This document shows positions 1 through 64,000 of a stretch of DNA of 64,000 bases, in pieces. The DNA lies in contig NZ_CAMTTE010000001.1 of the NCBI RefSeq assembly GCF_947077775.1, positions 620,001-684,000 of the forward strand, given 5' to 3'. Within the stretch, counting starts at the first letter, position 1, and each line of letters starts with the position of its first letter. Position numbers and translations under genes: made by a program. Under the pieces are notes generated by a model, which was given only the letters and a program-made list of their open reading frames with translations, made no database searches and was not told the origin of the DNA. This DNA comes from Salinibacter pepae (GTDB lineage Bacteria; Bacteroidota; Rhodothermia; Rhodothermales; Salinibacteraceae).

Positions 1-558
1 GTGGCGTCGGAGGCGAAGCAGGTCGCTGGCGGTCAGGTCCTGGGCCACCACCACCGAGTGCCCGTCGATGGGGGCCGCGGCGGCCCCGCGCCGGAGCGCC
101 CGCAGGAGGCGGCGCTCAAACGCCAGGAGGTCGTCGGCCCCAGTGCGCAGGTGCGCGTCCCCGTTGTCTTCGAGTCGTTCGCGGTGGGCCGAGAGCACCG
201 CCTGCACCGCCGCCCCCGCCGGCTCGTTCGCGTCTCGAATGCGCTGCCGAATGGCCTGCAGGACGTCCTCGTCGCCCAGCATGAGGGCCTGCGCCTCAAA
301 GATGGCGTCGGCATCCGGCACGAGGGCGTCCGGCGCCCACACGCGGTCGGCCTCCAGCTCCTGCTCGGCCCGCTGCACGGCGTTGGCCAGGCGCTCCAGT
401 TCCGCGTCCACCGCGTCCGGCGCGATGGCGTCGCGCCGGGCGGTCGGGGCGGCGGCCGCGTACCGGTACGCGGTGCCCAGGACCACGCCGGGCGCCGCAC
501 CGGTGCCCTCAATGACCAGTTCGTCGTCGGATGTGGATTGCGGGGGCGGTTCTTCCAT
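1..558 (-). CDS. ptsI: PTS enzyme I (phosphoenolpyruvate-protein phosphotransferase), N-terminal part
   Basis: The first 186 codons are present; the rest lies beyond the left edge. The product would transfer phosphate from PEP to HPr in the cytoplasm. The start of the protein has the enzyme I pattern: a short acidic leader, then GTGAAPGVVLGTAYRY (the 'G.a.s.Gia.G.a' strand), a helical HPr-binding region with EAQALMLGDEDV, and DGHSVVVAQDLTASDLLRL just before the edge. The phosphorylated histidine (usually in a TSH motif) is outside the window. The start ATG at 558 is the first in frame before the conserved block. HPr is encoded 63 bp upstream on the same strand, so the two are probably cotranscribed. 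Confidence 0.85.
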   Translation of the reverse strand, partial: MEEPPPQSTSDDELVIEGTGAAPGVVLGTAYRYAAAAPTARRDAIAPDAVDAELERLANAVQRAEQELEADRVWAPDALVPDADAIFEAQALMLGDEDVLQAIRQRIRDANEPAGAAVQAVLSAHRERLEDNGDAHLRTGADDLLAFERRLLRALRRGAAAAPIDGHSVVVAQDLTASDLLRLRRH

Positions 559-621
559 GGCGTAAATGGCTGGCAATGGCGGCCTACACTGCGTCCGGCC
601 TGGCGTCTCGACCAGGCCGGG

Positions 622-891
622 CTAAAGCTCTTCTCCAAATCCGTCCGCAAAAAGCGCCTCGATCGCGTCGGCGGCCTCGGCCTCGTCCGCCCCCTCCACC
701 ACGAGCGTGAGCGTCGCCCCCTGCTCGGCGGCCAGGGTCATGACCCCAATGACGCTCTTTCCGTTGATTTCGTAGTTGTCGCGCCGCAGGTAGACCTCCG
801 CCTCAAACTGGGACGCGGTCTTGACGAGCATCGACGCCGGCCGCGTGTGCAGGCCGGCCCGGTTGCGGATGGTGACCTCGCGTTCAATCAT
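622..891 (-). CDS. ptsH: HPr phosphocarrier protein
   Basis: This 89-residue protein is the usual HPr length. The phospho-accepting histidine is His15 in NRAGLHTRPAS, and the regulatory-site serine is Ser46 in NGKSVIGVM, so both sites are present. HPr receives phosphate from enzyme I, encoded directly downstream, and passes it to EIIA proteins. Having both residues leaves sugar-PTS and regulatory roles open. An in-frame extension of 17 residues upstream is basic and unlike HPr, so the ATG at 891 (MIEREVTI) was chosen. No EII gene is visible in the window. Confidence 0.9.
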   Translation of the reverse strand: MIEREVTIRNRAGLHTRPASMLVKTASQFEAEVYLRRDNYEINGKSVIGVMTLAAEQGATLTLVVEGADEAEAADAIEALFADGFGEEL

Positions 892-987
892 GGGGGCGTG
901 AGGGGCGGGACGACGGCGGACGATCCGCTTGTCGGGGTGCATTCCGGCCCCGCGGCACGACTTCGGGGCCCGGGGCGGCAGCAGGGG

Positions 988-1986
988 TCAATGCCCGCGC
1001 GCCTGCAGGCGGTCGAGGAGCCAGTGGAGCGTCTCCGCCGCGGCCGTCTCCGGCAGGAGGTGCAAGTAGTCGTGGGCCTTCTCCGTGTACGTGTGGACCG
1101 CCTCGCGGGCCTCTTCGAAGATGCCCAGGTCCGCCATTCGCTCACGGGCCTCCGGCACGTCGTCCCCCGGGAGCCCCCCGTCGGTCACGAGGCGGGCGAA
1201 CCAGTCGTGCTCGGCCCCTTCGGCCCGCTCCAGGGCCCGCAGGGTGAGGAACGTCTTTTTGCCCTGCACGAGGTCCCCCCCCACGCCGCGTCCCCAGGCC
1301 TCATCGTCGGCGGTGAGGTCGAGCAGGTCGTCCTGGATCTGGAAGGCCCGCCCCACCAGCCGGCCGGCCGTGCCGAGGCGATTGCGCTCGGGCGCCGGGG
1401 CGCCTCCGATGACGCTTCCCAGCTCGAACGCGGCCGAGAGAAGCGCCCCGGTCTTGCGGTCGATCATGTCCAGGTACGCCTCCACCGTGACCGCATCGTC
1501 GGTCTCGAACGACGCGTCGAGGGCCTGGCCGGCACAGAGCCGCTCCACCATCGGGTGGTATACCGCGTAGAGGGCCTCCGCGTCCGTTCCCTCCACCTGG
1601 CCCAGCAGGTCGTAAGAAAGGCCCATCATGAGGTCCCCTGCCAGGATTGCCGTGCCGGGGTTCCACTTCGCATGCACGGTTGCGCCCCCGCGTCGCTCGT
1701 CGTCCTCGTCCATCAGGTCGTCGTGGACGAGCGTGAAGTTGTGAAACACCTCCACGGCGAGGGCGGCCGGCAGTGCCCGGTCGACGGGCGTGCCGTACGA
1801 CTGGGCCACCAGAAGGAGCAGGACGGGACGCACGCGCTTCCCGCCGGCCCGCAGCACGTGCTCCACGGCGTCGTAGAGCGAGGCGGGCGACCGCCCGTCC
1901 ACGACCGCCGGGAGGGCCTCATCGATGCGCGTCCGCAGCGCCGCTACACGCTCGTCGGACGACACGCTTTGGGTGGAGGAAGCCAT
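988..1986 (-). CDS. trans-prenyl diphosphate synthase (FPP/GGPP synthase family)
   Basis: This 332-residue enzyme of the polyprenyl synthetase family condenses IPP with allylic diphosphates. The first Asp-rich motif is at residues 89-100 (DDLMDEDDERRG), with GGKRVRP before it. The second is FQIQDDLLD, followed by GGDLVQGKKT. An aromatic residue (Phe84) five places before the first motif fits a short-chain (C15/C20) product by the usual rule; product length is an inference. The ATG at 1986 is preferred over a TTG at 2019. It probably supplies carotenoid, quinone or retinal precursors, together with IspH and IPP isomerase elsewhere in this window. adk lies 51 bp upstream on the same strand. Confidence 0.88.
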   Translation of the reverse strand: MASSTQSVSSDERVAALRTRIDEALPAVVDGRSPASLYDAVEHVLRAGGKRVRPVLLLLVAQSYGTPVDRALPAALAVEVFHNFTLVHDDLMDEDDERRGGATVHAKWNPGTAILAGDLMMGLSYDLLGQVEGTDAEALYAVYHPMVERLCAGQALDASFETDDAVTVEAYLDMIDRKTGALLSAAFELGSVIGGAPAPERNRLGTAGRLVGRAFQIQDDLLDLTADDEAWGRGVGGDLVQGKKTFLTLRALERAEGAEHDWFARLVTDGGLPGDDVPEARERMADLGIFEEAREAVHTYTEKAHDYLHLLPETAAAETLHWLLDRLQARGH

Positions 1987-2037
1987 CGGGAAGTTGGGAT
2001 CGGCCAACGGACTCAACAATTGTGCTCGGTGCGGCCC

Positions 2038-2676
2038 CTAGCGTTCGAGGGCGTCCAGCGCCTCCTCGATGCGGCCGAAGACCTCGTCGATGCCTCCGGT
2101 CCCATCGACCGGGACGAGCAGGTCTCGCTCCTCATAGTATGTGGCCAGCGGCGCAGTTTCCTCGCGGTACACGTCGAGCCGGTTCTGAATGGTCTCGGGC
2201 TCGTCGTCGGAGCGTTGAACAATGAGGTCCGGGTCCACGTCCTCGGGGGGTGGGTCGTGGTCGAGGTGATACGTTTCCCCCGTTTCCGCGTGCACCCGGC
2301 GCCGGCTCAGCCGACGCACGAGCACGTCGTCGGGCACCTTCATGCTGAGGACGGCGTCGAGGGGCGTCTCGTTCGACGCCAAAAATTCGGTCAGCCACTC
2401 CGCCTGCTGGTCGGTGCGCGGGTAGCCGTCGAGCATGAAGTCGTCGTGGCCCTCGTCGGCAATGGCCTGCTCGGCGAGATCCCGGACCAGCGCGTCCGGC
2501 ACCAGCTCCCCCGCGTCGATGTAGGACTTTGCCTTCTGGCCGAGCTCGGTCTCCTGCGCCATGGCCTCCCGGAGGATGTCTCCGGTCGAGATTTGGACAA
2601 TTCCGTGGCGCTCTTCGAGCAGCCCGGCCTGCGTGCCTTTTCCGGCACCCGGCGGGCCAAAAATGATCAGTCGCAT
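2038..2676 (-). CDS. adk: adenylate kinase
   Basis: Adenylate kinase interconverts ATP+AMP and 2 ADP. The 212-residue protein has the P-loop GPPGAGKGTQ at residues 7-16, the AMP-binding segment STGDILR, the DGYPRT motif (as in DGFPRT), and the LID arginines in RLSRRRVHAETGETYH. The LID keeps the long-form layout (TYHLDHDPPP...DLIVQRSDD) but has no zinc-binding cysteines. The ATG at 2676 places the P-loop at the normal distance; upstream in-frame codons are not conserved. It sits between the prenyl synthase and two small envelope-type proteins, all on the minus strand. Confidence 0.95.
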   Translation of the reverse strand: MRLIIFGPPGAGKGTQAGLLEERHGIVQISTGDILREAMAQETELGQKAKSYIDAGELVPDALVRDLAEQAIADEGHDDFMLDGYPRTDQQAEWLTEFLASNETPLDAVLSMKVPDDVLVRRLSRRRVHAETGETYHLDHDPPPEDVDPDLIVQRSDDEPETIQNRLDVYREETAPLATYYEERDLLVPVDGTGGIDEVFGRIEEALDALER

Positions 2677-2733
2677 GTGTGTCGGTCGGTCGTACAAAAA
2701 AGAGTGGTCGGATGGGAGCTGCTGGCGCGGCCC

Positions 2734-3255
2734 CTATTCGAAGAGGTCGTCCCCCAGGCCCTCTACGTCGGTATCGTCGAGCCAGGAGAGGATTTGGTCG
2801 CGGATCACCTCGCGGGCCACGAGGCGCACCACGAACCCGAGGGTGTCGCCCCACACACTTCCGCCGGAGCGACTCGCCTCGGACGCGTCCGCCCCGTTGC
2901 CCCGGTACACCACGAGGGGGGCGCGCCCTCGCAGGGCCTTCTCCACCGCCTCCCCCGGCGTATCGCCCGTCGCCATCGCCTCCTCCACCTCCGTGCGGAG
3001 CGCGTCGATGTACTGATCAAGCAGCTCCGCGTGCTCGGGCCGCCGCGACCGGCCGCCGCCGACGAGGGCCCCCACCGCCACGCCGGCCGCCAGCATGCCG
3101 CCGACGCTTTTCAGCGGGTTCTGGACGACCCAGTCGCGCAGCGACGACCCGGTGGTCGACACCTCATCTTGAAGCGAGTCGAAGCGATCGGCCATGGCGT
3201 CCGCCGTCTCGCGGAGGCGTTCCTCCACGTCCGCTCTGGTTGAATCCGAGTCCAT
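2734..3255 (-). CDS. YtxH/DUF883-like small membrane-anchored protein
   Basis: This 173-residue protein begins with an acidic amphipathic helix (MDSDSTRADVEERLRETADAM...). It continues with VVQNPLKSVGGMLAAGVAVGALVGGG, a Gly/Ala-rich single membrane segment at about residues 44-68, and then a soluble acidic tail. The 'helix, NPLKS, Gly-rich TM' arrangement is typical of ElaB/YqjD/DUF883 and YtxH proteins, which associate with membranes and ribosomes under stress. The tail after the membrane segment is longer than usual. The next gene upstream, with two or three TM segments, resembles a YqjE-type partner, which strengthens the assignment. The molecular role is unknown. Confidence 0.6.
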   Translation of the reverse strand: MDSDSTRADVEERLRETADAMADRFDSLQDEVSTTGSSLRDWVVQNPLKSVGGMLAAGVAVGALVGGGRSRRPEHAELLDQYIDALRTEVEEAMATGDTPGEAVEKALRGRAPLVVYRGNGADASEASRSGGSVWGDTLGFVVRLVAREVIRDQILSWLDDTDVEGLGDDLFE

Positions 3256-3312
3256 AGGGCAGAAGGGGTCGTAAAACAGAGTAACCGAAAGGGCCTGGGG
3301 GCCGGATCCCCG

Positions 3313-3825
3313 CTACGCCTTCACGTCGGGCGCGGACGCTTGCGCCTCGGCGCCGTCCGCCTCGTCGACCGCGGCCGAGGCGGGGCGGGACGACGGGCCC
3401 TCGTCCGGCACGGCCCGCTCTCCCCGGAGGGACGCGAACAGGTTGGAGGGCGGCACCAGGGCCGGCTTCGTCACGCGGAGGGTCACGATGATTAGGATGA
3501 GCGCCACCGAGACCGCGAGGAACCCCCAGAACGGGTGCCCGAGCAGCCACCCCACCCCCAGCGCTACGGTCGTCAACGAGAAGAACGCGGCGAAGAAGGC
3601 AAAAACGGCGACCGTGAGCCCGAGGGCCAGGTCGTTCTTGAACGCGTCGAGCCGCTCCTCCATCTCCAAGATCGCGAGGTCGACCCGCAGGTCAATCCAC
3701 TCCCGGAGGTCCGCGAAGAGCCCCTGCGTGTGGGACGCGATGCGACTCACCTTGCCGCCGTCGGGGGACTCCTCCACGGGGCGTTCGGCGTTCGGGGCCG
3801 ACGGGCGGTCGTCGAGGGACTCCAT
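3313..3825 (-). CDS. phage-holin superfamily III / YqjE-like membrane protein
   Basis: The protein has 170 residues. After an acidic N-terminal tail comes an amphipathic stretch (GLFADLREWIDLRVDLAILEMEERL) and then two long hydrophobic segments (LALGLTVAVFAFFAAFFSLTTVALGVGWLL and WGFLAVSVALILIIVTLRV). This is the architecture of the holin-X/YqjE family. The C-terminus is Ala/Asp-rich and probably disordered. The ATG at 3825 was chosen because the upstream in-frame extension covers the likely promoter. With the DUF883-like gene 57 bp downstream it resembles the yqjD-yqjE pairing of proteobacteria. There is no sign that it lyses cells; 'holin' is only a family name here. Confidence 0.6.
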   Translation of the reverse strand: MESLDDRPSAPNAERPVEESPDGGKVSRIASHTQGLFADLREWIDLRVDLAILEMEERLDAFKNDLALGLTVAVFAFFAAFFSLTTVALGVGWLLGHPFWGFLAVSVALILIIVTLRVTKPALVPPSNLFASLRGERAVPDEGPSSRPASAAVDEADGAEAQASAPDVKA

Positions 3826-3865
3826 GGCCGGATGCGGAACGTGACGTTGGAAGGATGAAGAGTGG

Positions 3866-3894
3866 TAAGATACTATATTCTGCGGAGGACGCAA
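3866..3894 (-). promoter_or_regulatory. possible promoter for the minus-strand holin-like/DUF883-like operon
   Basis: Read on the minus strand, TTG (3894-3892) is followed after 19 nt by TATCTTA (3872-3866). This resembles the Bacteroidota -33 TTG / -7 TAnnTTTG promoter. The ATG lies about 40 nt downstream. Confidence 0.3.
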
Positions 3895-4012
3895 GTGAAT
3901 TCACCGTACAACCCCGGCACTCGTTCCCCCGTGAACTCGTCCGTACGGTTCGCGTTTTGCGACGCCCGACGCGGCTCGCTCTCTCTTCCACCCCCCCGAT
4001 CCCGAAGCGCCC

Positions 4013-4288
4013 ATGGCCACCACGCAGGCGGAGTCGACCCCCAATCCGAACAGCCTCAAATTCACGACGGACGACGGCCCCTTTCTCAGCGGGGGCGTGG
4101 CCGCGTACGCCTCGGCGGACGAGGCCGCAGAGGATCCCCTGGCCCGTCGCCTCTTCGGCGTGTCGGGGGTGGACGACGTGTTCATCACCCCCCAGTTCGT
4201 TACCGTCTCGAAGGCCCCCGCCGTCGACTGGGGCAGCGTGAAGCCGGACGTGGAGGCGATCCTGGCCGAGCACCTGGAGGCGGCGTAG
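4013..4288 (+). CDS. Nfu/NifU N-terminal domain protein
   Basis: The 91-residue protein has the Scaffold protein Nfu N-terminal domain (PF08712-type): TPNPNSLKF at residues 9-17, then a Phe-Leu-Gly region, DPLARRLFGVSGVDDVFITPQFVTVSK and WGSVKPDVEAIL. The C-terminal CxxC iron-sulfur scaffold domain of full Nfu is absent, and the protein has no cysteines, so it cannot itself hold a cluster. Stand-alone N-domains are known and may be targeting or partner-binding modules in Fe-S assembly. The stop codon is 2 bp from the stop of the convergent LuxC-like gene. Confidence 0.75.
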   Translation: MATTQAESTPNPNSLKFTTDDGPFLSGGVAAYASADEAAEDPLARRLFGVSGVDDVFITPQFVTVSKAPAVDWGSVKPDVEAILAEHLEAA

Positions 4289-4290
4289 CG

Positions 4291-5373
4291 TCAGCGCAGG
4301 GCCCGCAAAAAGGTGGCGACGGCCTCCCCCTCTTCGTCCGCGAGGGGCGGCAGGTGAAGGTCGCCCGGCGTGCGGAGCGGCCAGGACTCGGGCAGCTGGT
4401 CGTGCAGCGGCTCACGGGCCACGACCGCGCCGAGCTCCGTCCGGTGGGCGTCGATCCAGTCGCCAACCGCGTTGAGGCCCCCGTACTCCGTCCACCGGAG
4501 GTGGCCCTCAGGGCTCGGCTCCGTCGGCTCGCCCCGGCTCACAAGAAACTCAAGGCCCTCGGCGAAGGCCCGCGGCTCGTCCCGGGCCTCGAGGAACGCC
4601 TTCTGCATCTGGAGGGCGCCCGGTGTATCCTCGTGGGCCGGAAAGACGCCGCGGAAGCGCGCCATCGCTTCGAGGTACGCGTCCGGCGACAGGTCGGTGG
4701 GGGCCCACAGGAGCGCGAGCCGCCGGTGCCCACCGCCCTCGTAGAGCAGCGCGTCCTCCGCCAGCCCGCCCTGGGCGTCGTCGCCCTCGTGCCCGTCGAG
4801 GACCGCCACGGCCCGCTGGGAGGGGCGCACGAGCCGACGATCCGCCGGAATGCGGTGGTCGGCGCACGCCTCGCGGATCGCGCCGGCGTCGGCTCGGGCC
4901 GGCTGCGCCGCGACCGCGGAGGCGTGGTCGAGGAGCGCCGCCGCCTCCACGAACGTCGCGTCGATGCCGTCGGCCCGGTCCGTCACGGCCCGCGCAAATG
5001 CGGGAAGCAGGGCGGGCGAGGCGTCGGGCACGTGCCCGAGGTACGTGTGCCCCTCGGCCCACACCGCCACGGCGTCCCGGAGCCCCACGAGGGGGCCGGA
5101 CGGGCCGTGCAGAACGCCCACCGTCGCCTGCGCCGCCGGCCCCCCGTCGCCGAGCCAGTCGACAAGGGCCTCGGGCGTGAGGCGCTGCATCCACCGGTTG
5201 AGGGCGTAGTCGAGCGCCTCTTCGGTCCAGCGGTTGGGCGCCTCCAGGGTGTCGGCGACGGCCGTTTCGCGCGGCGGATGGTCCGGCTCCCGCCAGTCCG
5301 CGGCGGCGTCGGCAATGGCGTCGATGCGGGCTTGTTTTGAGCTCACGTACAGACAGGGGGGTCGGGAAGACAT
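4291..5373 (-). CDS. LuxC-like acyl-CoA reductase family protein, catalytic Cys missing
   Basis: The 360-residue length fits the LuxC-type acyl-CoA reductases common in Bacteroidota. Family-like blocks occur in order: RWTEEALDYALNRWMQRL (about 49-66), GPSGPLVGLRDAVAVWAEGH (90-109), ASAVAAQPARADA (151-163) and LVRPSQRAVAVLDGHEG (181-197). Next comes LLYEGGGHRRLALLWAP, which lines up with the family's YFGLGCRNVSKLFVP. At the position of the thioester-forming Cys there is His216, so normal acyl-CoA reduction seems unlikely; it may be a pseudoenzyme or have changed function. The assignment comes from remembered family patterns, not a search. It is convergent with the Nfu-domain gene. Confidence 0.5.
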   Translation of the reverse strand: MSSRPPCLYVSSKQARIDAIADAAADWREPDHPPRETAVADTLEAPNRWTEEALDYALNRWMQRLTPEALVDWLGDGGPAAQATVGVLHGPSGPLVGLRDAVAVWAEGHTYLGHVPDASPALLPAFARAVTDRADGIDATFVEAAALLDHASAVAAQPARADAGAIREACADHRIPADRRLVRPSQRAVAVLDGHEGDDAQGGLAEDALLYEGGGHRRLALLWAPTDLSPDAYLEAMARFRGVFPAHEDTPGALQMQKAFLEARDEPRAFAEGLEFLVSRGEPTEPSPEGHLRWTEYGGLNAVGDWIDAHRTELGAVVAREPLHDQLPESWPLRTPGDLHLPPLADEEGEAVATFLRALR

Positions 5374-5534
5374 GAGGCGCGGTTTCCTGCGCCCTGCACG
5401 GGCACCCCGGCACGGGTTGTTCCTCCTTCACGGCCTCCACACGTCGCCCCCCATGCCCCGCCCCGAATCACCGGCGGCCCCCTTCCGTAGGACCGGACGG
5501 AGTGTCACTGTTCTCCCGCGACTTCCGACTGCCC

Positions 5535-6776
5535 ATGCGCCAGTTCGACGTTCCCACATTCTACAAAAGCCCCATCATCTCGACGGTCACGGACGCGCGG
5601 CAGGCCACCGACCCGCGCAAGAAAGACCTGTCCCCGTCGGTGATCGACTTCGGGCCGGTGCGCTTTAAAATCGCGCGGCACTTTGGCTTCTGCTTCGGCG
5701 TGGAGCAGGCGATCGAGATCGCGTACGAGGCGCTGGAGGAGAACCCCGACAAACGGATCTTCCTTCTTTCGGAGATGATCCACAACCCGCACGTGAACGA
5801 GGACCTGCGGGACCGGGGGATCCAGTTCCTGCGCACCACGCAGGGGGAGCAGCTCATCCCGTTCGACGAGCTCACGCCCGACGACGTGGTCATCATTCCC
5901 GCCTTCGGCACCACGCTGGAGGTGGAGCAGAAACTCGAAGAGATTGGGGTGGACACGGAGGCCTACGACACCACCTGCCCGTTCGTCGAGAAGGTGTGGC
6001 GCAAGAGCTCCCAGATCGGGGACGACGACCACTCGATCGTGGTCCACGGCAAGCGGTACCACGAGGAGACGCGCGCCACGTTCTCCCACGCCAAGGAGGA
6101 AGGCCCCGTGGTCGTCGTGCGGGACATGGAGGAGGCCGAAGAACTGGCGAAGGTGATCCGGGGCGAGAAGGACGCCGACTTCTTCTACGACTACTTTGAG
6201 GACAAGTACTCGGCGGACTTTGACCCGGAGCGGGACCTGCAGAAGCTGGGCGTGGTCAACCAGACAACCATGCTGGCGGAGGAGACCGCCGCCATCGCCG
6301 ACCTGATGCGCGACGCCATGCGGGAGCGCTACGGCGAGGCCCACGTCGAGGAGCGCTTCGCCGACACGAGCGACACGCTCTGCTACGCCACCAACGAAAA
6401 CCAGAACGCCACGCAGGCGCTCATCGAGGACGGGGCCGACCTGGGCATCGTCGTCGGCGGCTACAACTCCTCGAACACGAGCCACCTCGTGGAGCTCTGC
6501 GAGGAGCACATGCCCACCTACTTTATCCGGGACGCGAGTGAGTTTGACGCCCCGTCGGAGATTCATCACTTCGACGTCCACGCGAAGGAGGAGGTCGCGA
6601 CGGACGACTGGTTCCCCGCCGAGGACACGCCGGTCGACGTGCTGCTCACCTCCGGGGCCTCCTGCCCCGACGCCCTGCTCGACGAGGTCGTCCGCAAAAT
6701 CATCAGCTGGTTCCCGGACGCCCGTCCCGTGGAGGAGGCCATCGCCCCCTTTAAGGAAGAACTGGAGGACGAGTAG
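5535..6776 (+). CDS. ispH: 4-hydroxy-3-methylbut-2-enyl diphosphate reductase (IspH/LytB)
   Basis: IspH catalyses the last step of the MEP pathway, making IPP and DMAPP with a [4Fe-4S] enzyme. The three cluster cysteines are visible: Cys53 in FGFCFGVEQA, Cys148 in DTTCPFV and Cys283 in DTLCYATNENQ. The E-N catalytic motif (TNENQNA) and late GASCPD block are also present. At 413 residues it is longer than E. coli IspH because of an N-terminal extension and an insert near FFYDYFEDKYSADFDP, as in other Bacteroidota/cyanobacterial forms. The ATG at 5535 is preferred to a GTG 33 bp upstream. It feeds the prenyl synthase near 1-2 kb and acts with IPP isomerase at 38.8 kb. Confidence 0.93.
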   Translation: MRQFDVPTFYKSPIISTVTDARQATDPRKKDLSPSVIDFGPVRFKIARHFGFCFGVEQAIEIAYEALEENPDKRIFLLSEMIHNPHVNEDLRDRGIQFLRTTQGEQLIPFDELTPDDVVIIPAFGTTLEVEQKLEEIGVDTEAYDTTCPFVEKVWRKSSQIGDDDHSIVVHGKRYHEETRATFSHAKEEGPVVVVRDMEEAEELAKVIRGEKDADFFYDYFEDKYSADFDPERDLQKLGVVNQTTMLAEETAAIADLMRDAMRERYGEAHVEERFADTSDTLCYATNENQNATQALIEDGADLGIVVGGYNSSNTSHLVELCEEHMPTYFIRDASEFDAPSEIHHFDVHAKEEVATDDWFPAEDTPVDVLLTSGASCPDALLDEVVRKIISWFPDARPVEEAIAPFKEELEDE

Positions 6777-6866
6777 TGCGTCCCCGTAACCGCCGCGCCG
6801 GATGACCGATGTCCCCGGGGGAGACCGCGGTCGCCCCTCCCCCCCTGCCCCTCCTTCCCTCTACAC

Positions 6867-7610
6867 ATGTCCTGGTACGAAGAATGGTTCTGGAGCGACG
6901 CGTACACCCGCGTCTACGATCACCGAGACGACGCGGAGGCTGAGCAGCTGGTCGACCTGATTGAGCACGAGATCGCCCCGGCCCCGGGGGCCCACATCCT
7001 GGACATCGGCTGCGGCCGGGGCCGACACGCCCGGGCCCTCGCCCGGCGCGGCTGGCAGGTCACCGGCCTCGACCTCTCGGAGGACGCCGTCGCCGCGGCG
7101 CGCTCGCGGGTGGCCGACGACGACCTGGACGTACGGGCGTCCTTCCGGGTGGGCGACATGCGCACCCCGGTGTGCGACGGGTGCGCGGACGGCGTCGTCA
7201 ACCTGTTCACGTCCTTCGGCTACTTCGACGCGGACGCCGAGAACGAGCGTGCCCTCGCGGCCATGGCGACGGCCCTGCGGCCCGGCGGGTGGTTTCTTCA
7301 GGACTTCCTGAACGCCCCTCAGGTCGCCGAGTCGCTGGGAGCCTCCGTGTACGAGACCGAAGACGGACGCACCATCCACCAGGATCGCTGGATCGAGGAC
7401 GGCCGGGTCAACAAGAAGATCACCGTCCGCCAGAACGGCCACACGGAGACCTTCCAGGAGAGCGTGCGCCTGTACACCCGGTCCGACCTGACGGCAATGT
7501 ACGAACGGGTGGGCCTGGAGGTCGTGGCCCTGTTTGGGGACTACGACGGAGGAAGCTACGTGCCCGACGCGAGCCCGCGCCTTCTGCTCCACGCCGTGCG
7601 CCCGACGTGA
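6867..7610 (+). CDS. class I SAM-dependent methyltransferase
   Basis: The 247-residue protein has a full methyltransferase-11/25 type core: motif I ILDIGCGRGRHARALA near residue 44, the acidic end of strand 2 in VTGLDLSEDAV, motif II/III around FRVGDMRTPV and DGVVNLFTSFGYFD, and LRPGGWFLQDF after that. The second half (WIEDGRVNKKITV, YTRSDLTAMYERVGLEVVALFGDYDG) is like small-molecule methyltransferases of the UbiE/SmtA group. The substrate cannot be read from the sequence. It stands alone between ispH and the dipeptidase, on the same strand as both. Confidence 0.8.
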   Translation: MSWYEEWFWSDAYTRVYDHRDDAEAEQLVDLIEHEIAPAPGAHILDIGCGRGRHARALARRGWQVTGLDLSEDAVAAARSRVADDDLDVRASFRVGDMRTPVCDGCADGVVNLFTSFGYFDADAENERALAAMATALRPGGWFLQDFLNAPQVAESLGASVYETEDGRTIHQDRWIEDGRVNKKITVRQNGHTETFQESVRLYTRSDLTAMYERVGLEVVALFGDYDGGSYVPDASPRLLLHAVRPT

Positions 7611-7787
7611 CCGGCCGAGTGGGGGCCGGGTCGGGGGACGCGGTGCCCGTTTCGTGAAACGTCCGGCCGGCGCCCCTGGACACGCGGTCTCTTTTCTTGT
7701 ATTCTCTGATCCCCCGGCGCCGAAAATCATACGGAACACCCGCCTCGTTTTCTTTCAACCGTCGCCCATCGCAAGTTCACACCGCCC

Positions 7788-9158
7788 ATGGACACTGCGC
7801 TCACCTACGCCGACAGCCACGCCGACCGGTTCGTCAGTGAGCTCGAGGAGCTTCTGCGCATCCCGTCGGTCAGCACCGACTCCGCCTACGACGACGAGGT
7901 GGAACGGGCCGCCGCGTGGCTCGCCGACCACTTCGACGGCATCGGGATGGAGCACACCGAGATCATCGAGACCGACGGCCATCCCCTCGTCTACGCCGAG
8001 CACATCACCGACCCGGCGAAGCCGACCGTCGTCGTGTACGGCCACTACGACGTGCAGCCGCCCGACCCGCTGGAGGAGTGGTCCACCGACCCGTTCGACC
8101 CAACCCGGCACGACGGCGCCCTGTACGCCCGCGGCGCGTGTGACGACAAGGGCCAGATGTTCATGCACGCCAAGGCCGCCGAGGCGTACCTGTCGGCCGA
8201 AGGCGACCTTCCGGTCAACCTCAAGTACATCATCGAGGGCGAAGAGGAAACCGGCTCGATGGCAATCGAGACGTACGTCCGCGAGCAGGGGGAGCGGCTC
8301 GACGGCGACGTCGTCCTCGTCTCGGACACGGCCATGTTCTCGCCGGAGACGCCGTCGATCACGTACGGCCTGCGCGGGCTGGCCTACGCCGAGATCACCC
8401 TGGAGGGCCCGAACCGCGACCTCCACTCCGGCAACTACGGCGGCGCCGTGGACAACCCGGCCAACGCGCTCAGTCGCCTCGTCGCCGGCCTGCACGACGA
8501 CGACCATCGCATCGCCATCCCTGGGTTTTACGAGGACGTGCGCGACCTGACGGCGGCCGAGCGCGAGACCTACGCCGCCCTTCCGTTTGACGAGGCGGCC
8601 TGGCGGGATGCCATCGGCATCGACGACGTGCGGACCGAGGGCGACTACACGACGCTGGAATGCCTCTCGGCCCGCCCCACGCTCGACGTGAACGGCATCT
8701 GGGGCGGCTACACCGGCGAGGGCGCCAAGACGGTGCTTCCGGCGAAGGCCCACGCCAAGATTTCGATGCGCCTCGTGCCCGACCAGCAGCTGGGGGACAT
8801 CTACGACAAGCTGGAGGCCCACCTGGCAGCGGAGGTGCCCGATACGATGACCCTCTCGGTGCGGCGGCTGCACGGGGGCGAGCCGGTGCTCGTCGACCCG
8901 TCCGCCCCGCCGATGCAGGCCGCCAAGGACGCCATGGGCGAGGTGCGCGGCACCGATCCGGTGTTCGTGCGCAACGGCGGCACGATCCCGGTGGTGGCGG
9001 ACTTCCAAAACCACCTGGGCCTTGACAGTGTGCTCATGGGCTTTGGGCTCGACTCCGACGCCATCCACTCGCCCGACGAACACTTCGGCCTCGACCGCTT
9101 TCACCAGGGGATCCAGGCCCTTATCCGGTTTCACGACCACTACGCCGCGATGGCTTGA
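7788..9158 (+). CDS. M20 family metallo-dipeptidase
   Basis: The 456-residue protein is a cytosolic M20/M28-type dipeptidase (CNDP/PepV-like). Metal-site residues are visible: His86 in VYGHYDVQP, an Asp in GACDDKGQ at about 119, the catalytic and ligand glutamates in IEGEEETGS, an Asp in SDTAMFSP and a C-terminal His in HSPDEHFGLDRF. The dimerisation 'lid' domain is inserted at about residues 205-370 (GPNRDLHSGNYGG...WGGYTGEGAKTVLPAKAHAKISMRLVP). There is no signal peptide. It probably hydrolyses dipeptides; exact substrates are unknown. It is the last gene before the tRNA-Leu and the island. Confidence 0.9.
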   Translation: MDTALTYADSHADRFVSELEELLRIPSVSTDSAYDDEVERAAAWLADHFDGIGMEHTEIIETDGHPLVYAEHITDPAKPTVVVYGHYDVQPPDPLEEWSTDPFDPTRHDGALYARGACDDKGQMFMHAKAAEAYLSAEGDLPVNLKYIIEGEEETGSMAIETYVREQGERLDGDVVLVSDTAMFSPETPSITYGLRGLAYAEITLEGPNRDLHSGNYGGAVDNPANALSRLVAGLHDDDHRIAIPGFYEDVRDLTAAERETYAALPFDEAAWRDAIGIDDVRTEGDYTTLECLSARPTLDVNGIWGGYTGEGAKTVLPAKAHAKISMRLVPDQQLGDIYDKLEAHLAAEVPDTMTLSVRRLHGGEPVLVDPSAPPMQAAKDAMGEVRGTDPVFVRNGGTIPVVADFQNHLGLDSVLMGFGLDSDAIHSPDEHFGLDRFHQGIQALIRFHDHYAAMA

Positions 9159-9371
9159 GTGCCCGTCCGGATGGCGCCGGTTGAGCCGGGGGCGCACTCG
9201 CGCGCCGCTCCGTCAACGGCACCGTGGGGACGGTGTGGGCCCCGCCTGCCGTCCGGGTGGCTTGTGCGCTCCGGAACCTGACGGCTGGGCTACGAATTGG
9301 GGCCTTTCGAAATTGACCGCTTCCCCACCGCTTTTCTTCGAACAGGCCCCGGCGGGGTCGGCCCCCCTCCT

Positions 9372-9455
9372 GCCCGAGTGGCGGAATTGGCAGACGCGAC
9401 GGATTCAAAATCCGTTGTCCGCAAGGACGTGAGGGTTCAAGTCCCTCCTCGGGCA
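9372..9455 (+). tRNA. tRNA-Leu (anticodon CAA)
   Basis: The 84-nt gene folds as a type II tRNA. The acceptor is GCCCGAG/CTCGGGC. The anticodon stem is ACGGA/TCCGT with loop TTCAAAA (anticodon CAA, reads UUG). A long variable arm follows (GTCC/GGAC stem), then the T arm GAGGG/CCCTC with TTCAAGT. CCA is not encoded. This is the integration site of the island: its 3' part, from the anticodon loop on, is repeated at 24130-24185. Confidence 0.97.
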
Positions 9456-9456
9456 C
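9403..9456 (+). repeat. left attachment repeat (attL) inside tRNA-Leu
   Basis: It is a direct repeat of 24130-24185. The blocks ATTCAAAATCCGTTG (15 nt) and CGTGAGGG...CGGGCAC (29 nt) are identical. The short variable-arm segment between them differs in sequence and is 2 nt shorter here. Confidence 0.9.
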
Positions 9457-9477
9457 TGACATTTTTAGCCTCAAGAT

Positions 9478-9515
9478 GCCCCTGAACGCCGTCAAACGGC
9501 GATGTCAGGGGCTTT
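9478..9515 (+). terminator. tRNA-Leu terminator (island copy)
   Basis: The inverted repeat GCCCCTGA...TCAGGGGC has a second internal pair (CGCCGT/ACGGCG) and is followed by TTT. A related hairpin follows the right att repeat at 24206-24240. Confidence 0.65.
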
Positions 9516-9572
9516 CTAATTTCGAAGCCTCTCCCTCGAAAATGCAACTCCTTGCAAAGCGATGAAATAGAA

Positions 9573-9591
9573 TGTGTAAGATGTGCGTAAG
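9573..9591 (+). repeat. 19-nt subterminal repeat, left copy (candidate integrase arm site)
   Basis: TGTGTAAGATGTGCGTAAG is found again, with one change, at 24038-24056. Both copies lie about 80-120 bp inside the att repeats, the usual place for arm-type integrase or Xis sites. Confidence 0.55.
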
Positions 9592-9641
9592 CTGAGTTTC
9601 TGGAAGGAGACTCATCTCAGTGCCATCCCGGAACCAGTTGC

Positions 9642-10757
9642 TCAGCTCTCCTCGAAGGCATCCTCCATGGCATCTGCTACCTCATCTACTCGGATATGAC
9701 TGTACCGCTCTGTCGTCGTAATCGAGGAGTGGCCCATGATTTCTTGAATGATGCGAGTAGAAACACCCTTACGCGATAGCAGAGAGACACATGAATGCCG
9801 GAGGGTGTGGAAACTGATACGCTTATCTAGGCCAGCTTTGAGTGCAAAATCTTTGAACCGTCTTGTCATCCGGTCTGGCTTTATCGGTTCGCCTCGCTGA
9901 TCGATAATGACGGCTTCGTCCTGTTCGACCCCCTCTCTCCTCTTCTTAATCTTATTCAGCCGGTCAAGGGCTCTCCCGCGAAGCGGCACGGATCGCTCGT
10001 CTCCAGTTTTCGTCCGAAAGTCCTCCCGGTTTCGAACCGATAGGACTCCAGATTCGAGATCCACGTCTGCCCAAATCATACTTGCGAGCTCTCCCCTCCG
10101 CAGGCCCGTGTACATGGCAATAACAATCGTATCTTTGAGCCACTGAACATCCGGCTGACGTCCAGCTACATCAGTTGTGGTTCCGCGATGCTTATCAATC
10201 GCGCTGAGTAGATCCTTGATGTCGCCAGGATCTAAGATCGGCGTCTCCCGATCTTCTTTGCGCGGTTTCTGAATTTGCTTTATTGGATTTTCCTCTAGAT
10301 ACCACTCGTCTTCACACCAACCGAGAAAGACGCTCAGGTGCCGGTATCGCTTCCGCTGAGTCGCGTTGGCAATTTCCGGATCATAGATGTAGCCTTTGAC
10401 GTCCTGAGGCCTTAGGTCGAGAACGTGGTACGTAGCTGGCAGCTCCCCAGCCCATGCCTCAAGCTGCTGCCGATACGTGTCAATCGTGGACGGCTGAACT
10501 GTTTTTTCTTTGTCGCGCAAGAACTGCCTAATGGCATTTTGAATAACCACGGGTTCAACTCTTTCTTCTCCAATCCATGGATCTCTCTTCCACGGATCAT
10601 ACTGACCCTCAGCCTGAGCTTCCTCTAACTTCTTCAGCTTCTTCTTAGCGGTATCTTTCAGACGTACCCGCAGCGGCACGCTCTTTCGTTTCGGAGACCG
10701 GTTTGGGTCATAGAAGTATGCGTAGTAGTTGCCATTTATTTTTCTCAAATTGGCCAT
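9642..10757 (-). CDS. int: tyrosine recombinase (island integrase)
   Basis: The 371-residue protein has an AP2-like N-terminal arm-binding domain (residues 1-55, NGNYYAYFYDPNRSPKRKSVPL), a SAM-like core-binding domain (about 68-165) and the catalytic domain. The catalytic set is complete: Arg220 (TGLRRGEL), Lys250 (TKTGDERSVPL), His317/Arg320 (HTLRH), His343 (MGHSS) and nucleophile Tyr352 (RYSH). It would integrate and excise the element at the tRNA-Leu att core. The gene is read towards the tRNA, only 185 bp from attL, and is more AT-rich than the chromosome, as expected of acquired DNA. The start ATG at 10757 precedes the conserved NGNYYAY block. Confidence 0.93.
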   Translation of the reverse strand: MANLRKINGNYYAYFYDPNRSPKRKSVPLRVRLKDTAKKKLKKLEEAQAEGQYDPWKRDPWIGEERVEPVVIQNAIRQFLRDKEKTVQPSTIDTYRQQLEAWAGELPATYHVLDLRPQDVKGYIYDPEIANATQRKRYRHLSVFLGWCEDEWYLEENPIKQIQKPRKEDRETPILDPGDIKDLLSAIDKHRGTTTDVAGRQPDVQWLKDTIVIAMYTGLRRGELASMIWADVDLESGVLSVRNREDFRTKTGDERSVPLRGRALDRLNKIKKRREGVEQDEAVIIDQRGEPIKPDRMTRRFKDFALKAGLDKRISFHTLRHSCVSLLSRKGVSTRIIQEIMGHSSITTTERYSHIRVDEVADAMEDAFEES

Positions 10758-10822
10758 CGGGTAGACTTATCTGTTCAAGAATCACGGCCCCGTGAGAAAC
10801 GCGCACGCATCTCTGCTCCCCC

Positions 10823-10854
10823 CAACAACGGGCTCTCTCAGTCTGGCTACGTTG
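10823..10854 (+). repeat. 32-nt bipartite motif, copy 1
   Basis: CAACAACGGGCTC, 7 variable nt, CTGGCTAC, 1 nt, TTG. The same arrangement and spacing occurs at 16120-16151. This copy lies in the intergenic region between the divergent integrase and Xis-like genes. It may be a promoter or protein-binding site. Confidence 0.5.
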
Positions 10855-10980
10855 TATTGCCCCCTTTTATGATCGAAAGCGTCACCTGCTGATAATCTCT
10901 TCGCCCGATAGCTACCAGGCGCTGTCGGGTGATTCATAGTAGCAGACGTTCTGCCTGGTTAGCTCCAGTCTTTTCAGACC

Positions 10981-11292
10981 ATGGAGCCATCTTCAAAAAC
11001 CTCCTCCCAGAAGGCAGAGATTCTCGAACGCTTCCACCAATCGGATAATCTAACCGAAGAAGATGCTAGACTAATCGAGGATTTAGTAGATTGGGCCATC
11101 GATGAAAAACAGGACACTCCAGATCCCCTCTGGACGATTGAAGACGTATTCACTCGTCTAGACGTCGGTAAGCGAACCGTCGAGAAAATTATTGACGCTG
11201 GGGAGATTACCCCTATCTGGGTTCGTGGACAGCGCCGGTTTGAGCCAGAAGCAATTGAGGCTTACTTGCGCAGAAACGTTGGCAAGAAATAG
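10981..11292 (+). CDS. small HTH protein, excisionase-like
   Basis: The 103-residue protein has an acidic N-terminal half and then LWTIEDVFTRLDVGKRTVEKIIDAGEITPIWVRGQRRFEPEAIEAYLRR. This is the MerR/Xis-type 'HTH-17' fold: helix-turn-helix at about 52-72, a wing (IWVRGQRRF) and a final helix. Such proteins bend DNA at att sites or act as recombination directionality factors. It is divergent from the integrase and 224 bp away, a common layout for int/xis modules. Function as Xis is inferred from fold and position; a plain regulator is possible. Confidence 0.65.
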   Translation: MEPSSKTSSQKAEILERFHQSDNLTEEDARLIEDLVDWAIDEKQDTPDPLWTIEDVFTRLDVGKRTVEKIIDAGEITPIWVRGQRRFEPEAIEAYLRRNVGKK

Positions 11293-11334
11293 CCCTCCCT
11301 GCCCTGATTTAGGCCTTCTGGCGCAGAGTATGGA

Positions 11335-12171
11335 CTATCCGAGACGGTGAGTCCACCATCCGCCCACGGCCGCAGCCAAGAGGTCTCGCGTCACGGGGTT
11401 TTCGAGCTCCGGCCTCCGCCCCGGCGGAAGCCCCCATAACCACCCGATTGCAGCACCACCCCTGGCCGCAGAGTTTTCATACTGGGAGTCTGCAAGTTCG
11501 AGGACGTCTCCCACCACCGTCAGTGCCTCCTGGTCGAGACGATCTCCCTCCGCTGCCCGATGGGCGTACAGCGCGGCCTCGTTCGGCGCGTCTATGATTT
11601 CGCGGAAAACCGTTTGCATTGGGTCCGTCGGCTGGGTCAGCTCGTAGAGCACCCCGATCTTGTTGGCCTCAAGCAGCAACGCTTCACTGGGCACACCTAA
11701 CGCCCTTGCGATTGCCTCCACAACGCCTAGTCGAAGGCCTTTTCCTTTCTCGATTTTTAGCAGGGTCTGGCGCGTGATCGCGCCTGTCTTTTCAGCTAAG
11801 GCCGTCTTCGAGAGTCCGAAAAGCTTCCGGACCACCTGGACGTTCCGTCCCACGACGTAGTCGATCTTGCTTCCCGCATTGCGCCGCTGGCTAAGGGCAT
11901 CTAGGGTCTCCTCGCGGCGCGCAACCTCCTGTTTTACAGCCTTGAGGCGACGTTTGGCCTCCACCGTGCCCATTTTCACCTTCGCTCGCAGGAGGTCGTG
12001 AAGCACGTTTCTCGCTTTCTCATCGTCGCCGTCCTGGTAAGCACTACTCAGGCGCCGGATCTGATCGTCACTGGCAACCTCGCGGAGGTCGCCTTCGATT
12101 TCAGTCCCGCGGTGTCGCATGTCCTGTTTGAGCTTCTCGAAGTACTCGACGGCGTCCTTAGGTATTTCCAT
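11335..12171 (-). CDS. XRE-family transcriptional regulator with long N-terminal region
   Basis: The 278-residue protein has a helical N-terminal half of about 115 residues (EYFEKLKQDMRHRG..., RRLKAVKQEVARREETLDALSQRR). An XRE/Cro HTH follows: VVRKLFGLSKTALAEKTGAITRQTLLKIEKGKGLRLGVVEAIARALGV. The C-terminal tail (LTVVGDVLELADSQYENSAARGGAAIGWLWG) is not recognised. The ATG at 12171 is preferred. An upstream extension to 12282 is open but covers an AT-rich TTATATTAACA segment that looks like its promoter. It faces the Xis-like gene (stop to stop 42 bp) and is divergent from the DnaE-like gene, so it may repress island genes. It has no ImmA-type peptidase partner. Confidence 0.7.
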   Translation of the reverse strand: MEIPKDAVEYFEKLKQDMRHRGTEIEGDLREVASDDQIRRLSSAYQDGDDEKARNVLHDLLRAKVKMGTVEAKRRLKAVKQEVARREETLDALSQRRNAGSKIDYVVGRNVQVVRKLFGLSKTALAEKTGAITRQTLLKIEKGKGLRLGVVEAIARALGVPSEALLLEANKIGVLYELTQPTDPMQTVFREIIDAPNEAALYAHRAAEGDRLDQEALTVVGDVLELADSQYENSAARGGAAIGWLWGLPPGRRPELENPVTRDLLAAAVGGWWTHRLG

Positions 12172-12485
12172 GCCAGCTTGTGTTAATATAAATGTCGGTG
12201 CGTCGAATAGGTTAACGTCGTGCTCGGTGGTAGTCGTCCTCGGCCGTGGTGTTTCGGCAGGTAGAGCGCAGGGTCCTTCCATGCCCACCTATTCTCACCG
12301 GGTCTAGGTGGGCGTTGGAGATGTCTTGAGTTGTCCATCGGCCCTCAGCGCCGCTGGGAAGGGACAACAAAGCCCTTCGCTTTTCTCCGTTGGTTGTTAT
12401 TAGAGAGGATCAAACCTCAAGGCGAGCAGGAAGCTCGTGCCTCTCTCGCTTGCCGCCTTTGTGCGGTTACTAAACGTCAAAGCCA
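12172..12485. promoter_or_regulatory. divergent intergenic region between the XRE gene and dnaE-like gene
   Basis: About 310 bp without a convincing gene. It holds the AT-rich stretch next to the XRE start (near 12175-12195), a stem-loop at 12330-12368 and a TTGGTTGTTATTAG segment about 85 bp before the dnaE-like ATG. Divergent promoters probably lie here. Confidence 0.4.
12330..12368 (+). promoter_or_regulatory. stem-loop upstream of the dnaE-like gene
   Basis: GTTGTCC (12330-12336) pairs with GGACAAC (12362-12368), enclosing an inner CAGC/GCTG hairpin. There is no clear T-run, so a leader structure or operator is as likely as a terminator. Confidence 0.35.
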
Positions 12486-15400
12486 ATGAGAGTAGCTTTC
12501 ACCAGTACACCGAGCACCCTGAAGACACTTTTCAAAGACGCACTTTCTGAGCGCACAGTCCTCTGGAAAATCGAGGACATCGACTTCGACGACGACCGCC
12601 GGGAGGAAGTGATCAATTACATCGGGGAGCGCTACGGAGAGGACCGGGTCACGGAGGTGATCACCTTCGACCGGTATAAGCTCAAGTCGTCCGTGAGGAA
12701 TCTAGGCCGCGTCTTTGGCCTCAAGCCCACCGAGCAAGACGCGGTGGCTGATAAGATCGAGCAGGTCGAGGAGGAAGAAGGCATCGATACCGTGGAGGAG
12801 GCCCTAGACGCGAGCCCGGATCTGCGCAATCGCAGAGAGGAGGACGAACGCTTCGACCGCATCTGCAAGCGGGCCGACGACCTCCAGGGGCTTGCCCGCC
12901 ACCCGGGCCGCCATCCGGCCGCCGTCATCGTGACGCCCGGGGAGATGACCGACTACGTCCCGACCCGCACGATGAAAAGCGGCGGGGAGGAGCACACCGT
13001 CACCCATTTCGATGGGGACCAGCTCGAGGACATTGGCCTGCTGAAGATTGACGTGCTCGGCCTGGCGGCCCTAAACGAGATCGACACGGCTCTAGAGATG
13101 GCCCAAGACTTGGGCCACGACATCACCGAGGAGGACCTGGATGGCCGGGACGATCCGGCGGTGTACGAGAACATCTTCGCGGAGGGGGATACTCGCGGCA
13201 TCTTTCAGTTCGAGAGCGGCGGGATGCGCCAGTTTCTCGCGGAGATGGAGCCGACCGAATTCGTCCACATTGCGGCCATGAATGCCCTGTATAGGCCGGG
13301 CCCGATGGAGCAGATCCCGAGCTTCATCGACCGGATGCACGGAGAAGAAGAGGTCGTCTACATCGATCCCTCGATCCACGACGCGATCAAAGACGACGTG
13401 GCCGACATCCTGGACGACACCTACGGGATCATGGTCTTTCAGGAGCAGGTGATGCAGGTGTGCCGACGGCTGGCCGGGTTTGACCTCGGGGAGGCGGACA
13501 TTATGCGGAGATGCGTGCCTGGGGATACGGAGGTTGTCGATGCTGAAACTGGGGAGCGGAAACGCATCGACTCGATCGAACCGGGCACGTCAGTTCTCAC
13601 GATGAACGACGAATATGAGCTGGCAGAGACGACCGTCGCGAAGCGATTCGAGAACGGCACCAAGCCGACGTTTCGGGTCACCACGCGCAGCGGCCGTACC
13701 ATCGAGATGACGAAAGACCACCCCCTTCGCACAATTGGGGGTTGGGAGCATCTGTCCGACTTGTCAGAGGGAGATCCCATTGCCGTTCCATCATCCCTAC
13801 CGGCAAGCGGCACCGAAAGCCCGCCCGACGAGCGAATGCGCGTTGTTGCAAGTTTGATCGGAGACGGTCAGACGCTAAGAGGCAATGGAAGAGCTACGGC
13901 GCGGTTTTACAGCAGCGACCCTGACCTGCTTGACAGTTACTGCGATGCTGTGTCTAAACTGGGAGGGAATACGACTTCTTATGATCATCCCACCACTGAC
14001 GTGAAGACCGTTACGGCTCGTGGTCCAACAGAGGGGCAAAACCCCATCATAAACCTCGTTCGGGAGACGGGAATTGACGAGAAAGCGGCGGACAAGCGCC
14101 TGCCCGAAGAGGTCTTCCGATACGACGCAGAGTCGCTCGCCCGATTTCTCGCGTATCTGTTCGACACAGACGGGGGGTTTGAAGAAACCCGCGTCTCGTA
14201 CAGCTCGGCAAGCGAAGGCCTCATCGAGGATGTTGCTCACGCCCTCCTCCGCCTCGGTATCGTAACCATGCGGTTCCACCGCGAGATGTCAGACCATCAA
14301 GACAACTTTGAGCTCATAATCGGGGATCAGGAGGACATCGTACGGTTCGCGGATGTCGTTGGACCGCACCTCTGTCCCCGGAGGAAGAAGGCGCTTAAGC
14401 CCCTCAAGGCCGACGCTCTGGCCAAGTCTCGCAGCCACTCTATGTACAACCTTCCGGCCGAGATTACGCACAAAGTTCAGGAGGCAAAGTATGCGAGCGG
14501 ACGGACGTGGAAGGAGGGCGGTGAGATTGTCGGAAGGGAAGGGCGCAATTTATCCTCCGGGCTCAACTTCACCAACCCAAACCAGAAGCTCAGTCGGCAC
14601 CGGACGGAGGAATTGGGCCGTGCTTTCAATAGCGATGAGCTCGTCAACATCGCAGACGGAGAGGTGCTCTGGGACCCGATCGTCGACATTACGCCCGTCG
14701 GCGAGAAGAAGGTCTACGACTTAGCCGTGCCTCCACATCGTAATTTCGTAGCGTCGGATATCGTCATCCACAACTCGATCGGCAAGAAGAAAAAGAAGCT
14801 CCTGATGGAGCAGCGAAAGAAGTTCGTGCAGGGCTGCATCGATCAGGGCTACGGCCGGGAGCTGGGGGAAACCATCTTCCAAAAGATCGAGGAGTTTGCA
14901 GACTATGCGTTCAACCGCGCACATAGCTCGTCCTACGCCGCGCTGGCCTACAAGCAGGCCTACCTCAAATTCTACTGCCCGGCGGCCTTCTACGCCGCGG
15001 CGGTGCAGGCGGAGGGGAACGACGAGAAGCGAGCGGCGCTCATCCGGGACCTAAGCGAGCGGGGCGTCAAGGTGAAGCGCCCCTCGATCAACGAATCGAA
15101 AGCCGGCTTTGCGGCCACCAGCGACAACGTGGTTCGATTTGGCCTCTCCACCATCAAGAACGTCGGCAAGCAGGCGCAGGTGTTTCTTGAGGAGCGGGAG
15201 AGAGGCGGCCCGTTCGAGTCGTTCATGGAGTGCTTGTGTAGGTGCACGCCCAACGCCCGGGCGGTCAAAAGCCTGATCAAAGCGGGGGCCTTCGACGATT
15301 TCGACCTGTCGAGGGCGACGATGATGGAAAACCACGACAAGGTGCTTACCTACGCCCGGAAGCGCCGGGACTACAGGCAGGGCAGCCGGAAGTCGATGCC

Positions 15401-15926
15401 CGACGCCCCGAGCATCCATGAAGTGTCGGAGTTTCCCCGCAAGAGCCGCTTCCGGCAAGAGCGGGAGGTGGCGGTGACGTACACGTCCGGCGCCCCGACC
15501 GACGAGGTCGAGTGGCTCGCCCGGCACCTGAGCGGCCACGAGCACGTCCACAAGGGCACGAAGTACCGGCTGGAGCTGGCCACGATTTTGGAGGTGCGAG
15601 ATGCCACCACGAGCACCGGGAACCGGATGTGGTGGGTGACCTACCGCACCGCCGATGGCGAGGTCCCCGACTCCGCCGCGATGTGGGACAGCACCTACGA
15701 GGCGATCAGCGAGCACCTGGAGCCGGACACGCCCGTGGTGCTTGTTCTTGAAACTGACGTGGCCGGGGACTACGCCGGGAGCTACACCGTCGAGAACGCG
15801 GTCCCTGCGCGGCAGATTCCGGCCCGCCTGGGGCAAGTCGCGTGCGTGGAGACCGATTCCCCGGAGGCGGCCCGAAGGGCTTTAGAGCGGCTCTCTCAGC
15901 TTCCGGAGGGGGAGATGCGGGCGTAG
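12486..15926 (+). CDS. truncated DnaE-like DNA polymerase III alpha subunit with an in-frame intein
   Basis: The ORF has 1146 codons. Removing the intein (residues 343-763) leaves a 725-residue C-family polymerase. The three palm aspartates are present: Asp31 and Asp33 (EDIDFDDDRREE) and the Asp of LLKIDVLGL. So are RPGPMEQIPSFIDR, the finger motif SIGKKKKK, FNRAHSSSYA, the HhH region (SLIKAGAFDDF) and an OB-like tail. The N-terminal PHP domain and first part of the palm, about 370 residues in normal DnaE, are missing. The similarity begins abruptly at about residue 29, as if cut there. The tail is also shorter. It cannot be the host replicase; it may be an accessory polymerase or a captured fragment. 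It diverges from the XRE gene. Confidence 0.85.
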   Translation: MRVAFTSTPSTLKTLFKDALSERTVLWKIEDIDFDDDRREEVINYIGERYGEDRVTEVITFDRYKLKSSVRNLGRVFGLKPTEQDAVADKIEQVEEEEGIDTVEEALDASPDLRNRREEDERFDRICKRADDLQGLARHPGRHPAAVIVTPGEMTDYVPTRTMKSGGEEHTVTHFDGDQLEDIGLLKIDVLGLAALNEIDTALEMAQDLGHDITEEDLDGRDDPAVYENIFAEGDTRGIFQFESGGMRQFLAEMEPTEFVHIAAMNALYRPGPMEQIPSFIDRMHGEEEVVYIDPSIHDAIKDDVADILDDTYGIMVFQEQVMQVCRRLAGFDLGEADIMRRCVPGDTEVVDAETGERKRIDSIEPGTSVLTMNDEYELAETTVAKRFENGTKPTFRVTTRSGRTIEMTKDHPLRTIGGWEHLSDLSEGDPIAVPSSLPASGTESPPDERMRVVASLIGDGQTLRGNGRATARFYSSDPDLLDSYCDAVSKLGGNTTSYDHPTTDVKTVTARGPTEGQNPIINLVRETGIDEKAADKRLPEEVFRYDAESLARFLAYLFDTDGGFEETRVSYSSASEGLIEDVAHALLRLGIVTMRFHREMSDHQDNFELIIGDQEDIVRFADVVGPHLCPRRKKALKPLKADALAKSRSHSMYNLPAEITHKVQEAKYASGRTWKEGGEIVGREGRNLSSGLNFTNPNQKLSRHRTEELGRAFNSDELVNIADGEVLWDPIVDITPVGEKKVYDLAVPPHRNFVASDIVIHNSIGKKKKKLLMEQRKKFVQGCIDQGYGRELGETIFQKIEEFADYAFNRAHSSSYAALAYKQAYLKFYCPAAFYAAAVQAEGNDEKRAALIRDLSERGVKVKRPSINESKAGFAATSDNVVRFGLSTIKNVGKQAQVFLEERERGGPFESFMECLCRCTPNARAVKSLIKAGAFDDFDLSRATMMENHDKVLTYARKRRDYRQGSRKSMPDAPSIHEVSEFPRKSRFRQEREVAVTYTSGAPTDEVEWLARHLSGHEHVHKGTKYRLELATILEVRDATTSTGNRMWWVTYRTADGEVPDSAAMWDSTYEAISEHLEPDTPVVLVLETDVAGDYAGSYTVENAVPARQIPARLGQVACVETDSPEAARRALERLSQLPEGEMRA
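13512..14774 (+). other. intein with LAGLIDADG homing endonuclease, within the dnaE-like gene
   Basis: The intein is 421 codons (Cys343 to Asn763 of the host ORF). Splicing residues look complete. The N-terminus is CVPGDTEVVDAETGE (Cys1). Block B is TKDHPL with the TxxH pattern. The C-terminus is FVASDIVIHN followed by Ser as the +1 nucleophile, with penultimate His and final Asn. Two dodecapeptide (LAGLIDADG-type) motifs are present, RVVASLIGDGQ and RFLAYLFDTDGGF, each with the catalytic acidic residue. It is inserted just before the conserved M/I-GKKK finger motif. The extein on both sides stays in frame. The intein is slightly more AT-rich than the polymerase around it. Confidence 0.92.
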
Positions 15927-16049
15927 GTGAGGGGGCGGTTCTACTCGGATACGGGTCAGCGGAAGATCCTGACGCTCGGGCGCACTGTCAGCGCCGACGC
16001 AGAAGCGCTTGAGGAGCTCTCCCGGATCGGAAACTTGCATCTCGTCTAG
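15927..16049 (+). CDS. possible 40-residue protein following the dnaE-like gene
   Basis: A GTG codon directly abuts the TAG of the dnaE-like gene and opens a 40-residue frame (starting MRGRFYSDTG, ending SRIGNLHLV). Codon use resembles the polymerase gene. It may be translated by coupling, or be the frameshifted remnant of a longer polymerase tail. No family recognised. Confidence 0.3.
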   Translation: MRGRFYSDTGQRKILTLGRTVSADAEALEELSRIGNLHLV

Positions 16050-16119
16050 TTTCGCCGGACCTGCGAGAACCTTTCCTGCGAGAGCCCTCCAGCCATCGCC
16101 CCAGTAGCAGCAAGCCGGG

Positions 16120-16151
16120 CAACAACGGGCTCAGAAGGACTGGCTACCTTG
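16120..16151 (+). repeat. 32-nt bipartite motif, copy 2
   Basis: Same CAACAACGGGCTC-N7-CTGGCTAC-N-TTG arrangement as 10823-10854. It lies about 160 bp before the family-A polymerase-like gene, in a 260-bp non-coding stretch. Confidence 0.5.
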
Positions 16152-16252
16152 GCAGGTGTAACGGAAAAAAGCAGAGGATGAGCGGTGTTCAGCCGACGAG
16201 TCACGGCCGGCCCTTCTTTTTAGATGAAAAAAAAACTGAACATTTGAAATAA

Positions 16253-16264
16253 TCCCAGCTGGGA
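16253..16264. promoter_or_regulatory. 12-bp perfect palindrome upstream of the polymerase-like gene
   Basis: TCCCAGCTGGGA lies 48 bp before the ATG, directly after an A-rich, AT-rich stretch (16221-16252) that could hold the promoter. Position and symmetry suggest an operator. Confidence 0.35.
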
Positions 16265-16312
16265 CAAACCTCACCACATTCGTTCTTCCTGGAATTAGCA
16301 TCAACCTGATCT

Positions 16313-18946
16313 ATGATCGAACGCACAGAGAACCGTATCAACAATGACGAGCTGGCGATCCCGTTTGTCGGGACTCGGAATCCGGAGAAAGCCCCGCACC
16401 AGTCATCACCCCGGAAATACGCCTACGGACACGGGAGCGGGGCTGGCTGGTCAAGCAGGCGTGGAGGAACAGAGTCCAGCGAGAGCGGCCGTCCCTTGAG
16501 CGAGGAGCCACAGATAAGCGAGCGGCTCGAGGACTTGGCCCGTCCGCTCGTGCGGATCTACGAGCGACAGCCCCCCGGGACAATACAGGCAAAGCCCCCC
16601 CTGCCCTCGCTGGACTGCCCGACTGGCCGGGCGTACCTGGAGACCGGGCTCGTCGTAAGCGAGCTCATCGGCCGCGACCAGAAGCAAGGCCAGATCCGTG
16701 CCGGGGCCATCTACGACCGCCTCTCCCGGCGCGCCTGCCGGGAGCTGCGCTCGTCCCATGGGCCGAATTTGATCAGTGCGGGAGGAGATGCGGAGGTCCT
16801 TCGTGTCGCCTGGACGCCGAGCCCTATCGACGCCACGACGTACCTCCACTTCTCACGGGGCCCTTTGCTAGCGCGGGCACACGCTACGTGCCGACAACTC
16901 CAGGCAGGGGCCGCCGAGATTGCCGAGGCGACCGCTACCCTCTTCGAAGACGGTGATCCCAAGTCCCTAGAGATACTGCTTTCCACTTTCTGGGAAACGA
17001 AGGCTTATGGGAACCCCCGCCGTCCCGTTAACTCCCCGCCGCCCACTTATCCTTCCGCCCCATCCCCTTCCACCTCCTCCTATGTCCTTGAAGCCCTTTC
17101 GGATCTATCCCCATCTCTCCATCCTCCCTCGGCTAATACACCCCACGTACGGGAAGTACTGAAGGAGGTCCAGAATAAGAAAAGCCTGCTTCTGACGCCG
17201 ATTGAGCGGGAATGGGCGGCAGCTACAGAGGACGTATCGGATGTAAAGCTTGTACGGGCATGGAAGCACGAGTCCCTTCCCAGCGGCAGAAGCCCCAGTG
17301 GCGCGCAGGGCGTGTCCATCCCCCCGAACGTCTCCGAGGGGCTCTACTGGAAAATCGAGGACCATCTTCCCCGGGTTGCAGCGGATGCGGAGCTCCGGCG
17401 TGCTCTGGTGTACCTCAAGATGGTCGCCCGGCCGGACCCGCGATCCGGGTACCTGCCGTTCCACGAAACTGCCGTTGCCCACATCCGGGGCGCGCCCAGC
17501 CTCGCAGACCGGCACGAGGCGCGGGTATACGACCTGGCCGAGCGGCTCCAGGAGGCCGTCGCCAAGGACATGAAAATAGGGAACGCAGGTCCTCCTCCCT
17601 TTCGCGTCGTCGGGCACGCAAAGGGCCAAAACTGCGTGCAAATTACCCCATTCGCTCTCCCCGATCCTCTCGAAGAGGCATTTTCCGAGGAGGCCAGCCG
17701 GGCCCTCCTGGCGATCACCACCGGCGATCTCCGGGCAACGGTCAACCTCGAGTCCGGCAACAGGGGCCGCCCAGAGCGGCGGCAGAAGCGCAGGGAGCGG
17801 CGGCGAAGGAAAGCAGAACGGACCGGCAAGCGGCACGACGTACCCGACCGTGCCCAGTGCTTGCAGCAGGAACTCCACGACCTCCCTCAGAGTCGCTTTC
17901 GGAGCAACCTCAAAAGCGCGAAAGACAAGCTTCTCGCCTTAGCCGAGGAGCGAGCCGAAGAGCAGCCTGAAGCGGGGGCCGCCCCGAAAGTGCTCCCCTA
18001 CCTCGGACAGCTGCGGGCCATCGCCGACGTGAGCGTTCCCCTGTATAAGTTTACGGGGAGCACCCTCCGGCTCACTCCGGCGGGCCCCTCGCTCGCGGCG
18101 CTCCCGAAGAAGATGCGGCGGGCGGTTTTCAGCGACTACCTCGAAGTAGACATGTCTTCCGCCCAGCTTGCGCTGGCGGGGTCCCTGTGGGACTTTCCCG
18201 CCCTGCGGGAATTCCTGAGAGAGTGCACAGGAAGTGACAGGAGCTGGTGGTCGGAGCTGGCTGGGCATCTGGCCGAGGAGCTCCCTGCCCCCCACTACGA
18301 CCCGGGCAAGCACTTCGAGGCGGTCAAGGGCACGCTCAAAGCCTTCACATACGGCCTTTTTTTCGGGATGCAGCGGAAAAACCTGCGGCGACTCGGGAAC
18401 CCCAAGGCCGCCTCCACCGACGAGGCCCAGTACCACGAGTCGGCCCGTAAGATGAACCTTCTCTTTCTCGGGAAAGCCCGTTTCCCGCACGAGAAGAGAG
18501 CCATCCAGGCGAGGGCCGGAAAGGTTGGGAGCGCGCTCCTCAGTCACCCCCTGATCGAAGGGCTCCTGCGGCGGCGCGAACAGCTGCTCTCCAAAATTCG
18601 GAAAGATGGGAGCATTACCGACTGCTTCGGCCGCTCTCTCGACACAGGCGGGGGCCGAGACGCGAAGAGCATCCTCGCCGAGTATATGCAGAACGCCGAG
18701 CTGAGGGTGATGCTGCCGGTCGGGGAGACGGTCTTGGGCGACCCGGAGCTGAGGTTCGGCCTCTGGCAGCACGACGGGGTGACGATCGCCCCACGGCGGC
18801 GGAAGCCCTGGGCATACCGCGGGGCTGTTGAGACGACGCGTGAGGCGCTTCAACGAGGCCGAGAGGGGCTGGCCGAAGAGATGGACGTGCCACCGATTGA
18901 AACCGAGCTAACCGTCGACTACGGGAAAGAGTACCTGGCGTCTTGA
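16313..18946 (+). CDS. divergent family-A (Pol I-like) DNA polymerase
   Basis: The protein has 877 residues; the last third carries a Pol I-type palm/fingers. Motif A is EVDMSSAQLALAG, with catalytic Asp613 and Gln618 where Pol I has steric-gate Glu710. The O-helix is KGTLKAFTYGLFFGM: Lys672 (Arg754), Lys676 (Lys758), Tyr680 (Phe762, Tyr in T7), Phe684 (Tyr766). Then come DGSITDCFGRSL (like the family's G-x-x-x-T-x-x-GR), AEYMQNAELRVM (the QGxxAD region) and motif C QHDGVTI with Asp821 but Gly822 in place of Glu. The N-terminal 500 residues have no 3'-5' exonuclease motifs I could see; residues ~480-520 are very basic. The ATG at 16313 is the first in frame; a later start is possible. This is an inferred catalytic assignment. 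Confidence 0.65.
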   Translation: MIERTENRINNDELAIPFVGTRNPEKAPHQSSPRKYAYGHGSGAGWSSRRGGTESSESGRPLSEEPQISERLEDLARPLVRIYERQPPGTIQAKPPLPSLDCPTGRAYLETGLVVSELIGRDQKQGQIRAGAIYDRLSRRACRELRSSHGPNLISAGGDAEVLRVAWTPSPIDATTYLHFSRGPLLARAHATCRQLQAGAAEIAEATATLFEDGDPKSLEILLSTFWETKAYGNPRRPVNSPPPTYPSAPSPSTSSYVLEALSDLSPSLHPPSANTPHVREVLKEVQNKKSLLLTPIEREWAAATEDVSDVKLVRAWKHESLPSGRSPSGAQGVSIPPNVSEGLYWKIEDHLPRVAADAELRRALVYLKMVARPDPRSGYLPFHETAVAHIRGAPSLADRHEARVYDLAERLQEAVAKDMKIGNAGPPPFRVVGHAKGQNCVQITPFALPDPLEEAFSEEASRALLAITTGDLRATVNLESGNRGRPERRQKRRERRRRKAERTGKRHDVPDRAQCLQQELHDLPQSRFRSNLKSAKDKLLALAEERAEEQPEAGAAPKVLPYLGQLRAIADVSVPLYKFTGSTLRLTPAGPSLAALPKKMRRAVFSDYLEVDMSSAQLALAGSLWDFPALREFLRECTGSDRSWWSELAGHLAEELPAPHYDPGKHFEAVKGTLKAFTYGLFFGMQRKNLRRLGNPKAASTDEAQYHESARKMNLLFLGKARFPHEKRAIQARAGKVGSALLSHPLIEGLLRRREQLLSKIRKDGSITDCFGRSLDTGGGRDAKSILAEYMQNAELRVMLPVGETVLGDPELRFGLWQHDGVTIAPRRRKPWAYRGAVETTREALQRGREGLAEEMDVPPIETELTVDYGKEYLAS

Positions 18947-19380
18947 GAGCTGAAGGAAGAGGGCAGTGTCGTTGCCGAGTCATTACCGACCTGTGGAAAT
19001 TTTGGGGCTCGCACAGGTCTGCTGATCCGAATCAGTTTGGTGAAGTGCAAGAATTTGGACCACCTTCCCACCATATCTATGAACCGGAGGAGTTATTCCA
19101 AAAAACGATGGCACCTAATCCGAAGCTGAACGTTTTTCGGCATTTACTGTCGTCCCTGAAGCTATCGAACTGTTCGGTCTTGGTACTCAAATCACGCATG
19201 AGGGCCGAACACTCCAGCGAGGAGGCCCTCCGAGTACTTCACAAGTGTCATGATGAAATGGAATTCCAGACAGACAACGAGATTAAGGAGCTTGAAGACG
19301 GGTCGGTTGGCGTGCTTGCTGTGCCCCGCAGCCATTACGAGAAAGTGCTTGAACGACCCACGTTCGGTAAGCTGGCGTAG
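18943..19380 (+). CDS. hypothetical protein overlapping the polymerase-like gene
   Basis: A TTG start overlaps the TGA of the preceding gene by 3 nt (TTGA), suggesting translational coupling; a later ATG at 19108 would give a 90-residue protein. The 145-residue product has Cys/His residues near the N-terminus and a helical middle (FRHLLSSLKLSNCSVLVLKSRMRAEHSSEEALRVLHKCHDEM), then ELEDGSVGVLAVPRSHYEKVL. No family is recognised. The DNA becomes more AT-rich here, at the junction with the LacI/methyltransferase segment. Confidence 0.35.
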   Translation: MRAEGRGQCRCRVITDLWKFWGSHRSADPNQFGEVQEFGPPSHHIYEPEELFQKTMAPNPKLNVFRHLLSSLKLSNCSVLVLKSRMRAEHSSEEALRVLHKCHDEMEFQTDNEIKELEDGSVGVLAVPRSHYEKVLERPTFGKLA

Positions 19381-19454
19381 TTTTTTCCTAAGTCAGTTCT
19401 GTTTGGAAAAGGATTCTACGGCATTTGGAAAACTCTTGCTATTCCACAAGGGTA

Positions 19455-19469
19455 TCAGAATCGTTCTGA
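19455..19469. promoter_or_regulatory. inverted repeat, candidate LacI-type operator
   Basis: TCAGAA-TCG-TTCTGA is a perfect 6+6 inverted repeat with a 3-nt centre, 76 bp before the LacI-family ATG. It is a plausible autoregulatory site. Confidence 0.4.
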
Positions 19470-19545
19470 ACCCCAAAGACGGTAAGAACAGCTGCTTCGC
19501 TCGGCTCAAAAAATGCTCATCGGCGGTTTTCTAGGGTGCAACATC

Positions 19546-20577
19546 ATGAATGACTCACGTCCCGAGGGAAAAAGCTCAACAATATACGATGTCGCGGAAC
19601 GTGCCGGAGTGGCAATCTCGACAGTTTCTCGCGTGTTAAATGATGACGAGGACGTTGCTGAGTCTACTCGGGAACGGGTTCTCGAGGCAGTAGAGAAGAT
19701 TGGTTATACTCGGAACCGTGCAGCAAGATCGCTAGCAATACAGACATCAAAAACTATTGCTGCTGCACTACCGACATTCACGACTCCTTTTCACAATGAG
19801 CTTTTAAAGGGTGTACGGGACCGATTAGAGGACGAAGATATTGACCTAATGATATGTGACCTAGAGTGGGAATCTATAAGGTCGTCTCTCGAAAGCTTTC
19901 TTTCTAGGGGAGCTATAGAGGGTCTAATTTTTGCGGGACATATCAGCGACGCAAATGTTATCAATCGCCTTAAAAGCCTAAGTATACCAGTCGTAGTTAT
20001 AGGCACAAAGGTAGATGGACTAGAATCCTTTCATTGGGATAACAGGTCAGGAGCTCACATGGCCGTTGATCATCTAGTTTCCATCGGACACGATAGGATA
20101 TTTATGATTTCTTCTCCGACCGAAAATATACCATCAAAAAGGAGAGAAGAAGGGTTTTTCTCAGCACTGGATTCCAAAGGAATAGAATACGAAAAAGACT
20201 CAGTATTCTACGGTGAGACACTTAAACATGATGGTTTTAGCGAAGAATCAGGCTATGAGGCAATGAGCAAAATACTTGACTATGACAGTAGTGTATCCGC
20301 GATATTCGCTAGTAGTGACGTACATGCACTTGGCGCCTGGCAAAAAATAAATGAAGAGGGCATTAGTGTTCCATCAGACATTGCCATTATTGGTTATGAC
20401 AATATAAAAGTCAGCAGGTACGCGGGACTAAGTAGTATATCCCAAAACATACTCCAAGTTGGATTTGAGTCCACAAATAGTCTACTCGAAATAATGAAAA
20501 GAAGTAAAACGGAAACTAGATCAAACAAAGTAGAAATATGTCTTATAAAAAGGAAATCGACGGCTGGTAGGGACTAA
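19546..20577 (+). CDS. LacI/GalR-family transcriptional regulator
   Basis: This is a 343-residue full-length LacI-family protein. The N-terminal HTH is STIYDVAERAGVAISTVSRVLNDDEDVAESTRERV (residues ~11-45), with the hinge helix at NRAARSLAIQTSKTIAAALP. The periplasmic-binding-like ligand domain follows (IEGLIFAGH, IPVVVIGT, DNRSGAHMAVDHLVSIGHDRIFMIS, AIFASSDVHALGAWQKINEEGISVPSDIAIIGYDN). The ATG at 19546 is preferred to one at 19513. It is 49 bp upstream of the cytosine methyltransferase on the same strand and probably shares its transcript. R-M systems usually use small XRE-type C proteins, so a LacI relative here is unusual. The effector is unknown. The segment is clearly AT-rich. Confidence 0.88.
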   Translation: MNDSRPEGKSSTIYDVAERAGVAISTVSRVLNDDEDVAESTRERVLEAVEKIGYTRNRAARSLAIQTSKTIAAALPTFTTPFHNELLKGVRDRLEDEDIDLMICDLEWESIRSSLESFLSRGAIEGLIFAGHISDANVINRLKSLSIPVVVIGTKVDGLESFHWDNRSGAHMAVDHLVSIGHDRIFMISSPTENIPSKRREEGFFSALDSKGIEYEKDSVFYGETLKHDGFSEESGYEAMSKILDYDSSVSAIFASSDVHALGAWQKINEEGISVPSDIAIIGYDNIKVSRYAGLSSISQNILQVGFESTNSLLEIMKRSKTETRSNKVEICLIKRKSTAGRD

Positions 20578-20626
20578 TGAGAAATTTCTACAAGTAGACT
20601 TTCTTTCGTAAAAAACCTTGCGTGAA

Positions 20627-22030
20627 ATGCCGGAAACAGATTCCGAATACCAATACCCGTTGGTCTCTCTCTTTACAGGTGCAGGGGGGCTAGATATAGG
20701 GCTTGAGAAGGCTGGCTTTAATACAGTTTTTGCGAATGATAATAAAGATTGGGCATGTGAAACAATAAAGAGAAATAGAAGGCTATCTGGACTAACAAAA
20801 CAAGAATTTGGAAATTGGTTTAATAAGCAGATACAGCAAAGGTGTCACAAGTATGCCTCTGACGAAGAAATAGAAAACTTAAGGAGACGTGTAGAGCCTT
20901 CCAGAAAAAATAAGAGTTTCTTAAACGATGCTAATGTTGTCCAGGGTGATATCTCCGATATCTCCTCGCAGCAAATAATGGACGCCGCGGGTATAGAAGT
21001 AGGTGAGGCCTCGGTAGTGGCGGGTGGCCCCCCGTGTCAGTCTTTCAGCCGCTCTGGTGACAGAGAATCTGTAGAGGTTGATAAAGGACAGTTGTTCGTT
21101 GAGTTCGTGCGTGTGGTGGATGACTTAGAGCCATCCTGGTTCATATTTGAGAATGTCAAAGGGCTGGAGACCGCTAAAACAGATGTTCTTTACGAGGTCT
21201 GCTTAAATTGCGGAAACCAAGAAATACCCCTCTTCGCCAAAAGACAAGAATGGACCCCGGAAGCCTCTCCTCCATCTTCTACTTGCAGTACTTGTGGTAG
21301 TAATAAATTAGAGTGGGAGCTTGAGGAAGAAAAAGGCGGATCGCTAAAAATTATAATCAACGAGTTCGAAAAGAGAGCCGGATATGATTGCCAGTACAAG
21401 GTTTTGAATGCAGCAAACTTTGGCGCTCCGCAAAAACGCAAGAGACTGTTCATAGTAGGGTCTGAGGACGGGTCAGATTTTTCTTGGCCTTCTCCCACAC
21501 ACATGGATCCCAATAAAAACGGATTTCAGGTTGACGCCTTTGCAAGCAGCAACGGTGCTCGTCGACCCTGGGTCACGATGTGGGATGCTATTTGGAAGGA
21601 TGGACATTTCAAGTATGGTGAGTTGGATCCTGATGTGGCTCGGTTATGGGTACGTAACGTCGTTCGTCCCAAGGACGAGCCTGTTACGTGGAGATTGGAC
21701 AAACGCCCTTCCCCGACTGTTGGAGCTCATCAAGCTGCCAAGTTGTCGATTGCGCCTAACGGCGTTCCTGAAAAACAGATCGAACGCCAACAGTGGCACA
21801 CGAAAGGAAATCGGCAAGGGGATACTCCACCCGTAGAGGTCGAATATGAGTTTCTAAGCGATGGTGAGTTACTGATGCTCCAGACTTTCTCTCAGAACCG
21901 GTACCTATACGGAACCCGAATGCAGCGTGCTAAGCAGATTGGTAATGCAGTACCGCCCCTCTTAGGGGAGGTTGTCGGGGAGGCAGTAGCAGAAGCTATG
22001 GAAACGCGGAAAGCTTCTTCTTACTGTTGA
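20627..22030 (+). CDS. DNA (cytosine-5-)-methyltransferase
   Basis: The 467-residue protein methylates C5 of cytosine in an unknown DNA sequence. Motifs in order: I VSLFTGAGGLDIGL (about 13-26), IV GGPPCQSFSRSG with nucleophile Cys137, VI FENVKGLE, VIII QKRKRLFIVG, a target-recognition region at about 300-400, and X QRAKQIGNAVPPLLG. Between VI and VIII sits an insert with two CxxC pairs (Cys192/195 and Cys220/223), which looks like a zinc ribbon and is not part of the usual core. The ATG at 20627 is chosen over TTG at 20618. With the downstream gene it probably forms a type II R-M pair. Confidence 0.92.
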   Translation: MPETDSEYQYPLVSLFTGAGGLDIGLEKAGFNTVFANDNKDWACETIKRNRRLSGLTKQEFGNWFNKQIQQRCHKYASDEEIENLRRRVEPSRKNKSFLNDANVVQGDISDISSQQIMDAAGIEVGEASVVAGGPPCQSFSRSGDRESVEVDKGQLFVEFVRVVDDLEPSWFIFENVKGLETAKTDVLYEVCLNCGNQEIPLFAKRQEWTPEASPPSSTCSTCGSNKLEWELEEEKGGSLKIIINEFEKRAGYDCQYKVLNAANFGAPQKRKRLFIVGSEDGSDFSWPSPTHMDPNKNGFQVDAFASSNGARRPWVTMWDAIWKDGHFKYGELDPDVARLWVRNVVRPKDEPVTWRLDKRPSPTVGAHQAAKLSIAPNGVPEKQIERQQWHTKGNRQGDTPPVEVEYEFLSDGELLMLQTFSQNRYLYGTRMQRAKQIGNAVPPLLGEVVGEAVAEAMETRKASSYC

Positions 22031-22092
22031 GAATTCAGGTGGCAGGTCGAGTCTTTGAATTAGCTCTCAGGATCATGCATCGCTCGGGAAAA

Positions 22093-22150
22093 CGGCTGAC
22101 GGCAGACCACAAGTTTTCTTTAGTACTCATCAGCGGTCTGCTGTCGGCCG
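22093..22150 (+). terminator. strong 16-bp hairpin between methyltransferase and endonuclease genes
   Basis: Positions 22093-22108 pair with 22135-22150 over 16 positions, with two G-U pairs and a 26-nt loop. There is no clear T-run after it. It may attenuate transcription into the endonuclease gene or mark the end of the methyltransferase unit. Confidence 0.45.
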
Positions 22151-22284
22151 ATCCCGTTCCGTGTATACTGAAATAGTACTCCCGCAGTCCACACGCACTG
22201 CTGAGGTACGACCAGAATTGAAACCAAGGAATCAGCCGCTATTATGTAGGGGGCATAAAACTGTCATTTGGTACGCACCCTCTG

Positions 22285-23301
22285 ATGGCTGGACCAACTG
22301 TTGCTGCATTCACCGATACTGAACACCAACGGGCTTACAAGCTTCTGGCCTCCAAAGTCGCTACGATGGGTGGTCGTAAGCTGGAAGAGGATGATTGGAA
22401 CTCAGTTTATTTGCAGACAAAGCGTTTTCCAGAAAGCGGATGGAGCAACACCGATCTCGATATCAACCATGAGGGTCTTGGAGTTGAGTCGAAACTTCTG
22501 AAGTCGACTCGTAAAGGTGGGGTCTCATCATACTTCGGGGATACAGTCATGCACCCTGCTGGTACTCGGGCCGTAGACACACCCGAGTATGGTTTTGGGA
22601 ACGGTGATGCCGACGAGGCTGCTCATTTCATGGTTCAAGAGTACGCGGACTACATCCGTAGACGACAGAATGAGGTCAGAGAGAACTCTTCCGACGGTGA
22701 GGCTGATCTTAGGCTGTCTCTGTTGATCTGGGAAGAGGATCTTTCAGAGTTCATCTATTTTGAGCGCCGATGGACTCCTCCTGATCCTGATGACTTCTAT
22801 GGTGAGTGGTCCCATAACCCCCGAAGTAGCAGTAAGAGACAGTCTAGTACCAGCCTACATGTTTACAGAGAAGCTAACGACGAGAAACGTTACTCAGTGA
22901 CAGATCCAAGTAAGGGGGTAAAGGTCCAACCGTATATCGACGTACCAGAAGAGGACAGCGACCATCTATACCACTTCGTGGCCCAGGGGGAGACGCCTGG
23001 AGCCTCAATGAAAAGACGGGTGTGGGCTCCACCCACTCTTGATACGTATTTGAAGACGAAGCTTGGCGATGACGTAGACGGAGAGATGCTTAGCAATAAA
23101 ATCTATGAGTTCGCTGACAGAGTCTCTTCGGGAGAAATCGACCTCAGTTCTGACGATGGTGTAGAGTCCATCTCCGTTGCTGAGCCTTTCGATATCACTC
23201 AGGAAGCTTACTCGATACTCCAAGAATTGTCGGAAGCAAGCGACACCGACGCTCTCAGGCTGGTTGCGAGAAAGCTGGAGCGCAACCAAACTGGGACTTG
23301 A
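22285..23301 (+). CDS. candidate type II restriction endonuclease (PD-(D/E)xK-like)
   Basis: The 338-residue protein is not recognised by family. Near the N-terminus, SNTDLDINHEGLGVESKLLKS has the spacing of a PD-(D/E)xK nuclease: Asp57/Asp59, then Glu68-Ser-Lys70 in a beta-strand context. Further on there is a mixed alpha/beta region (LRLSLLIWEEDLSEFIYFERRW) and a charged helical C-terminus. Position directly after a 5mC methyltransferase, with the same AT-rich composition, supports the role of cognate endonuclease. It has its own spacing of 254 bp from the methyltransferase, with a hairpin between. An alternative is a DNA-binding helper protein. The ATG at 22285 is the first in frame. Confidence 0.5.
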   Translation: MAGPTVAAFTDTEHQRAYKLLASKVATMGGRKLEEDDWNSVYLQTKRFPESGWSNTDLDINHEGLGVESKLLKSTRKGGVSSYFGDTVMHPAGTRAVDTPEYGFGNGDADEAAHFMVQEYADYIRRRQNEVRENSSDGEADLRLSLLIWEEDLSEFIYFERRWTPPDPDDFYGEWSHNPRSSSKRQSSTSLHVYREANDEKRYSVTDPSKGVKVQPYIDVPEEDSDHLYHFVAQGETPGASMKRRVWAPPTLDTYLKTKLGDDVDGEMLSNKIYEFADRVSSGEIDLSSDDGVESISVAEPFDITQEAYSILQELSEASDTDALRLVARKLERNQTGT

Positions 23302-23518
23302 ACGCGGATTAATGATGAGAGTAGCCGCGCTCAGAGCAGATCGGGTACACACATACCGTGAAGTGTGGTACTCAGCCACAACAGTTCCATCATCTATCCT
23401 TTTCGCGAACCTGTTACGGAACTGCACCTCTTCGGCGTGTTTTTGAGACAGGTACACATGCGTCGCGCAAGCTCGGAAAGCGTAACAATCGGTCTTTTCT
23501 CCCCAAACCTGCTCCCCT

Positions 23519-23975
23519 GTGATACGCCCCGATAAGCTTCCGAAAGTGCTGACCGAGGCCGAGACGGAGTGTCTCATTCAACAACCGAATCAGCGATACT
23601 ATGGCCTCCACCGCGACTACTTACTTCATGCGGCTAATGCTGGATGCGGGACTTCGAGCATCGGAGGCGGTCTCCTCTCGGCCTGAACACGTGGACCTGA
23701 TGAGCGGGAAATCAATGGTCCGAGAGGGCAGAGGTGCAAAGGACCGCACACTCTGGGTTGGAGGAGATTTGCTCGACGAATTCCAGGAATGGATGAAACG
23801 TCACCCAGAACCAGACCAGTTACTCCCAACGCGAAGCGGGAAGAATGTGGCGACCTCGCGCCTCCGTCGGTCGGTGAAGCGGTACACTCGTGATGCGGAG
23901 ATTGAAGAAATAGAGCGGGTTTCTCCGTACCTTCCGACACGCCTCTTGCTATACGACTACACCGGGACACTGTAA
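23519..23975 (+). pseudogene. decayed tyrosine recombinase (XerC/D-like)
   Basis: Recombinase sequence is spread over two frames. From 23519, VIRPDKLPKVLTEAETECLIQQPNQRY is the usual start of the XerC/D catalytic domain. After a frameshift near 23600, the frame from 23601 gives RLMLDAGLRASEAVSSRPEHVDL (the catalytic Arg region) and GRGAKDRTLWV (Lys region). It ends with VSPYLPTRLLLYDYTGTL, where the H-x-x-R box should be (P-H-T-x-R-H). The box and the catalytic Tyr are lost to a small deletion and early stop. It is GC-richer than the preceding gene and lies next to attR, so it may be a relic of an earlier insertion. Confidence 0.7.
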
Positions 23976-24037
23976 GCAGGCGACACTAGCACCCTACGTC
24001 TTCCGAAACTAAAATGGCAAGGGTGAATCTCGGAAGA

Positions 24038-24056
24038 TGTGTAAGATATGCGTAAG
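24038..24056 (+). repeat. 19-nt subterminal repeat, right copy (candidate integrase arm site)
   Basis: TGTGTAAGATATGCGTAAG differs from the copy at 9573-9591 in one position and lies in the same orientation, 74 bp before the right att repeat. Confidence 0.55.
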
Positions 24057-24129
24057 AGTGATTAGGGTGTCTCCCGCAGATCGGTGCTCAGCGCCTGTAA
24101 GGTATAGTTTGCGGTGCCATCCAGGTTGT

Positions 24130-24185
24130 ATTCAAAATCCGTTGGTGCTTACGCACCGTGAGGGTTCAAGTCCCTCCTCGGGCAC
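24130..24185 (+). repeat. right attachment repeat (attR): 3' fragment of tRNA-Leu
   Basis: This carries the anticodon loop, 3' anticodon strand, variable arm, T arm and acceptor 3' strand of a tRNA-Leu, without any 5' half. The variable arm (GGTGC...GCACC type) differs from the one in the intact tRNA at 9372. It is presumably the original chromosomal 3' end displaced by integration. Confidence 0.88.
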
Positions 24186-24205
24186 CCCCATTCCCCTCGA
24201 ACATC

Positions 24206-24240
24206 GCCCCTGAGCGCCGTTTGCCGGCGCACCCAGGGGC
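24206..24240 (+). terminator. original tRNA-Leu terminator-like hairpin
   Basis: GCCCCTG-A-GCGCCG...CGGCGC-ACC-CAGGGGC stem-loop directly after attR. It matches the design of the hairpin after the intact tRNA (9478-9515), as expected if both served the same gene. Confidence 0.5.
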
Positions 24241-24728
24241 TGTTCTACCGTTGAGGGCCCCTGCCGGGCGGACAGCTCTTCGAAAAGGCCCGTCGTGACG
24301 GAGGCGTCCGCGGGAGGCCCACTCCGGTCCCCGCGGGGATCGCCACTACGGGCGTCGGTGAGGCGGACGCCAAGGGGCCCGCGCCCCGGCTTCCTTCCAT
24401 TCTCGGGCCCGTTGGCCGGCGGCCCACGGCAACGAAAGGCCCAGACGACCGGGCAACGAGCTCGCTGAACTCAAGACTTCTTCCCGCATCGGCTGTCCGC
24501 CCTTTCGCCCCTCTGTTGAAGAGCATTCCTCTGCACCGACGAAGACGAGGGGGAGGTCCCATTGCCCGGTCGGCGCCCGCCAACCCAACACAGATGGGCT
24601 TAATTTTGGCTTTACGAGTCGCCCAAACCTTTCCGTATAACACAGGTAGGACGTGACGACATTGGGGCGGCGTTCCCTCCCAACGCGTCGCCTCCTGCGA
24701 TGGGGCCCCCTCTGGTGTTCTCCTTTCG
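24241..24728. other. 488-bp intergenic stretch at the right border of the island
   Basis: No convincing gene. The only long frame runs antisense through the following flippase gene and has shadow-type composition. The AT-richer part near 24595-24650 could carry the promoter of the next gene. Confidence 0.4.
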
Positions 24729-25811
24729 ATGTCTTCTCCTTCGTCCGTCACGTCCCCTCCTCCATCAAGTGACGAATCCCCCCAGGACTCGTCTCGGCCC
24801 CGCACCGCCGGCTCCGCCCGCAACATTGTGGTGTCCCTCCTGCTGAGCGGGCTGGTGCTGGCCGGGGTCGGGTACGCCACCTTCGACGCCGGCGCCTTCC
24901 GCCGCCTGATCCAACACCTGCGCCCGGGACTGCTGGCCGCGGCCCTCGCCGTCGCCATCGCCCGCATCGGCCTCGGGGGGTGGCGCCTCCGCCAGGTCTC
25001 GGAGGGCCGCCTCTCCCTCCGGAGCGGCACCCGCGGGCAGCTGGCCTGGGACTTCTTCTCCAGCGTCACCCCCTCGGTCGTCGGCGGCGGCCCGGTGGCC
25101 GCCTTCTACGTGGCCCGCGACGAGGACCTCGCGGTTGGGGAGTCGGCCGCCCTCCTGTTCTTCTGCGTCCTGCTGGACCAGCTCTGGTTCCTGGTCGCCA
25201 TCCCGCTGCTGGTCCTGGCCACCTTTACCATCGACCTGCTGCCCCGCGCGGCCGGCGCGGTCGGGGGGTGGACCCTGCTTGCCTACTTCGGCGGGCTGGG
25301 GGGCTGGGCGGCCCTCTACGCCTACGCCACCCTGGTCCGCCCCCGCCTGCTGGTGGCGGGGGCCGACTGGTGCGTCCGGTGGCCCTACCTGCGCCGCTTC
25401 CGCAAGACGGTCATGCCGGAGATGCGGGCCTACTTCCGGCGGGCGCGCCACCTCGGGAGCCGCCCCCCTGCCTTCTACGCCTCCGGCTTCGCCCTGACGG
25501 CCCTCACCTGGATCGCCCGCTACGCCCTCGTGGTTCTCGTCGTCCGCAGCGTCTACGCGGCCGACGCCCTGCTTCTCTTTGCCCGCTCGGCGGCAATGAT
25601 GCTGGTGGGCCTGATCATGCCCACCCCCGGGGGCTCCGGCGGCCTGGAGGGCCTCTACGCCCTCTTCATCGGCCCGCTGATGCCGGAGGCGCTCCTGGCC
25701 CCCACCCTCCTGACCTGGCGCCTGCTGGGCTACTACCTCTTCATCGCGCTCGGGGCCTCCCTCTTCCTCCACCAACTGCACCAAAGACGGGCCGGCGGGG
25801 CAACCCGGTGA
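24729..25811 (+). CDS. flippase-like membrane protein (LPG synthase TM / UPF0104 family)
   Basis: The 360-residue integral membrane protein has about eight hydrophobic segments after a Ser/Pro-rich N-terminal tail of 30 residues. The family signature PTPGGSGGLEG is present near residue 300, and FFSSVTPSVVGGGPVAAFYVAR near 100 matches the conserved 'tP...GGep...y' region. The family (PF03706) includes the membrane half of MprF and archaeal AglD and is thought to move or modify lipid-linked molecules. There is no C-terminal aminoacyl-transfer domain, so lysyl-PG synthesis is not indicated. Typical high-GC chromosomal composition resumes here, outside the island. Confidence 0.75.
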   Translation: MSSPSSVTSPPPSSDESPQDSSRPRTAGSARNIVVSLLLSGLVLAGVGYATFDAGAFRRLIQHLRPGLLAAALAVAIARIGLGGWRLRQVSEGRLSLRSGTRGQLAWDFFSSVTPSVVGGGPVAAFYVARDEDLAVGESAALLFFCVLLDQLWFLVAIPLLVLATFTIDLLPRAAGAVGGWTLLAYFGGLGGWAALYAYATLVRPRLLVAGADWCVRWPYLRRFRKTVMPEMRAYFRRARHLGSRPPAFYASGFALTALTWIARYALVVLVVRSVYAADALLLFARSAAMMLVGLIMPTPGGSGGLEGLYALFIGPLMPEALLAPTLLTWRLLGYYLFIALGASLFLHQLHQRRAGGATR

Positions 25812-25844
25812 ACACACCGCAGACGCATCGGCGGCGGATGGGCC

Positions 25845-26735
25845 CTAGAGGAGCGCCCAGGCCCCCACGACGAGCATGCTTCCGGCGAGGGTGCTCCACA
25901 CGGCGTGATGGCAGACGTTCCCGAGCCGTCGGGCGGTGGGGCCCGATTGGGAGTCCGGCCGCACGTCGGCCGCGCGGTACAGTTCACTGCCCCACCCGCA
26001 CCGCGGGAGAAAGTCGATGGCCACATGCAGAAACAGCCCCGTGGCGGCGCCAAACACGACGGCGTGGAACGCATCGCTCGTGGGCGGGTCGATCAGCCCA
26101 ACGGGGACCGCAGCGAGGCAGACCGCCGCGGCGGGCCAGAGCAGAAGCAGTACAGAGGCCCCTCGTCGCCGGAGCCGCCGGGCCGCGGCGTACCCGGCGG
26201 GGCCTTTGTGGGACACGATGGCGAGACCGAGGACGGCCCCGAGGGCCGGCATCGTCGCGTAAACCGCCCCGATGACGAGACCGGCCCCCAGCGCATGCAT
26301 CGACAGCACCCAGACGACCGGAATCGACGCGGCCCCCCTCTCGGGCTCTTGGGGGGAAAGGCCGGTATGAATCGCGAACCCACCGACGATTCCGAGCGCG
26401 ATGCCAAGCCCCCCGAACGACACGTCGTGCGACACGGCATTTGGCACCAGGAAGAGGGCGGCACTCGTGATCATGGCCCCGCTCGACAGCCCGTACGCCC
26501 AGGCCAGACGACGAAGCCGCCGCGCCACCGTCCCAACGACGTACGTCTCGGCCCGACGGCCCATCTCTGCCCCCGCCATCATGACAAGGAAGGCCGTCCA
26601 GCCGATCGCCAGCAGCTTCATCAGGCCCGCGACGAGGCCAAAGACCGTCACCAGCCCCATGCCACACGCAACGAGGCCCGTCGTCCATTGGACCGCACGG
26701 TGAGAGGGCGTCCGGGTCGAAGTTAGAGAACTCAT
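25845..26735 (-). CDS. ZIP-family metal transporter (paralogue 1)
   Basis: The 296-residue protein has about eight TM segments. ZIP-type metal-site helices are visible: WVLSMHALGAGLVIGAVYA (helix 4, His in 'H-x-x-x-x-G') and LGLAIVSHKGPAGYAAARRL (helix 5, the H-K-x-P-x-G motif). A late helix, FLHVAIDFLPRC, also has His. ZIPs import Zn, Fe or Mn across the inner membrane. It is the last gene of a minus-strand run with the COG0523 GTPase (44 bp upstream) and TonB receptor, pointing to zinc. The ATG at 26735 was chosen, as the in-frame upstream part is not membrane-like. A paralogue lies at 36420-37319. Confidence 0.75.
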   Translation of the reverse strand: MSSLTSTRTPSHRAVQWTTGLVACGMGLVTVFGLVAGLMKLLAIGWTAFLVMMAGAEMGRRAETYVVGTVARRLRRLAWAYGLSSGAMITSAALFLVPNAVSHDVSFGGLGIALGIVGGFAIHTGLSPQEPERGAASIPVVWVLSMHALGAGLVIGAVYATMPALGAVLGLAIVSHKGPAGYAAARRLRRRGASVLLLLWPAAAVCLAAVPVGLIDPPTSDAFHAVVFGAATGLFLHVAIDFLPRCGWGSELYRAADVRPDSQSGPTARRLGNVCHHAVWSTLAGSMLVVGAWALL

Positions 26736-26779
26736 GGCAGCCGTTGTATTCTGTGTACCGTGGAGAACCCAAGGTCCGC

Positions 26780-27985
26780 CTACGCCTGTGACAGGTGAGT
26801 GCCCCACGTCGGAAACGGGTCGGCAATGGCGCCCTCCCCGTCGAGACAGGCCTGTTCTTCGTCAACCGTCATGCGGCACGCATCCAGACGATCCCGCAGC
26901 TCGGCCTCGTCCATGTCGACGCCGATAAAGACGAGTTCCTGCCGCCGGTCGCCGTACTCCTCGTCCCAGCGGTCAGTGATAAGCGCTCGGGTCTGCGGAT
27001 CGTCCGGCCACTCCTCGTCTGGAAGGGCCGCCCACCAGTAGCCGGTGGGGCGCTGGTCTCGCATCCGTCCCGCCTGCGACAGCTCGCCCACCATGGCGTC
27101 GCGCGTGCCGAGCCAGAAGAATCCCTTCGCGCGGATGACGCCGGGCCACGGCCCCTGGAAAAAGTCCCAGAAGCGCCGGGGATGAAAGGGCGCCCGTGCC
27201 TGGTACGTAAAGCTTGTGATGCCGTATTCCTCCGTCTCCGGCACGTGCTCGCCGTCCAGTTCCTTGACCCACCCCGGCATGCTCTGAGCGGCCTCAAAAT
27301 CGAACGCCCCCGTGCCCATGATCGCGCCCAGATCGACCTCCGAGTGCTGGGTCGGGACGAGCGTCGCCTCCGGATTGAGCGTCCGCAGCACCTTCGTCAG
27401 AAAGTCGACCTCTTCCGCGGAGACGAGGTCCGTCTTGTTGACCAGGATGACGTTCGCAAATTCGACTTGATCGACGAGCAGATCGACCAGGGTCCGCTCG
27501 TCGTCCGGCCCGGTCTCCTGTCCCCGATCCGCGAGCAGATCGGTCGAGTTGAAGTCCTCGGTAAACCGGTGCGCATCCACGACCGTCACCATCGTGTCGA
27601 TGTTCGCAACCTCGGAGAGGGTGTGCCCAAACTCGTCGGACAGGTCGAACGTCACGGCCACCGGCATCGGCTCCGAGATGCCGCTCGACTCAATCACCAG
27701 ATGGTCGAACCGGCCGTCGTCGGCCAGCGCCTTAACCTCGGTGAGCAGGTCCTCCCGCATCGTACAGCAGATGCAGCCGTTCGACATCTCCACCAGGCGC
27801 TCGTTAGTCTGGACGAGGTCCGACTGTTCCTCGACGAGCGAGGCATCGATGTTGACCTCGGCCATGTCGTTCACGATCACGGCGATGCGGCGGTCCTCGG
27901 CGTTGTGAAGAATGTGCTGGAGGAGCGTCGTCTTGCCGGCGCCGAGGTAGCCGGACAACACGGTTACAGGAAGTTTGTCATTCAT
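26780..27985 (-). CDS. COG0523 (CobW/ZNG1-like) metal-chaperone GTPase
   Basis: The 401-residue G3E GTPase has Walker [10 protein letters not shown] (12-20), the metal-binding CxCC motif as GCICC (Cys71, 73, 74), Walker B-region [10 protein letters not shown], the NKTD guanine motif and the C-terminal CobW_C domain ([26 protein letters not shown]). This subgroup (YciC/ZigA-like) is commonly zinc-regulated and delivers Zn to client proteins under starvation. Clustering with a ZIP gene and a TonB receptor on the same strand supports that. Cobalt or nitrile hydratase functions are less likely as no such genes are near. Confidence 0.85.
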
Positions 27986-28110
27986 GTACAGAAGGGGCAG
28001 GAGGGACAGTCAGACGTGCATGAGATTCCACGAGTGAGCGGGCGGTGGAACCAGTTCGCTCCCGGTCCCACCGCGCAACGAAACTCACTCGCATGTGCCG
28101 GCCCCCGCGA

Positions 28111-30531
28111 CTAGAACGTCGTGGAGAGGCTAAACTGCACGTCGCGGCCCGGCGAGAGGGCGTACCCCTTGTACGTGTCCAGGAAATCGCGGTACGTCTC
28201 GTCGAGCAGGTTGTCCACGCCGACCGAGACGGTGAGGGGCGCGCCCAGGCCCAGCGCCAGCGTGGTGCGGGCCTCCACGTTGACGACGCTGTAGGCGCGC
28301 GTCGAGGCGGTCCCGAACGGCGGATTTGGCCCCTGTGTATCCAGCGCATCGAACTGCGCGAAGGGCTCAAACCGGCCGGCGGCGTCCTTCTCAAGCGACC
28401 GCTTCAGCGAGAGCTCCACCTGCGAGTTGCTGAGGGGGCCCGTGTCGGCGGGAACCCAGCGCACAAAGCCACTGACGGTGTTGGACGGCAGCAGCGGGAG
28501 CTCCCCGTCGCCCCCCTGCGCCCCCAGGCCGTCGCCGGTGCCGTCGAGCACGGCGGCGGAGCCGCCCACCTGCAGCCACGGCAGCGGGCTCGTCTCGACC
28601 GTCGCCTCGATGCCCGGAATCAGGGCGTCGGTCTGGTCGGCGGCAAATTTCGGAAGGTTCCCATTGGGGCCCCTCTCACCCGTATTCTCCAGGTAGATGT
28701 AGTCCTGGATGGCGTTGACGTAGCCGGTCACCTCGGCGGTAAGGCGGTCGCGCCGCACGCGCAGCGACAGATCGGCGCTGTAGGAGCGCTCCGGCTCCAG
28801 GTCCGGGTTGCCGACCTGGAAGGCCGCCACGCCGCCGTGCACGCCGCTCGCGTAGAGCTCAAAGATGGAGGGCGCGCGGAAGCCGGAGCTCAGGTTCGTC
28901 GCGATCGCGATCCCGTCGCCGAACGCGTAGCTGGCCCCCACGGCTCCCGAAAGGGTGGTGTACGTGTTGTCCAGCTGGTCGGAATCAGTGGTGCGGTCGT
29001 TGGGCACCGCCTCCACGGTGCGCACGTCCAGGCGGCTCCCGAACGAGACCGTGATGGGGTCGAGGTCGAGGTCCTCGAAGAAGAAGACGCCGGTATTCCA
29101 CGTGCGGGCCGACGGCTGCAGCTCGGCCGGGCCGCGCGTGTCGGCGTCCTGGTGCTGCACCTCCGCCCCGATCGTGCCGCTGAGGTTTCCGATCGAGGGG
29201 TGCGCCACCTCGAGCCGCCCGGTGTAAATGTCGGTCTTGAGGTCGAGCGGGTAGTCAAACCGCGCCAGCCCGCCGCCGTCGCGAATATCGCCCAGGTTGG
29301 TGCCCGGCGCCCCCGACTGCCGGATGGAGCGCTGCCAGCTGAGGCGCGGCTTGAACACGAAACCGTCGGCGACGATGTTGCCCTTCAGCACGACGTTGCT
29401 GTGCGCCAGGTTCTGGCCGAGGCCGTTGGGCGGCGGCGAGGTTGGATTGTCGTCGTCCGGGCCGCCGGTGGGCAGCAGAAAGTTTTGGGCGTTCGACCAG
29501 TAGTCGCCGTACAGCTGCAGCGTCCCGAACGCGCCCTGTAGGCCCACCTGGCCGTACGTGCTCCACTGCTCGAAATTGGTGAACGGCACCTCGCCGGTGT
29601 ACTTCGGGTCGCCGAACGTGCCAGTGTCCGGATTCTCCTCAAAGAATGTGGAGGCGTCGGGCGTGTGGTAGTTGTCGGCGATGCGGCGCTCCGCGCCCAC
29701 GCGCCAGCCCACGTTTCCCTGCGCCGCGCTCAGGTCGAGGGAAACCGCCCGCTCGTTGTTGTTCGTGTAGTACTGGGTGGAGGCGGACCCGCCCACCTCA
29801 AACGCGTCGACGCCCGTGGTGGGGGCCGGCTTGCTGATGACGTTGATGGCCCCACCCAGGGCGTCGGAGCCGTAGAGGATGCTGCTGGCCCCGCGCACCA
29901 CCTCCACGCGCTCGGCCTCGCTCGCGTTGGTGGTGGGGAAGTGCCGCACGCCGAACTGGTAGTACTCCTGGGCGATGCCGTCTTTCAGAAGCACCACCCG
30001 CTTGCCGCTCAGGCCGCGGAGGACCGGCTTGCCGGCCTGCGCGCCCGTCTGGATGGACGAGACCCCGTCTACGTTTTCCTGCAACAGTTCGCCGAGGGCG
30101 GCACTGCGGCCGCTCTGCAAGTCTTCGGTCCCCATCACGTCCACGTCCTGCGGCGCGCGGAGCGTACTGCGGGCGCGGGCCGTGCCGGTGACCGTCACCC
30201 CGTCCGTCTCCAGCACGCGCTCTTCGAGCGACACGTTCATTTCGCGGGTCTCGCCGGCCTGAAGGGTAACCTCCCGGACGGCCGTCTGGTAGCCGACGAA
30301 CCGAATTTCGAGGGTGTGGGGGCCGGGCGGAAGGCCATCGAGCGTGTACCGGCCGTCGGGGCCGGCGGTGGTGCCCCGCTGAAACGCCACGTCGGCAATC
30401 TGGGCGCCGGGCAGGGGCGCCCCGTCGGCGTCCGTGACGGTGCCGGTCACGGTGCTGCGGGTGGACTGGCCCTCGGCGGTGGGGACCAAAAAAGTGAGAA
30501 GAGAAAGAACAACAAGAATACGGGTCGACAT
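28111..30531 (-). CDS. TonB-dependent outer-membrane receptor, probably for zinc (ZnuD-like)
   Basis: The 806-residue protein has a signal peptide (MSTRILVVLSLLTFLVPTAEG) and a carboxypeptidase-regulatory-like domain (about 28-105, VTGTVTDADGAPLPGAQI, VGYQTAVREVTL). Then comes the plug (VLRGLSGKRVVLLKDGIAQEYYQ, VEVVRGASSILYGSDALGGAINV) and a 22-strand-type barrel ending in ...QFSLSTTF, with the usual C-terminal Phe. The frame stays open far upstream, but the ATG at 30531 starts the signal peptide. It lies in the same-strand series with the COG0523 GTPase and ZIP, so zinc uptake is inferred; copper or another metal remains possible. Confidence 0.85.
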   Translation of the reverse strand: MSTRILVVLSLLTFLVPTAEGQSTRSTVTGTVTDADGAPLPGAQIADVAFQRGTTAGPDGRYTLDGLPPGPHTLEIRFVGYQTAVREVTLQAGETREMNVSLEERVLETDGVTVTGTARARSTLRAPQDVDVMGTEDLQSGRSAALGELLQENVDGVSSIQTGAQAGKPVLRGLSGKRVVLLKDGIAQEYYQFGVRHFPTTNASEAERVEVVRGASSILYGSDALGGAINVISKPAPTTGVDAFEVGGSASTQYYTNNNERAVSLDLSAAQGNVGWRVGAERRIADNYHTPDASTFFEENPDTGTFGDPKYTGEVPFTNFEQWSTYGQVGLQGAFGTLQLYGDYWSNAQNFLLPTGGPDDDNPTSPPPNGLGQNLAHSNVVLKGNIVADGFVFKPRLSWQRSIRQSGAPGTNLGDIRDGGGLARFDYPLDLKTDIYTGRLEVAHPSIGNLSGTIGAEVQHQDADTRGPAELQPSARTWNTGVFFFEDLDLDPITVSFGSRLDVRTVEAVPNDRTTDSDQLDNTYTTLSGAVGASYAFGDGIAIATNLSSGFRAPSIFELYASGVHGGVAAFQVGNPDLEPERSYSADLSLRVRRDRLTAEVTGYVNAIQDYIYLENTGERGPNGNLPKFAADQTDALIPGIEATVETSPLPWLQVGGSAAVLDGTGDGLGAQGGDGELPLLPSNTVSGFVRWVPADTGPLSNSQVELSLKRSLEKDAAGRFEPFAQFDALDTQGPNPPFGTASTRAYSVVNVEARTTLALGLGAPLTVSVGVDNLLDETYRDFLDTYKGYALSPGRDVQFSLSTTF

Positions 30532-30772
30532 AAAAGCAGGACAAACAGGTGCGGCGGAGCAAACAGATCGGGGCCGCCCATCGGGGACGGGCGGGAACGA
30601 CGGAAAGGAGGCCTGTTCGTCGCAGTCGCGACGCCCTGGGGCACAGACGCACACCCATTCCACGGGGCCGGGGGGGCGGCCCGGGCGGACGCCGGATCGA
30701 TGGCGGTGGCCTGCAGACACGCAGGGCACCCAGTGCGTCCGGGGGGCGGGCGCTGGCGAGGGGGAACCGGGA

Positions 30773-31153
30773 CTACGCCGGACGGGCCTCAGAGAACGAT
30801 GGAGGCCCGCGGATGAACTGATCCGCCGCCACAGGGGCGACGGCTGCGTGCGACCGGACCTCGACGGCCAGGCCCTCAACCACACGTGGGGCCGTGGGGG
30901 GAATGGGCGTGGGCGGCACGACCAGGAGCCGGGTGGCGCAGAGGTCGCACTCCAGCAGCGCACGGCCATCGGTCGCGCCCGTCCAGAGGGGCCCCTCCGC
31001 GGCGTGCACATCCGCCGGGTGACAGGACGCCTCCGTCTGCGTGCTCCGTTGCGCCGCCCCGTGCTGAACGAGGTGTACAGTCGGCCCGATGACCCCGCCC
31101 GTGGCGAACGCCACGAGCAGCAGCCCGACCAGAATGGGACGGCGTCCCTGCAT
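30773..31153 (-). CDS. small exported Cys/His-containing protein
   Basis: The 126-residue protein has an N-terminal signal/TM segment (MQGRRPILVGLLLVAFATGGVIG). Potential metal ligands follow: HLVQH, CHPADVHAAEG and CDLCATRL. The rest is Pro/Val-rich and hydrophobic in part. It resembles the short DUF2946-type periplasmic proteins found beside metal TonB receptors, but the match is only by general layout. It is first in the minus-strand series leading to the receptor (241 bp upstream of it), and divergent from the NUDIX gene. It could be a periplasmic metal-binding helper. Confidence 0.5.
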   Translation of the reverse strand: MQGRRPILVGLLLVAFATGGVIGPTVHLVQHGAAQRSTQTEASCHPADVHAAEGPLWTGATDGRALLECDLCATRLLVVPPTPIPPTAPRVVEGLAVEVRSHAAVAPVAADQFIRGPPSFSEARPA

Positions 31154-31341
31154 GGGAAGACGAGGGGTTGTTGGGAATCACCCTCCCTATTGCCACGCCT
31201 CCCCCCTGGTTCCTCACTTGAAAACGACCACACATGCACATCCGTTCAGACGACCCGTCCCGCGGCGCCCCCGAATCGATACTCTCGGTGCCGATGGCTA
31301 CATTGGCCTGCGAACCGTCGGTCGTCCAACCGCCCTCCGCC

Positions 31342-31803
31342 ATGCCCGGATCTGTCGTCCGCGTCGTCGACGTGTATCCGTACCGCGAGTCGGCCGTCAA
31401 CCCGGAGTTTCTGCTCCTCCGCCGCGCCCCGGGCACAGAGTACGCCGGGCAGTGGCGCATGGTGGGGGGCAAGATCGAATCGGGGGAGGCCGCCTGGGAA
31501 ACCGCCCGCCGCGAGGTCACCGAGGAAACCGGCCACGCCCCCGACCGGCTCTGGACGCTCCCGTCCGTCAATGCCTTCTACGAGTGGCAGGACGACCGCA
31601 TCAATCTGATTCCGGCCTTCGCCGCGGCCCTTCCCGGCGCCCCGGTGCTCGACGACGAGCACGACGCGTTCGCCTGGCTCCCGGCCGAGGAGGCCGCCGG
31701 CCGACTGGCGTGGCCCGAGCAGCAGCGCCTCCTTCGCCTGGCCGACCAGACGCTCCGCGCCGGCATCCCGCCGCAACTGGTCGTACGGACGCCCCCCGAA
31801 TGA
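31342..31803 (+). CDS. NUDIX hydrolase
   Basis: The product is about 153 residues with a complete NUDIX box, GGKIESGEAAWETARREVTEETG, preceded by FLLLRRAPGTEYAGQWRMV. The glutamates REVTEE bind metal. The pattern is that of dATP pyrophosphohydrolase (NudB-like) or general (d)NTP-sanitising members; substrate is uncertain. The frame continues upstream to an ATG at 31294 and one at 31234, but the fold begins at MPGSVVRVVDVYPY, so the ATG at 31342 was chosen. It converges with a hypothetical gene, 22 bp between stops. Confidence 0.8.
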   Translation: MPGSVVRVVDVYPYRESAVNPEFLLLRRAPGTEYAGQWRMVGGKIESGEAAWETARREVTEETGHAPDRLWTLPSVNAFYEWQDDRINLIPAFAAALPGAPVLDDEHDAFAWLPAEEAAGRLAWPEQQRLLRLADQTLRAGIPPQLVVRTPPE

Positions 31804-31825
31804 TCGGTCCGCTTCAGCCCGTTGT

Positions 31826-32398
31826 TCACACCATGTAGTCGTCCGTGGGCACGTCGAGGAAGTCCATAAGCCAGTCGAGCGCCCACGTCTGGTTGTCCTC
31901 GCCGCTCCACTCGTAGCCGGCCTGCACGTCGTCGGCCACCGCGGGCCAGTCGACGGTCCAGTCCTTGTAGACGTGAAAGGAGAACTGGCTCACGTCGGTC
32001 TCGAAGTAGACGCAGCCCTCGTCGGGGTCGTAGATGGAGGTGGCGGTGTCGTCCGCGCGGGCCTGCTCGGCGGCCCACACCACGAGTGGGACCTTGAAGC
32101 GGTAGTCCATCTCGTGGACCCGCTTGGCCTCGCTGTTGAGGTAGTTCGCCAGGACGACGCTCCCGTCGCCGTGCTCGATGGCCGCCTCCGCGGCGTCGCG
32201 GGTCGAAGGGTCGGCGTCGATCTTGTCGAGGGCGGCCTCGATGAGGGGCCACACCTCCACGGACTCGGGGTCGTCGGCGGCGTCTTCTTCGCGGGGAATC
32301 GTAACGGTACAGCGGTCGAGGTCCACGGGCAGTCCGGAATTGGTGAAGGAAATCGGGCGCGTCGGTCCGACAGTCGGAATCCGACAGGGCCCCATCAT
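31826..32398 (-). CDS. hypothetical acidic soluble protein
   Basis: The 190-residue protein has no signal peptide or membrane segment. It is rich in Asp, Glu and Trp (AGYEWSGEDNQTWALDWLMDFLDV, YKDWTVDWPAVADDVQ), with blocks WPLIEAALDKIDADPSTRDAAEAAIEHGDGSVVLANYLNSEAKRVHEMDYRFKVPLVVW that look well folded. No family recognised. The start is uncertain; two adjacent ATGs at 32398 and 32395 fit. It lies between the NUDIX and GIN-domain genes. Confidence 0.55.
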   Translation of the reverse strand: MMGPCRIPTVGPTRPISFTNSGLPVDLDRCTVTIPREEDAADDPESVEVWPLIEAALDKIDADPSTRDAAEAAIEHGDGSVVLANYLNSEAKRVHEMDYRFKVPLVVWAAEQARADDTATSIYDPDEGCVYFETDVSQFSFHVYKDWTVDWPAVADDVQAGYEWSGEDNQTWALDWLMDFLDVPTDDYMV

Positions 32399-32442
32399 AT
32401 GCACGCCCGGCCCAAAAGATCGCGCCGGGGGACCCGCCCCTT

Positions 32443-33180
32443 CTACTCGATCGGGCGGACCTCTCCGCTTCCAAACGAACTCGTGGAGACGGAGGGCTGC
32501 CCGCGGTAGTGCACGTCGCCGGAGCCGAAGATGGAAGCGTCCAGCTCGTCGGTCACGTGCACCTCCACGTCTCCGGACCCGGCGATGCTCACCTCCACCG
32601 TCCGCGCCTCCAAGTCCGCGGCCTGCAGATCGCCCGACCCGGCGATGTTGGTGGTGAGGGCGTCCGTCTGCCCTTCCAGCATCGTGGTGCCCGAGCCGGC
32701 CACCTGCACGTCCAGCGCCTCCGCGTTCACGTCCAGGCGCGTGCGGCCCGATCCCGCAACGCTGAGCTCGAACGTCTCCCCCTCGATCTGATTCTCGCCC
32801 ACAATCTCGCCCGACCCGGCCAGCGATACGGATTCGATTGTCGGCGCGGTCACGTAGACGTCCACCTTCTCGTCGACGGACGCGTCGTCGCCGAAGAGGC
32901 CGCCGAACAGGGGGTCGTCCGAGTCGACCGGGAGTTCAAGCGTCCCATCGTCGACCCCGGTCTCGAACTGGTCGAGGACGGCCGGCGGGGCCTCAATCTC
33001 GACGGACCGTTCGCTTCCCTGCCGCAGGTGCAGGGTGCCGGGCACCCGAAACTCGACGGCGGCAAACGCCTCCACCGAGCGCGTCTCTCGGGCGCTCTCC
33101 TGGGCGGCGGCGACGTGGAGGGGCAGGGCGAAGAGGCCCACGAACAGCGCGGTACGCAACACAGATGGGGGGCGGAGCAT
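32443..33180 (-). CDS. exported GIN-domain (DUF2807) protein
   Basis: The 245-residue protein has a signal peptide ending near AAAQE and then the 'head GIN' domain typical of Bacteroidota: FRVPGTLHLRQGSERSVEIEAPP, followed by beta-helix-like repeats SLAGSGEI, SVAGSGRT, QVAGSGTT, NIAGSGDL, SIAGSGDV and SIFGSGDV at about 18-21-residue intervals. It is probably a right-handed beta-solenoid at the cell surface or in the periplasm. The biological role of the family is unknown. It is part of a minus-strand group of exported proteins. Confidence 0.82.
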   Translation of the reverse strand: MLRPPSVLRTALFVGLFALPLHVAAAQESARETRSVEAFAAVEFRVPGTLHLRQGSERSVEIEAPPAVLDQFETGVDDGTLELPVDSDDPLFGGLFGDDASVDEKVDVYVTAPTIESVSLAGSGEIVGENQIEGETFELSVAGSGRTRLDVNAEALDVQVAGSGTTMLEGQTDALTTNIAGSGDLQAADLEARTVEVSIAGSGDVEVHVTDELDASIFGSGDVHYRGQPSVSTSSFGSGEVRPIE

Positions 33181-33271
33181 GGCGCAGCGGACGGATGGGT
33201 GGCAGAATGCGTGGATGCCTGCAAGGCATGTCCACCACGGTCGGCCGCGCGCCGATGTTACACCGTCCTCG

Positions 33272-33772
33272 CTACCGCGATTTTTGCACCTCGGGAGGCA
33301 CGTCGCAGGCCTGCCGCCGGGTGTCCGTCAGCTGGAGGATCCGCCAGCCGTCGGGCCCCCGCACCAACTGCACCGCGTTCACGCCGCAGTGCGACCGTTC
33401 GTCGCCGCGATAGAAGACGTACGGCACCCAGGCGCTCGCAAGCGGCCCGTCCACGCGGACCTCCACGTTCCAGGTGCGCTCGTCCCACACGCGCTCACGG
33501 GGCTGGCCCACCGACTCCACGAACGCGTCGACCGGGGTTTGGCTCACGCCGGCCGTGTCGCTCGGGCCCACCGCCGTGTACAGGCGGGCGCCGTCGTGAA
33601 AGACGTCCCGCACCGCGGTGCTGTCCCCGGCCCGCATTCCGTCGAAGAGGGCGTTGAGGGCGGCCCGCACCGCCGCTTCCGCCGCGGGGGCGCGTCCCCC
33701 GTCGGGCTGGGCGGACGCGACCGGGGCCAACAGCCCCGCCACCAAAAGAAGCAGGAGGAGACGGCGCGTCAT
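33272..33772 (-). CDS. exported NTF2-like (DUF4440/SnoaL-type) protein
   Basis: The 166-residue protein has a signal peptide (MTRRLLLLLLVAGLLAPVASA). A cone-shaped NTF2-like domain follows: AVRAALNALFDGMRAGDSTAVRDVFHDGARLYTAV, then VDAFVESVG, WDERTWNVEVRVDGPLASAWVPYVFYRGDERSHCGVNAVQLVRGPDGWRILQLTDTRR. Such exported domains have unknown ligands. It is 13 bp from the M1 peptidase gene upstream, so they are probably cotranscribed. Confidence 0.7.
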   Translation of the reverse strand: MTRRLLLLLLVAGLLAPVASAQPDGGRAPAAEAAVRAALNALFDGMRAGDSTAVRDVFHDGARLYTAVGPSDTAGVSQTPVDAFVESVGQPRERVWDERTWNVEVRVDGPLASAWVPYVFYRGDERSHCGVNAVQLVRGPDGWRILQLTDTRRQACDVPPEVQKSR

Positions 33773-33785
33773 GGGCGTCGGGCGG

Positions 33786-35441
33786 CTATTGGGCGCGGCG
33801 CATCGACAGCTCCGCGAGGAGATCGGTGTTGGGGTCGAGCGTCACGGACGACGGCGCCTGCGGGCAGTCGACGCGCGACTGCGCCTCCCGGCCCCGCATG
33901 AAGAGCGTCGTGGTGCGGGACGGGGACTCGCCAAGGGCCACCGGCACCGGCACCACGAACGGCGGCTCGTCCTGGGTCTGGCGCAGCGTCACGACACACT
34001 CCCCCGCGGCGGCGTCGTGGCGCCAGGTGCCCTCGATGACCGGATGGCCCGGGCGACGCGTCCACTGGTCAAAAAATGCCTCGAGGTCCTGCCCCGAGAC
34101 ATCCTCCATGACCGCCCGGAAGTCTCGGGTGCTCGCGTTGCCGTCCCGGTAGCGCTCGTAGTAGGCCCGCAGGCCCCGCCAGAAGGTGTCGGTGCCCACC
34201 TCGCGACGGAGCATGTGCAGCACCCAGCCGCCCTTCTGGTAGGGATTCGTGTTGAGGAGCTCGTTCGGGTCGCTGTAGGTCGTGTCCACGAGGGGCGTGT
34301 CCGGATTTGCGTCGTGGAACTGCACGACCTGCCGCCGCGCCGCGGCCATGTACCGCGTCAGGGCCGCCGCGCCCCGGGCGTGCTCCAGATACAGGCCCGT
34401 CAGGTACGTGGCAACCCCTTCACTAAGCCAGAGGTGCGGCCAGTCCGCCTCGGTGACGGTATTCCCGTACCACTGGTGCGCAATCTCGTGGGCCAGCAGC
34501 GAGGTGTCGTCCTCGCCGTCGGCGACCGCCGTCTCGCTGTAGAAGATGGCGGCCGCGTTCTCCATCCCGCCGTAGCGCGTGGTGGACTGCACGTTGGCGA
34601 GCTTCGCGTAGGGGTACGGCCCGAGGTTTTTCTCGAAGAACCGGAGGATGGGCGGCGCCTGGCCCAGGTCCTTGAGGCCCGGCCCTCGGTCCTCCGGGTA
34701 GACCCAGCTCTGCACCGGCACGCCGTCGACGGTCCCGGCCGAGTCGACCGCAAAGTCGGCCACGCCAATCACCATCACCTTTGGCGGCAGCGGCACGTCG
34801 GTCCGCCAGTGCGTGTGGCGCGTGCCCCCGCTCGTCGAGTCGTGCACCCGGGCCCCGTTGCTGACGACGTCGTACCGGGCGGGTGCCGTCACCCGAAACT
34901 CGACGGTCGCCTTGTCGGCGAGGTGGTCCACCACCGGCAGCCAGTGGCGGGCCCGGTTCGGCCAGTTGTCGCCGAAGAAGGTGCGGTCGCCGTGGCGGTT
35001 GGTGCCGATGATGAGGCCGTCCTCGGGCACGCCCGCGTACTCGATGCGGAACGTGCGGGTCTGGCCCGCCGCGAGATCGGGCGGCCGGATGCGGAGGAGG
35101 TCGTCGGCGTGGCGGTACGACACGGCCCGCCCCGCCTCGGACACCGACTGCACGCGCATGCCCGTCTCGCCCTCCGGCGCCCGGCCAATGAGGTCGAGCC
35201 GCACGGCCGTGAGCGTATCGGTGTCGATGCGGACGTGCACCGTGGCCGTGCCCTCAATCCGATCCGTGGTGTCGGAGAGGGTGAGGGCAAAGTCGTAATC
35301 CTGCACGTCGATGCCGGGCTGGGGCTGGGCGGCGGGGCCCGGGGCCGGTTGCGCGCAGGCCCCGCGGCCCCCGATCAGAACGCTCCCCCCCACCATCAGC
35401 AGGAGGGCCCAGCGCCACAGGGACAACTCAAGAGTCATCAT
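33786..35441 (-). CDS. M1-family aminopeptidase-like metallopeptidase, exported
   Basis: The 551-residue protein has a signal peptide (MMTLELSLWRWALLLMVGGSVLIGG) and the M1 domain order. The GxMEN exopeptidase motif is YGGMENAAAIF. The zinc site is HEIAHQWYGN followed after 18 residues by the third ligand Glu in WLSEGVATYL. A proton-donor Tyr is likely in the NPYQKGGWVLHMLRREVG region. It is shorter than PepN because it has no large C-terminal helical domain. A GGAGG sequence 5 nt before the ATG at 35441 (inside a longer TTG-initiated frame) fixes the start. It is probably periplasmic and degrades peptides. Confidence 0.88.
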   Translation of the reverse strand: MMTLELSLWRWALLLMVGGSVLIGGRGACAQPAPGPAAQPQPGIDVQDYDFALTLSDTTDRIEGTATVHVRIDTDTLTAVRLDLIGRAPEGETGMRVQSVSEAGRAVSYRHADDLLRIRPPDLAAGQTRTFRIEYAGVPEDGLIIGTNRHGDRTFFGDNWPNRARHWLPVVDHLADKATVEFRVTAPARYDVVSNGARVHDSTSGGTRHTHWRTDVPLPPKVMVIGVADFAVDSAGTVDGVPVQSWVYPEDRGPGLKDLGQAPPILRFFEKNLGPYPYAKLANVQSTTRYGGMENAAAIFYSETAVADGEDDTSLLAHEIAHQWYGNTVTEADWPHLWLSEGVATYLTGLYLEHARGAAALTRYMAAARRQVVQFHDANPDTPLVDTTYSDPNELLNTNPYQKGGWVLHMLRREVGTDTFWRGLRAYYERYRDGNASTRDFRAVMEDVSGQDLEAFFDQWTRRPGHPVIEGTWRHDAAAGECVVTLRQTQDEPPFVVPVPVALGESPSRTTTLFMRGREAQSRVDCPQAPSSVTLDPNTDLLAELSMRRAQ

Positions 35442-35459
35442 GCAGACCTCCAAGAGGGC

Positions 35460-36266
35460 TTAGCGTTCAGAACGAACCTCAATCTCGCGGGTCGTGTCGT
35501 TGAACGGCCCCGGCACGACACTGCCGTCGCTCCCGATGAGCTGGAGGGTCACCTCGTAGGTCCCGTCCGCCAGTCCCGTCACGAACGCCGGGGCCCATTC
35601 GGTCAGTGTCGTCGACGCGACCTCGCTCCCTTCCGCGTCCCGGATGGTGTAGCGGGCCTTGTAGCCGTCCGCGCCCAGCTCCACGTTGTGGAGATAGAAG
35701 TCGAGCATAATCCGGTCGGCGCCGTCGCCGCTGTACGTGCCCTTCGGTCGGCTGTAGATGAGGGCCGGCTCCCTCGGGCCCAGCATGAACGCGCCGGATT
35801 CCTCGCCCACGTAGAAGTTGACCAGGTCATATGCCTCCTGTCCCTTCACGCTTTCGTGGTACGACCGGCTCGGAAAGGCGACGAGGGTGTGCGCGCCCGG
35901 TTCCAGGTCGCCGAGGTCGAAGGGCGTTCCGGCCTCGTAGTTGGCCATGTAGGGCTGGTTGTCCACGATGATGTGGAAGTGCTGCCCGTTTCCGGAGTTG
36001 GCAATCTCGCTGGCCCGCTCCGTGTCGGTCTGGATGCCCGCCTCAAAGTTCTCGGCCTCCACCGTCACGTCCACGCCCGCACTGTCCACAACCGCACTGT
36101 CGGCCGGGGCCGTCACGCGGGCCATCGCGCCGTCAATCGACGGCGAGCGGTCGCCCGCCTGAATTTGCACGCCGTTGCCGCCGCCCCCGCCGCCGCAGCC
36201 GGCCAGGAGCAGAAGGGCGCCGCACACGAAGGCGAGGGGAGGAGCGAGGAAGCGAGACTGGAGCAT
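35460..36266 (-). CDS. lipoprotein of unknown function
   Basis: The 268-residue protein has a type II signal peptide: MLQSRFLAPPLAFVCGALLLLAGC with lipobox LAGC and a Gly-rich linker. The mature part has beta-sandwich-like blocks (ARVTAPADSAVVDSAGVDVTVEAENFEAG, GQHFHIIVDNQPYMANY, LEPGAHTLVAFPSRSYHESVKG, GTYEVTLQLIGSDGSVV). The central 'GqHfHvivDn' piece recurs in Bacteroidota exported proteins with histidines that could bind metal. The start ATG at 36266 gives the lipid signal. It lies 18 bp upstream of the M1 peptidase start, so probably the same operon. Confidence 0.7.
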   Translation of the reverse strand: MLQSRFLAPPLAFVCGALLLLAGCGGGGGGNGVQIQAGDRSPSIDGAMARVTAPADSAVVDSAGVDVTVEAENFEAGIQTDTERASEIANSGNGQHFHIIVDNQPYMANYEAGTPFDLGDLEPGAHTLVAFPSRSYHESVKGQEAYDLVNFYVGEESGAFMLGPREPALIYSRPKGTYSGDGADRIMLDFYLHNVELGADGYKARYTIRDAEGSEVASTTLTEWAPAFVTGLADGTYEVTLQLIGSDGSVVPGPFNDTTREIEVRSER

Positions 36267-36419
36267 GGGGCCTCGGGGGATTGATGGAAGCAGCACAGGA
36301 GAGAGACGGATGCGCAGGTTTTTGGGATGCACGGTAAGAATAGGCAGTAGGGCCTCGCCTGTCAACGCGCCCCGGACGACGCCGGCGTCCGCCCTCCGAG
36401 AAGGCCCTCGTGGGACTCG

Positions 36420-37319
36420 TCAGGCGTGCAGGCCCCACCACGCGACAAAGACGACCAGCCCCCCCACGAGGGCGCTCGCCACGGCGTGGAGGCGGAGGCG
36501 GTCGAGCAGGTGATGCTGCGCGTCGAACTCATCCTCGCCCGCCTCCCCCTCCGTCAGCCCGGCGGCCTCCGACACCTCCCCCCCAATTTCACACCGGGGG
36601 AGGAAGTCGAGCGCGACGTGCAGGAAGACGCCCGTGGCGATTCCGAAGACGAGGGCATGCACGACGTCGCTGCCGGGCGGGGACACGAACCCGACCGGGA
36701 CCGCCGCGGCGGCCACGGCGGCCGCCGGCACCAGGAGCACCGACACGGGCCGGCCGGCGCGGCACAGCCGCCGTGCCGCCGCGTAGCCCGCCGGTGCCTT
36801 GTGCGACACGATCGCGAGGCCGAGCGCAGGGCCCAGGGCCGGCATCGTCGCGTAGACGGCCCCGATGACAAGCCCGGCGGCGAGCGAGTGGGCGGTCAGC
36901 TCCAGCGTCGTGGCGTCGACCGGAAGGTGCAGATGAGCCAGCTGGTGCTGGGCCGCATGCAGCAGGAACCCCACAAACACCCCGGCCGCAATCCCAAACC
37001 CGCCCACGACCGGATCGTGCCCGATGGCACTCGGGATGAGAAAGGCCCCCGTGCTCGTAATCATGGCCCCGCTCGCCCCCCCATACCCCCAGGCGAGCCG
37101 GCGGGCCTGCCGCTCGCCCCCCGACCGGCCGGCGGCCTCGGACTGGACGCCCAACCAGGCGCCCCCCGCCATCGCGACGAACGCCGTGGCCCCGATGGCG
37201 AATAGTTTCCAGAGCGACGCCGCCCCCGCAAGCCCCAGCGCAACGACGAGCACCCCGGCCCCGCCCCATCCGACCGGCGACATGGAGCGCGCAGGCGACG
37301 GCAGAGAGAAAGAGGACAT
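36420..37319 (-). CDS. ZIP-family metal transporter (paralogue 2)
   Basis: The 299-residue protein shares blocks with the ZIP at 25845: MKLLAIG/WKLFAIG, SGAMITS, HxLxAGLVIGAVYATMPALG, AIVSHKxPAGYAAARRL and FLHVAxDFLPRC. It adds a His-rich loop, LLHAAQHQLAHLHL, typical of metal-sensing loops in ZIPs. It probably imports a divalent metal. The ATG at 37319 was chosen at the junction to the first hydrophobic helix. It lies directly downstream of tRNA-Asp and its terminator on the same strand. Confidence 0.75.
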   Translation of the reverse strand: MSSFSLPSPARSMSPVGWGGAGVLVVALGLAGAASLWKLFAIGATAFVAMAGGAWLGVQSEAAGRSGGERQARRLAWGYGGASGAMITSTGAFLIPSAIGHDPVVGGFGIAAGVFVGFLLHAAQHQLAHLHLPVDATTLELTAHSLAAGLVIGAVYATMPALGPALGLAIVSHKAPAGYAAARRLCRAGRPVSVLLVPAAAVAAAAVPVGFVSPPGSDVVHALVFGIATGVFLHVALDFLPRCEIGGEVSEAAGLTEGEAGEDEFDAQHHLLDRLRLHAVASALVGGLVVFVAWWGLHA

Positions 37320-37440
37320 TGCGCACCGGAGCAAGGCGAAGACAGCGATGGGGGCGGTCGCGACCACGCCGACGACCGACCTGCGAGGCCGTAGGGGGAT
37401 CCGAAAGGCCCGGGCCGGCGTCGGGCCCCCTGTAGCACCC

Positions 37441-37481
37441 AAACGACAAAACCCTCGATTCCGGACGAGCGGAACCGAGGG
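37441..37481 (-). terminator. terminator after tRNA-Asp
   Basis: On the minus strand CCCTCGGTTCCG pairs with CGGAATCGAGGG (one G-U) around a 6-nt loop, followed by TTTTGTCGTTT. It ends transcription of tRNA-Asp before the ZIP gene. Confidence 0.75.
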
Positions 37482-37486
37482 CTGGG

Positions 37487-37561
37487 CGGTCCGGACGGGA
37501 CTCGAACCCGCGACCTCTGCCGTGACAGGGCAGCATTCTAAACCAACTGAACTACCGGACC
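37487..37561 (-). tRNA. tRNA-Asp (anticodon GTC)
   Basis: The 75-nt gene is on the minus strand. Acceptor GGTCCGG/CCGGACC with discriminator G, anticodon stem CTGCC/GGCAG with loop CTGTCAC (anticodon GTC), T loop GTTCGAGTC. CCA is not encoded. Confidence 0.97.
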
Positions 37562-37569
37562 GTCGATTT

Positions 37570-37577
37570 CAAAATTA
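37570..37577 (-). promoter_or_regulatory. possible -7 element of the tRNA-Asp promoter
   Basis: On the minus strand TAATTTTG matches the Bacteroidota -7 consensus TAnnTTTG exactly, just before the tRNA 5' end. No clear -33 TTG was seen. Confidence 0.3.
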
Positions 37578-37830
37578 CACCTATGTCTAAAACTGAGACC
37601 CGATCGGGTTCCGGACGCGAGGAATGTTCACACAGGTTCAACCCACGCCTCAATCCTGAGCGCTCCGATACGAGGCATCCGGGGCTCCTTGAATTTCTCT
37701 CAGGACTGCCCACGGCCCCGGAAACAATTGAAATTCAAAAAGTACCAGGGGCTGGTCCTCTCACGCAAGGGCGGGCCCACGTGTCGTTCTTGAACGCGCC
37801 GATTCTCTCAGACCGCCGACAAACCCGACA

Positions 37831-38070
37831 ATGCCGACCTACACGTACCGCCGCGAAGACGGAAGCACCTTCGAGGTTGATCAGCCCATCACCGAAGACC
37901 CCCTCGACACGTGCCCGGAAACGGGGCAGGACGTGGAACGGATTATCACCGACAACCCCGGCGTCATCTTCAAGGGCGAAGGCTTCCACGTGAACGACTA
38001 CGACGACCACGGCCCCAAGGAGGAGGCCCCGGGCGCCGATGACGAAGACGCCGGGGCGGAGGCGTCGTAG
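37831..38070 (+). CDS. FmdB-like small protein with a degenerate zinc ribbon
   Basis: The 79-residue protein follows the FmdB (PF09723) pattern: MPTYTYRREDGSTFEVDQPITEDPLDTCPETGQDVERIITDNPGVIFKGEGFH. In the family the start is Y-x-C-x-x-C-G and the second pair is C-P-x-C-G. Here only one Cys remains (CPETG), so zinc binding is unlikely. The 'GVIFKGEGF' end of the domain is typical. The C-terminus is very acidic and probably disordered. Function is unknown; FmdB proteins are often linked to regulation. Confidence 0.7.
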   Translation: MPTYTYRREDGSTFEVDQPITEDPLDTCPETGQDVERIITDNPGVIFKGEGFHVNDYDDHGPKEEAPGADDEDAGAEAS

Positions 38071-38117
38071 GCACCGGTGGCGCCGTGTCCCTGTGTCCTT
38101 CCCGGAACGCGGGGGGC

Positions 38118-38492
38118 TCACTGCTGCTTGAGCCTCTCGATCGAAAACCACTCCGCGTCCGGCTCCACCATGAGGGCCGGCTCCGGGCCCGCATCGTCCC
38201 ACCCCTGGTCCTCTACCGTCATGAGGGGGGTCAGCGTCATGTCCCGATCCACCACGATCTGACAGGCGAGGCGCATCTCCCCAAGTTGGCCGATGTCGGT
38301 AAGCTTGTCGTACTCGGCCTCGGTCATGACGGGAGGCTCCCCTGCTGCGAACTCCACGCGGCACGTGGTGCATTGGGACTGCCCCCCGCAGCGGTGCCCC
38401 ACCGCCGCCCCGCAATCCTCAATGGCCCGGACCAGCCGCGTGCCTTCTTCCACTTCACAGGGACCGAGGCCTTCGATCGTAAGCTCGTGCAT
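38118..38492 (-). CDS. [2Fe-2S] ferredoxin
   Basis: The 124-residue plant/adrenodoxin-type ferredoxin has cluster motif HRCGGQSQCTTCRVEF (C-x5-C-x2-C) and the fourth Cys in LACQIVV. The N-terminus MHELTIEGLGPCEVEEGTRLVRAIEDCG is the usual beta-grasp strand pair. The Asp/Glu-rich C-terminal tail of 35 residues (DQGWDDAGPEPALMVEPDAEWFSIERL) is an extension of halophile type. It carries electrons in the cytoplasm; the partner is not evident. It is convergent with the FmdB-like gene. Confidence 0.87.
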   Translation of the reverse strand: MHELTIEGLGPCEVEEGTRLVRAIEDCGAAVGHRCGGQSQCTTCRVEFAAGEPPVMTEAEYDKLTDIGQLGEMRLACQIVVDRDMTLTPLMTVEDQGWDDAGPEPALMVEPDAEWFSIERLKQQ

Positions 38493-38793
38493 AGGAGGCG
38501 TCGTTATCTGCGAGGGTGTGGGCGGGGGCGGCCGAAGATTCGTCTAGCCTCAAGAGACAAATCCGAGGCGAGCACGTCAAGTGGAGGCCGGCGGGCCTGT
38601 CTCGTGGCGAGGGCGTCCCCCCGCGGGCCGGACTGAACGCCCCACTGGCCCTTGGACGCTGGAGGGCTGGCCTCCCCCGGTCGGGAAACGTTCTGGGATA
38701 AACCCGTAACGTGTGGCGCCTTCGGGCAACGAGGGCCGGCCCCACCATTCACATTGTGGATGGTTCCCCACCGCTTTCCCCCGCCTTTGTCCC

Positions 38794-39342
38794 ATGTCGC
38801 ACCCTGTCGTACTGGTCAACGAAGACGACCAATCACTCGGCACCGCCGATAAACTTCGGGCACACGTTGAGGGGTGGCTGCACCGTGCCTTTTCGGTGTT
38901 TGTCTTCGACCCCACCGGTCGGCTCCTCCTCCAACGGCGCACCGACGACAAGTATCACTCCGGCGGCCTCTGGTCGAACACCTGTTGCAGCCACCCCCGG
39001 CCGGAGGAGCCCGCGATCGACGGGGCCCATCGCCGGCTGCCCGAAGAGCTCGGCTTTACGGCCCCCCTCACGCCGGCCTTCCAGGACCGCTACGAGCTTC
39101 CCGTCGGGGACGCCCTCATGGAGCACGAGCACAACCACGTGTTCGTCGGCACGGCCGATACGCCCCGTATTCGCCCCAGTGCCGACGAAGTGGACGACTG
39201 GGCGTGGGTCGCCCCGTCCGCTCTGCGCGACGACGTGGCGGCCCGTCCGCACCGGTACACGGCGTGGTTTCGGCACCTTCTTCCCGCTGCCCTCGCCGCT
39301 GCCCCGTCCGGCGACCCGTCGGCGTCCGCCCCCACGGCGTAG
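38794..39342 (+). CDS. idi: isopentenyl-diphosphate delta-isomerase, type I
   Basis: The 182-residue enzyme interconverts IPP and DMAPP. It is a NUDIX-fold type I enzyme: FSVFVFDPTGRLLLQRRTDDKYHSGGLWSNTCCSHP with the catalytic Cys65, AAHRRLPEELGF-like NUDIX helix (GAHRRLPEELGFTA), EHEHNHVFVG with the metal/catalytic glutamates, and the late WVAPSAL, PHRYTAWFRHLLP. The ATG at 38794 fits; an upstream in-frame extension is not family-like. It complements IspH (5.5 kb) and the prenyl synthase (1-2 kb). Confidence 0.92.
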   Translation: MSHPVVLVNEDDQSLGTADKLRAHVEGWLHRAFSVFVFDPTGRLLLQRRTDDKYHSGGLWSNTCCSHPRPEEPAIDGAHRRLPEELGFTAPLTPAFQDRYELPVGDALMEHEHNHVFVGTADTPRIRPSADEVDDWAWVAPSALRDDVAARPHRYTAWFRHLLPAALAAAPSGDPSASAPTA

Positions 39343-39739
39343 CCCGGGCCGACGGGCGGAGCGGCCCGGAACTCTTGGCGACGAAACCCCTCCGATACGC
39401 CCTCGGTGTTCTCTTCTCTTCACCCCCCCCTTCTCGTGCCCAACGGTCGCCCCCCGTATCGACAGTACGCCGGCCTCGCCTTCGTCATCCTGACCTACGT
39501 CGGGGGCATCATCGGTTGGTCGTGCGCCGTACAGCAGGTCGAATCCACTTCCCCTCCCAACGGCTCTGCTCAGGTTCAGGCCGTCTCCGTTGGGGCCGCT
39601 CCCTCGGCCGCCGTCTCCGTCCCAACCGTCTTCGGTAATGGGCCGTCTCCGAAACGCCCCGTCCCGGGCTGGCGGGCGCGGGGCGGCCTCCATCTTCTGT
39701 CGCCTCTCGTGTCCTCCCACCAGACCCTGACGATCACCA
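39343..39739. other. 397-bp intergenic stretch
   Basis: No convincing gene. One plus-strand frame (39406-39786) has a hydrophobic piece, but it runs into the next gene, has no family likeness and was not accepted. The region probably holds the promoter of the DUF547 gene. Confidence 0.35.
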
Positions 39740-40573
39740 ATGACCGGGCGGATGTGGATGCTCGCAGTGCTTCTGTGCGTCGGTAGCGGCGCCCCCCTTG
39801 CCGCAGCCCCCACGGGCGCCGCCCCTCCCGGGTCGGATTCGACCCGGCACGCCGCCCTGGACCGCCTGCTGCAGCGGTTCGTGGACTCGCAGGGCGACGT
39901 GGACTACGCGGCCCTGCAGGCACAGGCCGACACTGTACTCGCCCCCTACCTCCAAACGCTCGCGGAGGCTCGCCCCTCTGCCCTGGATCGGGAGGCCCGC
40001 CTTGCCTTCTGGATCAACGCGTACAACGCCTACACGCTGAAGCTGATCGTCGACCACCGTCCGGTGGCGAGCATCCGGGACATCGACGGCCCGCCCGACG
40101 GCGGCACCCCGTTTGAACGCCCCGTCGGCCCCGTCGCCGACACCGTCCGGACCCTCGACGAGATCGAGCACGAAATCATCCGCGCCCGGTTCGATGAGCC
40201 GCGCATCCACTTCGCGCTCGTCTGTGCCGCCAAGAGCTGCCCGCGCCTCCGCCGGGAGGCCTACACGGGCCCGCAACTCGACGCACAACTCGACGCACAG
40301 GCCCGCCGGTTTCTGCACGCGTCGTCCAAAAACCGCATTCCCGACGGCAACGGCACCATTGCTCTGTCTCGCATCCTCAAGTGGTACGGGGCGGATTTTG
40401 GGCCCACCCCCACCGCCGTCCAGCGGGCCCTTGCCCCCTACTTCGACGGGGCGGTGCGCGACTCCCTGGCGGAGGGCGCGTATGACGTCCGCTACCGGCC
40501 GTACGACTGGACCCTGAACGCCCCCGCCCTCGATCGGGGCGACGGGGACCCCGACATCGCCGCCGACTCGTGA
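39740..40573 (+). CDS. exported DUF547 protein
   Basis: The 277-residue protein has a signal peptide (MTGRMWMLAVLLCVGSGAPLAAA). The DUF547 domain follows in full: VDSQGDVDYAAL, LAFWINAYNAYTLKLIVDHRPVASIRDI, TLDEIEHEIIRARFDEPRIHFALVCAAKSCPRLRREAYTGPQLDAQLDAQARRFL. The 'AFWINaYNa' and 'CaakSCP' blocks are the family hallmarks; a Cys pair or thiol is likely important. The function is unknown, though the fold is thought to be papain/transglutaminase-like. It is probably periplasmic. Confidence 0.85.
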   Translation: MTGRMWMLAVLLCVGSGAPLAAAPTGAAPPGSDSTRHAALDRLLQRFVDSQGDVDYAALQAQADTVLAPYLQTLAEARPSALDREARLAFWINAYNAYTLKLIVDHRPVASIRDIDGPPDGGTPFERPVGPVADTVRTLDEIEHEIIRARFDEPRIHFALVCAAKSCPRLRREAYTGPQLDAQLDAQARRFLHASSKNRIPDGNGTIALSRILKWYGADFGPTPTAVQRALAPYFDGAVRDSLAEGAYDVRYRPYDWTLNAPALDRGDGDPDIAADS

Positions 40574-40685
40574 TCCGCGGGCCGGGACCGAACATTTTCC
40601 CGCCCCCCGGGTTTTCACGCCTACGCACCCATCGGGGCATCGCCGCCCCCGTCCACGCATTTCGTTCTGACCCTGTCCAACACGT

Positions 40686-42212
40686 ATGGCCTACGAGAGG
40701 TACGAGCCGGTCATCGGCCTGGAGGTCCACGTCCAGCTCCAGACCAACGCCAAGATTTTTAGTCCCGACGCCGCAGCGTTTGGGGCCGCCCCCAACACGC
40801 AGGTCGACCCCATCAGCCTCGGCCACCCGGGCACGCTGCCGGTGCTCAACGAAACGGTGGTCAAGCACGCCCTCCGGCTCGGCGTGGCGACTCACTGCTC
40901 CATCGCGGCCCGCTCGGCCTTCGCCCGCAAGCACTACTTCTATCCGGACCTGCCGAAGGGGTACCAGATTTCCCAGTACGACACGCCGATCTGCTATGAC
41001 GGCTACCTGGAGGTCTTCCCGGGGGAGGAGGAGGACGCGTCCCCGTCGGCCCCCAACTCCCGGCGCGTCGGCCTGACGCGCATCCACATGGAGGAGGACG
41101 CGGGCAAGTCCGTGCACGCTTCGGCCGGGGGGAGCACCCGACTCGACTACAACCGGTGCGGGGTGCCGCTGCTGGAGATGGTGACCGAGCCGGACCTCCG
41201 CTCCCCGCGGGAGGCGGCCCTCTTCTTGCAGCGACTGCGGCAGCTGGTGCGCTACCTCGGCATCAGCGACGGCAACATGGAGGAGGGCTCCCTGCGCTGT
41301 GACGCCAACGTGAGCGTGCGCCCCCAGGGCCGCGAGGCGTTCGGGACACGCACCGAGCTGAAGAACATGAACTCGATGCGCCATGTGGAGCAGGCGCTCG
41401 ACTACGAGATTGCCCGCCAGATCGCCGCCGCGGAGCGGGGCGAGTCCATCACGCAGCAGACCCTGCTCTGGGACGCCGACGCGGGCACGACCCGGCCCAT
41501 GCGCTCGAAGGAGGAGGCGCACGACTACCGCTACCTGCCGGATCCGGACCTGGTGGAGGTGCGGATCGAGGACGCCACGATCGACGAGGTGCGCGCGAAC
41601 CTTTCCGAACTGCCACGGGCCCGCCGGCGTCGGTTCGTCGAGGAGGTGGGCCTGCCGGCGTACGACGCTGGCGTCCTCACCGAGGAGCGCGCCGTGGCCG
41701 ACTACTTCGAGGAGGCCCTGCGGCACCTCTACAAGCGCACGAAGGGCGGCGACACCGACGCGCAGGCCAAGGCGGTGTCGAACTTCATCATGACCGAGGT
41801 GATGCGCGTGCTCAACGAGCGGGGCCTGTCCATTGGCGCGCTGGGGGTCGGGCCGGAGCGGCTGGCCCAGCTCGTGTTTTTGCGCCTGCAGGACAAGGTC
41901 AGCTCCAACGGCGCCCAGGAGGTCTTCGAGGCCATGCTCGATGCCCCCGACAAGAGCGCGGGCCGCATTGCCGACGAGCGGGACCTCATTCAGGTCACCG
42001 ATCGGGGCGCGATTGCCCCCGTGGTCGAAGACGTCCTAAGCGACAATCCGGACAAGGTAAACACCTATCTCGGCGGCAAAGACGGCCTCCTCGGGTTCTT
42101 TATCGGGCAGGTGATGCAGCGCTTCGACGGCTCCCCCAATCCGGAGCTGGTCCGGTCGCTGCTTCGGGAAAAGCTCGATGCGCGGCGGGACGCGGCGAAT
42201 GTCGACGAGTAG
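40686..42212 (+). CDS. gatB: Asp/Glu-tRNA(Asn/Gln) amidotransferase subunit B
   Basis: GatB is the 508-residue tRNA- and kinase-subunit of GatCAB, which turns Glu-tRNA(Gln) (and Asp-tRNA(Asn)) into the amide form. It begins YEPVIGLEVHVQL, then DLPKGYQISQYDTPI, RIHMEEDAGKSVH, DYNRCGVPLLEMVTEPD, DGNMEEGSLRCDANVSVRP, ELKNMNSMRHVEQAL and DYRYLPDPDL. The C-terminal YqeY-like domain ends with IGQVMQRFDGSPNPELVRSLLREKL. Metal-site Cys/His in this form is partly replaced, as in many bacteria. It is followed 8 bp later by a lipoprotein gene. Confidence 0.95.
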   Translation: MAYERYEPVIGLEVHVQLQTNAKIFSPDAAAFGAAPNTQVDPISLGHPGTLPVLNETVVKHALRLGVATHCSIAARSAFARKHYFYPDLPKGYQISQYDTPICYDGYLEVFPGEEEDASPSAPNSRRVGLTRIHMEEDAGKSVHASAGGSTRLDYNRCGVPLLEMVTEPDLRSPREAALFLQRLRQLVRYLGISDGNMEEGSLRCDANVSVRPQGREAFGTRTELKNMNSMRHVEQALDYEIARQIAAAERGESITQQTLLWDADAGTTRPMRSKEEAHDYRYLPDPDLVEVRIEDATIDEVRANLSELPRARRRRFVEEVGLPAYDAGVLTEERAVADYFEEALRHLYKRTKGGDTDAQAKAVSNFIMTEVMRVLNERGLSIGALGVGPERLAQLVFLRLQDKVSSNGAQEVFEAMLDAPDKSAGRIADERDLIQVTDRGAIAPVVEDVLSDNPDKVNTYLGGKDGLLGFFIGQVMQRFDGSPNPELVRSLLREKLDARRDAANVDE

Positions 42213-42220
42213 CCGGTCCG

Positions 42221-43639
42221 ATGCTCTCCTTCCCTCTCGCCCCCTCCCGTGCCGCCCTGTCGGGGCGGTGCGTCCTGGGGGCCTTCGTCCTCGTCGTGCT
42301 GTGCGGGGCCTGCCAGCCGCCCTCCTCGTCGGTCCGGAGCCACCTGACGGGCCGTGTCGTCGTCGACTCCTCGGCCGGGGCCCTCGATGCGGACCGCGAC
42401 GTGCGGCTCCTCGTGGTTCGGCCGGACGGGCGCCGCCTCGACACGCTGGGCCACGCCCGCCCCGGCCCCGACGGCCGCTTCCAGATGCCGATTTCCGCAC
42501 CGGAGCGGGGCCTCTACGCCTTGTCCCTCTGGGGCCGAGGCGGCCGGGAGCAACTCGCGAGCACGGAGTACGTGGTGGCCCCCGGCGACACCGCCACGCT
42601 TCGCGTCTCCCTTCCGCTCCGGGGCGCGGGGCTCCGTCCGGTGTCGCCGGAGAACCGGGCCCTGCAGGCGTACCGCAACGCCATGACCATGCACCAACGC
42701 CTGCTCACGCGCCGGCTCCGGACGGCGCCGCCCAACGCGACCATGCAGGTCCAGAACATCCGCCTCACCAGTAGCGTCCTGTGGGGCCTCCGGGACCGCT
42801 ATCCCGGCACCTACGCCGCGGGATTTGCCGCCGTCGAGTCCCTCTCTCTGCTCGAAGGCTGGAACGACTCGCTGGTCGTGGCCCGCGCCCAGCAGATCGA
42901 CGCCGCCAGCCCACGCTACGCCGACGCCGCCCACATTGCCCGACGGGCCGAGGCCCGCCTCGACGGCCACCGGGCGGCACTCGCCCTTCTCGATACCCTC
43001 GAGGCCCGGGCCGCCACTGCGCGGCAGCGGGCTGGGGTGCAGGCCGCGCGCATCCAGGCCTTCCTGGACAGCGCACAGGTGGAGGCGGCCCTCTCGGCGT
43101 CTCAACGGCTCCGGGCGCGCTTCCCGCACACGCCCTGGGCCGAATGGGCCCGCCGCACCGAGTACGAGGCGGCCCGGCTCCGACCGGGCATGACGGCGCC
43201 GAACCTGACGATCCGGACGCTTCGCGGCGACACCCTCTCCCTCCACGGCCTTCGGGGCCGGCCCGTCGTCCTCGAATACTACCGCCCCGGGCTCGACCTG
43301 TACGCCCTCCAGCGCCCCCTCCGGAACGCCCTGTACGACGCCACCCGGGCCGACTCCGTCGCGTTCGTCTCCGTCTCCACCGAGCCCGACACGCTCGTCA
43401 ACCGGGCCTTTCTGCACAACCGACGACTGCCGGGCCATCGGGCCATCGCCGCCGACGGGCCGCAAGACCCGCTCGTCCGCCGGTACAACGCCACTCGCCT
43501 CCCCCGGTGGGTTCTCATCGACGACACCGGGGCCATCGTGGACTCCTACTGGGCCGGCGATTTTCCGGCCCTCCGGCAGGGCCTCACGCAGCTCCTCCAC
43601 GCGAGGCCCACGGCGGCCGCCCCCCTCTCCCTCCCCTAA
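42221..43639 (+). CDS. lipoprotein with C-terminal thioredoxin-like domain lacking CxxC
   Basis: The 472-residue protein has a type II signal peptide (VLVVLCGAC lipobox near residue 31), an N-terminal beta-sandwich like DUF4369 (HLTGRVVVDSSAGALDADRDVRLLVVRPDGRRLDTLG), a helical middle and an AhpC/TlpA-like end. The end reads MTAPNLTIRTLRGDTLSLHGLRGRPVVLEYYRPG, VAFVSVSTEPDTLVNRAF, LPRWVLIDDTGAIV. In TlpA the strand is followed by WCxxC; here it is YYRPGLDL, so disulfide chemistry is absent. It lies 8 bp after gatB, on the same strand. The role is unknown. Confidence 0.7.
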   Translation: MLSFPLAPSRAALSGRCVLGAFVLVVLCGACQPPSSSVRSHLTGRVVVDSSAGALDADRDVRLLVVRPDGRRLDTLGHARPGPDGRFQMPISAPERGLYALSLWGRGGREQLASTEYVVAPGDTATLRVSLPLRGAGLRPVSPENRALQAYRNAMTMHQRLLTRRLRTAPPNATMQVQNIRLTSSVLWGLRDRYPGTYAAGFAAVESLSLLEGWNDSLVVARAQQIDAASPRYADAAHIARRAEARLDGHRAALALLDTLEARAATARQRAGVQAARIQAFLDSAQVEAALSASQRLRARFPHTPWAEWARRTEYEAARLRPGMTAPNLTIRTLRGDTLSLHGLRGRPVVLEYYRPGLDLYALQRPLRNALYDATRADSVAFVSVSTEPDTLVNRAFLHNRRLPGHRAIAADGPQDPLVRRYNATRLPRWVLIDDTGAIVDSYWAGDFPALRQGLTQLLHARPTAAAPLSLP

Positions 43640-43670
43640 CCTTTTCCGCGGTCCTTCATGGAGTCGGAAC

Positions 43671-44330
43671 GTGACGGCCTTGAAACATGCCCCGCTGTCC
43701 GCGTACTTGGCTCGTGCTGGTTCATCGTTGGTCTTCTGCGATAGCTCCACCCGTGCCGTGCCGTCTGCTCTCTCCGGGACCTTCTCCTACATCAAGAACT
43801 TTCTTCAGGATCAGGATGTCGCGGCGATCGTGCCTTCCTCCTCCTTTCTGGTCCGACGCGTCTGCAAGTGGATCGACTTCGGGGAGGACCAGGTCGTCGT
43901 CGAGTACGGCCCCGGAAACGGGGTCTTCAGCGAGTTCATCCTCGACCGCATGACGGCGGACTCGACGCTCCTTCTCGTCGAGAGCAACCCCGACTTCGTG
44001 GGGATGCTCGAGGAATGGACGAGCGACGACCCCCGGGCGCTCGTCGTGCAGGACCGGGCCGAGCGTATCGTCGACATTCTCGACGCGCACGACGTGGACA
44101 CGGTCGACTACATCGTGTCCGGGATTCCCTTCTCCTTCCTCGACGAGGGGGCGCGGGAGGAACTGCTCGCCCGAACCCGAGACGTCCTCGCGGAGGACGG
44201 GAAGTTCCTGGTCTATCAGAACTACAACCACCTGGAGGCCCCGCTCCGCAAGCACTTCTCGGCGGTCACGAAGGAGTACGAGCCCCGCAACATCCCCCCG
44301 ACGATGTTTGTCTACGAGGCGCAGAAGTAG
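43671..44330 (+). CDS. phospholipid/rRNA-type methyltransferase-like protein
   Basis: The product has about 219 residues. FSYIKNFLQDQDVAAIVPSSSFLVRRVCKWID followed by VVVEYGPGNGVFSEFIL (SAM motif I), TLLLVESNPDFVGMLEEW and DYIVSGIPFSFL is like PmtA-type phosphatidylethanolamine methyltransferases, which themselves resemble KsgA. 'IVSGIPFS' stands where rRNA dimethylases have N-L/I-P-Y. The GTG start at 43671 is uncertain; the recognisable part begins at about residue 37. Membrane-lipid methylation is inferred, not shown. The tpiA gene begins 47 bp downstream. Confidence 0.65.
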   Translation: MTALKHAPLSAYLARAGSSLVFCDSSTRAVPSALSGTFSYIKNFLQDQDVAAIVPSSSFLVRRVCKWIDFGEDQVVVEYGPGNGVFSEFILDRMTADSTLLLVESNPDFVGMLEEWTSDDPRALVVQDRAERIVDILDAHDVDTVDYIVSGIPFSFLDEGAREELLARTRDVLAEDGKFLVYQNYNHLEAPLRKHFSAVTKEYEPRNIPPTMFVYEAQK

Positions 44331-44377
44331 GGCTGCGCCCTGGCTGATTCGATTTTCCGCACAACCCGTTCCCGTCT

Positions 44378-45160
44378 ATGCTGGTCGCTGGCAACTGGAA
44401 AATGAACACCGACGTCCCGGAAGGCCGGGCGCTCGCCGACGCCATCGCGGAGGGCCTGTCGTCCACGGCCGCCGACCGCGGCGACGTCGACTTCCTCGTC
44501 TGCCCCCCATACGTCCACCTGCCGGCCGTCCGCGAGGCGCTGGCGGACGTCCCCGTCGCGGTGGGGGCCCAGGACATGCACGCGAAGGACGAAGGGGCCT
44601 ACACGGGCGACGTGTCCGCCCCCATGCTGTCGTCCATCGGGTGCGACGCCGTTATTCTCGGCCACTCCGAGCGGCGCACGTACTACGACGAGACCGACGC
44701 CGAGGTCAACGCCAAGGCCCAGCAGGCCCGGGCCCACGACCTTGTGCCCATCGTGTGCGTCGGCGAGACCCTCGAGCAGCGGAAGGCGGGGGAGGCCGAC
44801 ACGGTCGTCCGGAGCCAGGTGGACGGGGCGCTGTCGGATGTCTCGATCGATGGCGCGGACGAGCTGATCGTGGCCTACGAGCCGATCTGGGCCATCGGCA
44901 CGGGGGAATCCGCCGCCGCCGAGCAGGCACAGGCGATGCACGCGGTGATCCGGGAGGACCTGCGGGAGCGCTACGGGGGCGAGGTGGCGGACGAGGTGCC
45001 GCTCCTCTACGGCGGCAGCATGAAGCCGCACAACGCCTACGGCCTTCTCTCCCAGCCGGACATCGACGGGGGCCTTATCGGCAGCGCCAGCCTTGAGGCG
45101 GAGAGCTTCCTCGGCATCGCCGAGAAGGCGGCCGAGGTGCTCGAGACGTCCGGGCACTGA
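44378..45160 (+). CDS. tpiA: triosephosphate isomerase
   Basis: Triosephosphate isomerase interconverts DHAP and GAP in glycolysis/gluconeogenesis. The 260-residue protein has catalytic Lys in AGNWKMN (Lys8), His in ILGHSERR, the base Glu in [12 protein letters not shown] and the phosphate loop ([20 protein letters not shown]). It is of normal length plus a slightly longer C-terminus. It is 272 bp upstream of the class I aldolase, which makes its substrate; both are on the plus strand. Confidence 0.96.
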
Positions 45161-45432
45161 CCCTTCCCGTCCGTCAAGCCGTCGCCGTGGCCCGGAACGG
45201 CGACGGGGCCGCAACGGGCCCCACATGGTCCTGGCGGGCCGATGTGCACGCCGCCGCCCTACGTTCCTGTGCGTCCTGGCCTGTGCGTCCTGGCAGGGCG
45301 ATGACTTTCCTGCGTCGCCGACATGGACGAAAACCTTTTCTCTTCTTACCATGTGAGGTAGGCCCTCGCCGTCCACATCCGACCGAGGCCTTCCCCTTGT
45401 CGTTTTGTCCTACAACCCTCCCCAACCGACCC

Positions 45433-46515
45433 ATGGCCCAAGCAACCCGCACCCCCATTGCCAAACACCTCGGCGACGAAGCTGAGGACCTCCTCGACCA
45501 CGAGTGCGAAACCATTCCGAAGGACCAGATTCACCTTCCCGGCCCGGACTTCGTGGACCGCGTCTGGAAGGGCTCGGACCGCAGTCCCCAGGTCCTCCGG
45601 TCGATGCAGCAGATCTTCAACCACGGTCGCCTCGGCGGGTCCGGCTACATCTCCATCCTGCCCGTCGACCAGGGCATCGAGCACTCCGCCGGCGTCTCGT
45701 TTGCGCCGAACCCAATGTACTTCGACCCCGAGAACATCGTCACGCTGGCCATCGAGGGCGGCTGCAACGCCGTGGCCACCACCTACGGCGTGCTCGGCTC
45801 CGTGGCGCGGGACTACGCCCACAAGATCCCCTTCGTCCTCAAGATTAACCACAGCGAGCTGCTCTCGTACCCGAACCGGTACGACCAGGTGCCCTATGCC
45901 CGCGTGGAGGACGCCTACGAGCAAGGCTGCGTCGGCGTCGGCGCCACGATCTACTGGGGCTCCGAGGAGTCGAACCGCCAGCTGCAGGAGATCTCAAAGA
46001 TCTTCTCCCGGGCGCACGAGCTGGGCATGACCACCATCCTCTGGTGCTACGTGCGCAACAAGGAGTTCGTCCTGAACGGCTCCAACTACGAGGGCTCGGC
46101 CGACCTGACGGGGCAGGCCAACCACCTCGGGGCCACCATCGAGGCGGACATCATCAAGCAGAAGCAGCCGACCCTGACGGGCGGGTACCAGGCCGTGCGG
46201 GCCCACAAGGACGAGGGCTACGCGAAGGACCCGTCGCTCGTCGACGAGAAGCTGCTGACGGACCACCCGATCGACATGACCCGCTACCAGGTGGCCAACA
46301 ACTACATGGGCCGCTGCGGCCTCATCAACTCCGGCGGGGCGAGCGGCGAGAACGACCTGCAGCAGGTCGTCCGGACGGCCGTCATCAACAAGCGCGCCGG
46401 CGGGATGGGCCTCATCACCGGCCGCAAGTCGTTCCAGAAGCCGATGGAGGAGGGCATCGAGATCCTGAACGCCATCCAGGACGTGTACCTCGACGACGAC
46501 ATCACGATTGCCTAG
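45433..46515 (+). CDS. fbaB: class I fructose-bisphosphate aldolase (FbaB/DhnA type)
   Basis: The 360-residue Schiff-base aldolase of the archaeal/bacterial DhnA family has the early block [68 protein letters not shown], and the Schiff-base lysine region [10 protein letters not shown]. Phosphate-binding [13 protein letters not shown] and [14 protein letters not shown] are near the end. It is longer than typical (about 300-350) because of an N-terminal extension with halophile-type acidity. The ATG at 45433 is chosen; the frame is open upstream but not conserved. It makes or splits FBP, next to tpiA. Confidence 0.9.
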
Positions 46516-46558
46516 CCGCGTGATGCCGAGGGCAGATCAATTTGTACCAGGCCCCGCA

Positions 46559-46593
46559 GCGTGCCTCCACCGCCCGGTGGGGGCACGCTTTTT
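46559..46593 (+). terminator. rho-independent terminator after the aldolase gene
   Basis: GCGTGCCTCCACC and GGTGGGGGCACGC form a 13-bp stem (one G-U) with a GCCC-type loop, followed by TTTTT. It lies 44 bp after the aldolase stop. Confidence 0.85.
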
Positions 46594-46721
46594 CGTGTCT
46601 CAGAACCCGGCATGTTGATTTTTCCTCGCAAGAGGGCCCTCTCCCCAATCCTGTCGGGGACGACGACGTGCAGGCCATCGCTGCCGCCCGCAGCCTCGGG
46701 ACACGCACAAAAAACGGGCTC

Positions 46722-47627
46722 TCAGGGCCCGGTGGCTTCGTCGGCCGTCCACCTCACGTGCCACGCCCGCTGCGGCTTTGCGTCGCGGCTTCCGCAGCTG
46801 TGCGGAAACGGCGTTCCCTCCTGCTCCGGCCACACGTGCGCCGTTCGCGTCTCGCCTTCGGCCCGCACCCGCACCGTCCAGCCCTCACCGGTCTCCTCCA
46901 GGCCCGCGCCCCGCACGGCCTCGAGGGCGGTCGCGCCCCGTCGTTGCCGAAGGGACAGACACGCCGCCTGGACCGGACGCGGCTGGTGGACCGCCCCGCG
47001 CACCCGGCCCAGATCATACAGGTGCCCGTCCCGGTGCGCCCCCACCAGGTCGGCCATGTCGGCGGGGCGGAGCCAGCCGTAGTGCGTGCCGTCGGGCAGC
47101 ACCAGGGCGGTGGGGGCGAAGCGGTGTCCCCCGAGGTGCGACGTCTGCCACGCGGCGGCGGGGGCGGCGTCGGCCACGGCCTGGGCGACGGGGCGCCCCC
47201 ACTTGGCACAGCAGGCATCCCGGCGGCCATTCACGCAGGTGAGCACGAGCGGCCCCGCCTCAGGGGCAGGCCCAGCGGCCCGGAGCGCCTCGGGCACCCG
47301 CAGGGCAGGGAGGTCCCCATAGGCCCCGAGCGACCACTCGCGCACGACCGGCTGCGGCCCGGCCCGCACGGCGATGCAGCGAATGCGGCCCGGGTCGTCC
47401 CACCGCTGAAGCCCCCGACGGATGAGCTGCACGCGCAGGTCGGGCATCGCGTCCGTCCACTCCGCGATGGCCTCGTGCACGCTCGGCCCCCACCCCGCAT
47501 CCTCGACGGCATCCGTGCTCCACGGCGAGGGGTCTTCGATCAGGAGCCAGTGGGGGGCCTCGGTGGCGGTGCCCCTCGGCGAGACGCCGTGGGAGCGGGC
47601 CAGCCGTGAACAAAAAGCGGACGCCAT
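46722..47627 (-). CDS. sucrase/ferredoxin-like protein
   Basis: The 301-residue protein has the Sucrase/ferredoxin-like (PF06999) pattern. The N-terminal part includes PHWLLIEDPSPWSTDAV. Then comes LVLTCVNGRRDACCAKWGRPVA with the cysteines that hold a thioredoxin-like [2Fe-2S] centre, and the hallmark QTSHLGGHRFAPTALVLPDGTHYGWL with histidines as further ligands. The C-terminal part (ACLSLRQRRGATALEAVRGAG...WTVRVRAEG) also fits. It is probably a cytoplasmic electron-transfer protein of unknown partner. It is convergent with the aldolase gene. Confidence 0.75.
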   Translation of the reverse strand: MASAFCSRLARSHGVSPRGTATEAPHWLLIEDPSPWSTDAVEDAGWGPSVHEAIAEWTDAMPDLRVQLIRRGLQRWDDPGRIRCIAVRAGPQPVVREWSLGAYGDLPALRVPEALRAAGPAPEAGPLVLTCVNGRRDACCAKWGRPVAQAVADAAPAAAWQTSHLGGHRFAPTALVLPDGTHYGWLRPADMADLVGAHRDGHLYDLGRVRGAVHQPRPVQAACLSLRQRRGATALEAVRGAGLEETGEGWTVRVRAEGETRTAHVWPEQEGTPFPHSCGSRDAKPQRAWHVRWTADEATGP

Positions 47628-47795
47628 ACAATCCTCCTCGACGAAACAGGTACGGAATTCGCGCCCCGTCCGGACGATCGGGGACGACGCCGGAGTCCTA
47701 CGATCGGCCTCCGGGCTCGGGTGCTTCGTTGAACCCCGCGCCGCCCCCTCTCGTTCGCCCCACCACGTCGGTTTTCCCCCAAGTTCTTCGTGTCC

Positions 47796-49607
47796 ATGCC
47801 CGAGCCCGAATCGCCCGAGCCCGACGCGGCCCCGCCCGCAGACGAGCCCCCCGAGGCCGCCCCCGACACGCCGCCCCTAGACCCGTACACGGCCCACTAC
47901 CCGCCGTGGGCCCGGGAACTGGCACGGAAGTACTTCACGAAGACGGTCTCCACCTTCATCCTCCACGGCGACATTCGCGACGTGGTGCCGACCGAGGACC
48001 GCGACGGCGCCCGCATCTACCCGCCGCTTCGGCGCTTCCTGACCGACGACCTGTTCGCCGCCCGCGACGTGGTGGTCTTCTACGACCGCAGCGCCGGGAT
48101 CCACTTCGCGGACGCGGCCTCCCGACGCGACTTCAGTCGCGCCCTGGCCGGGGAGGAGCGCCTCGCCGGCACCGAATACGAGAACAACCTGCCGAAGGCC
48201 CCCAACAAGGTCTTCGAGCTGCTCGAGGACTACTTTCGCCTCCGCCTCTCGAACGGCACCCGGGTGGCCTGCGTCATCGACTACGCGGAGACGGTGGCCC
48301 CCATGGCCGAGGCGTCGATGTACTCGGCGCAGGACCGGCAGTCGCTCGTGTACCTGCAAAAGTGGTCCCGCGACTCGCTCTTTCTGGAGAGCGACTTTAC
48401 GCTCACCCTCCTCACCGAAAACCTGACGGACCTGAACCAGCAGCTCGTCCAGAGCCCCCACACCGCCGAGATTTACGTCCCGATTCCCGAGGGCGACGAC
48501 CGGCAGGCGTACATCGACTGGGCCCTGGACGAGCGGGGCGACCGGTTCCGGGCACACTCGGACGTGCCCCCGGAGGCCCTGGCCCAGAACACGGCGGGCC
48601 TCAACTACACGCAGCTCCGGACGATCCTGGCCGACGTGCTGGAGAACCAGAACCGACTGACCGCCGCCACGCTCTCCGACCTGAAGAAGGAGTTCATCGA
48701 GGCGGAGGCGTACGGGATGCTGGAGTTTATCGAGACGGACAACTCGCTGGATCTCATCGCGGGCCACAACGAAGCGAAAGACCACCTCCGCCAGGCCGCC
48801 CACGCCGTGCAGACGGGGCGGCACGACGTGCTCCCGATGGGGTACCTCGTGAGCGGGCCCGTGGGCTGTGGCAAGACGTTCCTGATCAACTGCTTCGCCG
48901 GGGAGATTGGGATTCCGATGGTGAAGCTCAAGAACTTCCGCTCGCAGTGGCAGGGGGTGACGGAGGGCAACCTGGAGAAAATCTTGAACCTGCTGGAGGC
49001 GATGACGCCGGTGGCGGTCCTGATCGACGAGGCCGACGCGGCGCTCGGGGACCGCGACGCGCAGGGCGACTCGGGCGTGAGCCAGCGCGTCTTCTCGCAG
49101 ATCGTCTCGTTCATGAGCGACCCGGCCCACCGGGGGCGTGTGATCTTTTTCCTCGTCACCGCCCGCCCCGACCTGATGCCGGTGGATCTCAAGCGGCAGG
49201 GGCGCGCCGAGGAGCACCTCTCGCTCTTCTACCCCCACACCCGCGCAGACCGGGAGGAGCTCCTCCGGGTGATGATGCGCCGAACGGGCGTGGACCTGCC
49301 GATTGAGGCGGCTCCCCCTGAACTGCTGGAGGGCGAGCGCACCTACAGCGGGGCCGACATGGAGGCCGTCCTCACCCGCGCCGCCTTCCGGGCCGCCGGG
49401 TCGAACGACGGCACCGTGACGCCGGCCCTCCTGCAGGAAACGGTGAACGACTTCATCCCCCCCACCTACCCGACGGAGGTGGAGCTGCAGCAGCTGGCCG
49501 CCGTGCTGGAGTGCACGAGCCGCGACCTGCTCCCGGAGCGCTTCCGATCGATGAAGCGGAGTGAGGTCGTCGAGCGGCTCGAACAGCTTAAGCGAATGGT
49601 GGACTAG
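47796..49607 (+). CDS. AAA+ ATPase with a degenerate first AAA-like domain
   Basis: The 603-residue protein has a disordered acidic N-terminus (30 residues), a first AAA-like region without Walker A (FILHGDIRDVV, RVACVIDYAETVAP, FTLTLLTENLTDLN, residues ~40-290) and a complete AAA+ module. The module has Walker A GPVGCGKT (354-361), Walker B VAVLIDEADAAL, sensor 1 VIFFLVTARPDLMP and an Arg-finger-like KRQGRAEEHL. The order resembles the Ycf46-like AAA proteins, where the N-terminal domain is also AAA-like but inactive. No protease domain is present. It probably remodels an unknown protein partner. The start is ATG 47796, not the GTG 6 bp earlier. Confidence 0.75.
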   Translation: MPEPESPEPDAAPPADEPPEAAPDTPPLDPYTAHYPPWARELARKYFTKTVSTFILHGDIRDVVPTEDRDGARIYPPLRRFLTDDLFAARDVVVFYDRSAGIHFADAASRRDFSRALAGEERLAGTEYENNLPKAPNKVFELLEDYFRLRLSNGTRVACVIDYAETVAPMAEASMYSAQDRQSLVYLQKWSRDSLFLESDFTLTLLTENLTDLNQQLVQSPHTAEIYVPIPEGDDRQAYIDWALDERGDRFRAHSDVPPEALAQNTAGLNYTQLRTILADVLENQNRLTAATLSDLKKEFIEAEAYGMLEFIETDNSLDLIAGHNEAKDHLRQAAHAVQTGRHDVLPMGYLVSGPVGCGKTFLINCFAGEIGIPMVKLKNFRSQWQGVTEGNLEKILNLLEAMTPVAVLIDEADAALGDRDAQGDSGVSQRVFSQIVSFMSDPAHRGRVIFFLVTARPDLMPVDLKRQGRAEEHLSLFYPHTRADREELLRVMMRRTGVDLPIEAAPPELLEGERTYSGADMEAVLTRAAFRAAGSNDGTVTPALLQETVNDFIPPTYPTEVELQQLAAVLECTSRDLLPERFRSMKRSEVVERLEQLKRMVD

Positions 49608-49749
49608 CATCGCCCCCCGGTTCGACGAAACGCATCCGGAGACGATGGATGACCGGATGGGCGCCACGACGTGGATGACACTGTCCGTCGGCGCCCTTAT
49701 GTTTCGGATGATTTGGTTTCCCGCTCCCCATTGGACGCACGCCGCCCGC

Positions 49750-51489
49750 ATGACTGCTTCGACATTTCGCCGCTACGGATTCGGCCTTCTCAGCCTCGTC
49801 CTGTTGGTCCTGCCGTCCCGCCTCGCTGCCCAGGACTACGAGGTGCCGATAGTGACCGACACGTACGCCCTCCAGAACGCCCGGGTCGTACAGGCCCCCG
49901 GTCAGGTGCTCGAATCGGCCACTGTCGTCGTGCGGGATGGCGTGATCGACGCCGTGGGGTCGGACGCCGAGGTGCCCTACGACGCCCGCACCATCGAGGC
50001 CGACTCGCTCGTGGTCTACGCTGGGTTTATCGACGGGCTCTCGCACGCGGGGGTCGAGATGCCGGAGGACGAGGACACGGACGTCGAGGACCCCGGCACC
50101 CCACCCCCCGACGCGGCGGGCATTCAGCCGGACCGGGCCGTCCGCCCGTTTCTGTCCCCCGACGAATCGGCCCTGCAGTCGCTGCGGAAGGCCGGGTTCA
50201 CCCTCGGCCACGTCGCTCCGGAGGGACAGATGCTTCCCGGCACCAGCGCGCACGTCTTCTACGGCGGGGAGACGGCCAACGACATGGTCCTGGAGGCCGG
50301 CCCCACCCTCTTCGCCCAGCTCCAGACGGCCGACGGCTACGTGTACCCGGCCACGGGCATGGCCGTGATTGCGCAGATGCGGCAGCTGTACCGCGAGGCG
50401 GAGCGCCGCCAACAGCTTGAGGCGGCCTACGAACGGGACCCCACGGGCCGCCCGCAGCCGCCTCAGGACCCGCAGCACAGCGCCCTCTTTCCCGTGCTGG
50501 ACGGCGAGCAGCCCCTCGCTTTCTACGCCGACGAGGCCCTCTCCCTCCACCGCATCCTCGCGCTCCGTCAGGAGCTCGACTTCCCCCTTGTGCTCGCCGG
50601 CCTTGGGGAGGGTCACGAGCTGGTGGGCGCCCTTCAGGCGGTCGACGCGCCCCTCTTCCTGACGCTCGACCTGCCCGAGGAGCCGACCCGAACGAGCGGC
50701 TCGGACACCACGGTGGCCGACACGACGAGCGCCCCCTCTCGATACTACAGCCCTGACCTGCAGACCCCGTCGTACGAGACCGTCGCCGAAGAGGAGAAAA
50801 ACCTGGAGCTCCGCCACGCCATGGAGCGGCAGGACTACCTGGAGACGGCCGCCACCCTGCACGACGCCGGGCTTGAATTCGGCTTCACCACCCGCGAGGC
50901 CGCCCCGGGCGACGTCCGCAGCAACCTCCGCACCATGATCGATCAGGGCCTGCCCGAGCAAACGGCCCTGGCCGCCCTGACCACCCGCCCCGCCGCCCAG
51001 CTGGGCCTGGACGACCGCCTCGGGACCGTGGAGGCGGGCAAGATTGCCAACCTGGTCGTCACCGACGGGTCGTACTTCGCGGAGGACACGAAGGTCACGC
51101 ATGTTTTCGTGGACGGCCGGCTGTACGACTACAGCGCCGACGGCTCCGACGAGGGGGAAGTCAGCGGCGACGTGTCCGCGGTCCTCGGGACGTGGTCGTA
51201 CACGCTCGACACCCCGCAGGGCGAGCTTTCCGGCGAGGTCACGATTGAGGGCGACCCGTCGGGCCTGGACGGCACCTTCGTCGGTCCCCAGGGCGACGAA
51301 CAGTCGCTCCAGTCGGTGTCGTTCGACGGCACCACCCTCTCGTTCACGGTGGCCTCCCCGCAGGGCGGCTCCGTCTCCGTCTCGGTGACGGTCGAGGGCG
51401 ACACCTTCGAGGGCTCCGCCTCCACGTCCGGCGGCTCGTTCCCCATCGCTGGGGAGCGCACCAGCGCCCCGGACGCGACCCGGAAGTAG
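49750..51489 (+). CDS. exported amidohydrolase-like protein, metal site degenerate
   Basis: The 579-residue protein has a signal peptide (MTASTFRRYGFGLLSLVLLVLPSRLAAQ). The amidohydrolase outer beta-domain and start of the barrel are present (YALQNARVVQAPGQVLESATVVVRDGVIDAVG, VVYAGFIDGLSHAGVEM), but where the family has D-x-H-x-H there is DGLSHAG, so the binuclear metal site is incomplete. Near the end TALAALTTRPAAQLGLDDRLGTVEAGKIANLVVTDG is typical. About 100 further residues form a beta-rich Thr/Ser/Gly domain (YTLDTPQGELSGEVTIEGDPSGLDGTF). It is the first of three tandem genes. Confidence 0.78.
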   Translation: MTASTFRRYGFGLLSLVLLVLPSRLAAQDYEVPIVTDTYALQNARVVQAPGQVLESATVVVRDGVIDAVGSDAEVPYDARTIEADSLVVYAGFIDGLSHAGVEMPEDEDTDVEDPGTPPPDAAGIQPDRAVRPFLSPDESALQSLRKAGFTLGHVAPEGQMLPGTSAHVFYGGETANDMVLEAGPTLFAQLQTADGYVYPATGMAVIAQMRQLYREAERRQQLEAAYERDPTGRPQPPQDPQHSALFPVLDGEQPLAFYADEALSLHRILALRQELDFPLVLAGLGEGHELVGALQAVDAPLFLTLDLPEEPTRTSGSDTTVADTTSAPSRYYSPDLQTPSYETVAEEEKNLELRHAMERQDYLETAATLHDAGLEFGFTTREAAPGDVRSNLRTMIDQGLPEQTALAALTTRPAAQLGLDDRLGTVEAGKIANLVVTDGSYFAEDTKVTHVFVDGRLYDYSADGSDEGEVSGDVSAVLGTWSYTLDTPQGELSGEVTIEGDPSGLDGTFVGPQGDEQSLQSVSFDGTTLSFTVASPQGGSVSVSVTVEGDTFEGSASTSGGSFPIAGERTSAPDATRK

Positions 51490-51596
51490 CGTTCGCCCCC
51501 CGGTGCCCCACGGCGGCGTAGGCTCTCCCCCAGCCGATTCCGCACCCCGGCCTTTTCCTTTCGACGATGTTTTGCGTTCTGGCTTTCTGCTCCCCC

Positions 51597-53024
51597 ATGC
51601 TCTCCCCCGTTCCCTTCCGCCTCTCCTCCGCCCTCGGCGCCCTCGCCGCCGCCTTGCTGGTCGCCACGCCCCTGCGGGCCCAGGACCAGCTGCGGGGCGA
51701 CGCCCCCGATGACTGGTTCATCCAGGACGCCACGGTGCTGACCGTCACGAACGGCACCATTGAGAACGGCGACATCCTGATCCGCGACGGCGACATCGCC
51801 GAGGTGGGCCCGGACCTCTCCGCCCCGAGCGGCGTCGAGACGTACGACGCCAGCGGCGAGTACGTGATGCCGGGCATCATTGAGGCCCACCAGCACATGG
51901 CCATCAGTGACGTCAACGAGGCCACCAACCCCGTCACCGCCGAAGTGGGCGTGGGCGACGTGCTCAACCCCTACGACATCGGCATCTATCGCGCGCTGGC
52001 GGGGGGCGTGACGACCGCCCACGTGATGCACGGCTCCGCCAACCCCATCGGCGGCCGCAACGAGACCATCAAGCTGCGCTACGGCGTCACGAACCCGGAC
52101 CGCCTGCAGATGGACGACGCCCCTCGGACGATCAAGTTTGCCCTCGGGGAGAACCCGACGGGGCTGTACGGCCAGGGGCGCGACCAAGTGCCCCGCACCC
52201 GCATGGGCGTGGAGCAGGTCATCCGGACGGCCCTCACCAAGGCCGAGCGCTACATGGAGGCGAAGCAGGCCTACCAGGACGGGGAGCGGGCCCGGCCGCC
52301 GGCCCACAGCGAGCGGATGGAGGTGCTCGCGGGGGTCCTCCGGGGCGACATTCTGGTGCAGACCCACGGGTACCGCGCCGACGAGATGCTCATGCTCATG
52401 GACGTCTTCGAGGACTTCGGCATCCAGGACCTCGTCTTCCACCACGCGAACGAGGGCTTCAAGATTGCCCCCGAACTGGCGGCCTTCGGGGACAACGGCG
52501 CCGGCGCGACGGTCTTCTCGGACTGGTGGTCGTACAAGTTTGAGGTCTACTACTCCACCGCCTACAACGCCGCCGTCCTCGCGGAGAACGGCGTCAACGC
52601 GTCCATCAACTCCGACATTCCGGGGGAGCAGCGCGACCTGTACCTTCAGGCCGCCAAGACGCAACGGTACGGCGACCTCTCGGACACCCAGGCCCTCCGC
52701 CTCATCACCATCAATCCGGCCCGGCAGCTCGGCATCGCCGACCGCGTGGGGTCGATTGAGGAGGGCAAGGCCGCCGACTTGGCCCTCTTCAGCGAGCACC
52801 CGCTGTCCGTCTACACCGAACCGCAGCGGACCTACGTCGACGGGGTCGTGCGCTTCGACCACGAGGCGGACCCCGACGACATGCGGCTCCGCGTGGACCC
52901 GGAAGGGACCGTCAACCTGGCCCGCGACGGCTGGAGCCGCCACGCCGCCCACAGCTGCCTGAAGGGCGTGGCCCAGCTGCGCGCCACCCGCAACGGCGTG
53001 TCCCTCGAAAACACGGGCCGGTAA
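51597..53024 (+). CDS. exported amidohydrolase (imidazolonepropionase-like)
   Basis: The 475-residue protein has a signal peptide (MLSPVPFRLSSALGALAAALLVATPLRAQ). The metal motif is intact as MPGIIEAHQHMA (H-x-H). Further ligand candidates are QTHGYRADEM, FHHANEGFK and SINSDIPGE. The end is the standard ALRLITINPARQLGIADRVGSIEEGKAADLALFSEHPLS. It is likely the active member of the three tandem genes and probably hydrolyses a cyclic amide or peptide-like compound in the periplasm; substrate unknown. The ATG at 51597 starts the signal peptide. Confidence 0.85.
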   Translation: MLSPVPFRLSSALGALAAALLVATPLRAQDQLRGDAPDDWFIQDATVLTVTNGTIENGDILIRDGDIAEVGPDLSAPSGVETYDASGEYVMPGIIEAHQHMAISDVNEATNPVTAEVGVGDVLNPYDIGIYRALAGGVTTAHVMHGSANPIGGRNETIKLRYGVTNPDRLQMDDAPRTIKFALGENPTGLYGQGRDQVPRTRMGVEQVIRTALTKAERYMEAKQAYQDGERARPPAHSERMEVLAGVLRGDILVQTHGYRADEMLMLMDVFEDFGIQDLVFHHANEGFKIAPELAAFGDNGAGATVFSDWWSYKFEVYYSTAYNAAVLAENGVNASINSDIPGEQRDLYLQAAKTQRYGDLSDTQALRLITINPARQLGIADRVGSIEEGKAADLALFSEHPLSVYTEPQRTYVDGVVRFDHEADPDDMRLRVDPEGTVNLARDGWSRHAAHSCLKGVAQLRATRNGVSLENTGR

Positions 53025-53100
53025 GCCCCGCCTCCCTGCCTCTCTGATCGCCTGCTGACCAACACGTTTGCTCATGCTTTCTCCCTCCTGCCCGCAGCCG

Positions 53101-54417
53101 ATGAGGATCTCCGCGGTGCTCCCCCTGCTCGCCGCTCTTTTTCTGGCCCTGCCCGCCCACGCCCAGAAGCAGCCCGGCTTTCAGGGGCCGTTTGCCCTGA
53201 CGAACGCGCAGGTGCTCGTCGCCCCCGGCGACACCCTCGCCGACGGCACGGTCGTCATCCGTGACGACTCCATTGCCGCCGTGGGCCCGAACGTGTCGGT
53301 GCCGTCCGACGCCCAGGCGTTCGACCTTTCGGGCCAGATGGTGTACCCCGGGTTCATTGACAGCGGCACGCACCTCGGCCTCGCGGAGATCGGCTCCCTT
53401 CCGGAGACCCGGGACTTCAACGAGATTGGCGACCTCACGGCCCACATGAACGCCCTCACGGCCGTCAACCCCAGCACCGTGCACGTGCCCACGACGCGGG
53501 TTCACGGGATCACCTCCGTCATCACGGAGCCGGAGAACGGGATTCTGCCGGGCACGGCCGCCCTCATCGGCCTGCACGGCTACACGCCCGAGCAGATGCA
53601 CCTGGGCGGCGTGACGCTCACGAAGCTGAACTTCCCGTCCGTCGGCCGGCAGGGGCCGTCGGACGACCGGTCGCCCGAGACGATCCAGAACGAGGCGGAG
53701 AAGGCCCTCACCCAGCTCAACGACCTCTGGGCACAGGCCGAGCGGTACGCCCGGATCGACTCGGCGGTGGCGGAGCAGCCCGAGGCGCGCCGCCAGCCCG
53801 AGTTCGTGCCCGCCATGGAGGGCCTGCTTCCGGTGATCCGCGGCGAGCAGCCCCTCATGATCTCCGCCAACGCGGCGGCCGACATCTCCAAGGCCCTCGA
53901 CTGGGCGGAGGGACGCGGCGTGCTCGACCAGGTCATCCTGAGTGGGGCCCTGGAAGGGTGGCGCGTCGCCGACGAGATCGCGGCGGCCGACGTGCCGGTC
54001 CTGGTCGGCTCCATCATGCAGCCGCCGAGCCGCGAGAGCGACCGCTACGACAAGGCCTACCGCACGCCTGCCCTGCTCCACGACGCCGGCGTGACGGTGG
54101 CGCTCCGCTCCGGCAAGACCGAAAATGTCCGAAACCTCGTCTTTCACGCTGGCTTCGCCGCGTCCCACGGCCTCGGCAAGACCGAAGCCCTCCGTGCCAT
54201 CACCACCACGCCGGCGCGCATCTTTGGGGTCGAGGATGAGGTGGGCACCATCGAGGCCGGCAAGCGGGCCAACCTCTTCGTCGCCGACGGCGACCCGCTT
54301 CAGCCCGCCACCGACGTGCAGCACCTCTTCATCGACGGGTACAAGCTGCCGCTCGAAAACCGGGCCACGAAGCTGTACGACGAGTTCCTGAACCGGAACC
54401 CGGGACTGACGAAGTAG
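53101..54417 (+). CDS. exported amidohydrolase-like protein, metal site degenerate
   Basis: The 438-residue protein has a signal peptide (MRISAVLPLLAALFLALPAHAQ). FALTNAQVLVAPGDTLADGTVVIRDDSIAAVG and MVYPGFIDSGTHLGLAEI keep the family outline but lack H-x-H (the position reads S-G-T-H). The C-terminus TEALRAITTTPARIFGVEDEVGTIEAGKRANLFVADGDPL is typical. Similar to the gene at 49750, it may be a partner subunit of the intact one at 51597. An earlier ATG at 53074 is possible. The gap to the preceding gene is 76 bp. Confidence 0.78.
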   Translation: MRISAVLPLLAALFLALPAHAQKQPGFQGPFALTNAQVLVAPGDTLADGTVVIRDDSIAAVGPNVSVPSDAQAFDLSGQMVYPGFIDSGTHLGLAEIGSLPETRDFNEIGDLTAHMNALTAVNPSTVHVPTTRVHGITSVITEPENGILPGTAALIGLHGYTPEQMHLGGVTLTKLNFPSVGRQGPSDDRSPETIQNEAEKALTQLNDLWAQAERYARIDSAVAEQPEARRQPEFVPAMEGLLPVIRGEQPLMISANAAADISKALDWAEGRGVLDQVILSGALEGWRVADEIAAADVPVLVGSIMQPPSRESDRYDKAYRTPALLHDAGVTVALRSGKTENVRNLVFHAGFAASHGLGKTEALRAITTTPARIFGVEDEVGTIEAGKRANLFVADGDPLQPATDVQHLFIDGYKLPLENRATKLYDEFLNRNPGLTK

Positions 54418-54546
54418 CGGCCGCCGTTCGGGGCGGAGGGTCAACTCGTTCAGCACGTCGAGCTAGGTACGGCCGGGGGGTCGGACGGCCCCCAGGATGT
54501 ACATCGAGGCCCCCGGGGCGCACGGGCCGAGTCGCTCGTCAGTGCG

Positions 54547-55644
54547 TTATCCAATTTCGAGCATCCGCTCCACCGCCTCTAGGGCCCCGAGGCGCACCTC
54601 CTCCTCGATCTCGATCTGGTACTGGTTGTTCGCCAGATTGCGGTAGGTGTCCGCCAGGGTGATCTGGTTCATGTGCGGGCACCGCTGCCAGCACATCCGC
54701 AGCAGGTTCTTGTCCGGGTTGGCGCCCATGATGTTGTCGCCCATCGAGCACTCCGTGAGCAGGAGGTAGCTCTCCGCGTCCGTGTTCTCGACATAGTCGA
54801 TCATGGACGAGGTGCTGCCGGAGTGGTCGGCCTCCTCCACGACCTCCGGGCTGCACTCGGGGTGGGCCAGCACCACGGTGTCGGGGTGCTCCTCGCGGGC
54901 CTGCTGCACGTCCTCCACCTGAAACATCTCGTGGACCACGCAGCGCCCCTCCCACCCGATCAGGTCGGCGTCGGCGGCCTCGGCCGGGGCCCCGTCGCCG
55001 CCCGTGGGCGCGCCGTCGCCCCCCACGTCCTTCCGCTCGCGCTTCTGGGGGAAGAGCACGTCCGTTCCGGTCTCCTGGGCCACGTTCTGGGCCAGGAACT
55101 CGTCCGGGATAAAGATGACGGTGTCCGAGTCGAGCGATTCCACGACCTGCGCCGCGTTGCTGGAGGTGCAGCAGATGTCGCTCTCGGCCTTCACGTCGGC
55201 GTAGGTGTTGACGTACGTCACGACCGGAAGCCCGGGGTAGCGCTCGCGCAGGCGCCGCACGTCCTCCGCCGTGATGCTCTCGGCCAGCGAACAGCCCGCC
55301 TCCTCCGCGGGCAGAAGCACCGTTTTGTTCGGGTTCACAATCTTGGCCGTCTCGGCCATGAAGCGCACGCCGCAGAACACGATCGTGTCCGCCTCCGCCT
55401 CGGCGGCGCGCCGGCTCAGCTCCAGCGACGAGCCGGTGTAGTCCGGGATCGTGTGGAAGAGGGCCGGCTCCATGTAGTTGTGGCCCAGGATCACCGCGTT
55501 CTGCTCCTGTTTGAGCGCGTTGATCTCGGCGGCCATCTCGGCCTTGTGGCGGAGCTCCTGGTCGCTGGGCCGATCTTCAAGGCGCTCCTCGAGAATGTCG
55601 TAGAGCGCGTCGGGGTCGGTCAGGGTGGCAGCGTCGTTCATCAT
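54547..55644 (-). CDS. nadA: quinolinate synthase
   Basis: NadA is the 365-residue [4Fe-4S] enzyme that condenses iminoaspartate with DHAP to quinolinate. It has ILGHNYMEPALFHTIPDYTGSSLELSRRAAEAEADTIVFCGVRFMAETAKIVNPNKTVLLPAEEAGCSLAES (first cluster Cys), VTYVNTYADVKAESDICCTSSNA, FIPDEFLAQNVA, HPECSPEV (second Cys) and MCWQRCPHM near the end (third). A short Gly/Asp-rich insert (GGDGAP twice) lies before GWEGRCVVHEMF. Two start ATGs are adjacent; 55644 was taken. It is last in the nadB-nadC-nadA series. Confidence 0.95.
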   Translation of the reverse strand: MMNDAATLTDPDALYDILEERLEDRPSDQELRHKAEMAAEINALKQEQNAVILGHNYMEPALFHTIPDYTGSSLELSRRAAEAEADTIVFCGVRFMAETAKIVNPNKTVLLPAEEAGCSLAESITAEDVRRLRERYPGLPVVTYVNTYADVKAESDICCTSSNAAQVVESLDSDTVIFIPDEFLAQNVAQETGTDVLFPQKRERKDVGGDGAPTGGDGAPAEAADADLIGWEGRCVVHEMFQVEDVQQAREEHPDTVVLAHPECSPEVVEEADHSGSTSSMIDYVENTDAESYLLLTECSMGDNIMGANPDKNLLRMCWQRCPHMNQITLADTYRNLANNQYQIEIEEEVRLGALEAVERMLEIG

Positions 55645-55697
55645 GGCAGTAGGCTACGTGTGTCGGGGAGGGATCGGGATGCGGCGGCAGGACCGTC

Positions 55698-56633
55698 TCA
55701 GTGGATCCGCATGCTAAGGTCAAGCGTCTCGGGCGAATGTGTGAGCGCCCCCACGGAGATGGCGTCGACGCCCGTTTCGGCGATGGTCGAGACCGTATCG
55801 AGCGTCACCCCGCCGGAGGCCTCCAGGGGCACGCGCCCGTCGGTGCGGGCCACCGCCTGGCGGAGCGTTTCGGGCGGCATGTTGTCGAGCAGGATGGAGT
55901 CGGGCCCGAGGGCAAGGGCCTCCTCCAGCTCGTCGAGGGTCTTCACCTCCACCTCGATCGGATAGTCGTCGCCATGCGTGTCGCGGGCGCGGCGTACCGC
56001 GTTGGCAATTCCGCCGGCCCCGTCGATGTGGTTGTCCTTGATGAGGACCCTGTCGTAGAGCCCCATGCGGTGGTTGCGGCCGCCCCCGTGCCGCACCGCG
56101 TACTTGTCGGGGCGACGGTGCCCCGGAAGGGTCTTTCGGGTGTCGAGGATGTCCGCCTCGGTGTGCGAGACGGCGTCGACGAAGCGACGGGTGAGGGTCG
56201 CGATGCCGGACAGGCGGCCGGCGAAGTTGATCGCCGGGCGCTCGGCGGTGAGGAGCGCCCGCCCGGGCCCCTCCACGGTGGCGAGGAGCTGTCCGGCCTC
56301 GACCCGGTCCCCCTCGTCTACCGCCGGCGTGAACTGCAGAGCGGGGTCCACGAGCCGACACAGCGCGTCGGCCAGCGGCAGCCCCGCAACCACGCCCGCC
56401 TCCTTCGCCACGAGCCGGCCGTCCAGTTGGGCGTCAGCCCCCAGGGTGGCCGTGCTCGTGACGTCCCGGCGCGACGGGGCCTCTCCCCCGAACGCCCACT
56501 CGCCATCGGGGCCTACGTCCTCCGCGATGCTCAGCCGCAGGAGCGACAGCACGGAGGGGGAACGAAGGGCGTCCGGCAGCGCGCGCCGGGCCCGCTCTCG
56601 GGGCGACGCGACGGTCGTAGGGTCGGTGCTCAC
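55698..56633 (-). CDS. nadC: nicotinate-nucleotide pyrophosphorylase (carboxylating)
   Basis: NadC makes nicotinate mononucleotide from quinolinate and PRPP. The 311-residue protein has LRLSIAEDVGPDGE, the N-terminal barrel-like domain (LVAKEAGVVAGLPLADALC), TAERPAINFAGRLSGIAT, DTRKTLPGHRRPDKYAVRHGGGRNHRMGLYDRVLIKDNHI (substrate phosphate/carboxylate site) and the late VEVEVKTLDELEEALALG, LDNMPPETLRQAV, ASGGVTLDTVSTIAETGVDAISVGALTHSP. The GTG at 56633 is preferred; an ATG at 56717 would overlap nadB. Same strand and spacing as nadB/nadA: an operon. Confidence 0.94.
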   Translation of the reverse strand: MSTDPTTVASPRERARRALPDALRSPSVLSLLRLSIAEDVGPDGEWAFGGEAPSRRDVTSTATLGADAQLDGRLVAKEAGVVAGLPLADALCRLVDPALQFTPAVDEGDRVEAGQLLATVEGPGRALLTAERPAINFAGRLSGIATLTRRFVDAVSHTEADILDTRKTLPGHRRPDKYAVRHGGGRNHRMGLYDRVLIKDNHIDGAGGIANAVRRARDTHGDDYPIEVEVKTLDELEEALALGPDSILLDNMPPETLRQAVARTDGRVPLEASGGVTLDTVSTIAETGVDAISVGALTHSPETLDLSMRIH

Positions 56634-56674
56634 AGTGTTGCGGGATCGAACAATCGTACAGCGTGCGAGGGGGC

Positions 56675-58171
56675 CTACGGGGCCGGCGGGGCGTCCGGGC
56701 GTTCCATGTAATGGCACCCCACGGAGGTCTCGTTCGCCTTGGCCGCCTCGGCAACCAGGCGGGCCCCCGTGCAGGCCGATCGGAGTTCGTGGACGCCGCG
56801 CCGGGCACTGGGGTCCGTCCAGGCCTCCACGTCCGCCTCCAGGGCGTGCAGGGCGTCGAGGGCCCGTTGGAGGCCGTCGGGCGTACGGCGAAGGCCCACG
56901 TGCTCGTCCATGACCCGCTGGAGGCGCTCAACGGACGCGTCGAGGGCCGCGTCGGACGGCGGCGATCCGGCCGTCGTCGACAGGGAGACCTCCTGATCGG
57001 TTGGTGTCGACCCCGCGGCATCGGTCCCCGCCCGCAGCCCCCACACCAGGCCTTCCAGGAGCGACGTGGAGGCCAGTCGGTTCGCCCCGTGGACGCCCGT
57101 CCGGGCACACTCGCCCACGGCGTAGAGCCGACCGAGCGACGCCCGCCCATGGGTGTCTACATCGACGCCGCCACAGAGGAAGTGTTCGGCGGGCACCACG
57201 GGAATGCCGGTCGACGGGTCCACCCCGTGCTCCGCGCACATCGCCGCGAGGTCGGGAAAGGTCCCGGCAAAGTCGAACGACGACACGTCAAGCACGACGC
57301 GCCCGGTGCGTTCGTGCGCCTGCTCCACGGCGCGGGCCACCACGTCTCGGGGGGCCAGCTCGGCATCTTCGTGGACCGCGGGCATGAAGCGCTCCCCGTT
57401 CGCGTCGCGGAGGACCGCGCCCTCGCCCCGCACCGCCTCGCTCACCAGGAACGGATCGCCGTCCGCCACGCAGACGGTCGGGTGGAACTGCACGAACTCC
57501 ATGTCGGCCGTCGCGGCCCCGGCGCGGTGCGCCATCGCGATGCCGTCCCCCGTCGCCCCCCCGGGGTTCGTAGAGCGGCTGTAGAGGGCCCCGATGCCGC
57601 CGGTGGCCAGGACGGTCGTCCCCGCGTGGAGGCGCTGCACCGCGTCCCCCGATTTGAGCAGGGCGCCGTGGACGTCGCCGTCCTGCTCCAGCAGGTCGAT
57701 CGCGGCGGTGTCCCCCCGAATCTCCACGCGGTCGTGGGCGGCGAGGTAGCTGAGGAACGGCTCGTGGATGTGCCGCCCCGTCGACGCGTCGACGTGCAGG
57801 ATGCGGTCTTCGGAGTGGGCGGCCTCGCGTCCATAGTGAAACGACGCGCCGTCGCCCCCGGTGTCGAAGTCCACCCCGAGCGTGTCGATGAGCACGTCCC
57901 GGACGGCGGCGTCGGCGTTCTGCACGAGCACGTCGAGGGCCTCGGGGTCGCTCGTGCCGCTGGAGGCCGTGTGGATGTCCTCCTTGAACTGGCGCGGCGC
58001 TGTGCGGGCCACCGCGATGCCCCCCTGGGCCCACCACGTGGAGGCGCCTTCGGGCTGTGTGGCCTTCGTGGCCAGGGTGACGGCGGCGCCCTCCCGGGCG
58101 GCCCCGAGCGCGGCGGACAGGCCCGCAATGCCGGAGCCCAGCACGAGAATGTCGGTCGTGGAATGCGTCAT
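56675..58171 (-). CDS. nadB: L-aspartate oxidase
   Basis: NadB is the 498-residue FAD enzyme that oxidises aspartate to iminoaspartate. The FAD fingerprint is DILVLGSGIAGLSAALGAA at the N-terminus. ASTWWAQGGIAVA, FKEDIHTASSGTSDPEAL, SEDRILHVDASTGRHIHEPFL, ATGGIGALYSRSTNPGGATGDGIAMAHRAGA, MEFVQFHPTV and EHFLCGGVDVDTHGRASLGRLYAVGECARTGVHGANRLASTSLLEGLVWG are all typical of the succinate dehydrogenase/NadB family. The ATG at 58171 fits; an upstream extension of 34 residues is not homologous. First gene of the NAD biosynthesis series. Confidence 0.95.
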   Translation of the reverse strand: MTHSTTDILVLGSGIAGLSAALGAAREGAAVTLATKATQPEGASTWWAQGGIAVARTAPRQFKEDIHTASSGTSDPEALDVLVQNADAAVRDVLIDTLGVDFDTGGDGASFHYGREAAHSEDRILHVDASTGRHIHEPFLSYLAAHDRVEIRGDTAAIDLLEQDGDVHGALLKSGDAVQRLHAGTTVLATGGIGALYSRSTNPGGATGDGIAMAHRAGAATADMEFVQFHPTVCVADGDPFLVSEAVRGEGAVLRDANGERFMPAVHEDAELAPRDVVARAVEQAHERTGRVVLDVSSFDFAGTFPDLAAMCAEHGVDPSTGIPVVPAEHFLCGGVDVDTHGRASLGRLYAVGECARTGVHGANRLASTSLLEGLVWGLRAGTDAAGSTPTDQEVSLSTTAGSPPSDAALDASVERLQRVMDEHVGLRRTPDGLQRALDALHALEADVEAWTDPSARRGVHELRSACTGARLVAEAAKANETSVGCHYMERPDAPPAP

Positions 58172-58404
58172 CGGGGAAGGGGCACTTGTGCTACCGGACA
58201 GGGACGCGCCGCAGCCCGCCGTTGCCAACCAGACAGCAACGGCCTGGGCACTGCTTCGGCTCGGTGGATTCATTTCTAAGTCCCAAAAGAGCGCCTGATC
58301 CGCACACGCAGGGACGGGACGCCGATGTTACCCACTCCCTACACGATCCACAGGGTCTTCTCCAAACCATCCAGTGCGGGTCACCGCGGAACTTCAGGAT
58401 CTGA

Positions 58405-58662
58405 TCAAGGCCGAGGAGGCAGACTTGGAGGGATACAAGCAGGCACTTCCGCGGAGGTTTCGCTCTCTCCGCCCTCCCGCACCGCGGTTGCCCGGTAGTA
58501 GTAGCGCGTCGCGGCGCCAACCGGGTCGTCCGTCAGTGTGGGCTGCCCAGTCGGGGTGTCCCCGTTTACCGGGGTCCCAAGAGCTATTGGCCACGGACGG
58601 GGATTACGGCAAAACACCCGTTCCGGCGTTTCTGCCGTGGACTGGGTCGAGATTTCCACATG
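58405..58662 (-). pseudogene. remnant of a fibronectin type III domain gene
   Basis: On the minus strand HVEISTQSTAETPERVFCRNPRPWPIALGTPVNGDTPTGQPTLTDDPVGAATRYYYRATAVREGGESETSAEV has the strand pattern of an FN3 domain (VEIS..., RVFCR, TLTDDPV, YYYRATAV, GGESETSAEV). It has no start codon with signal peptide and no upstream continuation. It is likely the end of a decayed exported protein. Confidence 0.4.
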
Positions 58663-58784
58663 CCGGACTGGCTGCGACGCGTGGGCCCACGCCGACGTTT
58701 TCAAGAGCAACGTTCCTTCATACCAGCCACACGGCTACTGACAAGAACCCCGCCCTCATGTCCAATCAGGAGTGGGATTCGCAT

Positions 58785-59756
58785 CTACGAGGGCTCTTCG
58801 GGGGAGAGCGAAATGACGAACACATCCCGCTGCTCGTTGGCAATGCGGAGCGTGTGGGGATCGTCCCAGGTCACCGCCTCGGCCTGCTGTGTGCGCTCGG
58901 TGGACAGGCGGATCCGGCGTGGTTCCGACGAGAGCCACTGGTCATTCTCTTCCGGACGGGGGTAGAGCCACACCCCACCGGAGCAGAGGACCGCCAGGCG
59001 GTCGCCACTCGGGCTGAGGGCGGCGGCGGTAGGCGGGGGGATGGCATCGTGCCGGTCCACGAGCGTCAGCGTATTCACCCGGTGGGTCTGCTTCGTGTCC
59101 AGCCGGTACAGCTTGGTCCCGGGCTCGAGACCGCCGATCTGCTGCCCCTCTCGGTGCTTGGTGAGGACGTAGGGCGTGCCGTCGTCCACGAACAGGCCTT
59201 CCGCGTCGAAGTGCCACTGCTGCGCCGGGAAGGTCTCCTGGTCCGGATACCGGAGGGGCAGGTGCCTGACGGGTCGGGTCCGTCGGTCGTACTGGAAGGG
59301 CTCGCGGATGACGTAGATGCCCAGGTCGCGCCGGGCGTTGCCGTTGTTGCCGATGTCGCCGAGGTAGAGGGTGCGGTCCTCCACCGCGATGTCCTCGTAG
59401 TCGATGTGGGCGGCCGCCCCGATCTGGACGCCCGGCCACGGTGGATTGGCGCTGCTGTCGGCATCGCCCCCCGCCGCGTAGTCGCCGGCGTGCCAGGGGG
59501 CCACGTGCACCGCGCCGGTGCTGTCGATGGCGAAGAGGCGGGGGCGATCCCCGCTGTCGTTATGCACCCACCACACGTTCTCCTGCCACCGACTCCGCAC
59601 GATGCCGCTGATCTCATCGATCGGAGAATGGGCCGCGCGGCCAGCGTGTGTCAGGGCGACACTGTCAGGGGCCTGGGCGTATCCCTTAAGAGGAAGTTCT
59701 CCGCCTAACAGAAAGAGCACGCAGATGAGAAGAGAAGCTCGACGAGATGTGGTCAT
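58785..59756 (-). CDS. exported beta-propeller-like protein
   Basis: The 323-residue protein has a signal peptide (MTTSRRASLLICVLFLLGGELPLKGYAQ). Repeats such as SGIVRSRWQENVWWVHNDSGDRPRLFAIDSTGAVHV, IDYEDIAVEDRTLYLGDIGNNGNARRDLGIYVI, AEGLFVDDGTPYVLTKHREG, TKLYRLDTKQT and TAAALSPSGDRLAVLCSGGVWLYP look like propeller blades. The 'NDSGD', 'DYEDIA' and 'GDIGNN' pattern is shared with SdiA-regulated/PE-PGRS-like propellers that bind divalent cations. It is probably periplasmic or extracellular. Two more ATGs lie 12 and 36 bp upstream. It lies downstream of the Oar-like receptor. Confidence 0.65.
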   Translation of the reverse strand: MTTSRRASLLICVLFLLGGELPLKGYAQAPDSVALTHAGRAAHSPIDEISGIVRSRWQENVWWVHNDSGDRPRLFAIDSTGAVHVAPWHAGDYAAGGDADSSANPPWPGVQIGAAAHIDYEDIAVEDRTLYLGDIGNNGNARRDLGIYVIREPFQYDRRTRPVRHLPLRYPDQETFPAQQWHFDAEGLFVDDGTPYVLTKHREGQQIGGLEPGTKLYRLDTKQTHRVNTLTLVDRHDAIPPPTAAALSPSGDRLAVLCSGGVWLYPRPEENDQWLSSEPRRIRLSTERTQQAEAVTWDDPHTLRIANEQRDVFVISLSPEEPS

Positions 59757-59812
59757 TGCGATGGCCATTGACGAGAAGTGCTGTGATGCCATTCAAGCAG
59801 ACGCTCCAAAAA

Positions 59813-59847
59813 CACGAAACGGGCGGCCGCCTCGCGACGACCGCCCG
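59813..59847 (-). terminator. terminator after the Oar-like receptor gene
   Basis: On the minus strand CGGGCGG...CCGCCCG with a 14-nt interior is followed by TTTCGTGTTTTT. It lies about 30 bp after the receptor stop. Confidence 0.7.
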
Positions 59848-59877
59848 ATCCGTAGAGGATTCAATTTCTCACAGGAC

Positions 59878-62800
59878 TTAGAAGTTGTAGCGGACGCCAA
59901 ACTTCATCTGCCACTGCGAGCTGTAGGTCGAACCGGTCCGGATCTCGTCGAAGATCTCGTCCTGGTTGAGCGTGCGGATTTGATCGGCCACGCCGTCGCC
60001 GTTGGTGTCCACCGCATTGTCGATCACGCCCTGGGCCGTGTAGACCGGCGTCAGGTTCATGCCCGCGGGGTTCCCCTCCTCGGGGTTTTCGCCCGGGGGA
60101 TTCTCAAACCCGTTGAAGGAGGTCAGATTCACCTGGTTGAGCCCGGCGTAGCGCTCGCCCCAGTCCGTGCCGAACACATCGCCCAGCAGACTGGAGAAGT
60201 TGAACACGTTCGCCGTCAGCTCCACGCTCTGCCGGCGTCCCAGCAGCTCCTGGAAGATTTCGAGGCGGAGGTTGAGGTCCACGACTCCTTCCCACGGCGA
60301 CCGGTCGGCGTTGCGCGAGGTGTACTCGCCACGCTTCCGGCTCAGGTAGTCGTTCTGGCGGATAAACTGATCAAGCGCCGCGGCCTGTTGCTCGGCCGTG
60401 ATGGTCGGTCCGGTCTCTTGATCAATGTCCGAGAACTCCAGACTGCTGGCCGTCCGCGGCACGTAGAACAGCGAATTCGCCTCGCCTCGCTCCTGGACCA
60501 TGTTCTCGCTGCCGCCGATCACGTAGGAGAACGGCCGTCCGGACTGGCCATCGTAGATCAGCGTCGTCGTAAGGGCAAACCGGTCTCCCAGCTGCTGGCG
60601 GTAGGAGAACCGCCCCAGGACACGGTGACCGGGCGAGAAGTCCGACCGGGCCAGGTCGAGGCTGTTGGCGCCGTCGACGTGCTCCACACCGTCCCAGAGC
60701 GAGTTCACCTGGGAGGAGAGCCCGTCGTTTACGGAATAGGACTCCCCGTAGGTGTAGGACACGTCGGTCCGCAGGCCGCTGTTTTCCGTCACGATGCCCT
60801 CAAACGTTTTTCGGAGCCGGGCCGTGAGGTTGTAGGAGTATCCGCGGCTCGTATTCCCCACGCGGTGGATGTTTGAGTAGCGCGTGTCGATGCGCTGGTC
60901 GCCGGCCTGTGTGTACTCGCTGTTTCCCGGGCCGTACTCCTCCGGCACCCAGATGGGCCGGTTGTCGGGCCCGTTCAGCGTTTCGTTGGCCGGGCGCAGG
61001 TTCACGTTCGTGACCAGGACGTTTTTGAGGGTGTTGGAGTACTGCGCCTCAAACGTTCCCACGATGCCGCCCGGCAGTTCCTGATCCACTCCGATCGAGG
61101 TGCGCCAGAAGCGAGGGTTGAAGTAGTTCTCCTCAAACATTTCCAGGCGCCCGCTCGGGATGAGGTCCGTGGGGCTACGGTCCGAGACGTCGGCCACCGT
61201 CAGCCCGTTCTCGGGATTCGGCCGGAACGGCACGTCGTCCACGATGAAGTCCACGCTTCCGGTATTCGTGCCATTGTTGAGGTACATGCCGCCGGGCCAG
61301 ACGAACGGCTGCCGGCTGGTAAAGACCCCGGTTCCGCCTCGAAGTTGCGTCTGGTCGTCCCCGAACACGTCGAAGTTGAAGCCGAAGCGCGGCGCCCAGT
61401 GGAGCACCGGATCCGGCGTGTCTCCCGGCCGGGCCCCGTTCATCGAGTAGTAATCCTTGATGGCGGGAATCGTCGTGTTGCGCGGGTTCAGCTGTGGGGA
61501 GGCGTCGTCCGGAACGGCCGGGTTGTCCTGGTTGGCGTACGCCGGATCGTCCAGGTACACCGGGATGTCGACCCGAAGGCCCCCCGTGATCGTCAGGCGC
61601 TCACTCGCCGTCCATTCGTCCTGCACGTACAGGCTGGTGTTGAGCGCGCGGAAGGCGCCCTCTGCGCTCGTGTTGTCGCCGACCACCTCTTCGAACTGGC
61701 CGGATCCCGGGGTATTATCTTGAAGCGAGAAGGCGCGGGCGAAGAGGCTCGTCGCGGGCTCGTTCGGGTACTGCCCGCAGTCGAAGAACGGATGTCCTTC
61801 GACCCCCTGCGCCCCACTTGAGGCACACAAGGTTTGGGCGAACTCGTCCATCGAGGTGCCGTTGTCCCCGGCCAGAAAGTCCGAGAACTGGTACCAGCCG
61901 TAGTTAAAGGGGACGAACCGGTTGGCCAGGTCGTAGAGCTCGTTGTGCGTCCCAACGGTGACGGTGTGATCCCCCAGGAAGAAGTTGAAGTCATTCGTGA
62001 GGGTGAAGACCTCCTGCTTGAGGAAGTTGACCGTCGAGAACGGCTCGCCGCCGAGCGAGATGTCTGCCCCGCCGTCGAAGATATCGATGGTCGGGAAGGG
62101 CTGACTGAGGTTCGTGTCCCGGTCGTCCTCTACGTTTTTGTAGCTGAGAATCAGCTTGTTGGCGTAGTCATTTCCGAACGTGCTGTTCAGCTCCAGCGCG
62201 CCGATGTGCGTCGTGTTCGGGAAGACCTCATTCCGGCTGGAGAAGGACAGTGCACTGTTGCCGCCCCCGAAGGCGTCCACGTTCTCGGAACTCGAGTAGC
62301 TGTAGCGCGCACTCAGGCGGTGATTCTGGCTGATGTTCCAGTCAATCTTCCCCAGGAACTTGTCGCTGTCGAGCGTGGTGGTCTGCCCCCGGAAACTGCC
62401 GGGGTCGTACCGGTTGCCGACCGTTCGTTCAAGAAAGGTCAAGAGGTCCTGCACGTCCTGCTCCGTCTGAATGGCCGTTCCCTGGAAGTCGCCGTCCGGT
62501 CCCAGCGTGCTCTGGAACGGCTGCGGGGAGGACTCTCGATTGATGTCGAAGTTGACGAAGAAGAAGAGCTCGTCCTCGACGATAGGGCCGCCGAAGCGTC
62601 CCACGTAGCGCTCATTGGTAAAGTCCGGAAACCCGCCGTCGGGGAGGTCCTCCGTGACGTTCTGGTCCCGATACTCGAAGGCCACCGACCCCTTGTACTG
62701 GTTCGTCCCGCTTCGCGTGATGGCGTTGATGGCCCCGCCGCCAAAATAGCTCTGCGTGACGTCGTAGGGGGAAATCTCAATGTTGAAGCTCTTGATCGCA

Positions 62801-63471
62801 TCGGTGCTGATCGGCGAGGCGCCCGTCTGCCCGCCATCGGTGCCCTGCGCCGAAAGGCCGAAGACATCGTTGCTCACCGCCCCGTCAATGAAGATGGAAT
62901 TGTACCGGTTGTTCTGGCCGGCAATCGAGATTGAGGAGCCGTCGTCGTCGCTGTTGCCGACGATGGCCTGGGGCACGAAGCGCGCGAAGTCCGCAATCTC
63001 ACGGTCCATGGTCGGCGCGGTCTCCACCTCCTCCTCCGAGATGTTGGTGGAGAGGCCTTTGCGGCTCTCGTCGAACACGGCGCCCTGTTCTCCCACGACC
63101 GTCACTTCGTCCATCTGCTCGGTCTGCGGCTGGAGTTGGAAGCGAAACTCTCGCGTCTCCCCAAGGTCAAGCTGCACCTGGGTCTCGCGCCTGGACTGGT
63201 AGCCGACGAACGAGGCCGTGATGGTGTAGGGCCCCCCCACGCGCACATTGGCGAGGGTGAACTGCCCGTCCGCACCGGTCGATGTGCCGTAGCGCGATCC
63301 GCTCGGCTCGTGCACGGCCACGACATTGGCGCCCGGGAGTGGGGCCTCGTTCTCATCGAGGATCGTGCCACTGATTGTTGCCGAGGTGACGCCTTGACCG
63401 TGGGCGGCCGGCGGCCAGGCGAGAAGGCCCGCGAGCAAAAGCAGGGGTATGATTGTAGCCCAACGTTTCAT
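59878..63471 (-). CDS. Oar-like TonB-dependent outer-membrane protein
   Basis: The 1197-residue protein has a signal peptide (MKRWATIIPLLLLAGLLAWPPAAHGQ) and a carboxypeptidase-regulatory-like domain (ATISGTILDENEAPLPGANVVAV, TLANVRVGGPYTITASFVGYQSRRETQVQL, ~30-110). The plug lacks a canonical TonB box but has IADFARFVPQAIVG, SISIAGQNNRYNSIFIDGAVSNDVFGL and VTQSYFGGGAINAITRSGTNQYKGSVAFEYR. A very long barrel follows. Oar/SusC-like 'OmpA-related' proteins of Bacteroidota and myxobacteria transport large ligands or take part in protein export. Its terminal residues are MKFGVRYNF, typical of outer-membrane barrels. Substrate unknown. Confidence 0.85.
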   Translation of the reverse strand: MKRWATIIPLLLLAGLLAWPPAAHGQGVTSATISGTILDENEAPLPGANVVAVHEPSGSRYGTSTGADGQFTLANVRVGGPYTITASFVGYQSRRETQVQLDLGETREFRFQLQPQTEQMDEVTVVGEQGAVFDESRKGLSTNISEEEVETAPTMDREIADFARFVPQAIVGNSDDDGSSISIAGQNNRYNSIFIDGAVSNDVFGLSAQGTDGGQTGASPISTDAIKSFNIEISPYDVTQSYFGGGAINAITRSGTNQYKGSVAFEYRDQNVTEDLPDGGFPDFTNERYVGRFGGPIVEDELFFFVNFDINRESSPQPFQSTLGPDGDFQGTAIQTEQDVQDLLTFLERTVGNRYDPGSFRGQTTTLDSDKFLGKIDWNISQNHRLSARYSYSSSENVDAFGGGNSALSFSSRNEVFPNTTHIGALELNSTFGNDYANKLILSYKNVEDDRDTNLSQPFPTIDIFDGGADISLGGEPFSTVNFLKQEVFTLTNDFNFFLGDHTVTVGTHNELYDLANRFVPFNYGWYQFSDFLAGDNGTSMDEFAQTLCASSGAQGVEGHPFFDCGQYPNEPATSLFARAFSLQDNTPGSGQFEEVVGDNTSAEGAFRALNTSLYVQDEWTASERLTITGGLRVDIPVYLDDPAYANQDNPAVPDDASPQLNPRNTTIPAIKDYYSMNGARPGDTPDPVLHWAPRFGFNFDVFGDDQTQLRGGTGVFTSRQPFVWPGGMYLNNGTNTGSVDFIVDDVPFRPNPENGLTVADVSDRSPTDLIPSGRLEMFEENYFNPRFWRTSIGVDQELPGGIVGTFEAQYSNTLKNVLVTNVNLRPANETLNGPDNRPIWVPEEYGPGNSEYTQAGDQRIDTRYSNIHRVGNTSRGYSYNLTARLRKTFEGIVTENSGLRTDVSYTYGESYSVNDGLSSQVNSLWDGVEHVDGANSLDLARSDFSPGHRVLGRFSYRQQLGDRFALTTTLIYDGQSGRPFSYVIGGSENMVQERGEANSLFYVPRTASSLEFSDIDQETGPTITAEQQAAALDQFIRQNDYLSRKRGEYTSRNADRSPWEGVVDLNLRLEIFQELLGRRQSVELTANVFNFSSLLGDVFGTDWGERYAGLNQVNLTSFNGFENPPGENPEEGNPAGMNLTPVYTAQGVIDNAVDTNGDGVADQIRTLNQDEIFDEIRTGSTYSSQWQMKFGVRYNF

Positions 63472-63885
63472 GATGGACAAAGGAGTTGTTAAAGCGAAAG
63501 CGAATAGAAGGAGTGCCAGCGACAAAGTCCATGGCGGCCCGCTCCCCGCGCCGCCCGGTGTGCCTCATGGGCTGAGGCTTGAACATGAACCACTCAGACG
63601 ATACGAACCATGCCCCGCTTTTGCCACCCATCTTTTTTAAGATATTGTGCCTCGCACGTCCTTAATGTCGGGATAATGGTTTCGTAATGGTCGATTACGT
63701 CTCGGATACAAGCTTTTCAAACTCCACGCCGGGCCGGAGGGGACGTGCCACGACATTGCAGCGTTCTCCAGCGTGTCGCCCTGACGCACTGGTGGAGGAC
63801 CTACCAGTCGTGTCCCGAGGTGCGACCGGCTTCCACACTCAGGGCGACGGACGGCCTACGGTGCGCGATGCGCTCCAACGGTGCG
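63472..63885. promoter_or_regulatory. 414-bp intergenic stretch with a probable promoter
   Basis: No gene is evident. On the minus strand TATCTTA at 63644-63638 resembles a -7 element for the Oar-like gene, giving a leader of about 160 nt. No clear -33 TTG was found. Confidence 0.3.
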
Positions 63886-64000
63886 CTACAGCGCCCCCGG
63901 CACCAGCAGCGTCGCCACGAGGCCCGAGAGGACCACGCCGTCAAACGTACCCGCCCCGCCGATGCTGGCCATCCCGGTGCCGATGTCGGCGATGTCGCCG
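63886..64000 (-). CDS. C-terminus of a DUF1614-like membrane protein
   Basis: The last 38 codons of a gene entering from the right. They read DIADIGTGMASIGGAGTFDGVVLSGLVATLLVPGAL, the typical end of DUF1614-type integral membrane proteins ('SIGGAGtfDGi'). The start lies outside the window. Function unknown. Confidence 0.6.
   Translation of the reverse strand, partial: GDIADIGTGMASIGGAGTFDGVVLSGLVATLLVPGAL

Follow-up and report, generated by a model that had tools for sequence, protein, structure and literature searches.

An integrative island of Salinibacter pepae with a divergent A-family polymerase and the rear part of a phage-type DnaE

Why should two unrelated polymerase genes lie side by side in the genome of the salt-loving bacterium Salinibacter pepae? 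In the window analysed here, a 64,000-nt stretch of this genome, the original prediction had described a headless C-family polymerase, an abutting 40-codon ORF, an A-family relative and an overlapping unknown gene as a possible replication, mutagenesis or defence cassette of a self-contained element. All four ORFs are present and run in the same direction (Table 1), and they form the core (12486-19380) of a 14.7-kb integrative element at about 9403-24129. In our reading this element is a mobile island whose A-family protein is likely the element's own polymerase, and the phage-derived DnaE-like gene is in all likelihood a relic or an accessory without catalysis.

An integrative element in a tRNA-Leu gene

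The element is inserted in tRNA-Leu(CAA), at the anticodon loop. Two stretches of the left att sequence, 15 and 29 bp long, recur without mismatch at 24130 and 24157, and the unoccupied counterpart of the insertion site is present in a relative (G003). With an integrase, att repeats at both ends and an empty site elsewhere, the locus has the features of a tRNA-targeting integrative element, and together with the excisionase-like gene these bear out the predicted self-contained element. The integrase and the excisionase would move it, and the cytosine methyltransferase and other putative cargo are located after the polymerase. The 338-aa protein had no match in family searches or PADLOC; judging only by its position, it is possibly the restriction partner of the methyltransferase. 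The XerC-like relic lies in two frames with 67-69% identity to a gene on plasmid C2. Family searches (Pfam, NCBIfam and PHROGs) gave no match for the 145-aa ORF, which may be a highly diverged SSB. No helicase was found among the genes of the element. Relatives of the excisionase, the regulators and the 145-aa and 338-aa ORFs were sought at the other polymerase loci and none were found.

Table 1. Features of the island, with positions in the window
Feature	Position	Strand	Remarks
tRNA-Leu(CAA) gene	9372-9456		ARAGORN call
Left att site	9403..9456	+	3' half of tRNA-Leu(CAA)
Crossover core ATTCAAAATCCGTTG	9403-9417		inside left att site
Tyrosine integrase	9642..10757	-	Pfam Phage_integrase, E 2e-35
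Excisionase-like HTH protein	10981..11292	+	HTH_17, E 1.5e-8; excise, E 1.5e-6
Cro/C1-type HTH regulator	11335..12288	-	HTH_3, E 7e-11
Truncated phage-type DnaE ORF, intein-split	12486..15926	+	fingers, HhH, OB
421-residue intein with LAGLIDADG endonuclease	13512..14774	+	Pfam Intein_splicing, LAGLIDADG_3
In-frame TAG	15924..15926	+	Trp codon in phage gene
40-codon ORF, in-frame severed C-terminal tail of DnaE	15927..16049	+	alignment to phage tail
Divergent A-family polymerase	16313..18946	+	
N-terminal extension of polymerase	16496-16984		residues 62-224
Probable winged helix	~17387-17644		ahead of polymerase core
Polymerase core	~18002-18943		
145-aa ORF	18943..19380	+	4-base overlap with polymerase gene
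LacI-family regulator	19513..20577	+	low-GC stretch
C5 cytosine DNA methyltransferase (cargo)	20618..22030	+	Pfam, E 3e-50; PADLOC MTase_II
338-aa protein	22285..23301	+	follows methyltransferase gene
XerC-like recombinase relic, frame-broken	23519..23975	+	NCBIfam match
Right att site	24130..24185	+	original tRNA 3' half, variable arm as in empty site

The DnaE piece and its intein

The C-family relation of the headless ORF is certain, with matches to the Pfam finger domain (E 7e-45) and to Thermus thermophilus DnaE (E 2e-112). A full-length relative, 78% identical, is encoded on a phage contig of IMG/VR (IMGVR_UViG_2830161386_000001). Because homology to this phage protein starts only at residue 31 (position 12576), about 425 front residues are missing. 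With them went the PHP domain, the GS motif and D401, the first of the catalytic Asp residues; D403 and D555 are retained. The beta-clamp motif, QNSLF in Salinibacter's own chromosomal DnaE, is also absent. Compared with phage-encoded DnaE (PHROG 405), the piece is thus the rear part, which has lost its front and gained an intein and a stop near the end. The 40-codon ORF exists as predicted but does not represent a gene of its own. Comparison with a profile built from the tails of chromosomal DnaE proteins of Rhodothermales gave no support for its being a tail, the profile containing wrong (antisense) rows; the phage homologue, found later, settled the matter. The intein, the in-frame identity of the tail and the tRNA-Leu att sites had not been noticed in the original prediction.

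Judged by its sequence, the ORF is the truncated rear of a captured phage replicative polymerase that an intein has colonised, and it is predicted to be unable to polymerise. The sequence largely refutes the idea of two polymerases on the DnaE side, where PHP domain, GS motif, D401 and clamp motif are gone and the frame is interrupted by a stop. The two genes are co-oriented, and the pair recurs once, in a second element (G008:C326) with a related DnaE just upstream of the A-family gene. There, however, the DnaE is cut back further, and neither Asp of the D401/D403 motif is left. We regard it as extremely improbable that two working polymerases make up a cassette for replication or mutagenesis. 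Since one partner is truncated and non-catalytic in both places, the recurrence is of a kind that the original prediction had itself named as speaking against it.

Has the truncated DnaE been retained for a function? It might assist the extended A-family protein as a partner without catalysis, or act as a decoy that poisons the replisomes of phages using this DnaE, a reading that we hold to be rather unlikely. The ORF has stayed open, third-position changes dominate, and 100 of the 103 deeply conserved residues are kept in the remaining part, as in working DnaEs; the relic must therefore be recent, or the piece has a role. The 78% identity to a phage polymerase also speaks for a function. Furthermore, the second copy has been shortened independently, and the N-terminal extension of the polymerase is common only to the two DnaE-linked proteins (E 1e-7). 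On the other hand, these are two cases only, among 17 A-family relatives, and DnaE and extension may have travelled as a single DNA block. Most of the divergence may also be older than the truncation, a stop codon lies near the end, and the G008 copy has lost 13 of the 103 conserved residues. On the most probable reading the DnaE piece is a relic, or else an accessory without catalytic activity, probably with no essential role.

The intein itself could be the maintained part, its endonuclease spreading among dnaE genes or cutting intein-free phage dnaE, with the DnaE piece as a mere carrier. Its splicing blocks, Cys1, the His-Asn end and Ser+1 are all there, both LAGLIDADG Asp are present and the reading frame is open in both exteins. 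Chromosomal dnaE genes of three genomes (G006, G011 and G013) carry inteins at the same site with 63-69% identity, and the inteins of the window and G008 are 80% identical while the exteins share 46-52%. Moreover, the phage dnaE has no intein, and there is a known case of an intron endonuclease by which one phage interferes with a rival (PMC11620839). Yet we saw no preference for phage dnaE when the flanks of the intein site were compared: the host's own intein-free dnaE matches them about as well (15/20 and 16/20) as the phage site does (16/20 and 16/20), so selective phage targeting is not visible, and we consider this explanation very unlikely.

A divergent A-family polymerase

No model of Pfam, NCBIfam or PHROGs assigns the neighbouring protein to the A family. 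Its predicted relation to this family is nevertheless supported by several approaches. An 11-sequence profile matches Taq polymerase over the whole core (E 6e-6), and profile-profile comparison with chromosomal PolA gave E 1.5e-8. A weak point is that this evidence, at its deepest, stands at the level of profiles and that the core structure was predicted with only moderate confidence (mean pLDDT 60.7); the full-length model was poor (pLDDT 42.7). The best 50 Foldseek matches of the core are all A-family polymerases (core comparison: VIA Z 12.2, 213 residues, rmsd 4.2). Residues D613, K676, Y680 and D821 of motifs A, B and C are conserved, including both catalytic Asp. In the alignment of relatives R586 and D613 are invariant and D821 nearly so, and K672xxxK676 is invariant in 11 of 11 sequences. 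The steric-gate Glu of motif A (E710 in E. coli Pol I), invariant in 12 chromosomal PolA, is replaced by Gln or His in all 17 relatives. From these motifs the protein is probably an intact, working, very divergent polymerase. As such it is a plausible element polymerase, and this part of the predicted replication role stands. Most likely it would prime and/or copy element DNA after excision or transfer, and the probable winged helix ahead of the core would bind DNA.

Relatives and known systems

Relatives of the polymerase occur in 13-15 of 114 Rhodothermales genomes, on islands and plasmids, and on a Deinococcus plasmid. Island-borne and plasmid-borne polymerases did not form separate clades. 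Searches of phages and IMG/VR with the A-family protein yielded no relatives, its profile had no match on the phage contig with the full-length DnaE, and a contig scan gave matches at two loci only, both in one genome. Related integrases adjoin seven other PolA-like genes and lie near 8 of the 17 polymerase relatives in total, against a chance expectation of about 0.06 estimated from 58 integrase matches in 91 genomes. Several relatives adjoin tRNA genes with att repeats. Beside polymerase relatives we found SIR2 with short Argonaute, AriAB (PARIS), BrxA/BrxC (BREX), type IIG restriction-modification and a PADLOC candidate, and a 6-kb island (L029) consists of integrase, polymerase and one defence gene. 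The polymerase thus recurs with integrases and defence genes, which points to a family of islands joining such a polymerase with anti-phage genes.

Recurrence beside many different defence systems could also mean that the A-family protein serves directly in defence, like some phage-defence polymerases and reverse transcriptases, rather than in replication, and a defence role has been raised as a possibility for PolA-SSB primases (PMC10061031). We find this quite unlikely, as the A-family gene is constant while the defence cargo varies, the A-family gene is linked to integrases and ParA plasmids, and an exonuclease or RNase H gene adjoins two of the relatives. The plasmids also carry a RepO-like gene in addition to ParA; therefore the polymerase is not the sole replication candidate there.

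The original prediction regarded the arrangement as new; however, A-family polymerases of mobile elements have been described before in company with an integrase and with restriction genes close by (TV-Pol, PMC2579912; PolA-SSB, PMC10061031). These little-studied polymerases are the nearest known kind, here without a helicase or a recognisable SSB. Like TV-Pol (Iyer, Abhiman and Aravind 2008, PMC2579912), the window family has an A-family core on mobile elements, a variable N-terminal part, two catalytic Asp, a hairpin ahead of the palm with an invariant Arg, and a lambda-type integrase and restriction genes nearby. TV-Pols are linked to a D5 helicase, resolvase, integrase or transposase, and here the link is to the integrase. 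The presumed TV-Pol of phage Ma-LMM01 likewise shows QHDG and D....H; it was the best among the Ma-LMM01 ORFs tested (E 0.02), and hhalign with this one TV-Pol was not significant. In contrast to TV-Pol, the window family has KxxxK rather than RxxxK in the fingers and no D5 helicase, and nuclease genes adjoin two of its members, a linkage that TV-Pols are said to lack (PMC2579912).

PolA-SSB primases and CcPol-MP of SCC elements, the latter with demonstrated primer-independent synthesis (PMC10061031, PMC7581432), are similarly island A-family polymerases with restriction-type cargo. Unlike these Bacillota systems, the Rhodothermales family uses tyrosine integrases and tRNA sites and has neither a helicase nor a conserved small partner: both were sought beside the polymerase without success, and no conserved small same-strand ORF, such as the OB-fold SSB-like gene of PolA-SSB primases, adjoins 11 relatives. 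Pipolins (PMC7385651) are also islands and plasmids defined by their own polymerase, with tyrosine recombinases, an excisionase-like gene and restriction-modification cargo, but theirs is a B-family enzyme (piPolB) and the likeness is one of analogy, not homology. A more far-reaching scenario, which we rate as unlikely, would make the Rhodothermales family helicase-free winged-helix A-family primase-polymerases without steric gate, one branch of which, via its extra N-terminal domain, recruited a phage DnaE that had lost its head, either as a partner without catalysis or as a decoy against phages.

Overall, these loci outline a family of islands that is small and has clear bounds. Its members carry defence genes, and what stays constant among them is a polymerase gene whose product escapes the models of Pfam, NCBIfam and PHROGs. 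The L029 island could be among the simplest test systems for why mobile islands retain an A-family polymerase of their own. A functional DnaE piece would represent a phage replication subunit that a host island has retained without its catalytic capacity; as a relic, the piece shows the passage of phage replication genes and inteins through islands.

An integrative element in tRNA-Leu(CAA)

The original prediction had suggested a possible replication/repair cassette with two unrelated polymerases side by side, which a self-contained element might use. The gene group is real and bounded, but it does not hold two polymerases working side by side; we find one probable polymerase of a mobile element and, carrying an intein, a phage polymerase that has lost its front part. 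The window lies at bases 620001-684000 of a 3.59-Mb chromosome (3,551,823 bp in congener G003), and its 9-24 kb region has a lower GC content (minimum 0.44) than the background (~0.69). The anticodon-loop stretch of tRNA-Leu(CAA), ATTCAAAATCCGTTG, is repeated at window 24130, as are 29 bp from the tRNA's 3' end at 24157; an empty site in G003 joins the left flank with the tRNA directly to the right flank, and the G003 tRNA shares its variable arm with the right-hand window copy. Therefore, the element spans ~9403-24129 and itself supplied the 3' half of the left tRNA. Genes for a tyrosine integrase and an excisionase-like protein lie beside its left end.

In congener G004, this tRNA-Leu region is split into two parts ~33 kb apart, which suggests that another, larger insertion occupies the site. 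Within the island, a stretch with a GC content of only 44%, in which a cytosine methyltransferase gene comes immediately after that of a LacI-type regulator, looks as though gained apart from the remainder. A frame-broken XerC-like relic near the right end, with an intact counterpart on the same genome's 39.8-kb plasmid (67-69% identity), hints at past plasmid-island exchange.

Locations of features in the window and compared genomes
Feature	Location
tRNA-Leu(CAA)	window 9372-9456
DnaE ORF	window 12486-15926
40-codon ORF	window 15927-16049
A-family ORF	window 16313-18946
LacI-type regulator, methyltransferase	window 19513-22030
XerC-like relic	window 23519-23975
Intact XerC-like gene	C2:16888-17463
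G003 left flank, including tRNA	G003:C1:2324515-2325267
G003 right flank	G003:C1:2325269-2326174
G004 tRNA-Leu region	G004:C4:140308-140997 and 173877-173936
Host plasmid features (L033)	G000:C2:37930-39810 and 37172-37810
G003 relative (L023)	7236-10616
tmRNA gene (L023)	11331-11697
Relatives on G008:C173 (L084)	723-2996 and 11036-13477
Tandem small ORFs (L156)	882-3742

The truncated DnaE and its intein

The DnaE ORF comprises finger, HhH, intein and LAGLIDADG domains (Pfam). Aligned with E. coli alpha, it lacks the PHP domain and GS motif and has Ile for D401, with D403 and D555 retained; it has no equivalent of QNSLF, the clamp motif in the DnaE of the host itself. A full-length intein-free DnaE is encoded on a 197.8-kb viral contig (IMG/VR), adjoining a UvsX-like recombinase, and from fingers to OB the piece is 78% identical to it versus 40% to the host chromosomal DnaE. 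Since phage homology starts only at residue 31 (identity 17% before, 66-81% after), D401 disappeared together with the front part. At the other end, a TAG at window 15924 replaces a Trp of the phage protein, and the phage tail can be aligned, in frame, with the 40-codon ORF (35% identity). The remaining piece shows mostly third-position changes and retains 100/103 deeply conserved residues, as in working DnaEs, so either the loss is recent or what remains is still in use; the copy in genome G008 has lost 13 of the 103. Just upstream of the phage dnaE, tandem small ORFs end in a repeated (V/I)xVRVTRxGIEI motif.

The intein (residues 343-763) shares its exact site with inteins in the chromosomal dnaE genes of G013 and two congeners, G006 and G011 (63-69% identity), and is absent from the host's own and phage dnaE, both of which match the site's flanks similarly. 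Because window and G008 inteins are 80% identical and the exteins 46-52%, the intein has travelled independently of DnaE.

The probable A-family polymerase and its relatives

Library models did not match the A-family protein, and a profile of 11 relatives matched Taq polymerase (E 6e-6) and chromosomal PolA (hhalign, 95.5%, E 1.5e-8). With the predicted core (pLDDT 60.7), the best 50 Foldseek matches were A-family polymerases only (best E 1.4e-6; VIA Z 12.2 over 213 residues, rmsd 4.2). Motifs A and C keep their catalytic Asp. The steric-gate Glu position is Gln/His in 17/17 relatives, the G015 residue being read from its sequence. Such a replacement would be predicted to loosen sugar discrimination, as is established for Pol I E710 variants. 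Residues 359-444, helix-strand-helix-helix-strand-strand in a weak full-length model (pLDDT ~50-75), may be read as a winged helix.

Matches occurred in 15 of 114 Rhodothermales genomes, three of them marginal only and probably ordinary PolA or short fragments. A Deinococcus peraridilitoris plasmid carries a further relative; 394 genomes sampled from the phylum yielded no others, and the phages searched none. An integrase of the window's type lies within 10 kb at 8/17 loci (chance expectation 0.06, an estimate based on 58 integrases of this type across 91 genomes), and att repeats occur at G047 (52 bp, ~19.7 kb apart) and G038 (37 bp, ~6 kb apart). Neighbouring genes include SIR2 and short Argonaute (G047), AriAB (G038), type IIG R-M (G032), BrxA and BrxC (G015), a PADLOC candidate (G007), an RNase_T exonuclease (G004) and RNase H (G003). 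Other copies reside on ParA plasmids, some also with a RepO-like gene, and island and plasmid copies intermix in the tree. The host's own 39.8-kb plasmid carries another diverged relative beside ParA and also has a RepO-like gene, and on a 23-kb G008 contig two different relatives flank a ParA gene. The closest relative, on the G003 chromosome, lies by a tmRNA gene and adjoins RNase H, without the window-type integrase.

Two known kinds of mobile-element A-family polymerase, the TV-Pols (PMC2579912) and the PolA-SSB primases (PMC10061031), are accompanied by restriction genes and by integrases or resolvases; CcPol-MP is able to prime DNA. The window family fits them in fold, genomic context and an invariant Arg but differs in having KxxxK and no helicase, and no SSB partner was recognisable. 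Among the Ma-LMM01 ORFs compared with it, the presumed TV-Pol matched best, at E 0.02, and the hhalign comparison was not significant. The family thus probably works like a TV-Pol element, and may or may not belong to the TV-Pols in the strict sense.

Association of the DnaE piece with the A-family gene

A DnaE piece accompanies the A-family gene at two loci only, the window and G008:C326. The polymerase in the window has a mosaic make-up, in that its residues 279-875 most resemble the G003 protein (50%), whereas residues 62-224 match only the DnaE-linked G008 polymerase (E 1e-7). This segment, common to both DnaE-linked cases, hints at a functional link, although transfer of the DnaE piece and residues 62-224 as one block would fit as well. 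Overall, the locus is informative though not a pair of working polymerases.

Follow-up and report, generated by a model that had tools for sequence, protein, structure and literature searches.

The interval between positions 16313 and 18946 of the 64,000-nucleotide stretch of Salinibacter pepae DNA analyzed here (the window, whose features lie on the forward strand unless stated otherwise) contains a reading frame for a protein of 877 residues, and the locus raises the question of whether this protein is a genuine relative of bacterial DNA polymerase I (Pol I) and which role it would play in its host. A preliminary description had noted motifs of Pol I in the last third of the protein, in combination with an unusual active site. 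The frame is uninterrupted from its ATG start to its TGA stop codon, and the residues highlighted in that description (Asp613, Gln618, Lys672, Lys676, Tyr680, Phe684, His820, Asp821 and Gly822) are all found at the positions assigned to them. Used as a single query, the protein does not match any family in Pfam, PHROGs, NCBIfam or PADLOC, and a single-sequence search of the PDB returned nothing meaningful. A profile constructed from 16 members of the polymerase family matches Taq Pol I in the PDB with an E-value of 1.3e-5 (3.8e-5 in another profile search), and the alignment traverses TxR, motif A, the O-helix, FGR, the Q-helix and motif C in this order; the succession of motif A, O-helix and motif C had been proposed from inspection by eye. 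The comparison of profiles by hhalign, which had been suggested as a check, yields probabilities of 91-92% when Pol I proteins from chromosomes of the phylum are used as the counterpart (pairwise E-values of 1e-6 and 6e-7). The better of these results, 92% with a set of 14 chromosomal Pol I proteins (pairwise E 6.4e-7), spans residues 247-534 of the trimmed protein. The Pfam model PF00476 is reached by one of the 16 members (E 0.0023) and does not match the window protein alone. Searched with this model, the genome of the host yields only its true Pol I while both clade members it encodes are missed, and surveys relying on PF00476 may thus overlook the clade.

For a view of the fold, we used AlphaFold with an input of 16 sequences, from which the Deinococcus plasmid protein was left out. 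The model of the trimmed protein displays a mean pLDDT of 82.8 and a pTM of 0.73. The polymerase core, which comprises palm and fingers and extends from TxR to the C-terminus (residues ~560-877; 17990-18943), is mostly predicted with pLDDT values of 80-97, and its strands and helices follow one another as in a Pol A palm. In a Foldseek search of the PDB, all 50 matches listed are family-A polymerases (E about 1e-6, probability 1.00). The TM-scores of the whole model to Pol I are low (0.35-0.42), which we attribute to about 225 N-terminal residues without counterpart and to inserts. A chance resemblance of motifs is ruled out by the profile match to Taq Pol I, the hhalign comparison and the Foldseek result. 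Profile, profile-profile and fold comparisons thus support the assignment of the window protein as a divergent family-A polymerase with an altered nucleotide-binding site.

The region preceding the core is less well defined. Residues 1-335 are mostly modeled with low confidence, and residues 69-258 are related to the protein of another element, at the locus L046 (31% identity). Residues ~340-450 (17330-17662) are conserved across the polymerase family and form a domain that is predicted to be winged-helix-like from the order of helices and strands in the models, whereas a search of the PDB with its profile found nothing credible. The initial impression that the N-terminal 500 residues match nothing recognizable consequently holds for database searches, but not for comparisons with relatives of the protein. 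The domain is followed by a very basic helix RPERRQKRRERRRRKAERTGK (residues ~480-507), and the helices between this element and the palm may constitute a reduced thumb. A 5' nuclease (FEN-like 5'-3' exonuclease) domain was not found by Pfam or NCBIfam and no Pfam exonuclease domain for proofreading was detected in any of the 16 members. A match at the locus L014 turned out to be spurious.

The conservation of active site residues was evaluated in 16 clade members, 15 of which contain sequence at motif C. Arg586 of the TxRL motif (18068-18070), which corresponds in the profile alignment to Arg668 of Pol I, is found in all 16 proteins, as is Asp613 (Asp705) at the start of motif A (18149-18166). 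The O-helix (18326-18367; predicted helix 664-683) contains Lys672 (a conservative replacement of Arg754, Lys in 13/16), Lys676 (Lys758, 15/16), Tyr680 (Phe762, Tyr in 15/16), Phe684 (Tyr766, Tyr or Phe in 16/16) and the invariant Gly685 (16/16). In the Q-helix (18689-18700), Gln793 (Gln849) is shared by 15 of the 16 members and accompanied by a family-specific glutamate, Glu796, that is present in all of them. Motif C (18770-18778) reads His820-Asp821-Gly822 in place of His881-Asp882-Glu883, with the aspartate conserved in 15/15, and the last position occupied by glycine in 13/15 and glutamate in 2/15 sequences. Since both catalytic aspartates are invariant, the protein is very likely an active polymerase.

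Two substitutions that had been recorded for the window protein are properties of the entire family. The position of Glu710, where Gln618 ends motif A, is occupied by Gln in 11 and His in five of the 16 members and by Glu in none, and Tyr680 is nearly as widely shared. The Glu710 gate, which in Pol I blocks ribonucleotides, is conserved in family A without defining it, and its absence from the clade marks a variant. Because Gln and His are bulky, a loss of sugar discrimination is not deducible from the sequence. T7 polymerase also has a tyrosine at the position of Phe762, which for the clade predicts an acceptance of ddNTPs. The third substitution, Gly822 at the position of Glu883, is present as described but less special than it had appeared, as two relatives retain the glutamate and the polymerase of the Thermus phage Tt72 is active with a serine in its place (PMC9324360). 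Glu796, which is located three residues past the equivalent of Gln849 at a position where the chromosomal consensus QGTAAD contains an alanine, may stand in for the lost carboxylates. The two relatives retaining the equivalent of Glu883 constitute a sub-branch (L037:9395-11188 and L038:9438-11426) with the motif C sequence KYDE, and in another member (L034:726-2996) both the O-helix lysine and the Gln849 equivalent are missing.

Clade members were identified in 12 of 114 genomes of the order and, class-wide, in 13 of 245 genomes, one of them as a short fragment. Although their sequences are mostly only 20-30% identical to each other, the catalytic residues are still conserved. A second member in the genome of the host resides on the 39.8-kb contig C2. 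Its gene crosses the contig ends in frame, giving an open frame of 1021 codons in total, and a relative matches the protein over the join, from which we infer that C2 is a closed circle and thus a plasmid. One further member, annotated as 'hypothetical protein', is encoded on the plasmid pDEIPE01 of Deinococcus peraridilitoris. A phage origin is unsupported, as two members used as queries matched none of 50,697 phage records by sequence and scans of viral contigs provided no confirmed member. A scan of genome contigs with degenerate patterns recovered only two known loci of one metagenome genome, although the patterns are insensitive and test absence weakly. In a phylogenetic tree built together with Pol I proteins from chromosomes of the phylum, with no phage PolA among its sequences, the clade is separated with a support of 100/100 and is monophyletic and fast-evolving. 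The branches joining it to Pol I total about 6 changes per column, and many of its terminal branches measure 1.3-2.5, compared to 0-0.5 in Pol I. Due to these long branches, the inner order of the clade is unsure. The host retains its own chromosomal Pol I as a separate gene, so the clade gene does not serve a housekeeping function, and its origin as a recent copy is ruled out since the host gene is located elsewhere and very distant in sequence.

The polymerase is a new lineage that branches deeply within a known family and occurs in an unusual setting, and the function given for it below is a proposal. With bacterial Pol I (PolA1; Taq, Klenow, Bst) it shares the fold of palm and fingers, the motif order, the pair of aspartates, the O-helix lysine and Gln849, whereas the sequence identity is only about 15%, Glu710 is replaced by Gln or His and Phe762 by Tyr, no 5' nuclease or proofreading domain is detected, an additional N-terminal domain is present and the gene belongs to mobile elements. 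A survey from 2026 that covers more than 3000 species of bacteria distinguishes the groups PolA1, PolA1-like, PolA2 (APEX) and PolA3, and the words plasmid, Rhodotherm- and Salinibacter are absent from its main text (PMC12926913). PolA2 and PolA3 are likewise family-A proteins accessory to Pol I, and PolA3 is also linked to mobile DNA in the form of prophages, but these proteins contain a vestigial or active 3'-5' exonuclease (PMC12926913), which was not found in the clade. The PolA proteins of T7 and other phages resemble the clade as replicases encoded by an element and are distant fold matches to the window protein, but they differ by the lack of sequence matches to the clade in phage records and by an exonuclease domain that is not detected in the clade. 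The Tt72 polymerase is similarly a very divergent member of family A with a non-carboxylate at the Glu883 position, yet it keeps the equivalents of Glu710 and Phe762 and contains a strong proofreading domain (PMC9324360). Plasmid-encoded AEP PrimPols, such as that of pTN2, plausibly share a role as replication polymerases although their fold is unrelated, and our literature search did not turn up a family-A PrimPol. In a family treated as well charted, the clade is a deep branch unseen by the Pfam model and located on plasmids and integrated islands.

The preliminary description did not capture the wider polymerase family, nor the mobile element and the adjoining DnaE gene described in the following. 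Judged from its sequence, the window is host to a 14.7-kb element integrated at tRNA-Leu, and the polymerase gene is located within it. The segment is lower in G+C and flanked by a left attachment repeat (9428-9463), which contains the 3' part of the tRNA-Leu gene (9372-9456), and a right repeat of 92% identity (24157-24192). A 1.3-kb stretch of the related genome G003 displays the empty site, where sequences matching 8885-9515 (88%) and 24130-24926 (81%) of the window are found side by side. Adjoining the tRNA, a tyrosine integrase is encoded on the reverse strand (9642-10757; PF00589, E 2.4e-35), and related integrases are found near the polymerase gene at six further loci, giving seven in total. 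The element also contains a small excisionase-like HTH_17 protein (10981-11292; PF12728) and, as cargo, a C5-cytosine DNA methyltransferase (20618-22030; PF00145, PADLOC MTase_II). Elsewhere, the polymerase gene neighbors ParA on C2, RepA and ParA in L034 and a DnaQ-like exonuclease in L039; other restriction or defence genes in its vicinity are of Mrr type in L038, MmeI-like in L045 and BrxA in L042. The contig L034 carries two very different clade members (726-2996 and 11036-13474) alongside RepA and ParA. Adjoining the methyltransferase in the window, a 338-residue protein without family (22285-23301) could be its restriction endonuclease partner, and near the right end, a shortened fragment of a second tyrosine integrase (23601-23975) resembles one on the plasmid C2.

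Directly upstream of the polymerase gene, the window and L046 (L046:4625-7771, genome G008) both encode a DnaE, a homologue of the Pol III alpha subunit, that has lost its head. In the window (12486-15926), it was recognized by the Pfam finger, HhH and partial alpha domains and by its alignment to the host DnaE and the L046 protein, and it is interrupted by an intein with a LAGLIDADG endonuclease (13512-14774; PF14890, PF14528, PADLOC HEase). Compared to the host DnaE, this DnaE has no PHP domain and lacks the initial portion of the palm, and the host sequence SMPDIDIDF is replaced by LWKIEDIDF with the consequent loss of the first catalytic aspartate (Asp401 of E. coli). The clamp motif (QNSLF in the host) is deleted. 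The L046 protein, found in the same gene order, has still less of the head and has likewise lost the clamp motif. The exteins of both proteins are 62% and 47% identical, with dN/dS values of about 0.33 and 0.49 at a dS near saturation; the genes have stayed open, and both thus appear to be under purifying selection. A recent copy of the host DnaE is ruled out, since its best segment is 47% identical. In these two cases, the protein is plausibly a non-catalytic partner, and why two elements retain a DnaE without catalytic head has become a testable question. A host gene for a RuvB-like helicase (L050, G000:C1:3305658-3306350) bears an intein related to that of the headless DnaE.

Taken as a whole, we consider it reasonably probable that the protein is the family-A polymerase of an integrative element, copying the DNA of the element in its excised or plasmid phase. 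Palm and fingers would catalyze two-metal nucleotidyl transfer via Asp613 and Asp821, with the incoming nucleotide bound by Lys676, Lys672 and Tyr680 of the O-helix and the primer end contacted by Arg586 and Gln793, while the winged-helix-like domain and the basic helix would tether the polymerase to the element DNA or an initiator. As no such domains were detected in the polymerase, proofreading and 5' nuclease activities must come from elsewhere, and would be supplied by the host, with its chromosomal Pol I, or by a neighbor such as the DnaQ-like exonuclease in L039, whose proximity to one copy favors this assignment. It is further favored by the homology to Pol I, the fold matches and the conserved catalytic residues, and by the location on the circular plasmid C2 with ParA, on a contig with RepA and ParA and on a Deinococcus plasmid, the related integrases, the tRNA-Leu element with its empty site and the separate Pol I of the host. 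Against it stand the presence of RepA in L034, where the polymerase is not the sole replication gene, the low TM-scores, the member of L034 without O-helix lysine and the failure to find an iteron array beside the gene, for which reason we reject iterons as proof of a Rep role. The assignment suggests that bacterial mobile elements outside phages can carry their own family-A replicase.

The gate position that is never Glu in 16 members, the conserved winged-helix-like domain, the plasmid location with ParA and the fact that no separate primase was recognized among the genes of the window element would also fit a priming polymerase or initiator, which would bind the origin by this domain and, in the manner of a Rep-type primase-polymerase, make and extend a short RNA or mixed primer. 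We regard this as unlikely, since Gln, almost an isostere of Glu, may retain the gating function, one contig encodes RepA in addition to the polymerase, iterons are lacking beside the gene and the 50 fold matches listed contain no single-subunit RNA polymerase. Whether a natural substitute for the Glu710 gate can exist becomes a testable question. That the clade would constitute a novel type of replication protein for plasmids and islands, uniting primase and polymerase in one chain with the winged-helix-like domain, with a sugar selection relaxed by Gln or His and a headless DnaE as partner in some elements, is a bolder proposal that we hold to be quite improbable. It is very unlikely that the element carries the protein as cargo for repair or lesion bypass, similar to PolA2/APEX or the mutasome DnaE2 and with the headless DnaE as non-catalytic partner. 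The undetected proofreading domain, the DnaE beside the polymerase in two elements and the participation of inactive polymerase homologues as partners in known mutasomes (PMC12926913) are compatible with such a role, but DnaE is present at only 2 of about 15 loci, genes for ImuA/ImuB, RecA-like proteins or LexA were not recognized in the element, and the polymerase genes are associated with mobile elements and with genes for partition. That the protein is a relic devoid of catalysis or a structural replication factor with retained fold, as could be suspected from the loss of the Glu710 and Glu883 equivalents and the very long branches, is most improbable in light of both aspartates and the equivalents of Arg668, Lys758 and Gln849 being conserved at identities of mostly 20-30%, and of the serine tolerated at the Glu883 position in the active Tt72 enzyme (PMC9324360). 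A single-subunit RNA polymerase of the T7 type is rejected, with no such protein found in Pfam or among the listed fold matches.

Several DNA sites surround the polymerase gene. The palindrome ATCCCAGCTGGGAC upstream of the gene (16252-16265), a candidate operator or origin site, is a 14-mer that occurs at one place in the 3.6-Mb host genome with up to one mismatch. In the two elements that carry DnaE, those of the window and of L046 (7900-7911), the polymerase gene is preceded by the palindrome TCCCAGCTGGGA. Finally, a 32-nucleotide direct repeat of the form CAACAACGGGCTC-N7-CTGGCTACNTTG, for which the chance expectation is none, is found at 10823-10854 ahead of the small HTH gene and at 16120-16151 ahead of the polymerase gene.
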